DNA of 41,552 bases, from the NCBI GenBank assembly GCA_945900945.1, contig CAMDKL010000038.1, positions 1 through 41,552 of the forward strand, in the 5' to 3' direction. A program made the position numbers and the translations under genes. This DNA is from Pirellula staleyi DSM 6068 (GTDB lineage Bacteria > Planctomycetota > Planctomycetia > Pirellulales > Pirellulaceae). Positions 1 through 41,552 of the stretch are shown one piece after another. Under the pieces are notes generated by a model. The model was not told the DNA's origin. It saw only the letters and a list, made by a program, of their open reading frames with translations, and ran no database searches. Position 1 is the first letter of the stretch. The number at the start of each line of letters is the position of its first letter.

Positions 1-4
1 AAAT

Positions 5-74
5 GCTAGCGATACAATGGATCTGTCCGCAATGCTAAATGTTGTTTCGAATCGTGGATTTTCATATCGCTAGC
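5..74. repeat. Perfect 10-bp inverted repeat upstream of the transposase gene
   Basis: The word gctagcgata at 5-14 is exactly mirrored as tatcgctagc at 65-74, separated by 50 bases. It lies about 150 bases before the likely start of the ISAzo13-like transposase, so it could belong to the left end of that element or to a promoter or terminator structure. I found no matching copy of either arm after the transposase gene, so it is not shown to be a terminal repeat of the insertion sequence. Confidence 0.4.
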
Positions 75-223
75 GTTTTTCGAATTGCTTTAGCGCCCCG
101 GCTAGGATGCGGCTCGCTTCCGTTTTTGGCGGAGGGCACTATTTACTCAGCATGCGTTCATGCAATCATGGTGATGGTCTTTGTTCTTTGGTGAGGGGGG
201 GATCAACTTTTCTTGGAGCCGTC

Positions 224-1438
224 ATGGAAGGTCTACTCCCCCGGTCCGTCGTGGACTCAATTCGACGTACTGCAAAAGGTCTAAAGGGGTTTCCGCGTAG
301 GGTCTTTCAAGCTGTGGTCACCAAGGAGTATTCAGAGGGCAAACCACGCAAAGCGGAAACGCTGTTTGGTTGGAATCGAGATGCCGTTAAGCGAGGGCTA
401 TTCGAGAAACTCATGGGTCGGGAAATTCGATCGATATCCTCCTCCAAAGGCAGACCTCGAGTCGAAACCTTGAACAACGATTTGCTACCAACTGCCAAGA
501 ACTTGCTAGAGGAGCAATCTCAAACCGATCCGAAGTTTCAATCCACGAAAATCTTCACACGCATCACTGGAGATTCATTTCGCAAGGCGCTTGCCGAGCA
601 ATTGCAAATCGATCCGATCGATTTGCCTTCTCCTAGAACAAATCGGCGTATGCTCAATCGAAATGGATACTCTCTACGGCCGGTTCGAAAAGTCCTTCCA
701 ATCAAGAAGATTCCTCATACCGATGCAATATTTGACAACGTTCAGGCAGCTCACCTACGAGCCGCGAACGACTCGTCCATTTTGCGAATCTCCATCGACG
801 CCAAAGCCACAGTGAAGCTCGGTCCCTTTAGTCGAGGCGGTCAAACTCGAAACGAAACCGAAGCCAAGGCAGCCGATCATGATATGGGCGGTGAATCGAC
901 TACGCCATGTGGAATCTTGGAGATCGAGAGCAACCAGCTTTTTATCGAATTTGTGTCAGGGCCATGCACAAGCGACACCTTTGCAGATCAACTGAATGAT
1001 TGGTGGGAACTTCGTAAAGAGATTCACGCCAATGTCAAAACCATCATGATCGACCTTGATAATGGTCCGCAGATTTCGAGCCATCGAACGCAGTTCATGG
1101 CGCGTATGATCGAGTTTGCGGACAAGCAAAATCTAATCATCGAATTGGTTTACTATCCACCGTATCACAGCAAATACAACCGAATCGAACGATGTTGGAG
1201 TGCACTCGAGCGACACTGGAACGGAACTCAGTTACGCACGGTGGATAAAGCAGTTGGATGGGCCAAGTCGATGACATGGAACGCTCTGTCACCGATCGTT
1301 GGCGTTGCGACCAAGCTCTATGCCAAGGGTGTTAAGCTCACCAGGAAGGCATTCGCAAAACTTTCTTCACGATTGCAGCGAACGGCAGGCATTGAACGGT
1401 GGAGCGTCCGAATAGTTCCCCACCCGTGCATTCAATAA
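224..1438 (+). CDS. ISAzo13-like element transposase
   Basis: DDE transposase that catalyses cut-and-paste movement of its own element. The 404-residue product matches the full length expected of the ISAzo13 group. The N-terminal part holds a helix-turn-helix-like segment with KAETLFGWNRDAVKRGL. The catalytic core shows Asp192 in LRISIDAKATVKLG, Asp279 in MIDLDNGP and Glu322 in KYNRIERCW, in the family order. The frame is open from 107, but ATG at 224 fits the family N terminus best; the residues before it look like untranslated leader. No frameshift or internal stop is seen, so the enzyme could be active. The element ends could not be fixed: decayed gene pieces follow directly downstream. 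Family assignment is from recognised sequence pattern. Confidence 0.88.
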   Translation: MEGLLPRSVVDSIRRTAKGLKGFPRRVFQAVVTKEYSEGKPRKAETLFGWNRDAVKRGLFEKLMGREIRSISSSKGRPRVETLNNDLLPTAKNLLEEQSQTDPKFQSTKIFTRITGDSFRKALAEQLQIDPIDLPSPRTNRRMLNRNGYSLRPVRKVLPIKKIPHTDAIFDNVQAAHLRAANDSSILRISIDAKATVKLGPFSRGGQTRNETEAKAADHDMGGESTTPCGILEIESNQLFIEFVSGPCTSDTFADQLNDWWELRKEIHANVKTIMIDLDNGPQISSHRTQFMARMIEFADKQNLIIELVYYPPYHSKYNRIERCWSALERHWNGTQLRTVDKAVGWAKSMTWNALSPIVGVATKLYAKGVKLTRKAFAKLSSRLQRTAGIERWSVRIVPHPCIQ

Positions 1439-1533
1439 CCCATAGACTGCGTAAAGTCGTAAGCCTGTTTCAACAGTCGCTCCAAATGCGAGTGTGTTGA
1501 GCCACGCACATTGCGCATCGCAGGACCGGCAAT

Positions 1534-1635
1534 CTGGGTAGGACAGTCGATTCACGCGAGAAAACTAAGCGTCAAATCATTCTTATGAGTGGCAGCCATC
1601 AAGAAACTTCCGCGTGAACCGACTGTCCCACCCAG
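1534..1635. repeat. 25-bp imperfect inverted repeat around a 52-bp spacer
   Basis: The arm at 1534-1558 (ctgggtaggacagtcgattc then acgcg) is mirrored at 1611-1635 with 23 of 25 positions matching. The spacer 1559-1610 carries no gene. The structure sits between the transposase gene and the PEP carboxylase remnant, exactly where the latter loses its homology. It could be a miniature transposon-like element or two abutting insertion-sequence ends. No target-site duplication was recognised. Confidence 0.55.
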
Positions 1636-1676
1636 AAGTGGGTTCGTTGGTACGTTTTTATTGGCCGGCTGCCTAA

Positions 1677-2141
1677 CTTGTGGAGTGACCAGCGGGTGAC
1701 CATCACGATCGCCTCCGACCCAAGTGCCAAAAGTCAGGCGCGGTAAGTCAAGCGGCTCGCGAATCAATTCCGGTTTCAAACCGACCTGTTCCCAGGCCTC
1801 TCGCAAACGGAGGTCCAGCGGGCGCAAGGCGGGCGGGAAAACTTGCGTCAAATAGTCGATGACGTTTCGGCGCTCCGATTGCAGATCACGCTTGTCAAGA
1901 TATATTTCACCGGTCCGCCAAAGGACTGCTATATAGAGATCGGACCGCCTCTTGATTCTCAGCTCTCTGCCAGGGTGCTAGATCCGAACGGCCATGGGCC
2001 ACAAAACACTCGAACAAACGACGATGGTGCGCTAGAACCGTCGCGCGTTTGGCCTCCGTCGGATGGGCCGTCAGGACCAATTCAACTTGAATATCTGGAA
2101 AATGCCGAGCAATTTCTACATCGTCGTCGTATTCACGGTGT
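1677..2141 (-). pseudogene. Phosphoenolpyruvate carboxylase fragment (ppc remnant)
   Basis: Read on the minus strand, this stretch encodes an internal piece of PEP carboxylase, the enzyme that carboxylates PEP to oxaloacetate. The pieces are IARHFPDIQVELVLTAHPTE, which contains the family's TAHPTE active-site segment, and further on ERRNVIDYLTQVFPPALRPL and FGTWVGGDRDGHPLVTPQV, the GGDRDGHP block. The two halves are in different frames, so there is a frameshift near 1940. An in-frame stop lies just upstream of the first block. Homology stops after VTPQV near 1677; the residues that follow do not belong to the family. Only about 150 of the roughly 900 residues remain, so it is dead. Confidence 0.85.
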
Positions 2142-2158
2142 CACTGCCGAGTACCGAT

Positions 2159-2386
2159 TCACTGCAAGTTCGCATCAAAACCGATGGACTGCCCCTTCAC
2201 TAGACGTTCGCAATCGATCGTCAGCTTAGGTTTCTCACCGGCTACGGAAACACGGAATGTGCGGCGTTGGCCTGGCTGTAACCCCTTGAGTGACTCGGCA
2301 GAACGAACACGGTTTACCGTTGGAAAAGCATCATAATAGATCGGGGCAATCCCGCTATTGCTGATCTCGGCGAACGCCACCGCGGA
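2159..2386 (-). pseudogene. C-terminal remnant of a DUF4832-type protein
   Basis: The minus strand encodes about 75 residues including SNSGIAPIYYDAFPTVNRVR, SLKGLQPGQRR and LTIDCERLVKGQSIGFDANL. This resembles the end of DUF4832 proteins, secreted glycoside-hydrolase-associated proteins common in planctomycetes. An in-frame stop lies only a few codons upstream, so the rest of the gene is gone. It abuts the PEP carboxylase remnant with almost no spacer, which implies two unrelated genes were joined by deletion or rearrangement. The family call rests on pattern recognition and is moderately sure. Confidence 0.55.
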
Positions 2387-2454
2387 TGCGCGTCATCGAG
2401 TAATATAGGATGACGGTTAATCCCCCGTTATCCTACCCTCCGAGGAGATCGCTC

Positions 2455-3756
2455 ATGTCCGAAATGCTACGTCGTCTTTTTTTACAATCATCGACATCAG
2501 GAGCAGCCGCGTTGATGGCCTCCCACTCGGTTTCCGCTGCCGCCAATGACAAAGTCGTGCTGGGAGTGATCGGCACGGGTGGACAGGGAAAGAATCATGT
2601 CAGCTCTTACAGGGACTTGCCTAACGTCGAAGTTGCATACGTCTGCGATGTCGATGAATCGCGGCTCGCTGAAGCAAACAAGATCGTGCCGCAGGCCAAA
2701 GCAGTTAGCGACCTGCGGCGCATTCTCGACGACAAAGCAGTCGATGCTGTCTCTATCGCCACGCCGGACCACTGGCACACTCCGGCGGCACTATTAGCTC
2801 TGGCTGCGGGAAAGCACGTCTACGTCGAAAAGCCTTGTTCGCACAATGTGCGCGAGGGACGCTGGCTCGTCGAAGCAGCAGAAAAATCTGGAAAGATCGT
2901 CCAGCACGGCACACAAAGCCGGTCCAGTCCCTTCATTCAGACGGCGATGCAACTGCTGCGCGACGGAGTGATCGGCAAGGTGCTCGTCGCGAGAGCATGG
3001 GATGTTCAATACCGTGGGGCAATCGGAAAATCGGAGCCGACGACTCCGCCCGCAGACTTTGATTACGACACGTGGCTTGGCCCCGCGCCAATGATGCCCT
3101 TCCAAAGCAACCGTCATCATTACAATTGGCACTGGTGGTACCCCTTCGGCACGGGTGACGCCGGGAATGACGGTGTCCATGAGATCGACATCGCCCGCTG
3201 GGGATTGGGCGTTGAAACACACCCGTCCCGTGTTGCGGCCGTCGGAGGAAAATACGTTCACGACGACGACCAGCAATTCCCCGACACCATGACCGCCGTG
3301 TTTGAATACCCCGGCGACGGACACGTCGGACAGCAGCGACAACTCACGTTTGAGATGCGGCTGTGGAGCAAGTATTATCCGCACAACATCGATAACGGTA
3401 ACGAGTTCCTCGGCACCGAGGGGCGCATGCTGCTGACCAAACGCGGCAAGCTCGAAGTCTTTAAGGAACGCGGCGAGAAAGTGGACGTGAAGCTCCCCGA
3501 CGACAGATCCGTCCACATCCGTCCGCATCAGCAGAATTTCGTCGAAGCAATTCGCTCAGGCAAACCGGGCAACGCCAACGCGTTGACGGGGCATCTTTCG
3601 TCCTCGTTACCACACCTGGCGAACATCGCCTGTCGCGTGGGTCGCAGTTTCCGTTTCGATCCCGCTGGCGAGCAAATCATCGGCGACGACGACGCGAACC
3701 AACTCCTTCACCGCACTTACCGCACCAGCCACTGGGGAACTCCCAAAGTGTCTTGA
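2455..3756 (+). CDS. Gfo/Idh/MocA family oxidoreductase with Tat-like signal
   Basis: NAD(P)-dependent sugar or inositol-type oxidoreductase, 433 residues. The N terminus LRRLFLQSS followed by an Ala-rich stretch resembles a twin-arginine export signal, common for this family in planctomycetes. The nucleotide-binding glycine motif GVIGTGGQG is at residues 37-45, the EKP motif at 125-127, and the His/Asp pair in VHEIDIARWG at 242 and 245. The frame is open from 2410, but ATG at 2455 has a good ribosome binding site (gaggag, about 8 bases upstream) and gives the signal peptide its normal position, so I chose it. The substrate cannot be read from sequence. The gene stands alone between decayed pieces; a short signal-peptide-like ORF follows at 3764. 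Confidence 0.88.
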   Translation: MSEMLRRLFLQSSTSGAAALMASHSVSAAANDKVVLGVIGTGGQGKNHVSSYRDLPNVEVAYVCDVDESRLAEANKIVPQAKAVSDLRRILDDKAVDAVSIATPDHWHTPAALLALAAGKHVYVEKPCSHNVREGRWLVEAAEKSGKIVQHGTQSRSSPFIQTAMQLLRDGVIGKVLVARAWDVQYRGAIGKSEPTTPPADFDYDTWLGPAPMMPFQSNRHHYNWHWWYPFGTGDAGNDGVHEIDIARWGLGVETHPSRVAAVGGKYVHDDDQQFPDTMTAVFEYPGDGHVGQQRQLTFEMRLWSKYYPHNIDNGNEFLGTEGRMLLTKRGKLEVFKERGEKVDVKLPDDRSVHIRPHQQNFVEAIRSGKPGNANALTGHLSSSLPHLANIACRVGRSFRFDPAGEQIIGDDDANQLLHRTYRTSHWGTPKVS

Positions 3757-3763
3757 ATATCCT

Positions 3764-3922
3764 ATGTGCACGTCGTATTGGTATGCACTCTTCGCGCCCG
3801 CACTGCTATTGACCGCGATCCATCCACTCGCCGAGAACGCTAAGCCAGCACTTAGAATTCCCAGTCGGTTGACAAGCGTGTCTTCGCAGTGGGAAACGAC
3901 TGGATTGCTTCCAATCGCTTGA
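3764..3922 (+). pseudogene. Possible start of a truncated secreted-protein gene
   Basis: Seven bases after the oxidoreductase stop, an ATG opens a 52-codon frame. Its product begins MCTSYWYALFAPALLLTAIH and continues into PLAENAKPALRI, which looks like a hydrophobic signal peptide and the start of a mature protein, then ends at a stop with no recognisable domain. It may be the beginning of the next gene of a former operon whose remainder has been deleted. It could equally be chance. I cannot name a family. Confidence 0.3.
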
Positions 3923-4288
3923 TGCTCGTCCATTTGTGTTGATTTTTTTCTCGGTCAAAAATTGGGAAACATAAACCGGGACCCCTGAAAGGACAACAGA
4001 CTAACGAAATGGGTATCGTGTATTTTACATCGTGTTTTTATTGGAAAAACAATACGAAAATCGAAAAAAGGAAAAGGACACTTCTCGCTGATCACCACCA
4101 TTCAAGTCACAATTTCGATTGCAACCTCTGTCTTTTCGTGCTCGTGCCTAGCCATCGGCGGTACTGCCTTGCCAGCTCGCACAACATCGAGCTTGATCGT
4201 CATAACAACAGACGGTCCAGATCGCTTTCTCGACTGGCTTCGTGGGACAACCTCAGAACGGGTTCTTCGAAAGGCGCAGTACCCAAAG
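3923..4288. other. Intergenic stretch with no recognised gene
   Basis: Between the oxidoreductase region and the 3' end of the RNA methyltransferase gene nothing convincing is seen. The stretch is AT-rich around 3940-4080 and holds A-rich runs. A 189-codon plus-strand frame starting at 4009 runs on into the antisense of the methyltransferase gene; its product is basic, without recognisable motif, and is best treated as a shadow. Confidence 0.5.
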
Positions 4289-5113
4289 TTATTCGTCGCG
4301 TTCACGAAGCGTTTTTCGTTGCCTTTGTGCTTCGTAAAGTAGCAACGCCGCAACGATCGATACATTCAATGACTCGACTCCAGTTGCCATTGGAATGGAG
4401 ATTTTCCCAGTTGCAAGAGTTCGAATTTCGGAACCAAGTCCGTTTCCTTCATTCCCAAGCAAAAACAGGGTCGGGCGCGTCAAATCGGATTTCCAAAAGG
4501 ACTCTCCTTCCGCGCATGCGGCAAGGATTTGGACCGACGACGCGGCTTGCTGCTTCAGGAAACTCGGTAGGTCGGTGACGATAGGTGGGCTTCGAAACCA
4601 CTGACCCGCAGTGGAACGCAACACTTTAGGGTTGGTCGGTGAAACGCTGTCTCGGCTTAGATAAACTTGGCTAACGTTAGCGGCCGCGGCAATGCGAATC
4701 ATCGAACCCAGGTTGCCAGGATCTTGCAAAGACTCGACTGCTAGGGCTAAAGAGATTGGAGTGATTTCGCTTTCGTCATTGGCGGGATGAATAGCTACTC
4801 CCACCACTGGAGACCGTGAAGAGGTGGTTGAAAGCCGCCGCAATATGTCCGTCGTAACTGGCTGCAATAAAACTCCCCTTCGCTGGGGATCGGCTATCAA
4901 ACGATCCAACAGCAGTTTGTTTTGTTCAGCCCAGGCTGTTTCAAAGCAGATCGACTCAAGCGGCCATCCTGTCGCAATCGCTTCCTCCACCAAATGCGTT
5001 CCCTCGATAAGGAACTGGCATCGGTCGCGCCGCTCGGACACTTGATGCAATCGCATCGCCGACTTAAACCATTCATTATGATGGCTAGAAATGATAGGCT
5101 GAAAACGTATCAT
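4289..5113 (-). CDS. SpoU/TrmH family RNA 2'-O-methyltransferase
   Basis: S-adenosylmethionine-dependent methyltransferase acting on the 2'-hydroxyl of rRNA or tRNA, 274 residues. A small N-terminal substrate-binding part (residues 1-105, with RCQFLIEGTHLVEEAI) precedes the SPOUT knot domain. The three family motifs are present: DPGNLGSMIR at 131-140, LLGNEGNGLG at 218-227 and SLNVSIVAALLLYE near 248. The length is usual for the TrmH/RlmB-like group. The exact target nucleoside is not determinable. Its ATG overlaps the stop of the upstream coiled-coil gene as ATGA at 5110-5113, so the two are probably translationally coupled. The 3' end has no obvious terminator. Confidence 0.9.
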   Translation of the reverse strand: MIRFQPIISSHHNEWFKSAMRLHQVSERRDRCQFLIEGTHLVEEAIATGWPLESICFETAWAEQNKLLLDRLIADPQRRGVLLQPVTTDILRRLSTTSSRSPVVGVAIHPANDESEITPISLALAVESLQDPGNLGSMIRIAAAANVSQVYLSRDSVSPTNPKVLRSTAGQWFRSPPIVTDLPSFLKQQAASSVQILAACAEGESFWKSDLTRPTLFLLGNEGNGLGSEIRTLATGKISIPMATGVESLNVSIVAALLLYEAQRQRKTLRERDE

Positions 5114-5376
5114 TCGGACTCGCGACCAGTATCTCGAAGCGATTGATATTTCTCATCTACCTCGTTCAGCTTGGCTTCAATGCTCTGTAGATCCGATTGG
5201 TACTTGGCTCGACGTGCCTCGTTCTCATCCTGAAGTTTTACCAGTTTGAGTTTGAGTTCATCTAGATCATCTGTACCCCAAGTACTCAACGATTGGCTTC
5301 GCAGCTTTTGCAATTGATCAATGGAGAGCTGTCCGGGCGGAAGCGTTGCTGTCGTCGTAGGTTTTTGGGATGTCAT
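5110..5376 (-). CDS. Small coiled-coil protein of unknown function
   Basis: An 88-residue acidic protein. Residues 1-35 are Thr/Pro/Gln-rich, and residues 36-85 form a predicted single coiled coil with heptad-like Leu and Lys/Glu spacing (DDLDELKLKLVKLQDENEA and SIEAKLNEVDEKYQSLRD). It has no membrane segment and no signal peptide. Its start overlaps the end of the ancestral metallophosphoesterase frame as ATGA at 5373-5376, and its stop overlaps the start of the RNA methyltransferase gene in the same way. This double coupling suggests a conserved operon in which it may be an accessory subunit of the DNA-repair-like phosphoesterase/ATPase pair. I recognise no named family. Confidence 0.75.
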   Translation of the reverse strand: MTSQKPTTTATLPPGQLSIDQLQKLRSQSLSTWGTDDLDELKLKLVKLQDENEARRAKYQSDLQSIEAKLNEVDEKYQSLRDTGRESE

Positions 5377-6454
5377 ACTGGTTCGCTTTTTTGGTTGGAT
5401 TCGGAAAGGACAACTTCGGCCAGTTTGAGAATTTCCCCCTCTACTCCCGCCTCAAACTGGCTAACGTTTTCGGTCAAGAACTGCATGAGGCCAGCTCCCG
5501 ATTCTGTTTTTCGAGATTGAAGCATGGCAGTCCTGTGATAAAACTGGACTGATTCGATTGAGTCTCGTCCGCGTCCAACGCATCCAAATCGTAGAAGACT
5601 TGTTCCGCAGCTAGATGGGGCACCTTGACGTAGTGCAACCATTGGCCGTTCGACGCGATATCCATTCGTAGAGCGGCTGGCTCGTGTCCACGGATGGAGT
5701 CGCTCCTCGAACGACGCACGATATTCCCCGGATTAACCCACGTGGTTTGGCATCGTACTACGTCCGCAGAAGCGCGTCGGTGAATATGTCCGTTGGTCAC
5801 ATAGTCGATGCCGACCAGTTCATTGAGGTGCGTAACAACCGCCTCGTTTAGATTAGGAAAAGTCAGATCATGATGCGTCATCCAAACCACCAGACTAGGT
5901 TTGCTCACGGCTTTCCTCCACGTGTCGGATTGCTCATTGGAGAAACTTACTGGGTTTTGAAATATCAATTGAACTTTGTCCGGTTCAATAGCGAACGAAT
6001 CTGGGATAGGATAGCGGTAGGGTGAGCCCCCGATGGCCACCGTCCGCCCCTCAAAGGAGCATGCCCAAAGATGCTGTTGATCCAGCAAACGAATGGCACC
6101 GGCTTTGGCTAGGATCGTGAGGCTGTCGTTTTCATCCAAATGCGGATTCTCGCAATCGTGATTGCCGACGATCGTTGGAATGCATTGGCCTTCGAAAATA
6201 TCGAGCATGCGTGAGATGAGCCAGTTCGGGTTGTCTCGCGGCTTGTCAAAAATATCGCCGAGCAAGATCGGTTGCAGCTCATGTTGCATTACAAAGTTCG
6301 AATTGGAGTTGCGGGCGAGAATTTTTAAAGCAACTGCAACTGTACTTTTTCCAATGTTGTTTGGGCCGACCAAAACGGTTAGTCCGTCTGCAAGCTCGAG
6401 CTCGGTTTTGGTGTGAGCCATAAAGTTGGAAAGGACAATTTTGCAGATCATCAA
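5373..6454 (-). pseudogene. Chimeric AAA ATPase/metallophosphoesterase gene, truncated and frameshifted
   Basis: The first 59 residues are the start of an SMC/RecF-like AAA ATPase: ICKIVLSNFMAHTKTELELA and the Walker A GPNNIGKST at 30-38. From about residue 60 the product becomes a metallophosphoesterase: LLGDIFDKP, IVGNHDCEN, the histidine pair in WMTHHDL and NGHIHRR, which are calcineurin-fold metal motifs 2 to 5. The first motif (DxH) is missing, and so is the rest of the ATPase. The frame ends early at 5474, while MLQSRKTESGAGLMQFLTEN and a normal-looking tail continue in another frame to a stop at 5373 that overlaps the next gene as ATGA. A one-base loss near 5526-5530 would explain this. 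The likely ancestor was a phosphoesterase plus an ATPase gene, fused by deletion near 6277. Confidence 0.75.
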
Positions 6455-6543
6455 AATTTAGTCGCGGCAATTTAGAAAACATTTACGACAGGGAAAAAGG
6501 CCTTTATTGTAGCGATTTTGCATTAGAGCGCCCAACAGGACGC

Positions 6544-7119
6544 ATGAATATCAGCAATAAATTGACGGCAAAGGACGGAACAGTTGTTGACGGGGCAGCC
6601 GGAAACGGCGTTACGGCCGCCATAACTGCATTAAGTACAGTCGCTGCCGTAACAGACCTTTTTAGCCTCTCGGGTGGCAACGCGACCAAGGTCGCTGCCG
6701 ATGACGCGGGCATCAAGACGGGTGTCCTATCGGGTGGTACTGACACGGCAGCGACTACCAGAACACAATCGAGTGCTGACGGCGTTGTAGTCAATGCAAC
6801 CAATGGCCTTACATTCGATATCGACGCGATTGCGGGCGGATCATTTGACGGTGCTCGCGGAGCGGCAACCGACTTTACTTATACGATCGACCGAACAGAA
6901 TCGATCGGTGATATAACAACAGCAATCACTAACCCTTTAACGACCGCTGGAACCGATACACCAGTAGCCGGTGCTGCACGAGCTGGTTTCAAGCTGTCTG
7001 CTAAAGGGTTCTCGACAGGCCCAGTGGATGTCACCGTATCGACTAGCAACACAAACCTCGCCAAGATTAAGAACAATGGCAGCGCACTCAACCAGCTCGG
7101 AATCGCAACCACGAAGTAA
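6544..7119 (+). CDS. Orphan Ala/Thr/Gly-rich hypothetical protein
   Basis: A 191-codon frame whose product is almost wholly made of Ala, Thr, Gly, Asp, Val and Ser, with no Cys or Trp and very few aromatic residues. The composition and patches such as GGTDTAATT and VDVTVSTSNTNLAKI resemble the beta-rich passenger regions of surface proteins or flagellin-like variable domains. No signal peptide, anchor or catalytic motif is present, and the only candidate ribosome binding site (aggac) is weak. It may be an internal fragment of a large secreted protein stranded by rearrangement. It lies between two decayed genes, which favours that view. I recognise no family. Confidence 0.45.
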   Translation: MNISNKLTAKDGTVVDGAAGNGVTAAITALSTVAAVTDLFSLSGGNATKVAADDAGIKTGVLSGGTDTAATTRTQSSADGVVVNATNGLTFDIDAIAGGSFDGARGAATDFTYTIDRTESIGDITTAITNPLTTAGTDTPVAGAARAGFKLSAKGFSTGPVDVTVSTSNTNLAKIKNNGSALNQLGIATTK

Positions 7120-7153
7120 GAACTCAGCTACATTTCTTGATGCGCAGCCACGA

Positions 7154-7522
7154 TAAGCACCTATGCTTAAGTTTTCGAACAAAATGAATGAATGAACATG
7201 GATGGACAAGATGTACAGGATGATTTCAATTCGCTGATAGATTCACTTGTGTCGTGTGAATCGTTTGGTTTCGAGTTTCGGATTGCCAAAATGGATCAGT
7301 AGGCCGACCTCGATTCCGGTTGCCTTTAGGGTGTTAATAATCTGCGCCTGGTGCTCGGGAGCGTTCGCCTTTGCAGCCTGATGACTTCGAATGCACCACC
7401 GATGATTTTCTCAGTGATTTCTCCGGACTGGTAGTCGGATCGACGATCATCCTGTAAATCCTGCAAATCCATGTTCGTTTCTCCGGTTGTGTCAACGGGT
7501 GATGGTTATGCTAGTTTACTTA
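7154..7522. repeat. GxxExxY-gene repeat unit, copy 1
   Basis: This unit shares both ends with the region 37456-37638. The left end (taagcacctatgc, aagttttcgaacaaaatgaa) and the right end (tcagtgatttctcc, actggtagtcggatcgacga through gatggttatg) are nearly identical in the two places. Between them copy 1 holds the remains of a GxxExxY gene. The motif aacatgga...acaggatgat occurs at both ends in opposite orientation (about 7195-7223 on plus, 7448-7474 on minus), giving imperfect terminal inverted repeats. Confidence 0.75.
7243..7472 (-). pseudogene. GxxExxY protein gene, internally deleted
   Basis: GxxExxY proteins are small proteins of about 120-130 residues, common in multicopy in environmental bacteria and of unsettled function. 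Here the minus strand starts at ATG 7472 with MDLQDLQDDRR and the family's opening ITEKIIGGAFEV. The central part is missing, and in another frame the typical C terminus QAQIINTLKATGIEVGLLIH and FGNPKLETKRF follows, ending with a stop at 7243. About 40 percent of the gene is lost and the frame is broken, so it is non-functional. A shorter relic of the same unit exists near 37.5 kb. Confidence 0.8.
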
Positions 7523-7646
7523 AGTACAGGTGCCGAACCCAACGATTTCATTGTTGAAAATCCTTCACGGCGTTGAGCCAGAGCTTGGGAAAGAACTGGA
7601 TTTCAAGTACAATGCTTGGACAGCATAACATTCTCGGTCAGGACTT

Positions 7647-8459
7647 GTGACAGTGGAAAGACGATTTCGTTCGATTGATTTTAAAGGCCAAATGATCTTG
7701 CTCGGTACGGGTACAAGTGTTGGCGTTCCGGCAATCGGTTGCGATTGTGAAGTTTGCACAAGTTCGAACCCGCGGAATAATCGGACCAGGTCGGGGGCAA
7801 TATTGGGTCTGCAAGCTGGCAACCTGCTCTTTGACACTTCGCCAGACCTACGTCATCAGCTGCTGCGAGAAGGGATCGGGATGGTTCATTCCGTTGTGTT
7901 TACCCATGAACACGCGGACCACTTGCATGGGTTGGATGATTTGCGACTATTCCCTTTCGTACTTGGACATCCTGTCCCTTTGTATTGTGCAGAACTGGTT
8001 GAGACACGCATTCGCACGGTCTTCGATTACGCTTTCGATCGGAGAGAACCGACACACGCTGCATCTGCACCCCAACTGCAAATCCATCGGATTACGACAG
8101 AACCCTTTAAGGTGCTAAGCACTGTTTTGCAACCGATCCCATTGGTTCACGGTCCCAATTGCAGCGTATTGGGATTCCGCATTGGGCATATCGCTTACTG
8201 CACTGACACAAATTTCATTTCCGAGTCAAGTTTGGAACTCATGCACGGTTTGGACTGCTTGGTATTGGACGCATTGCGGTACACTCCCCATCCGACGCAT
8301 TTCTGCGTAGAGGAGGCTCTCGAAGTAGTAGCGAGGATCAAGCCCAAGATGACCTATTTAACTCATCTTTCACATGATCTCGACTATGACTCAGCGAACG
8401 CACGATTGCCTAAAAATGTGCAACTGGCCTACGATGGTCAACGGATCCCGCTAACCTAA
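7647..8459 (+). CDS. PhnP-like metallo-beta-lactamase-fold hydrolase
   Basis: A 270-residue metal-dependent hydrolase. The zinc motif HEHADH is at residues 87-92, with DTSPDLRHQLL upstream and TYLTHLSHDLDY near the C terminus supplying further ligands. The segment GTGTSVGVPAIGCDCEVCTS, with Cys32, Cys34 and Cys37, matches the structural zinc site of PhnP (cyclic ribose phosphate phosphodiesterase), so a phosphodiester substrate is plausible but not proven. The start is GTG at 7647 behind agga; ATG at 7692 is an alternative that begins exactly at the fold (MILLGTG). The next gene starts two bases after its stop, so they are probably cotranscribed. Confidence 0.85.
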   Translation: MTVERRFRSIDFKGQMILLGTGTSVGVPAIGCDCEVCTSSNPRNNRTRSGAILGLQAGNLLFDTSPDLRHQLLREGIGMVHSVVFTHEHADHLHGLDDLRLFPFVLGHPVPLYCAELVETRIRTVFDYAFDRREPTHAASAPQLQIHRITTEPFKVLSTVLQPIPLVHGPNCSVLGFRIGHIAYCTDTNFISESSLELMHGLDCLVLDALRYTPHPTHFCVEEALEVVARIKPKMTYLTHLSHDLDYDSANARLPKNVQLAYDGQRIPLT

Positions 8460-8461
8460 GT

Positions 8462-10366
8462 ATGAAATTTCCAATGCTCAAGGAACGAATGGAACAGGCC
8501 ATCGATCGTTTGCGATCGGATCTGGTTTTGCTCAAAGGATCGTCGAACCATTGGACAGGTACTCTTTCGACTTCAGCGCTGTCGACCGCCACCGCAGTAA
8601 GTGCGTTGTCCATTAGTCGGGATCAATTTCAAAAGAATCCATGGACGATCGAGAAAGGATTGAGCGGCGATTGCTATTCACCTGGTCGTTGGGATGAGTT
8701 GATTGAAAGCGGATCTGAATGGTTATCCCGTTCTCAAAATGCAGATGGAGGGTTTGGAGACACGGACCGGTCCCTGTCCAACATTGCGACGACGCTGTTG
8801 GTTTTGGCCGCTTGGCAGTTGGCTGGCCACAATTCTCGTTACTCCGCAAAAATCGTTGCAGCGCGGGACTATGTTGAGCGGTGCGGCAGCTGGGATGGAT
8901 TGCATCAACGCTACGGCAAAGACAAGACGTTCGTCGTTCCAATCATGACCAACTGTGCGTTGGCAGGACTTGCAGATTGGGACGCGATACCTACGCTGCC
9001 GTTTGAAGCTGCTGCGTTACCTCAGTCATGGTACCGATTTGTTCAACTGCCAGTCGTCAGTTACGCGATTCCAGCTTTGGTTGCGATGGGTCAAGCACAA
9101 TATTTCCACAATCCGCCACGAAATCCGATTGCGAGAATCGTGCGTTCGGTTGCGAGAAAACCGACGCTTCGGGTTCTAACGCGAATGCAGCCAACGAGTG
9201 GCGGATATCTCGAAGCGGTTCCGTTAACGAGTTTCGTGCTAATGAGTTTGGCGTCGATTGGTCATGGGGCTTCACGGGTGGCAGTAGAGTCAAGGAAGTT
9301 CATAGTCGACTCGGTTTTAAAGGATGGCAGTTGGCCCATCGACACGAATTTGGCAACTTGGGTGACATCGTTGGCTGCGGCGAATTTCTTCGATGCAACA
9401 GAATTGTTGGAGTGGGATCGGACGATCGACTGGTTGCTTTCTTGCCAACATCGAGAACGGCATGCATTTACGGGTGCGGAGCCAGGAGGTTGGGGCTGGA
9501 CGAATTTGAGCGGTGCGGTTCCGGATTCGGATGATACGCCCGCTGCACTTATTGCCTTGCGAAAATGGTTGCTCAACAGCGATGCCGCTCATTGCAAACT
9601 TGGAGAGGAGCGGTCGGTACTCGATCAAAACCGCCGCCTGCGAGTTCTAAATGCGGCAAGAACTGGCTGCCGTTGGTTGATTCGGTTGCAAAATCGCGAT
9701 GGAGGCTGGCCGACTTTTTGTCGAGGCTGGGGGACATTGCCATTTGATCGAAGCGGAAGCGATTTGACCGCTCATGCGATACGGGCTCTATCGATCTGGA
9801 ATGAAGTTTTTGGCAATGGACTCGTAATCCAAGGCTTCGATCGAGCGTTGGAACGCGGCTGGGAATACCTAGAAAAACATCAAAAGCCCGACGGCAGTTG
9901 GCTTCCCCTCTGGTTCGGAAACCAAGACCGAGCAGAGGAAGATAACCCAATTTACGGAACCGGACGTGTTTTATTGTGTTATAGCCAATGCAAACGCGCG
10001 GCCGATCCTGCGTTTCAGCGAGGCTTGGCGTTTCTGTTGGCGAGTCAAAACGCCGATGGGGGCTGGGGAGGAGGCAATAGCATCCACTACGACGGAACAG
10101 ATCGACCTTGGGGGGCGATCTCAAGTACAATGGAGGAAACAAGCGTTGCATTGGAAGGAATCCTTTCCGGAGGTGGCACAAATGATTGTGCCGACTCTAT
10201 AATGCGAGGAGTGAATTGGTTGTGCGATGGCATCCGGCAAGAGCATCACCTCGTCAGTCAGCCGATCGGATTTTATTTCGCTCGGCTCTGGTATCATGAA
10301 AAAATGTATCCACTTGTGTTTTCACTGGGTGCCCTAAAAAGAGGACTTGAGTTTTGTCAACGTTAA
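8462..10366 (+). CDS. Squalene-hopene cyclase-like protein (prenyltransferase/squalene oxidase repeats)
   Basis: A 634-residue protein built of alpha-barrel repeats of the terpene cyclase/protein prenyltransferase superfamily. QW-type repeats are visible as SQNADGGFGD (91-100), DGSWPID, DGGWPTF, DGSWLPLW and QNADGGWGGG. The class II cyclase protonation motif DxDD is present as DSDDT at 355-359, so a protonation-type cyclisation of an isoprenoid is likely. The overall length fits squalene-hopene cyclases (about 630-720), but the N-terminal half is divergent and I cannot say that squalene is the substrate. The gene follows the hydrolase by two bases and overlaps the start of the prenyl synthase fusion by 13 bases, which argues for joint function. 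Confidence 0.85.
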   Translation: MKFPMLKERMEQAIDRLRSDLVLLKGSSNHWTGTLSTSALSTATAVSALSISRDQFQKNPWTIEKGLSGDCYSPGRWDELIESGSEWLSRSQNADGGFGDTDRSLSNIATTLLVLAAWQLAGHNSRYSAKIVAARDYVERCGSWDGLHQRYGKDKTFVVPIMTNCALAGLADWDAIPTLPFEAAALPQSWYRFVQLPVVSYAIPALVAMGQAQYFHNPPRNPIARIVRSVARKPTLRVLTRMQPTSGGYLEAVPLTSFVLMSLASIGHGASRVAVESRKFIVDSVLKDGSWPIDTNLATWVTSLAAANFFDATELLEWDRTIDWLLSCQHRERHAFTGAEPGGWGWTNLSGAVPDSDDTPAALIALRKWLLNSDAAHCKLGEERSVLDQNRRLRVLNAARTGCRWLIRLQNRDGGWPTFCRGWGTLPFDRSGSDLTAHAIRALSIWNEVFGNGLVIQGFDRALERGWEYLEKHQKPDGSWLPLWFGNQDRAEEDNPIYGTGRVLLCYSQCKRAADPAFQRGLAFLLASQNADGGWGGGNSIHYDGTDRPWGAISSTMEETSVALEGILSGGGTNDCADSIMRGVNWLCDGIRQEHHLVSQPIGFYFARLWYHEKMYPLVFSLGALKRGLEFCQR

Positions 10367-12261
10367 CCCCACCTGATTTGATCCAAACCGCTCAGACACC
10401 GAACCCTACGGAGAAATCGGAAAAGAAGACGCGACGCAAAACCAGTCACCTGAAACTTGTTCCCGAGACGCCTCTGCTGAGGGAACAGTTGCGAGAGAGA
10501 TGCCGAGAAGTAGCGGCACGAATGAACAAGGAAATGCCCCCCACCAAAGATGAGCTTGAGGTCATTTCACGCCGAACTCTGGATGAGGCAGGGTTGTCCG
10601 AAGGCTATGTGGGTTGGATCATGGTGATGATCAGTACCGAGTTCTTTCGTGACGCGGTTGCAGCAACGCCTCCCAGCCGACGACTCTTCCTGCTTCCGCA
10701 CTGCTTGAAGCACGCTGAGGGATGCCCTGCCGATTACGATGAATTCGGTATGGACTGCAAAAAGTGTGGAGCATGCAGCATTGCAGACTTCCGAACCAAA
10801 GCCGAAGAGATGGGATACAAAGTCCTTGTGGCAGAGGGCTCCCCTGTCGTGCTGAAAATCATCGTGAGCGGATACGTTGACTCCATCGTTGGCGTTGCAT
10901 GCTTAAACGTCCTGGAAAAAGCCATCGACAAGATTTTACTTGCCGGCATTCCATGCATGGCTGTACCGTTGCTATCGAGCGATTGCCGAAACACGAGCGT
11001 CGACGAAGCCTGGGTTCGAGACATGATTATGGTCCAGAAACCAGTTGTGGAACAAAAGACTCGATCGTACGTCCATTTGATGCGTGGTGCCAGCGATTTG
11101 TTTTCCCAGCCTCAGCTTGATGCAATCGTGGGCCGGCAGCGAGGCCAGGCACAAATCAACATCGAGTCTGAAAATCCGCTTGAGGAAATCGATCCGATCG
11201 CTGCAACCGAAGCGTTGGCTACGAACTTCCTGGCGCGAGGCGGAAAGTATTCGAGACCCTTCATTACGTTAGCCGCGTTTGACGCCATGTTGGGCGGGAA
11301 AGCGACGGGTTCCGGGGGAGACAAAGTTGTAGCGAGCTTTTCGAGAGGTGTACAAAGCGCGGCACTGAGCATCGAGTGTTTCCATAAAGCGTCGCTCGTT
11401 CACGATGACATTGAGGACGGAGATGCGTTCCGCTACGGTATTCCAGCCATGCACCAGCAGTTTGGTCTTTCAACGGCCATCAACATCGGGGACTACATGA
11501 TTGGAATGGGGTACCGCTTGATCGGTCGAGAGATCGAATGCATCGGCTCGGCGGCGGCGGCAGAAATCCTCAATTGCTTGTCATCAGCACACATGCGTTT
11601 GGCCGAGGGTCAGGGCGCCGAATTGCTTTGGCGCGACGGTACCAACAAAAGACTGACCCCTCTCGATGCTCTGAAAATCTATGCATTGAAAACGTCCCCG
11701 GCCTTTGAAGCAGCGCTGTACACGGGAGTAAGACTTGCAGGTGACGCTGCCGCTTATTCTGAACCGATTAAACAGTTTGCAAGGAACATTGGAGTCGCCT
11801 TCCAGATAATCAACGATTTGCAGGATTGGCAAGGTGATGACCACAACAAATTGTCGGCTGCAGGCGATATCCTAGGGGGTAGACCGACCGTGTTGCTCGC
11901 ATTGGCACTGCAATCCCTTTCACCTGAGGATGCAGATCGACTTCTGAACGTGATGGCAATCGAATCAGGCCTCACGGATTCTTCGAGAGTGGCGATAGCG
12001 CGAGAGTTATTCGCGAAGGCGCGCGTTTTCGAACAAGCAGAAAAGCTGATTGATAGGCACCGCGAGCGAGCTGTCGAAATCGCGTTGGTCATTGAGCCGG
12101 AACCTTTAAAGCGACTGTTCCACTATTTGATCGATACTGTTTTAAGCGAGTCGGATATAAAAGGAATGCCCTCAAACGAGCCCGTCGTGGTCATGCACAG
12201 CATCGCAATGAAAACGGCTACAACACTTGTGAGTGCATCTGCTGAAGCCGCCCATTCATAA
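10354..12261 (+). CDS. DUF116 domain fused to polyprenyl diphosphate synthase
   Basis: A two-domain protein of 635 residues. Residues about 50-240 are a DUF116 domain with clustered cysteines (C117, C124, C135, C138, C141 in LPHCLKHAEGC and DCKKCGAC), suggesting a metal or Fe-S site. Residues about 280-615 are a trans-prenyl synthase of the farnesyl/geranylgeranyl type that condenses isopentenyl diphosphate. Its first Asp-rich motif is LVHDDIEDGD (DDxxD at 351-355); the second reads NDLQDWQGDD, with Asn in place of the first Asp. A Lys/Thr-rich disordered leader occupies residues 1-35. Translation starts at TTG 10354 behind gagga, inside the end of the cyclase gene. The product is probably the chain donor for the cyclase. 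Confidence 0.87.
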   Translation: MSTLTPPDLIQTAQTPNPTEKSEKKTRRKTSHLKLVPETPLLREQLRERCREVAARMNKEMPPTKDELEVISRRTLDEAGLSEGYVGWIMVMISTEFFRDAVAATPPSRRLFLLPHCLKHAEGCPADYDEFGMDCKKCGACSIADFRTKAEEMGYKVLVAEGSPVVLKIIVSGYVDSIVGVACLNVLEKAIDKILLAGIPCMAVPLLSSDCRNTSVDEAWVRDMIMVQKPVVEQKTRSYVHLMRGASDLFSQPQLDAIVGRQRGQAQINIESENPLEEIDPIAATEALATNFLARGGKYSRPFITLAAFDAMLGGKATGSGGDKVVASFSRGVQSAALSIECFHKASLVHDDIEDGDAFRYGIPAMHQQFGLSTAINIGDYMIGMGYRLIGREIECIGSAAAAEILNCLSSAHMRLAEGQGAELLWRDGTNKRLTPLDALKIYALKTSPAFEAALYTGVRLAGDAAAYSEPIKQFARNIGVAFQIINDLQDWQGDDHNKLSAAGDILGGRPTVLLALALQSLSPEDADRLLNVMAIESGLTDSSRVAIARELFAKARVFEQAEKLIDRHRERAVEIALVIEPEPLKRLFHYLIDTVLSESDIKGMPSNEPVVVMHSIAMKTATTLVSASAEAAHS

Positions 12262-12273
12262 CAGTACCATCGA

Positions 12274-12849
12274 ATGCAGACTCCCTCCGACGATTCTCAA
12301 CTCTCGCAATGCTATGACAAGTGCATATCAGCCAGCGAGCTGATAAGTATCTATTATCAAGATTCGAGCTTACTAGGTCGATTTGAGCAAGTCGAGAGCC
12401 AGGCAGTACCAAGCGTGTACCGCAAACTACTCGATCATTCCAATCACATGACGGTTACGGTTGAGTCCCATCATGCGGACAGCGTCGACGTAGAAGTGCT
12501 TCGATCGGATATTGTCGACGGGCACTATCGGCGGGAGATTTTGCTCAAAACTCATATTTCTCAGCGCGTCGTTCAATATGGCATTGTTCGGCTCTACACA
12601 AAATATTTGTCGGATAAACCTCGCGATGAAATCCTTCGCCAGCGCAAGCCGCTAGGGCGAGTCCTGATCGAGCACAATGTTCTGCGCGAGATCGAGCTGT
12701 TCGATCTACTGCAAGTCGAGTGCGGTCCGGTACTTTCCAAGTTCTTTGGCGTCGATCCCGGCACGATTGCATATGGACGTACCGCGTTGATTCATTGCGA
12801 TCATGAACCAGCGATCGAGCTACTAGAAGTGGTTCGACCTGAACCTTGA
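12274..12849 (+). CDS. Chorismate lyase-like protein (DUF98 type)
   Basis: A 191-residue cytosolic protein of the chorismate pyruvate-lyase fold, which splits chorismate into 4-hydroxybenzoate and pyruvate. The recognisable core is YRREILLKTHISQRVVQYGI followed by KPLGRVLIEHNVLREIELFD, typical of the DUF98 branch used for plastoquinone in cyanobacteria and proposed for methanopterin in archaea. It starts 12 bases after the prenyl synthase stop, with no strong ribosome binding site, and so closes the cluster. 4-Hydroxybenzoate is the classical acceptor for prenyl transfer, which fits the neighbours, but no UbiA-type prenyltransferase is in the window. Its last 49 bases overlap, tail to tail, the opposing HPt gene. 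Confidence 0.8.
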   Translation: MQTPSDDSQLSQCYDKCISASELISIYYQDSSLLGRFEQVESQAVPSVYRKLLDHSNHMTVTVESHHADSVDVEVLRSDIVDGHYRREILLKTHISQRVVQYGIVRLYTKYLSDKPRDEILRQRKPLGRVLIEHNVLREIELFDLLQVECGPVLSKFFGVDPGTIAYGRTALIHCDHEPAIELLEVVRPEP

Positions 12850-13106
12850 GAAACGGTGAACCATCCTCGCTCAACGAACTCTTTAATTACCGACTCAATT
12901 GCCTGTTCTAGTTTCTCCATGTCCCCATGATGAAACATCTCTAGTTGACCTTTTGCTGCGGAGTCCTCCAATCGGTCAGCAAGTTCTACGGTAGACTGAG
13001 CGTAAAAAGTCGCAACCCATCCTTTCAAGCGATGAACTGCAGATCGAGTATGAGTTACACTTTCGTTGGCAACCGCAGATTTTAGTTTGCTCAAGATTTG
13101 GCTCAT
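12801..13106 (-). CDS. HPt (histidine phosphotransfer) domain protein
   Basis: A 101-residue protein with the HPt signature SAVHRLKGWVATF, in which His25 is the phosphate-accepting residue and Lys28-Gly29 complete the motif. A second helix ADRLEDSAAKGQ and a third KLEQAIESVIKEF follow as in the four-helix bundle. It would relay phosphate between a hybrid histidine kinase and a response regulator, but no kinase or regulator gene is nearby. The N terminus is short compared with usual HPt proteins, and a Ser-rich tail ends the protein. A perfect 15-base palindrome touches the start codon. The 3' end overlaps the chorismate lyase gene. Confidence 0.75.
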   Translation of the reverse strand: MSQILSKLKSAVANESVTHTRSAVHRLKGWVATFYAQSTVELADRLEDSAAKGQLEMFHHGDMEKLEQAIESVIKEFVERGWFTVSQGSGRTTSSSSIAGS

Positions 13107-13121
13107 CCACAGAATCTGTGG
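13107..13121. promoter_or_regulatory. 15-bp perfect palindrome directly before the HPt start codon
   Basis: The sequence ccacagaatctgtgg has 7-base arms around one central base and ends one base before the ATG of the HPt gene (which reads to the left). It could be an operator, an RNA hairpin over the ribosome binding site, or part of the common ccacaga-type intergenic repeat whose other pieces (ccgcagatgaac, ccgcagatt) are seen at 13230-13260. Confidence 0.4.
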
Positions 13122-13305
13122 TCAAAAAACGACCTGCAAAAATGCGACGCTATTCGATTCTTTGGTGTGCAATCGTACTCTTGTGGTCGATCATCGCTCA
13201 TTTAACGTGTCTGGTGAACAAATAATCCGCAGATGAACAAGGATGGCCGCAGATTCTCTTGGGATCGATGAAAGGGCGCGAGTTAACGTTGTCACGCGAA
13301 GTCTC

Positions 13306-14727
13306 TTAGGGCTGTTCCTTTCGTTGCCTCGGTTTTCTAGCCAATCGATGATGCTTTTCGGGCCTAGTATGCATTCCCCATCGCAATGATTCGTCTTGCT
13401 CGTAGCGTTTCCCAAGCGTTAAAGCCGTCAGGGCCTTGGCTAGTTCGAATCCTAAATAGAACGCATGCGACTCGTCCACATTTCGGCACTCAGGCAGATG
13501 CATGAGTTCTTCCATCATAGAAAACGGATCAATTCCTTGGATGTGAACGCCCGCGCTGATCAGATGGATTTGCTTTCCGTCAATCAGTATTCGATAGTTG
13601 TTGTCCTTGATGTTGTTCGCAAGGACTTCGATGGTCGCAGCCGAATAGCTCACACGCGATGGATCTCGCAACATCACGAGCCGCTCTTCGAAGTGCTTAG
13701 GTGGAATCTTGTGACGGACCGCGTAGTTAACGAGCCGGCGAGCAAGGTCGCACTCCTTGACGCTCGACTGTGCCCATGGAATAACCTGTGTGGTGAGCAC
13801 GCTTCCGATTTGCAGCTCCTCGCAAAACCCAAGTAACATTGTATTGAGGCCAGCCGAATCGCAATCGGTCAGCTCGGTCAAATTCCCTATCCCCATCAAC
13901 ATCGAGGCGTCAGGAAACATGGCTCGCGTCCTCAAGTAGCGGCCCAGCGATGCTGCAAAGCCACATCCGATCGGCTCGAGAATCGGATCCAGTCGAAACG
14001 GAATTCTATGCTTGTCCAGATATTCCACTGTCTCGAACATTCCAGGTTCGAAATCAGATGTCTCGTCAGGAACAACAACGACTTCACAACCCCAATCTTG
14101 GGCCGCATGGCGATTGGATTTATTGATAGAAAGGACCAACGTCGCGCCGGCAGCGACGGCCGCAGAGGCTTCCCATGTATCAAAGGTGTCAATCGATAAA
14201 TGTATTCCTTGATCTCGCAATGCCTTGACGGCTTCAGCCATTTTAGTCCATTGCATACCCGGCTCACAACCCAAGTCGATTCGATCCGCACCGTCGTTGA
14301 CGAGTTGCTTTGCTTGCTCAACGAGTGCATCGACAGAAAGCCGTGACGCGTAGTTGATTTCCGCAATGATTTCAATCGAAAATTGACCGTAGTCATCTCC
14401 TTTGAATCGTTTACGACCGAACATGATAGGCAAATCTCGAACGTCTTTTGGGCCACACTCGATCGGCGTGGTAACGGCAGATCGGATCTCTTCGATTCCG
14501 GTTTGAAGGTAACCCGGGAGGATCACTCGCGTCGATTGCTCAGGAATACAAATATGTTTGAGCAACCATTGAGGCGTCATAAGCGCTGCCACCGTGATCG
14601 GCAACACCTCGATCGAGTACTCGAAGGCTTGTTTGCTTGCGATCGATGCTACAATCTCTCGCAGCGCAGGCTCAGCGAGTTTGCCTGTTACGAAGTGAAT
14701 CGACTCGCGTTGATTGCCCGAATTCAT
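13306..14727 (-). CDS. Dihydropteroate synthase-like protein (TIGR00284/DUF6513 type)
   Basis: A 473-residue protein. The N-terminal third (FVTGKLAEPALREIVASI, VAALMTPQWL) is the DUF6513-type extension. The middle is a pterin-binding TIM barrel like dihydropteroate synthase: ADRIDLGCEPG, LSIDTFDTWEASAAVAAGAT and DPILEPIGCGFA. The C-terminal part is of unknown function. Relatives occur in archaea and methylotrophic bacteria with tetrahydromethanopterin, so a role in making that folate analogue is the established guess. ATG at 14727 is chosen because MNSGNQRESIHFVTGKLAEP begins like relatives; the frame is open to 14784. It is divergent from rluA and is read toward the HPt gene. Confidence 0.82.
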   Translation of the reverse strand: MNSGNQRESIHFVTGKLAEPALREIVASIASKQAFEYSIEVLPITVAALMTPQWLLKHICIPEQSTRVILPGYLQTGIEEIRSAVTTPIECGPKDVRDLPIMFGRKRFKGDDYGQFSIEIIAEINYASRLSVDALVEQAKQLVNDGADRIDLGCEPGMQWTKMAEAVKALRDQGIHLSIDTFDTWEASAAVAAGATLVLSINKSNRHAAQDWGCEVVVVPDETSDFEPGMFETVEYLDKHRIPFRLDPILEPIGCGFAASLGRYLRTRAMFPDASMLMGIGNLTELTDCDSAGLNTMLLGFCEELQIGSVLTTQVIPWAQSSVKECDLARRLVNYAVRHKIPPKHFEERLVMLRDPSRVSYSAATIEVLANNIKDNNYRILIDGKQIHLISAGVHIQGIDPFSMMEELMHLPECRNVDESHAFYLGFELAKALTALTLGKRYEQDESLRWGMHTRPEKHHRLARKPRQRKEQP

Positions 14728-14910
14728 GGGTGCTATTTCTATACTGATGCTAAATAACTTTATTGCGTGAAGCCGGTTTACCACTTGACCGGCATCCCAT
14801 AAATACTAGAACATTATTATAACGAGAAGCCCAATGAGCTCGCTGTCATGATGACTCGAATTCGTGGCCGGTGCTTCTCGTTTTTTTTTGCCCTGATTGC
14901 ACCATCGTTT

Positions 14911-15612
14911 ATGATCGAAATCTTACTCGAGAGTTCTTGGTTTCTAGTAATCAACAAACCTTCCGGCATTCTCACGCAAGCGGTTCCTGGTATCGAAAGT
15001 GTTCAGACTCTGCTTGTCAAGCAATTGCAAGCCAAGAATCCCGAGGCGCCAAAACCATTTATCGGGATCCCGCATCGACTGGATCGCGTGACATCGGGTG
15101 CCATGGTCGTCGCGAGGAATCAACGTTCCTTGCGCAGGCTAAGCGACCAGTTTGCCGCTCGAAAAGTAAACAAAATCTATCATGCGGTGGTTCCCTGGAT
15201 TTCCGATACCGCCGAGGTATCGTGGACGGATACCATGCGCAAGGTGCCGAACGAGGCCCGAGCAGAGCTGGTTTCGGCAAACGAAGAGGGTGCCAAAGAA
15301 GCCATTTTACGTTTTCATGTCATTGGGCAACATTTAATTGACGACCAAAACACGGTTAGCTTGGTCGAAATTGAACTTGAAACGGGTCGTATGCATCAAA
15401 TCCGACTTCAATTTGCCTCTCACGGACACCCAATTCTCGGCGACATCTTGTATCGCAGTGAAATCGAATGGCTAGGCAATATTCCCGGCGAAAGAGAATC
15501 GCCCATTGCTTTGCATGCTAGAAGGATTGAGTTCCGCCACCCACAAAACGCCGAGCTCGTTTCAGTGATTGCACCCTACCCATTCGGTTGGCCGAAGGAT
15601 ACACAACCGTAG
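14911..15612 (+). CDS. RluA family RNA pseudouridine synthase
   Basis: Isomerises uridine to pseudouridine in rRNA or tRNA. The 233-residue product has WFLVINKPSGILTQ at the start of the fold and the catalytic signature IPHRLDRVTSGAMV, in which Asp58 is the nucleophile, followed by ETGRMHQIRLQFASHGHPIL, the RluA-type C-terminal motif. No S4 RNA-binding domain precedes the catalytic domain, as in the short RluA/TruC-like group. ATG 14911 starts exactly where family members start; the frame is open from 14848 with a hydrophobic prefix that I regard as untranslated. The target nucleotide is unknown. A bidirectional hairpin follows. Confidence 0.88.
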   Translation: MIEILLESSWFLVINKPSGILTQAVPGIESVQTLLVKQLQAKNPEAPKPFIGIPHRLDRVTSGAMVVARNQRSLRRLSDQFAARKVNKIYHAVVPWISDTAEVSWTDTMRKVPNEARAELVSANEEGAKEAILRFHVIGQHLIDDQNTVSLVEIELETGRMHQIRLQFASHGHPILGDILYRSEIEWLGNIPGERESPIALHARRIEFRHPQNAELVSVIAPYPFGWPKDTQP

Positions 15613-15632
15613 TACTTCGACGTTGCTTGCTA

Positions 15633-15685
15633 GGATTATTCATAGATGACAACCGTGGGCTAACCCTACGGCTAATGAATAATCC
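15633..15685. terminator. Nested hairpin between convergent genes
   Basis: An 11-base perfect inverted repeat (ggattattcat at 15633-15643, atgaataatcc at 15675-15685) encloses a second imperfect hairpin, ccgtgggctaaccctacgg. It lies exactly between the ends of the plus-strand rluA gene and the minus-strand aldo/keto reductase gene, so it may end transcription from both sides. There is no long U tract. The inner arm resembles the GC-rich interspersed palindromes found elsewhere in the window. Confidence 0.5.
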
Positions 15686-15688
15686 GGG

Positions 15689-16663
15689 TTAAGGGGTCAC
15701 GTTTGTCGGCCAATCGAGGTCGTTGTTTTCTGGTCTTCCCTCGATGTAGTACCAATTGTGAATCGGCTTGAGAATCGTTTGCACTTGCCGAACCAGCTCT
15801 TGGTCGAGTGGCTCAAGTACCCATTGTGCTAATTGGGCAATTTCTGCACTTCGAGCACTTCCAACCAGGCAACTTGCGAAGCCCGAATGCTCGATCGAAA
15901 ACTGCAATGCGAGCTTCTCGATTGTTGTCCCCTTTGAGATACAATACTCTGCAGCTTGCTTTGCAACCGATCGGACTATGTCGGTCGCCTTATGCCAAGG
16001 AGGCAATGGCAAACTGCTAAGCAATCGAGCCGAAAACGGTGCTGCATTGACAACACCAACTCCATACTTTTCCGCCAACGGTAGCAGCCTTAACGCCATG
16101 TCATTTTGCAAAGTGTAGTGGTTATAAGTGATCACGCAGTCGAGCAAACCAGTCGGTATGACTTTTTCAAAAATCTTCATGGGATAGCCGCTGATCCCCA
16201 CGTATCGCACCTTGCCTTTGGCAACTTGCCGCTGAAGGGCAGGCAGAGTCTCCTCGATCACTTGGTTGATGTCACCGTATTCGATGTCGTGGCAGAAGAC
16301 CATGTCAAGGTGTTCAAGTCGCATGCGTTCTAATGATACATCCACGCTTTCGGCGACTCGCTTGGCGGAATAGTCGAAATGATTTCCGGCATAGCGACCG
16401 ATTTTCGTACTGACAACCAGTTGATCACGTGGAAAGTCCGGCAAGATTTGGCCAAGCAGGATTTCGCTCATCCCTCGACCATAGAAAGCCGCCGTATCGA
16501 TAAAATTGATACCCAATTGGATGGCTGTCTTAACGCTTTCCAGAGCGGCGTTCCAATCGCGTTGGCCAAACTCAGCGCCGATCGACGATGCTCCGAACCC
16601 CAGTGCGGTTAAATGCAGTTCCGTTTTGCCGAGCTGGCGTTTTGATAAGGTTCTTTGGATCAA
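15689..16663 (-). CDS. Aldo/keto reductase (L-galactose/L-fucose dehydrogenase-like)
   Basis: NAD(P)-dependent oxidoreductase of 324 residues with the aldo/keto reductase tetrad Asp56 and Tyr61 (NFIDTAAFYGRGMSE), Lys87 (STKIGRY) and His125 (MVFCHDIEYG). The N terminus KRQLGKTELHLTALGFGASS and the INFIDTAAFYG segment match the plant and bacterial L-galactose dehydrogenase/D-threo-aldose dehydrogenase group, enzymes that oxidise L-fucose and related sugars. That fits the neighbouring fucose/rhamnose microcompartment genes on the same strand, but MoeA lies between, so the link is an inference. The start is TTG at 16663 with no clear ribosome binding site. Confidence 0.85.
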   Translation of the reverse strand: MIQRTLSKRQLGKTELHLTALGFGASSIGAEFGQRDWNAALESVKTAIQLGINFIDTAAFYGRGMSEILLGQILPDFPRDQLVVSTKIGRYAGNHFDYSAKRVAESVDVSLERMRLEHLDMVFCHDIEYGDINQVIEETLPALQRQVAKGKVRYVGISGYPMKIFEKVIPTGLLDCVITYNHYTLQNDMALRLLPLAEKYGVGVVNAAPFSARLLSSLPLPPWHKATDIVRSVAKQAAEYCISKGTTIEKLALQFSIEHSGFASCLVGSARSAEIAQLAQWVLEPLDQELVRQVQTILKPIHNWYYIEGRPENNDLDWPTNVTP

Positions 16664-16707
16664 GTTGTGAATCTTTGCTTTAAGATTACCAAGTCACGGA
16701 CTTGCCG

Positions 16708-17892
16708 TTACCACGCATAGAACGATCTCGTTCCGGTAGCCTGGCTATTGGGCGGGATCTCCACAAATCCGTCCGATTGAATTAACGATGCAATATCGCC
16801 GGAACCTTGACTTGAGACAAGCGACAATCGGCCATCGTCCCGCAAAGAAACGAGTCGAAACCAAGTTAAGTCGCTGATCTTGGTGTCGCTGGTGTCAAGT
16901 TGCATCAACGGCACAGGCTCGAAACGAGCAAAACCAGCAACATGCCGAATCAATTCCATGGCGTATCTGCGGAATGTAACGGCAACGCTTAACGGATTTC
17001 CAGGCAACCCAAGGATGAGCTGCCCCTCTGGTCCAGTAGCACCCAGTATCGGCCGGCCCGGGCGAATCGCAATTCGATGAAAAACGACCTTACCACCCGC
17101 TGAACGGATCGAGTCCGGAACGTAGTCGGTGTCGCCCATCGAAACGCCACCCGTGAGTAAAAGCACATCGCATTGACTTAGGTTATTGCGAATAGCATGT
17201 TCGGTTCGGTCACGGTTATCCGAAACCGTCGACCGTTCGGTATGGACCCATGGGTGAATTGCTAGACTCGACTCGAGGAAGGGACCGTTGGAATCTCGGA
17301 TTTGCCAAGATTCGATCGGTTGCCCAAACTCGATCAGTTCATCTCCCGTGTTGATAATTCCGATTCGAACTTTCTTGAAGACCTCGATGGCAGTCGTGGA
17401 CAGGAATGTCATGGCGCCTGCGAATGGACAGGCTGATAGGAGTGAACCCGTTTGTGTTACGGTAGCTCCAGCTCGAACATTCTCGCCTTGTCGCCGGATG
17501 TTTTGTCCCAGTGCGATCGATTCTTTGGGCACTAGAATTTTCACTTGGAAAGTTGATTCCTGGCAGTCTTCGCGCTGAATGACAGCCTCGGCTTGTGGCG
17601 GAACAGGACCGCCGGTAAAGACTCGAATTGCGGACTTGGGAGGGAGCTGAAGAGGAGCTGAACCAGCGGTGGCAGTACCGGTTACAGGTAAGACGTTCCC
17701 ATCCATATCTGAAAGACGAACGGCGTAACCATCCATCGCAGAGACATCGGTCGAGGGACTGTCTCGAAAGGCGTTGATGTTTTGGGCAGTAACTCGACCA
17801 AAACTTTCAATCGCAGCTATGGACTCGGTACCCACGACTCGCAAACCACTTTTGAGTTGATCTATCTTTGTCGAGATGAGGGGATTATTCAC
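16708..17892 (-). CDS. moeA: Molybdopterin molybdotransferase MoeA
   Basis: Inserts molybdate into adenylated molybdopterin in the last step of molybdenum cofactor synthesis. The 394-residue length is normal. Visible family features are the N-terminal DSPSTDVSAMDGYAVRLSDM segment, the MPT-binding motif LLLTGGVSMGDTDYVPDSIR, and LILGLPGNPLSVAVTFRRYA followed by a small C-terminal beta domain. The start is GTG at 17892. It lies downstream of the BMC genes on the same strand but is separated by 430 bases of repeats and a dead gene, so it need not be part of that operon. No molybdoenzyme is seen nearby. Confidence 0.92.
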   Translation of the reverse strand: MNNPLISTKIDQLKSGLRVVGTESIAAIESFGRVTAQNINAFRDSPSTDVSAMDGYAVRLSDMDGNVLPVTGTATAGSAPLQLPPKSAIRVFTGGPVPPQAEAVIQREDCQESTFQVKILVPKESIALGQNIRRQGENVRAGATVTQTGSLLSACPFAGAMTFLSTTAIEVFKKVRIGIINTGDELIEFGQPIESWQIRDSNGPFLESSLAIHPWVHTERSTVSDNRDRTEHAIRNNLSQCDVLLLTGGVSMGDTDYVPDSIRSAGGKVVFHRIAIRPGRPILGATGPEGQLILGLPGNPLSVAVTFRRYAMELIRHVAGFARFEPVPLMQLDTSDTKISDLTWFRLVSLRDDGRLSLVSSQGSGDIASLIQSDGFVEIPPNSQATGTRSFYAW

Positions 17893-18066
17893 GGGGAATT
17901 CAATGATTTAGGGAAGGCGTTAGCCTGGGTGTTAAAAATTCGGTGTTGAAGCAACTTTGGTTTGCGCAGTTTTTGTTCCAAAAAAACTGGGGGAATCAAC
18001 GGAGGAAGCTATCCGAGAGGCGAAGGCGGTGGCAGCAAGTCGCCAGTTGTCGTTATCGAAGTGTAG

Positions 18067-18219
18067 TCCTGTGCACAGCCCGCGCAACAAGTCGTGGATG
18101 CAGGCGGGGCTATAGTAATAGCACCCCATGAAATTGGCGGCATGGGAATCTACGCTCAGGTCAAGGACAGCGAGGACAATATCATCGACCTGTGGCAACC
18201 ATTATCGCAAGGAGGGTAA
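18067..18219 (+). pseudogene. C-terminal remnant of a glyoxalase/VOC family protein
   Basis: On the plus strand the 50 codons before the stop at 18217-18219 encode QQVVDAGGAIVIAPHEIGGM followed by GIYAQVKDSEDNIIDLWQP. This is the end of the vicinal-oxygen-chelate (glyoxalase/dioxygenase) fold with its final metal-ligand strand. A TAG stop lies just upstream (18064-18066) and no start or N-terminal half is present. The remainder of the gap 17893-18323 holds only the hairpin array at 18225-18325. Confidence 0.65.
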
Positions 18220-18224
18220 GGCTA

Positions 18225-18325
18225 AGCATCGTGCGGAAAACAAGTGTCGCCTTTCGCTCGGCGAAAGGTGCGTTTTTCCATTCTTTCGCGAAGCGAAAGG
18301 CGACAAGAAAAGATCGCACGATGCT
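18225..18325. repeat. Interrupted long inverted repeat with two tandem small hairpins
   Basis: Two nested perfect arms are present: agcatcgtgcg (18225-18235) with cgcacgatgct (18315-18325), and tgtcgcctttcgct (18245-18258) with agcgaaaggcgaca (18292-18305). Inside, the same 7-base hairpin occurs twice, ctttcgc-tcg-gcgaaag (18251-18267) and ctttcgc-gaa-gcgaaag (18283-18299). The outer right arm overlaps the stop codon of the dehydrogenase gene, which is read leftward into the structure. It may act as a terminator or as a REP/BIME-like mobile palindrome. Confidence 0.7.
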
Positions 18326-19265
18326 AACTGCCAATTCGTTTCAGCACTGCGTCTAGTGTTGGCTTGATCGCAGCTGCACTGGACTTGAGTCCTTGTAACT
18401 CCTTGGGCCAAAGATCTATTTCTACTCGTTGTACCGCGCCAGCGACGCCAACGATTGTTGGTACCGAAATTGCCACGTCGCGAATGCCGTAACATGCACC
18501 GTCCTGTACCGTGCTCACTGGCAAGATGCGATGCTGATCCAGTGCAATCGCATGAATCACGTCTCGGATCGCGATACCAACCGCAAAGCCTGCTCCACCT
18601 TTTTTCGACAAACACTCTGCGCCCGATTGCTTCGTGCGCGCGAAGATCTTTTCCGCAATCGTGTTGTTCCAACCAGGGTATTTTTCCAACGCCAATGCCC
18701 CGACCGTTGCACTCGACCAAACCGGAATCATACTGTCGCCATGCTCACCCAATATCAAACCATGGGTTTGAGTCGGTGCCGTTTCTAATTGCTCGGCTAT
18801 CAAGGAGCAAAATCGAATCGTATCGAGCTGGGTTCCCAAGCCTAGTACTTGGCTAGAAGGTAGTCCCAATTTTTTTGCCGCAACGAAGGTCAAAATATCG
18901 ACTGGATTTGAAACGACTAGCACGATGGCACGGGACTTGGGGCCAGCTTTTTTGACTTCATCCAGAATTCCAACGAACAAATCGGTATTGCGATTGATCA
19001 AATCCAGGCGAGATTCTTCGGGTTTGCGCCGGAGTCCCGCAGTGATGCAGATGATGTCCGAAGTGGGAATATGCTCGTATCCCCCTGAAGAAATGCGTTG
19101 ATCAGCTACACTCGGGCCACCGTGCATGATGTCGAGCGCTTGGCCCGCTGCCAAATTCGCATTCAGATCTAGTAACGCAATCTCGCGCACGACTCCACCG
19201 CATTGCAAGGCGAAGCCTGCACAGGAGCCTACTAGACCACCACCGCCAATGATACTGACCTTCAT
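18324..19265 (-). CDS. Lactate/malate dehydrogenase family protein of the BMC locus
   Basis: NAD-dependent 2-hydroxyacid dehydrogenase of 313 residues. The Rossmann motif IIGGGGLVGSCAG starts the protein; NPVDIL, the Asp148/Arg151 pair in LGLGTQLDTIRF and the catalytic His175 in LGEHGDSMIPVW are present. In the substrate loop AGLRRKPEESRLDL, the place that is Gln in lactate dehydrogenases (NQKPGETR-type) is Arg80, as in malate dehydrogenases. In the planctomycete microcompartment pathway a lactate dehydrogenase role has been assumed; the Arg argues for caution. ATG at 19265 gives the standard N terminus; the frame is open to 19316. It lies last in the run of BMC genes. Confidence 0.88.
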   Translation of the reverse strand: MKVSIIGGGGLVGSCAGFALQCGGVVREIALLDLNANLAAGQALDIMHGGPSVADQRISSGGYEHIPTSDIICITAGLRRKPEESRLDLINRNTDLFVGILDEVKKAGPKSRAIVLVVSNPVDILTFVAAKKLGLPSSQVLGLGTQLDTIRFCSLIAEQLETAPTQTHGLILGEHGDSMIPVWSSATVGALALEKYPGWNNTIAEKIFARTKQSGAECLSKKGGAGFAVGIAIRDVIHAIALDQHRILPVSTVQDGACYGIRDVAISVPTIVGVAGAVQRVEIDLWPKELQGLKSSAAAIKPTLDAVLKRIGS

Positions 19266-19319
19266 GTTGTTTGCTATCCTGGATTGAATGTTACCTAAGT
19301 TTGATTGTGATTCCAACCT

Positions 19320-19374
19320 GAGCCGCAGGCGCTAGCCGCGTTATTTATGAGCCGTTGGGCGCTAACCCAATGGC
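19320..19374. repeat. GC-rich interspersed palindrome (REP-like)
   Basis: The gap between the dehydrogenase start and the aldolase stop begins with gagccgcaggcgctagccgcg (19320-19340) and a second hairpin, gccgttggg (19351-19359) with cccaatggc (19366-19374), one mismatch. The same word family recurs at 21542-21606, around 33820, and weakly at 15652-15672 and 19440-19462. It lies inside the presumed BMC operon and could affect mRNA processing. Confidence 0.6.
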
Positions 19375-19497
19375 ACACACTTTGATCCTTTGCTGCTAGT
19401 CTCGGACTGCGCATTAAGGCGACTTCTCAAGCAAATTCGGGCCCGGGTCTAGCGCCCACCGGTTCACGAAAACACAAAGCGAGTGCCATTGGCCGAA

Positions 19498-20430
19498 CTA
19501 TTGAGCAAGCTGCTTCATGACTTGTGCTGTAATCAGCTTGACTAATTCTTCTTGATCGATGCCTGCGAGGCCATTGGAGGATGTTTGTGAGTTCGCTGCC
19601 TTTAGCACCGGAGCGATTCCAGCCATCGATTGACTGACTGCCTTTTCCACTTGGCTAGCGCTCGATGCGGCTGGCATAGGTGGCGGGGCCGGGAACGCAC
19701 GACGCTGCACACCGGACTCCTTCCATGAATTTCGGAAAATGTCGTTAGCACACACATCGCAGTTCTTGTACTCCTCCGTATTTCGTGGATCGGACCAGCC
19801 CCACTTTTGCTTGAGCGTCAGCAATTCGCGTTCTTCCGTTTCACTGAAGTAAGACACGTTGCCCAACTGCCGGGCCAACATCAGAATACGGCAATAGGCG
19901 TCGAGGATCTCTGTCCACCAATAGGCTTGCTCCACATCGATGCCATAACTGACCGTACCATGGTTTGCCAAAATGATGACGTTTGTCTTTTCAACAAACG
20001 GCAGAATTGTTTCCGCAAAAGCCTTCCCTCCGGGGGTCTCGTACCGCGTGATCGGAACGTCCCCCAAAAACACCTCCACTTCAGGCAAAACGCACTGAGG
20101 AATCGGCTCACGGGCTACTGCAAACGCTGTCGCATGGGGTGGATGGCAATGGACGACACTTTTGATATCCGCTCGCTTCTTGTAGATTTCAAGATGCAAC
20201 AATGCTTCACTGGATCTTTTCTTTATGCCAGAAGTCTGTTTGCCACTCATGTCCATCGTGCAGATGTCTTCGGTCTTCAAGAACCCCTTGCTGTGCATTG
20301 TCGGAGTGCACAAAACTTCGTTGTCGCCAATCCGAACGGTGATGTTGCCGTCGTTTGCTGCGGCAAAGCCTTTGTTGTAGAGGCGGCGGCCCATTTCGCA
20401 AATGTCTTGTTTGATTTTGTGTGCATTCAT
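19498..20430 (-). CDS. Class II aldolase with C-terminal encapsulation peptide (L-fuculose/L-rhamnulose-1-phosphate aldolase)
   Basis: Splits L-fuculose-1-phosphate or L-rhamnulose-1-phosphate into DHAP and L-lactaldehyde, the signature step of the planctomycete/verrucomicrobial BMC. Of 310 residues, 1-230 form the zinc-dependent aldolase: catalytic Glu75 in RSSEALLHL and zinc ligands His94 and His96 in VVHCHPPHAT and His157 in ILANHGTVSYG. A flexible Ala/Pro/Ser-rich linker follows (about 232-285, starting FPAPPPMPAASSASQ) and then an amphipathic helix, DQEELVKLITAQVMKQLAQ, a typical encapsulation peptide that directs cargo to the shell. The enzyme therefore works inside the compartment. It is preceded by a BMC-P gene and followed by the dehydrogenase. 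Confidence 0.93.
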   Translation of the reverse strand: MNAHKIKQDICEMGRRLYNKGFAAANDGNITVRIGDNEVLCTPTMHSKGFLKTEDICTMDMSGKQTSGIKKRSSEALLHLEIYKKRADIKSVVHCHPPHATAFAVAREPIPQCVLPEVEVFLGDVPITRYETPGGKAFAETILPFVEKTNVIILANHGTVSYGIDVEQAYWWTEILDAYCRILMLARQLGNVSYFSETEERELLTLKQKWGWSDPRNTEEYKNCDVCANDIFRNSWKESGVQRRAFPAPPPMPAASSASQVEKAVSQSMAGIAPVLKAANSQTSSNGLAGIDQEELVKLITAQVMKQLAQ

Positions 20431-20534
20431 GTGAGTTGGTTCTCGGGTGAGATTCTAAAAGTCTGTGGGTTAGTTAATCGTTGGATTGAATGGATTGCGG
20501 GGCGATGTCCCTGCGGTTGAATCGGTATTGAAAA

Positions 20535-20810
20535 TTACACGTTCAGTTTGTCAATGATGGCAGCGTTGTAGGCATCGACTGGCTTTTGGCTTGGGCGAAA
20601 AGGCTGTGCGGCTTCAGCGCCATCGCTCACGGCGATGACCGAACCCTCCGATGCACCTAGGTCGTCCCAAACGACGACAAGGTCCGGTTCGTTGGGCTTC
20701 TTACCAATCCGTATCTCACCGTAAGCTTCGGCTGTCTTAAGCGAAGCACCAATGAAACTAAGATGGGATCGGCTAAGTGTGACCGTTCCATTGACTTGAT
20801 AAAGTTGCAT
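20535..20810 (-). CDS. BMC vertex protein, BMC-P (EutN/CcmL family)
   Basis: A 91-residue pentamer-forming shell protein that closes the vertices of the icosahedral microcompartment. The start MQLYQVNGTVTLSRSHLSFI, the central LVVVWDDLGASEGSVIAVSDG and the C-terminal AAIIDKL strand match the EutN/CcmL beta-barrel. It is one of three BMC-P genes in the locus, as is usual for this BMC type, and lies between the uncharacterised BMC protein and the aldolase. Confidence 0.9.
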   Translation of the reverse strand: MQLYQVNGTVTLSRSHLSFIGASLKTAEAYGEIRIGKKPNEPDLVVVWDDLGASEGSVIAVSDGAEAAQPFRPSQKPVDAYNAAIIDKLNV

Positions 20811-20828
20811 CTTACGTTTCGCTTTCGA

Positions 20829-21575
20829 TCAAGATTGGTTTTGCAAATGTTGAGAAAAACGCCTTGCAGCATTGCAAGCCGATGGGGCATTCCAAGTCTT
20901 TGCCGACAGTATCAAGAGATTGGTAGGAACCTCTCGCAATACATCGGTGAGCTCTGACCAGCTTGTCACGACGGCTGGTCGCAAAGAATCGTCGCGAGCC
21001 GCTTGCCAGCAAGTTGCATGAGGCGCGTTGACGATCGCGACTCCCGCTCGGTGTCCAGCACGCAAGCCGTCGGCGATCCTTCGCAACACGGAGGTATCGT
21101 CTGGGGCCTTTTCGCAAACGTTCGTTTGCATTGCGCAAAGCTGCTTCGCGATCGCAGGCATCCACGCGGGTATGCCTGCGACAAGTAAGCGTTGTGAGTT
21201 CACTGCAACATTATTGCTAGTCTCGAAACCCTCATCCTTAATTCGTTTGATTGCTGGGGCTCGAACAACGTCGATCTTCCATTCCTTGCAATAGTCTTGA
21301 GCCGCAGGCGTTAGGACGGACGAGGGTTCAATTTCCAATAGTTGAATGCCCATTAGCCGGCCTTTCAGTGACTGCAGGCTAACGACACTATCGGAAAGGC
21401 TGAGTGTCGCTGGCTGCGGCACCGCAGTGACTAAGGACGTATCGCTACTGGTCAAGATGGCGAGCACCCGACGAACGATCTTTTCTATTTCTGCAGCGTT
21501 GGTGTTAATAGTTGATGGTTGAAGGTTGAAAGTTGAAGGATGAGCCGTAGGCGCTGGCCGCGTTTTTAATCGCAA
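20829..21575 (-). CDS. Uncharacterised BMC-locus protein with encapsulation-peptide-like N terminus
   Basis: A 248-residue frame. Residues about 24-40 (NTNAAEIEKIVRRVLAIL) form an amphipathic helix like known encapsulation peptides, followed by a Ser/Thr/Pro linker. A segment SSVLTPAAQDYCKEW recalls the LTPSAR-type motif near the N terminus of EutT-like proteins. The C-terminal half (GLRAGHRAGVAIVNAPHATC, NLLILSAKTWNAPSACNAAR) weakly resembles RpiB/LacA-type isomerases; this is inference. The only canonical upstream start is TTG at 21575, lying inside a palindrome, and the first 22 residues are encoded by heptamer repeats. A start at ATT 21509 would give the natural N terminus (226 residues), so the original start may have been destroyed by the repeats. 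Confidence 0.7.
   Translation of the reverse strand: MRLKTRPAPTAHPSTFNLQPSTINTNAAEIEKIVRRVLAILTSSDTSLVTAVPQPATLSLSDSVVSLQSLKGRLMGIQLLEIEPSSVLTPAAQDYCKEWKIDVVRAPAIKRIKDEGFETSNNVAVNSQRLLVAGIPAWMPAIAKQLCAMQTNVCEKAPDDTSVLRRIADGLRAGHRAGVAIVNAPHATCWQAARDDSLRPAVVTSWSELTDVLREVPTNLLILSAKTWNAPSACNAARRFSQHLQNQS
21511..21538. repeat. Four tandem heptamers gttgaNN
   Basis: The units gttgatg, gttgaag, gttgaaa and gttgaag run head to tail without gap. They lie just upstream of the natural N terminus of the uncharacterised BMC protein (read leftward) and just downstream of a 21-base palindrome. Such ttgaaggttgaaagttgaag strings behave like simple intergenic repeats. Confidence 0.8.
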
Positions 21576-21606
21576 TTCAGGGCGTCGCGGCTAGCGCCTG
21601 CGGCTC
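21542..21606. repeat. 21-bp inverted repeat, GC-rich REP-like palindrome
   Basis: The arm gagccgtaggcgctggccgc plus g at 21542-21562 pairs with 21586-21606 (ending gcgcctgcggctc). The two differing positions both become G-U pairs in RNA, so a 21-base-pair hairpin with a 23-base loop can form. It lies between the BMC-P gene ending at 21637 and the uncharacterised BMC gene. It is the best-formed member of the palindrome family seen at 19320 and near 33820. Confidence 0.8.
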
Positions 21607-21636
21607 AAGAAAAAATCTTTTTTTCGTTTCGATGTT

Positions 21637-21897
21637 TCATGCATCGATCAGACCGAGGACAGACCAGCGAATTGGGCTATTCTCGACACCGAACTTTTCT
21701 CGCACTGCACCACCATCGCTGGTTAGCATGACAGTTTCGCCACGTCCGGCTCCTAAATGATCGACGGCAATCAAAGGTGGTCCATCTGGCGTCTTGCCAT
21801 CCGCGTGCAACGGCTGACAAACCAAAAGCTTGAGGTTCTCCAAGCTTGGATGTTTGACAGTCGAGGTCGCGTTTCCTAGTACTAGTGCTGATTGCAT
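21637..21897 (-). CDS. BMC vertex protein, BMC-P (EutN/CcmL family)
   Basis: An 86-residue pentameric shell protein. It begins MQSALVLGNATSTVKHPSLE and contains LLVCQPLH, LIAVDHLGAGRGETVMLTSD and SVLGLIDA, all typical of EutN/CcmL proteins, including the GAGxGxxV loop at the pore. It starts eight bases after the aldehyde dehydrogenase stop and is clearly in the same transcription unit. Confidence 0.92.
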   Translation of the reverse strand: MQSALVLGNATSTVKHPSLENLKLLVCQPLHADGKTPDGPPLIAVDHLGAGRGETVMLTSDGGAVREKFGVENSPIRWSVLGLIDA

Positions 21898-21905
21898 AAT
21901 GTTGT

Positions 21906-23375
21906 CTAGAGGTTACTTGTTCCTCCAAGCACGTGCAGGTCTTCGATCAATGAACAACGCCGTTCTCTCGTAAAGGTCAACGGCGTCGTCACACCCTCGC
22001 CGGTTGGACCCGCGATTGAGAACGACAAATAGCCTTCGCCACCCAAACCCAGGGACGCCATGCAGGGACCATTTTTCACAAACAACGTAGTGTCCATGAT
22101 ACGAGCCATCTTGGTCATATTGCGAACGTTGCGAGAATGAATGATGCTGGTGTGGCGGTAACCGTGCTCGGCTTGCTGCGCCAATAGGACTGCTTCATCA
22201 AAGTCTCGGCAGCGAACGAACGGCACGAACGGCATCATTTGCTCGGTGTGAACAAAGGGATGGTCCGATGTCGTTTCGCCATACAGCAATTCAACTTTAG
22301 GGTCGACCGTGCGACCGGCTGCTGCGGCCAATTTGATCGCATCTTGGCCCAAAAGCTCTTTTCGAGCTGCATAGTGTTTATCCGTACCCTCACCGACAGC
22401 TTGCAGGGCAGCTTGGGTTAGTCTATCAACTTCGGTTGCTGACAATCGCACCGCACCCGCTCGCTCCATGGCGGACATCATTGCATCAAAAACACTTCCC
22501 ACTACAAAGACTTCTTTTTCAGCGATACAGAGTAAATTATTATCGTATGCGGCGCCTTGAATGATGCATCGGGCGGCCAAGTCCAGGTCGGCTGTTTCGT
22601 CCACGACAACAGGCGGATTGCCTGGGCCGGCAACGACTGCTCGTTTTCCGCTGTTGAGTGCGGCTCGGGCAACTGCCGGGCCGCCAGTAACGCAAATCAA
22701 CGAGATACTACGGTGCTTGAAAAGTTGTTGTGCTGTCTCAAGTGTAGGTTCACAAATGAGTGAGATCAGATTGTCGATTCCAAGGTCTGCATAGATCGCT
22801 TGATTGAATCGGCGCACCCCTTCAGCAGCAACTTTTTTGCCGCTCGGATGTGGATTGACTACGAGTGAGTTGCCGCCAGCAATCATGCTAACGGCGTTAC
22901 CTGTGATCGTAGGTAGCGAGTGGGTTACCGGCGTAATGGCACCGATCACACCGAACGGTGCATGCTCGATAACGGCGAGACCGTAGTCACCGCTGAAACA
23001 CTCGGTTTTCAGGAACTCGACACCGGGAGTCTTTTCGCCAAGCGTTTTGAGCTTAGCGATCTTGTGCTCCAGCCTTCCCACCTTGGTCTCCTCCATCTCC
23101 ATCGTGCCGAGTTCGACACAGTTGTCGATCGAGATACGGCGAATATGGTCGATAATACGGCGTCGGTCGGCGATGGTTCGTTCGCGGAGTTGCTCGAAAG
23201 CGGTCCGGGCTGCCCGAACAGCGTCATCGACATTGTCGAACAGGCCGTGTCGGCCCATCGCCGAACGAAAGGACCCGGAGGATCCGGTCGTTGAGCTTTG
23301 GGAAGTCTGCTTGTTTCGAACTTCGCTAAGGACTTGTTCAACCACAGAGCGAATAAGATTTTCGTTGATTTGCAT
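21906..23375 (-). CDS. CoA-acylating aldehyde dehydrogenase of the BMC (PduP/EutE-like)
   Basis: Oxidises the aldehyde made by the aldolase (probably L-lactaldehyde) to its acyl-CoA, reducing NAD. The 489-residue protein starts with an amphipathic encapsulation helix, ENLIRSVVEQVLSEVRNK (5-22), followed by a Ser/Gly-rich linker (23-37). The dehydrogenase domain shows FGVIGAITPVTHSLPTITGN, GGNSLVVNPHPS, VTGGPAV and the catalytic Cys283 in AAYDNNLLCIAEKEVF. The length is typical of PduP/EutE enzymes. It lies between two BMC-P genes. Cofactor recycling could be by the dehydrogenase at the end of the locus. Confidence 0.94.
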   Translation of the reverse strand: MQINENLIRSVVEQVLSEVRNKQTSQSSTTGSSGSFRSAMGRHGLFDNVDDAVRAARTAFEQLRERTIADRRRIIDHIRRISIDNCVELGTMEMEETKVGRLEHKIAKLKTLGEKTPGVEFLKTECFSGDYGLAVIEHAPFGVIGAITPVTHSLPTITGNAVSMIAGGNSLVVNPHPSGKKVAAEGVRRFNQAIYADLGIDNLISLICEPTLETAQQLFKHRSISLICVTGGPAVARAALNSGKRAVVAGPGNPPVVVDETADLDLAARCIIQGAAYDNNLLCIAEKEVFVVGSVFDAMMSAMERAGAVRLSATEVDRLTQAALQAVGEGTDKHYAARKELLGQDAIKLAAAAGRTVDPKVELLYGETTSDHPFVHTEQMMPFVPFVRCRDFDEAVLLAQQAEHGYRHTSIIHSRNVRNMTKMARIMDTTLFVKNGPCMASLGLGGEGYLSFSIAGPTGEGVTTPLTFTRERRCSLIEDLHVLGGTSNL

Positions 23376-23393
23376 AGGTGTTTCGCGACGCTC

Positions 23394-23702
23394 TTATTGA
23401 CGTTTGTAAACGTTGTTTTTTTCGATATGAACAGTGTCGACTATGCCTATGATGACACAGTCGACGGGTAGTTTGCTCGTTTCCGGTGTGAATCGAGCGC
23501 TGCTACCTTGTGTGATGAGAACCATGTCGCCGACCCCGGCACCGAGTGTGTCAACGGCAATAAACGTTCGACCAGTGGTAACCAACTCAGCACGTTGGTT
23601 CGGCTCCAAACGAAAGGGTTCGACGACGAGCAGTTTTTGGCCGACCATCGTTTCCAACTTTTGCGTGGAGACAACCGCTCCTGTGACTTTCGCAACGAAC
23701 AT
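23394..23702 (-). CDS. BMC vertex protein, BMC-P (EutN/CcmL family)
   Basis: A 102-residue pentameric shell protein: MFVAKVTGAVVSTQKLETMV, LLVVEPFRLE, FIAVDTLGAGVGDMVLITQG and CVIIGIVDTVHIE are the expected strands and pore loop. The frame is open to 23792, overlapping the acetate kinase gene, but ATG 23702 gives the standard family start. It is the longest of the three BMC-P proteins and has the most canonical sequence. Confidence 0.93.
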   Translation of the reverse strand: MFVAKVTGAVVSTQKLETMVGQKLLVVEPFRLEPNQRAELVTTGRTFIAVDTLGAGVGDMVLITQGSSARFTPETSKLPVDCVIIGIVDTVHIEKNNVYKRQ

Positions 23703-23754
23703 AGTTCTGTCTCTTGGTAGGACTGAGCATGCAGCATAGACCGCATGCCGGTTC

Positions 23755-24942
23755 TTAACTTTGGATAGCGGCAACCGTTTGGCGGGCCACAATCAATTCT
23801 TCATTGGTAGGCACGATCCAAATTTGGACCTTGCCAAGAGAGTCGTCGATTCGACGCTCGATGAATCCACTGGCATTGCTTGTTTCGCACAAGCCAATTC
23901 CGAGATCCTCTAGCCCGTGACAGACAGCTTGGCGAATGCCTACGCCATTTTCGCCGATACCTCCTGTGAAGACGATTGCATCAGCTCCTCCGAGTGCCAT
24001 CAGCATGCCGCCCAATTGTCGTCGGATGTCTGCTATATAGACATCGAGAGCAAGTTTTGCATCGCTATTGCCTGCCTCGGAGGCCTTCTCCAGATCGCGG
24101 ACGTCGCCCGACAATCCGTTGGATAGACCCAGCAAGCCTGCTTGGCTCGAAAGCAAATGCAATAAACGCTCTAAGGTTAAACCGGTATGTTCCATCATGA
24201 GCGGCAGACTGTAGGGATCGAGGTCTCCAACACGGTTATTTTGAGGCAAGCCGGATTGAGGACTCATACCCATCGTGGTTGCCATGCTCTTGCCATCACG
24301 AATGGCGCACAGCGATGAGCTACCACCGAGATGGCAGGAAATAATCCGTGCATCCGAACGCCCGATCAATTGAGCCGTTCGCCAGCCGATGTACCGGTGC
24401 GAGGCACCATGGAATCCCCAACGTCGAATCGGTAGTGCATTGGCGATGCTCGCCGGGATGGCATAGCGTTTCCAAGCCTCAGGAATCGTTTGATGGAAAT
24501 CCGTTTCAAAGGCGGCTACCAGTGGGATATGCAATGACATGCTTGAGAGCTGTTTCATCGCGGCCATGTAAGGCGGGTTGTGTGCCGGAGCGACCGAATT
24601 CATCTCATCCATCGCATTCAATACCGTGTCATCGATCCGCTGAACACCGGACAGGCGCCCACCGTGTACCGCTTTGAAGCCGATGGCACTGATCTCGGAT
24701 GCGTTTTGCAAGCAACCATGGGTTGGGTGCGTCAGCTGAGAGATACATGCATCGACCGCTGTACCATGATTTAGAACCGACTGGGTCAATTCACCCCGAT
24801 ATTCACCGATCTCAACGAAACAGCGACTCTCGGGTGAACCAATGCGTTCGACACCGCCGCGCGCGAGCTGTCGCTCGTTGGACATATCGAACAAACGGTA
24901 CTTGAAACTGGTTGAGCCTAAATTGGCAACGAGAACCTTCAT
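23755..24942 (-). CDS. ackA: Acetate kinase-type acyl kinase of the BMC locus
   Basis: Transfers phosphate from an acyl-phosphate (acetyl- or lactoyl-phosphate) to ADP, giving ATP and the free acid. The 395-residue product has the ASKHA kinase motifs: VLVANLGSTSFKYRLFD at the start, AFETDFHQTIP, RRWGFHGASHRYIG, IISCHLGGSSSLCAI and IVFTGGIGENGVGIR. No encapsulation helix is evident, so it may act outside the shell or on its surface. Its place after the BMC-H genes and with PduL in the locus defines the ATP-yielding branch. The ATG has no close upstream overlap. Confidence 0.93.
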   Translation of the reverse strand: MKVLVANLGSTSFKYRLFDMSNERQLARGGVERIGSPESRCFVEIGEYRGELTQSVLNHGTAVDACISQLTHPTHGCLQNASEISAIGFKAVHGGRLSGVQRIDDTVLNAMDEMNSVAPAHNPPYMAAMKQLSSMSLHIPLVAAFETDFHQTIPEAWKRYAIPASIANALPIRRWGFHGASHRYIGWRTAQLIGRSDARIISCHLGGSSSLCAIRDGKSMATTMGMSPQSGLPQNNRVGDLDPYSLPLMMEHTGLTLERLLHLLSSQAGLLGLSNGLSGDVRDLEKASEAGNSDAKLALDVYIADIRRQLGGMLMALGGADAIVFTGGIGENGVGIRQAVCHGLEDLGIGLCETSNASGFIERRIDDSLGKVQIWIVPTNEELIVARQTVAAIQS

Positions 24943-24970
24943 GGCTTATCTGCTACTCCTTTGCGAACGA

Positions 24971-25240
24971 TTACTTAAAGAACGCAGCAACAAGGCCCTC
25001 GGCGGGGCGAGGGATGATGTGGCTGCTAACCAACTCACCCACTTGCGATGCCGCTGCGGCACCCGCTTCGACTGCTGCTCGTACGCTGCCGACATCTCCG
25101 CTGACCATCGTGGTCACATAGGCACCGCCGATATCGACTCGCTTGACAATCTCAACGTTAGCCGCCTTGGCCATCGCGTCAGTAGCTTCGATCAAGGCCA
25201 AGAGGCCCTTGGTTTCGATCATTCCAATTGCATTTTGCAT
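24971..25240 (-). CDS. BMC hexameric shell protein, BMC-H
   Basis: An 89-residue single-domain BMC protein (PduA/CcmK fold) that tiles the flat facets of the shell. It has [40 protein letters not shown] and [20 protein letters not shown]. The lysine and pore-loop region fit hexamers that pass small polar metabolites. It is the second of two adjacent BMC-H genes and resembles its neighbour closely in the core, suggesting duplication. Confidence 0.95.
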
Positions 25241-25285
25241 GTTGCTTAAACTCGTGTTGTTGTAGGGATTTGTAGGTAGGTCCCG

Positions 25286-25332
25286 CCTGCCGGGCTGGAC
25301 GGTGTTTGGTCATCCAACCTGCCGGGCTGGAC
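25286..25332. repeat. 15-bp direct repeat between the two BMC-H genes
   Basis: The word cctgccgggctggac occurs at 25286-25300 and again at 25318-25332, with short differing sequence between. It lies in the 106-base gap between the BMC-H genes. It may be a fragment of a dispersed repeat. No secondary structure beyond this was noticed. Confidence 0.6.
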
Positions 25333-25346
25333 AATCGAATTGAACA

Positions 25347-25649
25347 CTACTCAGGCGAAGCCGCTGGTGCATTGATTTTGAGAATTTTATAGAGATCATC
25401 GTGCGGTCGAGCGATCACTTGGACGCTCATGACTTGCCCAATCCGTCCTGCTGCGGCGGCACCGGCATCGGTAGCTGCCTTGACAGCTGCGACATCGCCG
25501 CTGACGAACGCAGAAACCAATCCGCTGCCAACTTTGTCCCAGCCGAGGAACTTGACGTTCGCAGCCTTCATCATCGCGTCGACCGCTTCGATCAAGGCGA
25601 TAAAGCCTTTCGTCTCGATCATGCCGAGCGCTTCATTTACTTTTGCCAT
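25347..25649 (-). CDS. BMC hexameric shell protein, BMC-H
   Basis: A 100-residue single-domain shell protein with [40 protein letters not shown] and [18 protein letters not shown], followed by an Ala/Pro tail (INAPAASPE). ATG 25649 is preceded by ggag at the right spacing, so it is preferred over the upstream TTG, which lies inside that ribosome binding site. The tail lengthens it by about 10 residues over its neighbour. It is the first structural gene after PduL. Confidence 0.95.
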
Positions 25650-25702
25650 AAAAACTTTCTCCAAAATGGAAGGAAACTAGGAAGGTAAAACATGTGGCTC
25701 AT

Positions 25703-26422
25703 TTAATGGTCATTGCATTTACAAGGTTGTTGTTTCTTGAGCTCAATCGCAAGGGCTCGATCCAAGTCGCAAGCGTTCCCCTCGTCGGTATCGATGTGCA
25801 CCTCAAGTTTGGCATGCGTGTCTTCTCGCACCAGCAGATCCTCGAACAGGACAGAACACTGATGCGACCTAACGCTCAGGGACATGAAATCACCGTTCTT
25901 AACGCCGTAAAAAGCAGTGTCGCGGGGCCCCATGTGAACATGGCGAGCGGCTCGAATCACACCTTGGGTTAGTTCAACGGCGCCCGCAGGGCCGACTAGC
26001 ACGCAACCGGGTGTGCCAGCGATATCCCCACTGTGACGAACGGGAGCGTCGATACCGAGCGAAATGGCGTCGGTATAGGCTAATTCCACTTGACTGGCTT
26101 TGCGAGTGGGGCCAAGCACACGAACATTGGGCAGCATTCTGCGACGCGGACCAACGATCATGACGGTCTCTGCGGCTGCATAGAACCCATCTTGATAGAG
26201 CCCTTTTTCCGGCGTTAGTTTTTTGCCAGGCCCAAAAAGCTTTTCAACATGCTCGTCGGTTAGATGGATATGTCGCGCGGAGATACTAACCACCAAATTC
26301 GGTTTGTGGATGCTTGCAGCAGGAGCGATATTGGTTCCACTGCTGCCGAGCGCACGCTCCACGGCCGCTCTTACCAAGGATTCAACGATTCGGGGGTCTA
26401 GGTTTTGGATAGTTGTAGTCAC
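25703..26422 (-). CDS. pduL: PduL-type phosphotransacylase with encapsulation peptide
   Basis: Converts acyl-CoA plus phosphate to acyl-phosphate and CoA, recycling CoA inside the compartment. The 239-residue protein has two copies of the PduL zinc motif, [18 protein letters not shown] (His51, His53) and [11 protein letters not shown] (His161, His163). Residues 6-27 ([18 protein letters not shown]) form an amphipathic encapsulation peptide. The start is GTG 26422, overlapping the TGA of the repressor gene in the arrangement GTGA, so the two are translationally coupled; the longer frame to 26464 would add 14 residues not expected for the family. Confidence 0.93.
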
Positions 26423-27276
26423 GATGCTTTTACGTTGGTTGTAGTTTGGATTTCGGCGTGGCACTCGGATGCCTCGTCTTGTCGCGAGGCGGCCGAGCTT
26501 GCAAGGATTAGCTGGACACTGGTTTCCTCAACTTGCTTTCGCCATTTATCATTCAATTCATCATCGGCTACGAGCGTGTGGACATCCGACCATTCACACA
26601 AACGAGACAAGCTGCTTCGGCCAAATTTGGAACTGTCCGCAACAATAATCGTCCGATCAGCACACAGCATCATTGCCCGCTCGGTTTCAACCAAGAGCAT
26701 GTTGCTGTTATAAAAACCTCTTAAGTTGATGCCGGCGACGCTCAAAAAAGCCTTTTGGACGTTGAGCGACTGGAGCATTTGGTTTGCAAAATTGCCCAGC
26801 GTTACTCCGGTCCTGTGATGGAGAGCGCCACCTAGCAGAACTAAATCGACCGAGTCGCAAGATGAAAAAAGATTTGCCACAGGTAACGAATTGGTTACGA
26901 TCTGCAGCGGACGACCAATGAGTTGCCTCGCTAGCTCGTAAGTAGTGCTACCACCATCTAGCAGAAGCGTGTCATGATCGTCAATGAGACTGGCGGCGGC
27001 TTCCGCAATGGTTCGTTTTTTTTCCCATTGTCCGGGATTCTTTTTGGATTCAAACTGCTTCACGGCAGTCGTCGGCCCGGTTGAGAATACGCCCCCATGT
27101 GTCCGTTTGGCTTCGCCAGAATCCTCCAGCGCTTCGAGATCCCGGCGAATGGTGGATTCGCTAACCTCCATCGCATCCCTAAGATCCGGGATCGAAACGA
27201 AGCCATGCTCACGAATCAATTCGCGGAGTTTGACTCGTCGGACAACCGATCCGTTCAAGGGGTTGGAGGGGATCAT
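26419..27276 (-). CDS. DeoR/GlpR family transcriptional repressor of the BMC locus
   Basis: A 285-residue regulator. The N-terminal winged helix-turn-helix spans about residues 12-62 ([41 protein letters not shown]), and a DeoR-type sugar-phosphate sensing domain follows ([41 protein letters not shown]). It probably senses a phosphorylated sugar such as L-fuculose- or L-rhamnulose-1-phosphate and controls the genes behind it. ATG 27276 is chosen; TTG codons lie just upstream. It heads the BMC gene run and overlaps pduL by four bases. Two palindromes 120-155 bases upstream are candidate operators. Confidence 0.92.
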
Positions 27277-27397
27277 GGACAACAACGGAGAATGCGAATC
27301 TCTTCCAAGGGCTGTGGAGTTTGGAAAATGGCTGAAATCGATGACCGAAAAACGTCAAGGTGAGTTCATTATGCGTCATCTTTTCCTAATTTTCAAC

Positions 27398-27431
27398 GTG
27401 ACAATGTCACTTAATGGCGAAAATTTTTCGC
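27398..27431. promoter_or_regulatory. Two adjacent palindromes, candidate operator of the BMC locus
   Basis: gtgacaatgtcac (27398-27410, 6-base arms) and gcgaaaatttttcgc (27417-27431, 7-base arms) are both perfect and lie six bases apart in the 340-base gap between the divergent deoR and membrane-protein genes. This is where a DeoR-type repressor or a CRP-like activator would be expected to bind. Promoter boxes could not be assigned with confidence. The rest of the gap (27277-27616) shows nothing else. Confidence 0.45.
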
Positions 27432-27616
27432 TTTCTGACGGTTTATCGCTTTTTTCCGCGAAATTCTGTCACGGTAGGTTTCGTCGAACCGGGCTGGTGT
27501 TTAGACCGTAAAGGCAAGTCAAGCCGCGAAATCGATGCTAGAAGAACTTTGGGATCGCGGCTATTCTATTGCTCCAATCAACCCTATTTCGCGACCCAAC
27601 CCAAACTCAAGTATCC

Positions 27617-28324
27617 ATGAGCGAAACTTATCTAACCGCCGAATCCGAAGAAGTACTCGATTCGACTAATTTTTCGGTCATGTCACTGATCGGTTTCTCC
27701 CTTGCGCTGGCAGGCATTTTTTCGCTTCAATATGTTCAGATGATGCCGGTTGCAATCCTAGGTGGAGCGTTGGGTGCAGCGGTATTGATCCTAGCCAAAA
27801 GATTTCAACTAAGTTACTTGTCTAGAACACTAGGGTTCCTTGCACTAGTGATTGCATCCACTACTGCTTCCTACAGGCAGTTCTATCATGCCGTTGAAAA
27901 CAACTACGAACTCACACAGGCATGCAAAATTTCGGAAATGTACCTTGAGAATTTATCCAAAAACGATGCGGATTCACGGGATCGTGTCTTCTTTCTCGTT
28001 GGCTTTCCACCCGAAGCGAGTGAAGCGATGCCTGGGGCTGAACCTGAATCACCAACCGTGAAAGCCATGAAACGATTGAATGAGGACCCCGCGCACAGCG
28101 ATATCCGTGGACGGAAGAATTCGCCGAAGTGGACCTTTGTCTCAGTTGAAGCAGAATACGCGGCAAAGGATGGGCATACCTACAAGCTCATTTACAAGGA
28201 CGAGGGGCAAACCAATCCTCCTTTCTATTCCGTCTTCGTTCGGAAGAACTGCTCAAAATATGACACGACAAAAAAGACGGTCAATTGGTTTATCGACAAA
28301 TTAGAAATCGCGAAAAAGTCGTAG
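27617..28324 (+). CDS. Membrane protein of unknown function
   Basis: A 235-residue protein with a hydrophilic N terminus (1-24), about two to three membrane segments between residues 28 and 90 (SLIGFSLALAGIFSL, MMPVAILGGALGAAVLILA, LGFLALVIASTTAS), and a soluble C-terminal domain of about 140 residues with no recognised motif apart from a KWTFVSVEAEYAAKDGHTYK strand region. ATG 27617 is favoured over ATG-like codons from 27569 because MSETYLTAESEE starts like planctomycete membrane proteins of this kind. It is divergent from the BMC repressor and 12 bases upstream of folK, so it may form an operon with folK. Confidence 0.75.
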   Translation: MSETYLTAESEEVLDSTNFSVMSLIGFSLALAGIFSLQYVQMMPVAILGGALGAAVLILAKRFQLSYLSRTLGFLALVIASTTASYRQFYHAVENNYELTQACKISEMYLENLSKNDADSRDRVFFLVGFPPEASEAMPGAEPESPTVKAMKRLNEDPAHSDIRGRKNSPKWTFVSVEAEYAAKDGHTYKLIYKDEGQTNPPFYSVFVRKNCSKYDTTKKTVNWFIDKLEIAKKS

Positions 28325-28336
28325 AAATGTGTACGG

Positions 28337-29233
28337 ATGCCGAGAACTCTGATCAGTCTTGGTGCTAACCTCGGAAACGTTCGTGAAACGATGCAGGCTG
28401 CAAAGCGACTGCTATCCGATTCGTTTGGTTCCTCAAATCTGGTATTGAGCCAACTGGTCCGAACGCCCCCGGTTGGCGGTCCGGATGGTCAAGGTGATTT
28501 CCTAAATGCAGTCGCAGCGATCCAAACCGATCGCTCGGTTTGGGAAGTTTGGGAAACAATCAAGCGAATTGAATCGATACTGGGACGCCAACGTCAATTG
28601 CGATGGGAAGCAAGACGCATCGACATCGACCTATTGCTGTACGACCAGCAACGTATCTGGACTCCGCATCTCAAGATTCCACATCCTCGCATGTGCATGA
28701 GGACATTTGTGATTGCCCCCGCCGTGGAAATCGTACCGCATTGGATCGACCCCATCACGCTCTGGAGCGTATCTAAGCTTCACGACCACCTAGCATGTTC
28801 ACTCTACAACAATTCCGCCATCCGCGTGATTTGCCAAGACGCATACCAACTGTCGCGATTGCAACGTGAGTTTGCAATTTCCGCAGGCCGCGAATCAGTG
28901 AACATTATTTGGTGTACGGCAAACCCATTGCATCTTGCCGAGAACGATATTATCGATAACCACCTCTCTCTGCCGGGTAGGATTTCACACAAGCTAACCA
29001 TCGCTGCGGTAGCGTCGCCTGACCCAACGACTGTGCTCTGGGAGGATTGCAGCAGGCCTTGGGTCCGTGCGTTGAACATGGACACATCCAATTCCATCGA
29101 TGCAACGGAATCGCGTTGTATCGACGGACCAAGGTACTTGATGCCTGTCGACGATGCGAAATGGGCAGTCCATGAAATCATTGCAGCAGATCAAGCAATG
29201 CAATGCGGGCTAGAAGCTGTCGGAGAATTCTAA
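28337..29233 (+). CDS. folK: FolK (HPPK) with a long C-terminal extension
   Basis: Pyrophosphorylates 6-hydroxymethyl-7,8-dihydropterin with ATP in folate synthesis. Residues 1-160 are the kinase: LISLGANLGNVRETMQAA, VRTPPVGGPDGQGDFLNAVA and the signature RWEARRIDIDLLLYD (Arg89, Arg93, Asp96, Asp98), then PHPRMCMRTFVIAPAVEI. Typical enzymes end there; this one continues for about 138 residues with AIRVICQDAYQLSRL, NIIWCTANPLHLAEN and KLTIAAVASPDPTTVLWEDC, which I do not recognise. The extension is in frame and has ordinary codon use, so it looks like a real domain. It ends four bases from the opposing gene at 29237. Confidence 0.88.
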   Translation: MPRTLISLGANLGNVRETMQAAKRLLSDSFGSSNLVLSQLVRTPPVGGPDGQGDFLNAVAAIQTDRSVWEVWETIKRIESILGRQRQLRWEARRIDIDLLLYDQQRIWTPHLKIPHPRMCMRTFVIAPAVEIVPHWIDPITLWSVSKLHDHLACSLYNNSAIRVICQDAYQLSRLQREFAISAGRESVNIIWCTANPLHLAENDIIDNHLSLPGRISHKLTIAAVASPDPTTVLWEDCSRPWVRALNMDTSNSIDATESRCIDGPRYLMPVDDAKWAVHEIIAADQAMQCGLEAVGEF

Positions 29234-29236
29234 GGG

Positions 29237-29626
29237 CTATTGATTGGTAAGTAAATCGTCCGAAATTTCTAGCCATGCTGCGAAATGCTCAGGTAGTTGG
29301 GGTGTTGCCATTGGACTACCGCGCCATCGAAGTTCAACGCGATTAATCGATTCCATCATATCGGTGATTGCCACGGTCGCCAAACCTCCAACAGCCATCC
29401 AAGGTCGCGAGTGGCCATTGATCAAAATGTGGAGGTCCGCCAGCGTGGGTTCAAGACAAAAGCGAATTACCTGACTATTGGACAGGCCTGTCGGGCGGTG
29501 AAACGACCGACAGGCGTGAATCTCTATCCGATTCGGTGCGTCCAAATCGGTGTGTGCATCGAGTTTCCAATTTGTTTTGAGCGAGATCCTGTACGGGTTA
29601 TTCACATTCCTGCTCGCGAAACTCAT
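29237..29626 (-). CDS. Hypothetical protein overlapping the dihydrouridine synthase gene
   Basis: A 129-residue frame whose ATG lies inside the last 29 bases of the upstream dus gene, in another frame. The product is soluble-looking with SFHRPTGLSNSQVIRFCLEP, LHILINGHSRPWMAVGGLAT and MESINRVELRWRG. No known motif is recognised. The overlap with dus and the tight convergence with folK argue for a real, coupled gene rather than empty space. Confidence 0.6.
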   Translation of the reverse strand: MSFASRNVNNPYRISLKTNWKLDAHTDLDAPNRIEIHACRSFHRPTGLSNSQVIRFCLEPTLADLHILINGHSRPWMAVGGLATVAITDMMESINRVELRWRGSPMATPQLPEHFAAWLEISDDLLTNQ

Positions 29627-30716
29627 GGCTAGGGAAAACGCCTGATCCGTCGACGCTATACCATCGATCGAGAGCCGCAGACCATTCTTGGAGATTCTTC
29701 ACGCGCGCAAAGCTCTCTCGAACTTCGAGTGATTGCGGATGGAGGGCGGAGTACTTGATACCAAACTTGCGCATAGGAACACCGGCTTTCTCCTGGCCGT
29801 ACAGTTCTTCTGCTAACTTAAAATGCTCTAAGATGACTTCGCGTTGGCGGAAAAGTGTGGGCGGAGGCGGCAGTGACTGCCCATGGAAGATGGCTCGACA
29901 TTGTTCAAAAATCCACGGGTTACCTATACAGCCACGGGCTACCGTTACACCGTCGATGCCAGTCTCCTGCATCATTCGCAGGCAGTCCTCGGCGGTGAAC
30001 AGATCGCCGCTTCCAAGAATGATGCGATGAGGGCCAACATGCCGTTTCACCTCTCGTAAAAACTCCCATTTGCTCGGTCCGTTATAGCGTTGTACGACAG
30101 TACGACCATGAACGGTAATGGCGTCGACGCCGTACGCAAATGCACCGTCGAGTATTTCAAAAAAACGATCGCGGCTCTCCTGAGTGTCGTCGAGCCCACG
30201 ACGCATCTTGATGGTCACCGGGATATGCGATGGAACGATATCGCGAGTCTGACGCACAATTTCCAATGCTACCTTAGGCTGGCTCAAGTGAAACCCACCT
30301 CGGCATCGGCCGAGCACTTTCTTGACTGGACAGCCGAAGTTGATATCGACGACGGCGAAGCCTGCTTCGACTAATTTTAATGCTCCCAATGCAAACTGCT
30401 CCGGTTCAGCTCCCATGAGTTGGCCAGCGACGGGCTGTTCCTCAGGAGTGTTGTGCAGGAAGTGTTGCGTCCTTTTGCGATCTTTTAGTTCTACTAGAAA
30501 TTTGTCGAGCATTACCTCGCATAGGCTATACGAAGCGCCATGCCGCCGAGCGATCACTCGCATCGGCCAGTCGCTGTAGCCGCTCAATGCAGCTTGAACA
30601 ACAGGAAAGCCAATATCCACTGCTCCGATCTTAAGCGGTCGGTACAGTGATGTTACTCCGGAGGCCTCCGGCGAATCAGAAAGAGCATTGATTGGGAGGT
30701 TGGAAACGGCGGTCAA
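29598..30716 (-). CDS. tRNA-dihydrouridine synthase (DusB-like)
   Basis: Flavoenzyme that reduces uridine to dihydrouridine in tRNA using NADPH. The 372-residue protein has QAALSGYSDWPMRVIARRHG, the catalytic Cys129 in DINFGCPVKKVLGRCRGGFH, FMN contacts Lys170 (TIKMRRG) and His203 (AITVHGRTV), and ILGSGDLFTAEDC plus GVTVARGCIGNPWIFEQC at the phosphate site. The usual GNPW motif is intact. The start is TTG at 30716; the first 25 residues are not part of the fold, so the true start may be nearby. The 3' end overlaps a small hypothetical gene. Confidence 0.9.
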   Translation of the reverse strand: MTAVSNLPINALSDSPEASGVTSLYRPLKIGAVDIGFPVVQAALSGYSDWPMRVIARRHGASYSLCEVMLDKFLVELKDRKRTQHFLHNTPEEQPVAGQLMGAEPEQFALGALKLVEAGFAVVDINFGCPVKKVLGRCRGGFHLSQPKVALEIVRQTRDIVPSHIPVTIKMRRGLDDTQESRDRFFEILDGAFAYGVDAITVHGRTVVQRYNGPSKWEFLREVKRHVGPHRIILGSGDLFTAEDCLRMMQETGIDGVTVARGCIGNPWIFEQCRAIFHGQSLPPPPTLFRQREVILEHFKLAEELYGQEKAGVPMRKFGIKYSALHPQSLEVRESFARVKNLQEWSAALDRWYSVDGSGVFPSHEFREQECE

Positions 30717-30788
30717 TTTCGGCTCAAAATGGTGAGGTGGAATAGGTAGTGTAAGGGGACTCGATCGTAGGGCATTTCGGTGGGATGA

Positions 30789-32165
30789 TCAACCCGCAAG
30801 CAGCATATCCCGGCAGACGATTGGGACGGCTTCTTCGTCGGGCAAGGCAAATACGGGGATATGGTACGCAACGAGCCTTGCTGCCGAATCTTGTTGTCCG
30901 TCCTGTTCATGCTGGTTCACAATGGCTGTCACTGCGTAACCTCGACGGCGGAGCAATCCCAATGCCAAAGCCATTGAATCGTCTACCTGCTGCACAAACA
31001 CGAGGACAGAAAGCTGACGCGACAGACGGTTTTGAGTCTCCAACAATAAGTCCCCAAACCGCAGACCATCTGTGCGTTCCAAGCGTGCCAGCGTTCGATG
31101 CACTTCCGCAAATTGCTCTGGCCCGCTTCGAGCATCGACGATAACGGGACGCAGTCGACTGCTTTTGGCATTCATCTCCACATCGGCACGAACCGAACTG
31201 CGATCGGAAAAATCTCCTTCGTGGCGAACTTGTCGAACCCGGTCTGCGGCATCGCGGCCGTTGCTGATCAATCCGAAAGGTTGATTCAATAGATACAGAG
31301 TGTGGGCCAATGAAGCGGCCATCGTGACCGCCAAATCGGTTCGGACCGGCTCATTGCGGTCGGGATTGGTTTCGCGGTGCATGTCCAGGACTAGCATCGC
31401 ACCCTGGATGCAAGTCGGCTGAAATATGCGCGTGTGCAGTTTGCCTGTTCGAGCGGTAGCTCGCCAGTGAATACGATTGAGAGAATCACCAGCGCGATAT
31501 TCACGTATTCCGACCATTTGCGTTGGGTCCTCCATCAGCCTGTCATTGACATGCAAATCTCCCATCGGACGTCGGCTAGCAATGTTCATCCCTTGCAGTG
31601 GCACTAGTTTCGGTAGCACGAGGATACAGTGAGGCTCGGAAGCGACCCGGTAGTTGCGATGCAATCCAAGTAGATCGCCGGTTTCAAGTATGGTTGGCCC
31701 CAACTGAAAGTAGCCTCTGCGAATGGCCTTAATCTGATAGGTCATTAATGCGATTTGCTTTGGACGAAAGAAATAGAGTTTGGCGGGGTATCCAGTTACC
31801 TCCAACGCGCGATTCGGTTGCGAGGTTGCTCGTTCCGACAATAGGTCTTCGACGAACAGCCACGGAATAAAGTAGCCGGTATCGTTATTGAGCCTCAAAC
31901 CAACGACAAGGCTTTCGCCGATTTTCAATTCAGAGCTGGTAACTTGCCGTTCGACCGACAAACTGTTGGCCCAATGATTTGCATAAAAGCGAGTCAATTG
32001 GAATACGATCAATAGCGAGCAAGCACCCAGCGCAAACAAATTCGCTCCGGTCAGCATTCCGATGAGCAATACCAACGCGATGACGGGTAGGATTTGAATT
32101 TTAGGAACCTTGGATTTGGGAATAATCGACACTTCTCGGCAAACACCACCACGTTTGGCTTTCAA
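30789..32165 (-). CDS. DUF58 domain membrane protein
   Basis: A 458-residue protein of the group found beside MoxR-type AAA ATPases and von Willebrand factor proteins, thought to take part in membrane or envelope assembly. Two adjacent membrane helices lie at about residues 24-61 (ILPVIALVLLIGMLTGANLF), then a beta-rich domain (VERQVTSSELKIGESLVVGL), then the DUF58 core with VGIREYRAGDSLNRIHWRAT and a VWA-like region (GAMLVLDMHRETN). The start is TTG 32165; GTG at 32129 (VSIIPKSKV) is an alternative. No MoxR gene is in the window, so its usual partner is missing here. Confidence 0.87.
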   Translation of the reverse strand: MKAKRGGVCREVSIIPKSKVPKIQILPVIALVLLIGMLTGANLFALGACSLLIVFQLTRFYANHWANSLSVERQVTSSELKIGESLVVGLRLNNDTGYFIPWLFVEDLLSERATSQPNRALEVTGYPAKLYFFRPKQIALMTYQIKAIRRGYFQLGPTILETGDLLGLHRNYRVASEPHCILVLPKLVPLQGMNIASRRPMGDLHVNDRLMEDPTQMVGIREYRAGDSLNRIHWRATARTGKLHTRIFQPTCIQGAMLVLDMHRETNPDRNEPVRTDLAVTMAASLAHTLYLLNQPFGLISNGRDAADRVRQVRHEGDFSDRSSVRADVEMNAKSSRLRPVIVDARSGPEQFAEVHRTLARLERTDGLRFGDLLLETQNRLSRQLSVLVFVQQVDDSMALALGLLRRRGYAVTAIVNQHEQDGQQDSAARLVAYHIPVFALPDEEAVPIVCRDMLLAG

Positions 32166-32640
32166 TCGTGCTCATGGGTGTGAATCGAATCGAGCAACAG
32201 CAAAGTAACATCGATAAAAAGGATCAACAGGATCGGGTTCCGTGTCCTGTGCATCCTGACTATCCATGTGAATTAAACTCGCACGTTCTCGCCCGCGTCT
32301 GGGGCGAAACCCAACGCGGTACACGGTTACTCTTACTTTATCTTAAAACCGGCTGAAGCAACCCTAGTCGGGTGCCATCGGCCCATGAATTTACGGGCAA
32401 TATGCTTCTTTTTGCCGATCGCATCCGAGTACAGAAGCGTTTGAATACGCACTAGCGAACTCGGTTTTGCTAGCGATAAACGCACGAAAGGATCGGATTT
32501 TTCGCTACGCTTTACCTAAACCGATTCAATTTCAGACACCTGCAGTTCCGATACTAGCTGCACAACCCGATTTCATGCGATCGACTGGATACTCCTATCG
32601 GATCGTGAAAAGCCTTAGTGGAACGGTGGAAGAGATTATT
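32166..32640. other. Intergenic stretch with a degenerate GxxExxY-type repeat
   Basis: At 32221-32270 the string ggatcaacaggatcgggttc and cctgtgcatcctgactatcc followed by atgtg echoes the atggat...caggat...acaggat words at the ends of the GxxExxY units near 7.2 and 37.5 kb. The rest carries no gene; the outer-membrane protein frame is open from 32467, but its upstream 58 codons show no signal-peptide character and are best seen as leader. Confidence 0.45.
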
Positions 32641-33786
32641 ATGTCCGTGTTGCAAAGAACGATTCGTATGTTTGTGTTGGCGGCTTTTGCCGCCGCAGGT
32701 CAAGTTGGATTCTCTAATGAGGGATACCATCCCTTTTCGGAGTCCATGTCCTTTGACCCAGATTGGCAATTCTTTGCACCAGTCCAACTTCAGGACTTGC
32801 AAGATTTGACCGCACGGCAACGTGCTAATACCGGCTTTTTTTTGACTTACGATCGGATGCAAATCGGTCTCAACCGATCCGACACGGAGCAAGCAAGCAA
32901 TAAAATCGACTTCACTTGGGGAAATCGATTCGACTTTGGATGGATGAACAGCAAGGAATCCGGCTGGATGTTTTCTGCCCTCAACGTCAGTGGGCCGAAC
33001 GAGTACAACACATATGAACAACAACGTTTAAACCAATTCATTCCGATTGCTACGAATGCCGCTATCCAGCAGACTGCGTTTCAAAACGACATTGCTAACG
33101 AACGTATCTACTACATTCAGGACAGCGTTAACGTAGGATCATTCGCATCGTTCGAAGCCAACAAGACATGGCGAATGGAACCGTACCGCTACGGCGGTCT
33201 GTTAGAGCCAATGATTGGCTTGCGATATGCATTTTTTGGAGATGGGGCAGCTAACGATACCTACAGTACGGGTATTGTTCCAGCCCTCCCTTTGCCGAAC
33301 CCACCCGTCGCTGCCGGACAGTCTTTCGAACAGCTAGTGAGGGATCGCGTTCAAACCGACAACAATATGATACTGGGGCAATTTGGATTCCGATATACAA
33401 AATTCATCGATCGCTGGACGCTATCCAACGACATGAAATTCTTTGGTGGTCACGTGTATCAAAGCCAGAGCACCAGTGTACAGACGACAACTTCGTCGTA
33501 TGCCGCCGGTGGCGGGGTCGGTGCTGTCGCTCTAACGGACAATAACCACATTCCTTCGACATACAGCGGTCGCAAAGGCGAAGCGTCCACGATCGGATTC
33601 GATCTACGTGTGGAGGGTTCCTACAAAGCTACCAATAATGTCGATGTTCGCGGCGGGTTCGCACTCATGTACTTTGCTCGAGGTATTTGGCGAGGATCGA
33701 CCAACACCGAGCAAGGTAACCAGTTCTCGGACAACCAGAACTTGGTCATGCCAGCCTTCACCTTCGGCATCGCACTCAACCGGTAA
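32641..33786 (+). CDS. Outer-membrane beta-barrel protein (BBP7-like)
   Basis: A 381-residue secreted protein of the planctomycete beta-barrel type. The signal peptide is residues 1-25 (SVLQRTIRMFVLAAFAAAGQ). The mature part shows alternating hydrophobic/aromatic strands ending in polar turns (NTGFFLTYDRMQIGLNRS, LLEPMIGLRYAFFGDG, LGQFGFRYTKFIDRWTLSND, DVRGGFALMYFARGIWRGS) and a final strand MPAFTFGIALNR. ATG 32641 has ggaagag upstream, a good ribosome binding site. A function in transport or surface structure is likely; no substrate can be given. A terminator-like hairpin lies 89 bases downstream. Confidence 0.82.
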   Translation: MSVLQRTIRMFVLAAFAAAGQVGFSNEGYHPFSESMSFDPDWQFFAPVQLQDLQDLTARQRANTGFFLTYDRMQIGLNRSDTEQASNKIDFTWGNRFDFGWMNSKESGWMFSALNVSGPNEYNTYEQQRLNQFIPIATNAAIQQTAFQNDIANERIYYIQDSVNVGSFASFEANKTWRMEPYRYGGLLEPMIGLRYAFFGDGAANDTYSTGIVPALPLPNPPVAAGQSFEQLVRDRVQTDNNMILGQFGFRYTKFIDRWTLSNDMKFFGGHVYQSQSTSVQTTTSSYAAGGGVGAVALTDNNHIPSTYSGRKGEASTIGFDLRVEGSYKATNNVDVRGGFALMYFARGIWRGSTNTEQGNQFSDNQNLVMPAFTFGIALNR

Positions 33787-33874
33787 AGAGGGCCTAGTGC
33801 AAAAAATGCGTAGGTACTGAGTCGCAGACGCTAGCCTGGCACCTAGCAACTACAATTGGATTCTACAATCTAGC

Positions 33875-33908
33875 AAAGGCGGCTTAGAATAAGCTGCCTT
33901 TGTTTTTT
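33875..33908 (+). terminator. Rho-independent terminator-like hairpin just before the dehydratase start
   Basis: The stem aaaggcggctta with taagctgccttt (12 pairs with one mismatch, loop gaa) is followed directly by gtttttt. It fits the end of the outer-membrane protein transcript. The dehydratase ATG is only five bases further on, so this hairpin also sits in that gene's leader if its promoter lies upstream. Confidence 0.8.
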
Positions 33909-33913
33909 CGTTT

Positions 33914-35932
33914 ATGTCTCCCTATAGATTTGTTGAACCTTTCATGGCAAGTGCATTCACACTTCGTAGTTGGTTTGGTAGTAGCCAGCCAGCGTTGTCG
34001 ACTGTAACGCAAGGCGAAGGTCCGCAAGGGAAATTACCCTTAACGGATGAGATGCTGCGAACTTGGTCGAGCGGCGACCTATTTGGTTGGACCCAAAATG
34101 CAGGCATGGGTTGGGACATCCAAAAAATGATGGGGCCGCAGTTTTTGCTTCTGAGTACCCAGGGTGGTATTCGAGGTCAGGACGGTCAACCCATTGCTTT
34201 GGGCTACCACACGGGCCATTGGGAGGTTGGCCTGATGATGCAAGCTGCTGCTAGATGGCTCAGCGAAAAAGGTGGCGTACCCTTTGCTGGCTTTGTAAGC
34301 GACCCGTGCGACGGTCGAACACAAGGGACCGTCGGAATGTTTGACTCGCTACCGTACCGCAACGATGCTGCGATCGTATTCAGACGCCTTATTCGTTCGC
34401 TGCCGACGCGGCGCGGCGTCTTGGGGATAGCAACCTGCGACAAAGGTTTGCCTGCCATGATGCTCGCTTTGGCGGGCTGCTCGCAATTGCCAAGTGTGAT
34501 CGTGCCGGGGGGCGTTACTCTGCCCGCAAGAGACGCGGAGGATTTAGGAAAGGTCCAAACGATTGGCGCTCGTTATTCGAATGGAATGATCTCGCTGGAG
34601 GAAGCGGCTGAAGCAGGTTGTCGCGCATGCGGATCTCCAGGTGGCGGCTGCCAGTTCTTGGGAACGGCGGCGACTAGCCAATTGATTGCAGAAGCGTTGG
34701 GCATGACGGTACCCCACGCTGCGCTCGCTCCCAGCGGCCAACCCATATGGATGGAGATGGCGAGACAGTCCGCAGCCGTTCTTTGGGATCAGCACCATCG
34801 CAAAGCAACCCTGCGAGATATCTTGACGGAGGATTCCTTTTACAATGCGATAGCAGTCCATGCGGCATGCGGTGGCTCTACCAATTTGCTACTCCATGTC
34901 CCAGCAGTTGCCTTTGCCGCCGGATTGGCCCGACCAAGCATCCAATTGTGGACGGAAATCAATCAGCGAGTCACTCGATTTGTCGATGTCCTCCCAAACG
35001 GCCCAATGTACCATCCAACCGTTCGCTTGTTTTTGGCAGGCGGTGTTCCCGAGATCATGTGGCATCTGCGTGAACTTGGAATTGCACGTTGCGACGCAAA
35101 AACAGTGACCGGTCTAACCTGGCATGAAATTTTGGACGCTTGGCAAAAATCAGAGCGACGAACGGCATTGCGAGAGATGTTGCGAGAACGTGACGGGGTC
35201 GACCCGGATCAGGTGATTATCCCGCCGCGAAAGGCCAAACAAATGGGGCTAACCAGCACCCTATGTTTTCCGATCGGTAATATCTGCCCTGATGGTTCCG
35301 TTATTAAATCCACTGCCATCGATTCGACGGTCATCGATGCGGATGGTACTTATCGAAAGACAGGCCCCGCTCGCGTCTTTACGACTGAAAAAGAGGCTGT
35401 GGCGGCTGCCAAAGGACAACATGCACGTCCACTCAAGGCCGGTGACATCCTCATATTGATCGGTCGTGGACCGATGGGAACCGGGATGGAAGAAACCTAT
35501 CAACTGACGAGCGCACTCAGGTATCTTGAATATGGAAAGCATGTTGCGGTTATTACGGATGCGAGGTTCTCTGGAGTGAGCACGGGGGCCTGCATTGGAC
35601 ATGTCGGCCCGGAAGCGTTGGCTGGCGGACCTATCGGCAAGATTCGAGACGACGATTTGATTCGAATCGAAATCAATCGGATCACACTGGATGCAACCGT
35701 CAACTTCATCGGCTGTGATGGCAAAGAGTTTTCACCTGAAACGGGGGCCGGCATCCTGGGGGCCCGGATACCCCATCCCGATTTGAGAGAGGATGAACGA
35801 TTACCGAGTGACTCGAGGCTTTGGGCTGCACTTCAAAGAGTAAGCGGCGGAACATGGGGCGGTTGCGTCTATGACGTGGATCGAATCCTCGAGGTTTTAG
35901 ATGCGGGCGAGAAAGCTCTATCGCAACAATGA
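33914..35932 (+). CDS. yjhG: YjhG/YagF family sugar-acid dehydratase (IlvD/Edd superfamily)
   Basis: Fe-S dependent dehydratase of 672 residues, closest in pattern to YjhG/YagF, which dehydrate D-xylonate to 2-keto-3-deoxy acid. Key blocks are [66 protein letters not shown] and [17 protein letters not shown], with Cys residues in the cluster-binding places, then [18 protein letters not shown] and [20 protein letters not shown]. It is much longer than IlvD, as the family is. ATG 33914 or 33944 (MASAFTL) may be the start; the extra N-terminal residues have no match. Its stop overlaps the next gene as ATGA. Confidence 0.9.
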
Positions 35933-36537
35933 TTTTGCTCATCGATAACTACGATAGCTTTGTTTACAACCTTGATCGCTATCTGCAGCGGTTGGGGCAG
36001 CGGACTTTGGTCGTCCGAAGCGATGCGATCGCGGTGGATGCAATGGGTCGGTTGTCGCTGGATGCCATTGTTATTTCGCCAGGCCCAAAATCCCCCGATG
36101 AAGCAGGGTGTTCGATGGAGGTGGTGCGTCGCATGTCTGGACAGACCCCCATCCTCGGCGTTTGTTTGGGGCATCAAGCGATCGGACAAGCTTTCGGCGG
36201 TCGCGTTGTTCGGGGCCATGTTCCCATGCATGGAAAAAGTAGCATGATAGAGCATGATGGCTCCCCATTATTCGATGAAATCCCGACCCGATTCCAAGTG
36301 GGTCGTTATCATTCGTTAGTCCTTGAACCGGCGAGTCTTCCAGATTCCATTCTCGCTACGGCTTGGGCGGATGATGGATCGATCATGGCCATTCAACATC
36401 GGCTATATCCAGTCTACGGTGTTCAGTTTCATCCCGAGTCGATTTTGACGACTGCCGGCTATCAAGTTTTGGCCAATTTTTTGGCGTTAGCCGGCCTGGA
36501 GCACAACGCGTTACCGCCAAAGGATTTACTACAGTAG
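35929..36537 (+). CDS. Anthranilate/aminodeoxychorismate synthase glutamine amidotransferase (TrpG/PabA)
   Basis: Class I glutamine amidotransferase of 202 residues that supplies ammonia to a chorismate-using partner (TrpE or PabB). It starts [20 protein letters not shown] and has the nucleophile Cys79 in [10 protein letters not shown] with His168 and Glu170 in [10 protein letters not shown]. Choice between anthranilate and p-aminobenzoate synthesis cannot be made; no TrpE/PabB gene lies nearby, which is typical when one subunit serves both. The four-base ATGA overlap with the dehydratase gene suggests shared translation although the functions are unrelated. Confidence 0.9.
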
Positions 36538-36595
36538 TTAAGGCATGAATCCATAACTCCAGTTTGCCCAACGATCCTCTATGCCGTTGAAAGAA

Positions 36596-37321
36596 TTAAA
36601 CACGCTCTCGTTCGAATGGAATCTTGGTTGGTATCGTTAGTCCACCCGATAGTAGCAGTTTCCATGGCGAGGTCGCTTCCCATCCGGTATAGATCAAATC
36701 TTCGCGAGGAAAGATCAACGTATAGCCCGACGGAGGAAACAATCCGATCGGAACATAGACGCATGCGAGTGGTTTGCCTGAACCGCTATCTTGGCATTCG
36801 CCCATTAAGAATCCCGTCGCCCTCGCCCCAGGGTGCGGAAACGGAACCAGCACAACCGTATCTATTTTCTTCAATCCGTCGGGACCTTGCATGGCCTGCG
36901 AAGCGTCCCGCACGGCTCGATACAACACCGATATACCTGGAATATAGCTAAAGCCCCAATCCACCCATTGGCTCAATCGCGATTGAAAAGCATATCCCAG
37001 AATGTAAAAAAACAACAGAACGGTAAGTAGTGAAATCGGCTTGGTCACATACTGTTCGACTGCAGACCAATAAGGATCGTTAAATCCTTTCGGAACGATC
37101 CTAGGAACGACCCAATCCGCTACCGGATCGATGACCCACGAATTCAATATAAAATAAATCTGATAAACGACGAAAACCGTCAAGAGGATCGGTAGTGCGA
37201 ATAAAATGCCGAAGACAATTCTGCGCAAAAGCCTACGCAGAAACCTACGAAGCGTTGATATTCGCGGCGGGTTCGGCGTGGTCGCTTGGAAATGGGTGGC
37301 TGATTGGTCGAATTCAGTCAT
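36596..37321 (-). CDS. DUF502 family membrane protein
   Basis: A 241-residue protein of the DUF502 family. Two hydrophobic segments are visible at about residues 30-60 (FGILFALPILLTVFVVYQIY) and 95-112 (ISLLTVLLFFYILGYAF), followed by the conserved YIPGISVLYRAVRDA and VVLVPFPHPGARATGFLMGE segment and CVYVPIGLFPPSGYTLIFP. The function of this widespread family is unknown. The gene converges on the amidotransferase gene; the 58-base gap shows no clear terminator. Confidence 0.9.
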   Translation of the reverse strand: MTEFDQSATHFQATTPNPPRISTLRRFLRRLLRRIVFGILFALPILLTVFVVYQIYFILNSWVIDPVADWVVPRIVPKGFNDPYWSAVEQYVTKPISLLTVLLFFYILGYAFQSRLSQWVDWGFSYIPGISVLYRAVRDASQAMQGPDGLKKIDTVVLVPFPHPGARATGFLMGECQDSGSGKPLACVYVPIGLFPPSGYTLIFPREDLIYTGWEATSPWKLLLSGGLTIPTKIPFERERV

Positions 37322-37455
37322 GTTTTGCTTATCTCAACGCATTCAAAGAAAAAAGTACCCTGAACGTGCATCTTACCGAAAACAGTCGATTTGTGCGGAC
37401 GGCTATGGCCCATTGGATTCGATTGCTCGGACTAAAAAACCGGCAAAAATGCGGC

Positions 37456-37638
37456 TAAGCACCTATGCATAAGTTTTCGAACAAAATGAATGAACATGGA
37501 CGGACAAGATGTACAGGATGATTTCCTCAGTGATTTCTCCAAACTGGTAGTCGGATCGACGATCGTCCTGTAAATTCTGTAAATCCATGTTCGTTTCTCC
37601 GGCTGTATCGACGGGTGATGGTTATGCCAGTTTACTTA
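37456..37638. repeat. GxxExxY-gene repeat unit, copy 2 (deleted)
   Basis: This unit matches both ends of the unit at 7154-7522, but the two parts meet directly at gatgattt (37518-37525). In copy 1 that octamer occurs twice, at 7219-7226 and 7401-7408, 182 bases apart, so copy 2 looks like a deletion between short direct repeats. On the minus strand a start MDLQNLQDDRRSDYQFGEIT is left and nothing else of the protein. The rest of the gap 37322-37653 shows no gene. Confidence 0.75.
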
Positions 37639-37653
37639 TGGTCAGGTACTTGC

Positions 37654-40600
37654 CTACGCTTCGCCGGGCCCCTTGAGACCTCGGCTTTGACCCATCGCCG
37701 CGTTGAATTGGTCGAGAAGCTGCTGGTGCGTCACGGGGATTACGGGAACTGCCCGTTCAAGACGTTGCACCTGAGGAGAATTGCGATTATTGTGAAGCAC
37801 GCGGTCCACTTCTTCCTCCAACATCAATAGCCAAGCTGGAATATCAAGACCCACGCCGGTCGGTTCTCGCATCATCAAGTGCGACTCTTGAATCAACAAA
37901 TCAAATGCTCGACTGTCTTCTTTATTGCTGGCGCGCAACTGCCGCATTGCCGGACGAATCAAGGCTCGCATGCGGTCGATAGTCATGGGTTTTACAAAAC
38001 GTTCATTCAGTCGGTCGGCGACGGTCGGCATCTTCATCGCATACTGCTGCTGCAGTTTTGCGAGCTTTTCCAAATATTGATCGGACTCACGGGCCACTCG
38101 CTCGGCAAGGGCTCGACGCCATTGCTGCGCGGAGTTTTGACAACCCGAATGCACCAACACCTCATGAGCCCAGAATACCGGCTTCAAGTTCCAGCAAACG
38201 CGGTCGTATCGAACTCTTAGCCGCAGGAAGTCCAGCAGCATGTATAGCATTTCACCGCGATCGGATTGCGTCGTCGTACTGTTGTAGTCCTTGTACTCAG
38301 GATAATGATCGATGATGGCTTCAAACACGACCGCAAGCCATCGTTGTGCTTCCTCGATCGGTATTTCCCCTCCCTCAATGGCGTCAAGCAGAGGACGAAC
38401 CTCCTCACTATCTTGATTCTTTATGGCTTGTTCAAGGTAGTTCCCAACTCCTTGATGCAGGATCGCCCTCACGTTAGAAAGTTTGAGAAATCCCTGAGTA
38501 AATATCCCCTTGCCGTACTTTTGGATAAATAGGGAGAGTTGTTTCCATGTGCCGGAACCGTCGATTGTCTCTAGTACGCTTAATCGAAGTGTTCGAGAAT
38601 GCGAGAGCCAACTCCCTAATAGGATTTCGGTAAGCTGTTCGAGCAACGGCACCAGTTGATCGTTATTGGGTTCGGGTGGATTTTGATCGACGAGCCTATC
38701 TAGCTCCAACTTGGACCATTCGGGTCGGATTTCTGCTTTCTTGGACCGCCGCTTTTCGGTGCGAGGTTTGGCTGGACCGTCTGCTTGCCATTGATATGCG
38801 TTTCGAACCAAACAACGGACCATTGACTTAAACGCAATTTGAAACAGATCATCAAACTCGGTAACCGCACCATGCCCGACTGGGTTCTGATGTTCCATAT
38901 GACGGGCGGTATCCACCAGCCGACACGCTTGAAAAAAGAACCCCTGCCTGGGAAGCCATGTCAATAAATGGGTCAAGGCTCGCCGCCGCACACGCGCATT
39001 AAGAATGTCGCGTGGTTGACCACCGCGTGTCAGCGAAACGTACAGCAATTTTTGTTCGCGAAGAACGGCCACAAAAACCGGAAAAGTCTCTTCGACTCGC
39101 TTGCGCCGACCCGCCATCAAGTCACCAAATAACTCGACCGTTAAAACTTCATCCTTGGGTAGTCCAGCCAGCAACGGCTGACAACTACCAAGATCGTCGG
39201 TGTGTGCCAAGCTGGCCCCGATCAACATTCGGCCAGCGTCCGCCGTCTCTACTGCCGCAGCCAAAATCCGTTCCATCAACGACTCTTTAATTACTCGTTG
39301 GCGATCGTATCGAGCCATCGAATCCGTATCGGTACCACCTCGAGCTACCTTGAACGACTGAATCTGATCGAGCAGATAAACCAATGCGTTTCGGTTGTGA
39401 AGGCATTGCTCGCTCCATCGCCTCAGAGCGGCTACGACTCGATTTCTACGAGCTGCATCCGCCGGGACGGACTCCGAGGGACTTAGCGGTTCGGTTGCGA
39501 GCGTTTGCGTGGACTGCGAAACCAGTTTCCACATTTGAGCCAGGGCGGCCAAGAAAGTCAGATGCTCCCCAAGTCGCTTGGATTCGGCGACTAACTCCTC
39601 TGCCGTTCCTTCGTCCTGTTCGTAGACGGGGCCCTCGACTCCATCATCGGTACTGTCGGAATAAGTGACTCCCTCGTATGCGGCCTCGAACAAGGAGGTT
39701 TTGTCGCTCGACTCGTCGCTATCGTCACTTGATTCAGCGTCGCTTCGGTCGCCTGCGGCCAACAAGTCCGTTTTTTCGTCAGGTCGCTTCTTCGGTTTTC
39801 CAAGTTTCGCAAGCCGAAATTCTGGGACGGCCCAAAACGATTCACCGTTTGCTTCCAGGTAGTCGAAGAATTTCTCGACCATAGACCAAACAAAATCAGA
39901 AGACCTCGGTGTATCTATTTGCCGAGGCGCGTCCGATATTTGTCCCAGCGTCGTTTCGGACGGAGGTTCGCAAGAATATTCGAACAACTGTTCCAGCCAT
40001 ATGCGCGCCAGGTCCGAGTAGGAGGTGTTTCCACTTTGCAGACCAACTCGCTCGGCTTGGCTCAGCCAGTGAACCAGCAATGCCATGCCACCAACAAAAT
40101 CCCGTCGATCAAGCAGCGCTTCAATCACTAACGCATAAGCCTTCGGCGAATCGAACATATCCGCATGCGGTGCCCAAAACTTGAGGTCTCCCGCTGCCGC
40201 GCCTCCCTGATGCCAAAGCCTCAAAGCTCTCGCTACCAATTGAGAGGATTCGAGCGCGTCTTGCGAATCCGTTGCTGCAACATCGCTAACCTGGTGGGCT
40301 GCGTATTTCCGCCACCAGTCCGAGATCGCTTGAAAACGTTCTTCTGTCCTTTTGGAAAGCGATTCTTGGTCTGTCGCAGCCGCTTCACGCCATAGTCGCG
40401 AAAGGAATCCAAAAACCTGTTCCATTATTTGAACAATCTCTTCGACACGATCATCGATCACGGTGGAATCCGAGCCGATGAATCGTGGGAAGTTACCTGC
40501 GAACCCGAGAATGTTCCATGGATCCACCACCGCACCGCATTCGACTCCGCGTTGAATCAGATCGAAGATTTGGTCGGGCACCTCGCCGGCTTTGTCGAGC

Positions 40601-41552
40601 TCGCCACGACGTAATAATTGATTTCCCACAGTCAGTAAGCAATCGATCCGGCAAAGGATTCGAGCCGAGGGTACGTGCACGTCATCGGCCTCTTCTTTGG
40701 CTGCGATAGCACTGCCCATGCGTGCAAAGATGCGAGCAAGCTGAACGTGCTCGACTTGAGATGCACGCAGTCGAGCAAGTGTCGTGTTCAGTTGTTGACG
40801 TGCCCCGCCAAGAGGCTGACGCCGTATCGATGATTCGTTGCGCAATCGTGTAGCATGACCTCCGGATAGCCCTTGCAAAAACTCGGTGTAGAAGGAGTCG
40901 CGGTAGAGTGCAATCTGGGCGAGCAACTGGACGAGCGTCGTTGTGGAAGAAAACGAGTTCGCGCTGCCTCCCGATATGCCGGAAGCCATCAGCATGGTTC
41001 CAGCCAATACAACCGCAGCCTCGGTCAATGTCTCTTCGTGCGGCAGGTCTTTTTCTTTGGCCACCCTGTCGAGCAACGCATCGACTGTGACCTGTTGCAA
41101 TACAAAGCGGCGGTACGTGCCATTCTGATCCATCAAGTGCGGATCCCACTGTCCGAAATAGTAGTTCGGGCGTTTGTTGACCGGATGATCGAAGTCATAA
41201 GCGCGGATATCGAGAGCCAATTCGTCGAGATGGTTCGGATCGAATTGCGCATCTCGCAAAATTTCTGGCGAAGTCTTTTTTAGAATCGCTAACGCCTTGG
41301 TGATGATCTCACAGTAAGGTCCAAAAGCGACACCAACATCGCGAATGTAGAGCGGGATGGGACGCAGCCACTCGTGCCCATAGGGTTCTAACCTGCGCCC
41401 CTCAAGTACGGCAACTGGCCGAAAACCAACGTAGTCATTGAGTTGATCAATCGCTTTGGCCACGATCCGATCGACTTCATTCCATGGAGCTCCTTGCTGA
41501 AGCACGCATTCGATCGCTCTGCCTAGAAAGAGCCCGTTGAAAAGTCCCTCTG
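37654..41552 (-). CDS. Very large protein of unknown function, 5' end outside window
   Basis: An open frame of about 1,299 codons that runs off the right edge: translation upstream of the GTG at 41505 continues as GLFNGLFLGRAIEC without stop, so the true start lies beyond the window. The product is mostly alpha-helical and soluble-looking, without signal peptide in the visible part. A strongly acidic low-complexity linker (RSDAESSDDSDESSDKTS) near the middle divides it, and a basic patch (RTEKRRSKKAEIRPEW) lies further on. A single hydrophobic segment (AAVVLAGTMLMASGISGG) occurs early. Repeated helical pairs recall TPR-like scaffolds. No catalytic motif is recognised. It looks like a planctomycete-specific giant protein. 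Confidence 0.8.
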   Translation of the reverse strand, partial: EGLFNGLFLGRAIECVLQQGAPWNEVDRIVAKAIDQLNDYVGFRPVAVLEGRRLEPYGHEWLRPIPLYIRDVGVAFGPYCEIITKALAILKKTSPEILRDAQFDPNHLDELALDIRAYDFDHPVNKRPNYYFGQWDPHLMDQNGTYRRFVLQQVTVDALLDRVAKEKDLPHEETLTEAAVVLAGTMLMASGISGGSANSFSSTTTLVQLLAQIALYRDSFYTEFLQGLSGGHATRLRNESSIRRQPLGGARQQLNTTLARLRASQVEHVQLARIFARMGSAIAAKEEADDVHVPSARILCRIDCLLTVGNQLLRRGELDKAGEVPDQIFDLIQRGVECGAVVDPWNILGFAGNFPRFIGSDSTVIDDRVEEIVQIMEQVFGFLSRLWREAAATDQESLSKRTEERFQAISDWWRKYAAHQVSDVAATDSQDALESSQLVARALRLWHQGGAAAGDLKFWAPHADMFDSPKAYALVIEALLDRRDFVGGMALLVHWLSQAERVGLQSGNTSYSDLARIWLEQLFEYSCEPPSETTLGQISDAPRQIDTPRSSDFVWSMVEKFFDYLEANGESFWAVPEFRLAKLGKPKKRPDEKTDLLAAGDRSDAESSDDSDESSDKTSLFEAAYEGVTYSDSTDDGVEGPVYEQDEGTAEELVAESKRLGEHLTFLAALAQMWKLVSQSTQTLATEPLSPSESVPADAARRNRVVAALRRWSEQCLHNRNALVYLLDQIQSFKVARGGTDTDSMARYDRQRVIKESLMERILAAAVETADAGRMLIGASLAHTDDLGSCQPLLAGLPKDEVLTVELFGDLMAGRRKRVEETFPVFVAVLREQKLLYVSLTRGGQPRDILNARVRRRALTHLLTWLPRQGFFFQACRLVDTARHMEHQNPVGHGAVTEFDDLFQIAFKSMVRCLVRNAYQWQADGPAKPRTEKRRSKKAEIRPEWSKLELDRLVDQNPPEPNNDQLVPLLEQLTEILLGSWLSHSRTLRLSVLETIDGSGTWKQLSLFIQKYGKGIFTQGFLKLSNVRAILHQGVGNYLEQAIKNQDSEEVRPLLDAIEGGEIPIEEAQRWLAVVFEAIIDHYPEYKDYNSTTTQSDRGEMLYMLLDFLRLRVRYDRVCWNLKPVFWAHEVLVHSGCQNSAQQWRRALAERVARESDQYLEKLAKLQQQYAMKMPTVADRLNERFVKPMTIDRMRALIRPAMRQLRASNKEDSRAFDLLIQESHLMMREPTGVGLDIPAWLLMLEEEVDRVLHNNRNSPQVQRLERAVPVIPVTHQQLLDQFNAAMGQSRGLKGPGEA

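Follow-up and report, generated by a model that had tools for sequence, protein, structure and literature searches.

A class II cyclase-type gene and a DUF116::prenyl-synthase fusion at the core of a co-inherited gene cassette in Planctomycetota

Two described pathways are among the closest comparisons for the genes considered here. In Bacillus, the sesquarterpene pathway (HepS/HepT, YtpB, SqhC) forms a long-chain prenyl diphosphate that is then cyclised by an enzyme of the squalene-hopene cyclase (SHC) type, as outlined in the available text of PMC7839719. In cyanobacteria, the class II cyclase MstE of the merosterolic acid pathway is triggered by protonation of the prenyl chain (PMC9401909, available portion). 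For planctomycetes, the accessible part of one genome paper assigns terpene clusters to carotenoids or hopanoids (PMC8303584).

The window analysed, a 41,552-nucleotide stretch of a Pirellula staleyi DSM 6068 assembly (contig CAMDKL010000038.1), carries a gene pair, SQC and FUS, for which a similar course of reactions is proposed: a long-chain prenyl diphosphate followed by SHC-type cyclisation, as in Bacillus, with a class II cyclase protonating the prenyl chain, as in MstE. The cassette differs from the Bacillus pathway in its recurring DUF116, radical-SAM, ferredoxin and lipoyl-carrier proteins, and from the MstE pathway in that the aromatic part is facultative and no dedicated UbiA was seen. 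The literature searched, in its accessible parts, holds no description of the product of the SQC-FUS cassette, and prenyl, squalene, terpene, hopanoid and quinone go unmentioned in the available main text of the Planctopirus limnophila essential-gene paper (PMC10632474).

The locus and its two core genes

Four genes lie in tight succession on the forward strand, MBL (7647–8459), SQC (8462–10366), FUS (10354–12261) and CPL (12274–12849), and the open reading frames confirm the gaps of 2, −13 and 12 nucleotides given in the initial annotation. A promoter scan returned 6 sites against 4.8 in shuffled sequences, and a terminator scan 6 against 6.8. Conservation of the arrangement was assessed in two samples: the named loci, drawn from 584 relatives of which they are the best 80 and so weighted towards close ones (several end at contig edges and were retained in the counts), and phylum neighbourhoods from 56 of the 57 FUS genomes besides the window (G190 was left out). 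SQC precedes FUS at a distance of at most 400 bp and in the same orientation in 67 of the 80 named loci and in 29 of the 57 phylum-wide loci, window included, so that the adjacency of the two genes exceeds chance. Eight gene types were co-directional in at least 10 of the fetched loci.

SQC carries both domains of the class II terpene cyclases (Pfam SQHop_cyclase_C, 7.5e-25; SQHop_cyclase_N, 3.5e-11), and the retention of the DxDD motif reported initially is borne out: the motif reads PDSDDT, aligns with that of solved squalene-hopene cyclases, and its D355, D357 and D358 are invariant in 23/23 aligned SQC proteins. The SQC profile matches the solved cyclase 1gsz at 3.9e-42; in this alignment both DxDD and the TAH histidine fall into register, and QW-like repeats are visible by eye in SQC. 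While SQC is thus like the SHC family in fold family, DxDD, conserved H and QW-like repeats, it forms a clade of its own. Twenty-two SQC proteins separate from 12 planctomycete SHC-type proteins in a tree (support 100/100), at identities of 21–30% (mean 25%), and SQC scores 88.9 bits against the cut-off of 431.1 for the squalene-hopene cyclase equivalog TIGR01507. Several genomes hold SQC and an SHC-type protein side by side; in the present genome the second-best SHC-type match is not strong (39.6 bits), so SQC could be its sole gene of this type. SQC also differs from the SHC family in being partnered by a DUF116-fused prenyl synthase, and it is predicted to represent a separate subfamily within the class II (squalene-hopene-cyclase-type) terpene cyclases.

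FUS joins a cysteine-rich N-terminal DUF116 domain (PF01976, 1.1e-38; 132.6 bits, gathering cut-off 25) to an all-trans-type polyprenyl diphosphate synthase domain (PF00348 polyprenyl_synt, 5.3e-41) in a single frame, which upholds the earlier description of the fusion. Both Asp-rich motifs of the trans-polyprenyl diphosphate synthases are present: the first, DDxxD, in 57/57 aligned FUS proteins, and the second, read by eye, as NDLxD in the window and as DDLxD in part of the family. The DDxxD motif is preceded by A-S in 57/57 FUS proteins and also in the synthase on contig C6 of this genome, unlike the synthase on contig C3. All seven DUF116 cysteines are retained in 56 aligned fusions, the exception being genome G077, where four of the seven are lost and the Asp-rich motifs of the synthase are kept. 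The DUF116 half is probably an Fe-S domain. This assignment rests on the cysteine pattern, since a fold search with a model of moderate confidence (pLDDT 75.5) returned no solved structure at E ≤ 0.001; a sequence search against solved chains gave nothing below E 0.5, and the literature on DUF116, as far as accessible, held nothing judged related.

A wider cassette across the phylum

A survey of 244 genomes of one phylum, inferred to be Planctomycetota (completeness at least 85), places SQC and FUS at the centre of a larger cassette that also includes a toroid protein (TOR), a radical SAM protein and a ferredoxin protein; judged by neighbourhood, a GcvH-like protein belongs to it as well. FUS was called as an open frame of at least 480 aa (G190, with 372 aa at a contig edge, was accepted as an exception), SQC at 180 bits or more (next match 139), the ferredoxin protein at 100 bits or more (the following match, 75, being a second piece in G180), radical SAM above 500 bits (next 253), TOR at E ≤ 1e-15, and CPL above 80 bits (next 33); these thresholds were set after the match lists had been seen, and the genome sets were compiled by hand. 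FUS occurs in 58/244 genomes, and its partners, linked or not, in nearly all of these: SQC in 56, the ferredoxin protein in 57, TOR in 56 and radical SAM in 54. Partners without FUS are found in 4, 3, 3 and 1 of the 244 genomes, respectively (the Fisher values for co-occurrence take no account of relatedness among the genomes). At a looser E ≤ 0.001 the SQC profile finds matches in 226/244 genomes which, by reading, are mostly other toroid proteins.

The pattern holds where the genes lie apart. The SQC and ferredoxin genes are retained far from FUS in G222, on one contig, and in G242, across two contigs, and ten families, as labelled by the search tool and collected by hand, mix FUS-positive (15) and FUS-negative (34) genomes. 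G077 is the sole FUS genome without strong matches to any of SQC, the ferredoxin protein, radical SAM and TOR; it retains CPL. G161 carries part of SQC at the end of a contig and none of the other parts. In the best 80 of 584 relatives, radical SAM lies within 10 kb of FUS in 20 loci (8 on the same strand), the ferredoxin protein in 10, TOR in 9 and the GcvH-like protein in 8. In the present genome these four are on contigs C8, C114 and C1, so that the larger part of the system is invisible from the window. The association of the GcvH-like protein rests on neighbourhood, the co-occurrence counts covering SQC, the ferredoxin protein, TOR, radical SAM and CPL.

TOR is an isoprenoid-toroid protein of 300 aa whose profile matches protein geranylgeranyltransferase beta subunits (3.9e-16) and, weakly, MstE (0.0088). 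No complete zinc triad was seen in TOR by eye. The ferredoxin partner is of the 4Fe-4S type. The GcvH-like protein shares with the glycine cleavage H-protein a profile match across most of its length (solved H-proteins, up to 1.5e-29) and the ExxKA lipoyl-lysine motif, of which E74, K77 and A78 are invariant in 17/17, but a member scores below the NCBIfam GcvH cut-off (68.6 bits, cut-off 117) and the protein is tied to the FUS cassette. Cysteine desulfurase, CobW GTPase and radical SAM genes are present in many clusters.

The flanking genes CPL and MBL

CPL had been read as a chorismate lyase. A relationship at the level of fold stands: the AlphaFold2 model (pLDDT 92.2) is predicted to have the UbiC/DUF98 fold, with the DUF98 protein AF1396 as best PDB match (2nwi, 2.1e-8) and product-bound chorismate lyase 1fw9 at 2.6e-5. 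Unlike UbiC and AF1396, CPL has no match in Pfam or NCBIfam at E ≤ 0.01, and the fold is also that of UTRA regulators, GntR/UTRA effector domains (from 1.2e-5) in some cases ranking between 2nwi and 1fw9. R87, R106, G128, R169 and E185 are invariant in 44 aligned CPL proteins. CPL follows FUS within 400 bp in 75 of the 80 named loci and in 6/57 phylum loci. It occurs in 38/58 FUS genomes and is a facultative partner, joining SQC and FUS in some lineages; since it is absent from 20 of the 58 and present in 8 genomes without FUS, the product need not carry a head group derived from 4-hydroxybenzoate. A tetrahydromethanopterin role for CPL, prompted by a nearby DHPS-like gene, was dropped because, with simple gene picking, that gene was found in none of the other 56 phylum loci.

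MBL (Lactamase_B_2, Pfam 2.2e-34) had been proposed to act on a phosphodiester-like substrate; the best NCBIfam model, 'GPMC system MBL fold', gives 301.7 bits against a cut-off of 360, and PhnP gives 97.6 bits against 272. It is linked to FUS in 1 of the best 80 of 584 relatives (L094, the closest) and in 0/56 other phylum loci, some of which end at contig edges. MBL is therefore a co-directional local neighbour outside the conserved set. The single four-gene pathway of the initial annotation is thereby reduced to a core of SQC and FUS with CPL as an optional member, and the neighbourhood conservation it had called for around the fusion is found for the cyclase and, in the named loci, CPL, but not for the hydrolase.

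Proposed pathway and competing explanations

An undescribed terpene lipid or cofactor, formed by ring closure, is the probable product of the cassette. The reading we favour, with somewhat better than even confidence, is that SQC and FUS are two of the enzymes that make it and that it is an isoprenoid lipid or lipid cofactor with several rings. In FUS, the synthase half would make a long all-trans prenyl diphosphate. The DUF116 half, served by the ferredoxin protein, would act on this product or pass it on, one concrete option being reductive loss of the diphosphate. SQC would then protonate the far end of the chain through DxDD, folding it into fused rings; TOR may bind or further process the isoprenoid, one or more radical-SAM enzymes may tailor it, and the lipoyl carrier could serve as a redox or sulfur arm. 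CPL would add or support a 4-hydroxybenzoate-related step in some lineages only. This reading is supported by the near one-to-one co-occurrence in the 244 genomes, also where the genes lie apart, and by G077, where the partners and the DUF116 cysteines have decayed together, as well as by the DxDD and TAH histidine kept in SQC, the A-S ahead of DDxxD in FUS and the lipoyl-lysine motif of the GcvH-like proteins. As counterweights, most partners lie beyond 10 kb of FUS in the best 80 of 584 relatives, and radical-SAM and lipoyl-carrier proteins are not known to be tied to terpene cyclisation of the SQC kind. A more specific version is speculative and has a low probability: an Fe-S DUF116, receiving its electrons from the ferredoxin protein, would reductively strip the diphosphate from the chain made by its own synthase half. 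SQC would cyclise the chain, and radical SAM would join or sulfurate it with the help of a dedicated lipoyl carrier, so that Planctomycetota would possess a polycyclic redox lipid.

At least five proteins kept or lost together across the phylum, bringing together a class II terpene cyclase, a cysteine-rich DUF116, radical-SAM chemistry and a lipoyl-type carrier, point to an undescribed lipid or cofactor. Through the cassette, DUF116 would gain a functional setting in Planctomycetota. The product is a biomarker candidate, and the cassette might account for part of the terpene clusters assigned to carotenoids or hopanoids in the accessible part of PMC8303584.

The initial annotation suggested a cyclised prenylated aromatic compound, of which the isoprenoid cyclisation is kept as likeliest and the obligatory 4-hydroxybenzoate part is given up. 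In its full form, 4-hydroxybenzoate would come from CPL and a polyprenyl diphosphate from FUS; once an aromatic prenyltransferase had joined the two, SQC would cyclise the chain in the manner of MstE. The position of CPL directly 3′ of FUS in most of the named loci, its predicted fold, the weak MstE match of TOR and the precedent of merosterolic acid synthesis (PMC9401909, available portion) are consistent with this, but the scheme is unlikely given the 20 FUS genomes devoid of CPL, when nearly all FUS genomes retain SQC, the 8 genomes with CPL but without FUS, and G077, which retains CPL without a strong SQC match. The transferase, expected outside the window, was sought through the UbiA family, of which two members were found in the genome. 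One clears the heme O synthase threshold; the second, on contig C54, adjoins UbiX- and MqnE-type genes within a menaquinone-type cluster. No UbiA dedicated to 4-hydroxybenzoate is therefore seen. The C54 protein passes the general ubiA_other model only; the 4-hydroxybenzoate octaprenyltransferase model gives it 215.5 (cut-off 364), more than any of the MqnP models does (at most 192, cut-offs 375–430), and it could act on 4-hydroxybenzoate.

Maturation of a protein or redox cofactor is likewise improbable as the function. Here the GcvH-like or ferredoxin protein would be the target, with SQC and TOR as isoprenoid-binding or -modifying helpers and no free lipid made; the invariant lipoyl-lysine motif, the radical SAM, cysteine desulfurase and CobW GTPase genes and the geranylgeranyltransferase likeness of TOR fit such a role, whereas the class II catalytic motif retained in SQC and the lack, by eye, of a complete zinc triad in TOR do not. 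A simpler view, in which SQC would be one more cyclase of squalene or hopanoids and FUS a prenyl synthase with a housekeeping role, is improbable too. SQC is of SHC type with DxDD and could be the only such gene in this genome, and the synthase half kept without SQC in G077 suggests that this half may have a second role, but the two clades are well separated, both cyclase types coexist in several genomes, and the constant partner of SQC is a prenyl diphosphate synthase while the others resemble redox and radical proteins. Chance proximity or general co-expression, of which MBL shows that examples occur at this locus, is very improbable given the near one-to-one co-occurrence of the partners, also at a distance, and their joint decay in G077.

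Gene order around the fusion protein

The window is one whole contig (C38) of the 313 in the 6.47 Mb source genome and carries four closely packed genes on the forward strand: a metallo-beta-lactamase-fold hydrolase (MBL, 7647-8459), a squalene-hopene-cyclase-type protein (SQC, 8462-10366), DUF116 and a polyprenyl diphosphate synthase in one protein (FUS, 10354-12261), and CPL (12274-12849), assigned to the chorismate-lyase/DUF98 fold by structure prediction. The coordinates and the gaps of 2, -13 and 12 bases claimed in the initial annotation were reproduced. At E<=0.01 CPL matches nothing in Pfam or NCBIfam; its predicted model (pLDDT 92.2) best matches the DUF98 protein 2nwi, followed by GntR/UTRA domains and chorismate lyase 1fw9. 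The last 49 bases of CPL are shared with an Hpt-domain ORF (12801-13106).

A scan of related genomes was restricted to the best 80 of 584, whose record titles point to planctomycetes or planctomycete genera, except for one 'bacterium'. Among these best 80, SQC was found in 70 (within 400 bp upstream of FUS in 67) and CPL in 75 (within 400 bp downstream of FUS in 75). Other recurrent genes were mostly absent within 10 kb of FUS in this set: a radical-SAM protein was present in 20/80 (same strand in 8), a 4Fe-4S ferredoxin protein in 10/80, a 300-aa prenyltransferase-toroid protein (TOR) in 9/80 and a GcvH-like protein in 8/80. Wherever the GcvH-like gene was found in this set (8 loci), the same strand also carries a HemN-like radical-SAM gene. 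In two Pirellula relatives (L095 and L096, FUS 76-77% identical), CPL follows FUS and the 10 kb upstream showed no SQC, so the SQC-FUS pair is separable even among close relatives.

Across the phylum, up to 19 kb was retrieved around each of 56 fused DUF116 matches, giving 57 loci with that of the contig, all encoding FUS. SQC is present at 50: at 29 of these it lies directly upstream of FUS, and at 19 it follows FUS at a distance of two or three genes. The other recurrent neighbours, with families assigned from representative proteins and mostly on the same strand, are the ferredoxin protein (35/57), the GcvH-like protein (34/57), TOR (27/57, directly downstream in 26), the radical-SAM protein (25/57), a CobW-type GTPase (24/57) and a NifS-type cysteine desulfurase (9/57). 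Profile models gave same-strand counts, out of 57, of 51 for SQC, 39 for ferredoxin, 35 for GcvH-like, 33 for TOR, 23 each for radical SAM and CobW, 13 for NifS and 6 for CPL; eight gene types lie on a single strand in at least 10 of the 57 loci. The proposed four-gene cluster is upheld for SQC and, among the best 80 relatives, for CPL. MBL is not a conserved member: it was found in one of the best 80 of 584 relatives (L094, the closest listed, 86% identity) and at none of the 56 phylum loci.

Three loci of one family (L006, L011 and L026) show, by eye, a stand-alone DUF116 gene between methionyl-tRNA-formyltransferase-like and RsmB-like genes, with a peptide-deformylase-like gene upstream, a context different from that of the fusion.

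Co-occurrence of the cassette parts

The 244 genomes of the phylum set were searched for FUS, SQC, the ferredoxin protein, TOR, radical SAM and CPL. FUS is present in 58 genomes, together with SQC in 56 (FUS alone in G077 and G190; SQC alone in G009, G070, G161 and G180), ferredoxin in 57 (FUS alone in G077; ferredoxin alone in G009, G070 and G180), TOR in 56 (FUS alone in G077 and G190; TOR alone in G009, G070 and G180) and radical SAM in 54 (FUS alone in G046, G077, G100 and G223; radical SAM alone in G180). CPL accompanies FUS in 38 genomes, with 20 having FUS without CPL and 8 the reverse, and is facultative. Fisher p values, which ignore relatedness, lie between 1e-47 and 8e-51 for each of the four core partners; CPL reaches 4e-22. 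Ten families, collected by hand, mix FUS-positive (15) and FUS-negative (34) genomes.

Some absences of FUS may reflect assembly loss, as the SQC match runs to the contig end in G009, G161 (where none of the other parts was found) and G180, and the SQC contig of G070 carries a piece of DUF116 after SQC. Parts are also retained without physical linkage: G222 and G242 have SQC and the ferredoxin gene at distances from FUS of megabases or hundreds of kilobases, and in the genome studied here contig C1 carries a HemN-like radical-SAM gene followed by those for the GcvH-like and ferredoxin proteins, with radical SAM on C114 and TOR on C8. The core parts almost certainly form one functional unit.

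G077 has no strong match to SQC, the ferredoxin protein, radical SAM or TOR. Its fusion lacks four of the seven DUF116 cysteines (positions 117, 135, 183 and 211 of the C38 protein), all seven being kept in the 56 other aligned fusions, that of C38 among them; in its synthase half the A-S pair is still there, as are both Asp-rich motifs. This joint loss, a single case, ties the cysteine cluster to the other partners and suggests a further role for the synthase half on its own.

Probable roles and the proposed aromatic route

SQC matches a solved squalene-hopene cyclase (SHC) by profile (3.9e-42), with the DxDD motif and the following TAH histidine aligned. It and 12 planctomycete SHC-type proteins fall into separate clades (100/100) and share 25% identity on average (21-30%); several of the 12 come from genomes that have SQC as well. 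In the genome studied here no second strong SHC-type gene was found (next best 39.6 bits). All 57 FUS proteins have A-S before DDxxD, positions that mark long versus short prenyl chains; of this genome's other synthases, which include one on C2, the comparison covered two, and the one on C6 has the same pair while the one on C3 differs. DUF116, with seven cysteines and a Rossmann-like alpha/beta pattern in a model of moderate quality, has no solved relative by fold or sequence comparison, and may carry an Fe-S cluster. The GcvH-like protein matches solved H-proteins and has an invariant ExxKA (17/17). The ferredoxin protein has two 4Fe-4S motifs and, by eye only, an HdrA-like N-terminal part. 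All NCBIfam matches of the radical-SAM protein fall below cut-off; its solved relatives include SkfB (1.5e-20) and tetraether synthase (2.2e-8). For TOR, the nearest solved relatives belong to the geranylgeranyltransferase-2 beta subunits and the terpene cyclases.

The cassette probably makes a cyclised isoprenoid; we place it among the class II terpene cyclase pathways, from which its unusual partners set it apart. The initial annotation proposed a cyclised prenylated aromatic compound or a modified cofactor; in the aromatic reading, 4-hydroxybenzoate from CPL would be joined to the polyprenyl chain by a UbiA encoded outside the window, and the chain cyclised by SQC. The genome search gave two UbiA proteins. 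The first scores above the heme O synthase cut-off (235.8 versus 210.3). For the second, the general ubiA_other model is the only one passed (222.8 versus 180.8); below cut-off, it scores higher with the 4-hydroxybenzoate octaprenyltransferase model (215.5) than with the MqnP models (192 at most). Since its gene adjoins UbiX-type and MqnE genes, both above their cut-offs, the neighbourhood suggests futalosine menaquinone synthesis. By these scores and neighbours no UbiA dedicated to 4-hydroxybenzoate is seen, and the second may serve both purposes. If it operates at all, the aromatic route would be confined to some lineages.

Literature searches turned up no description of this gene set. Planctomycete clusters of polyprenyl synthetase and terpene cyclase were attributed to carotenoids or hopanoids in a species description (PMC8303584). 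Closest in logic among described systems are the Bacillus C35 pathway (PMC7839719) and the meroterpenoid cyclase MstE (PMC9401909).

Other genes on the contig

The reverse strand at 18324-27285 holds an apparent bacterial microcompartment locus, judged from translations of its larger ORFs by eye, with class-II-aldolase-like, aldehyde-dehydrogenase-like, acetate-kinase-like, PduL-like and dehydrogenase-like proteins and a DeoR-type regulator. Also on this strand, 13306-14784 encodes a dihydropteroate-synthase-like protein (TIGR00284, 151 bits against a cut-off of 256.65; DUF6513 present, DUF4346 just under cut-off), of a kind associated with tetrahydromethanopterin. The reverse-strand ORF at 5474-6454 begins with AAA_15, continues with metallophosphatase-like stretches under cut-off, and is possibly a chimeric or broken gene. 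A forward ORF (6544-7119) encodes a 191-aa Ala/Thr/Gly-rich protein with no Pfam match at E<=0.01.
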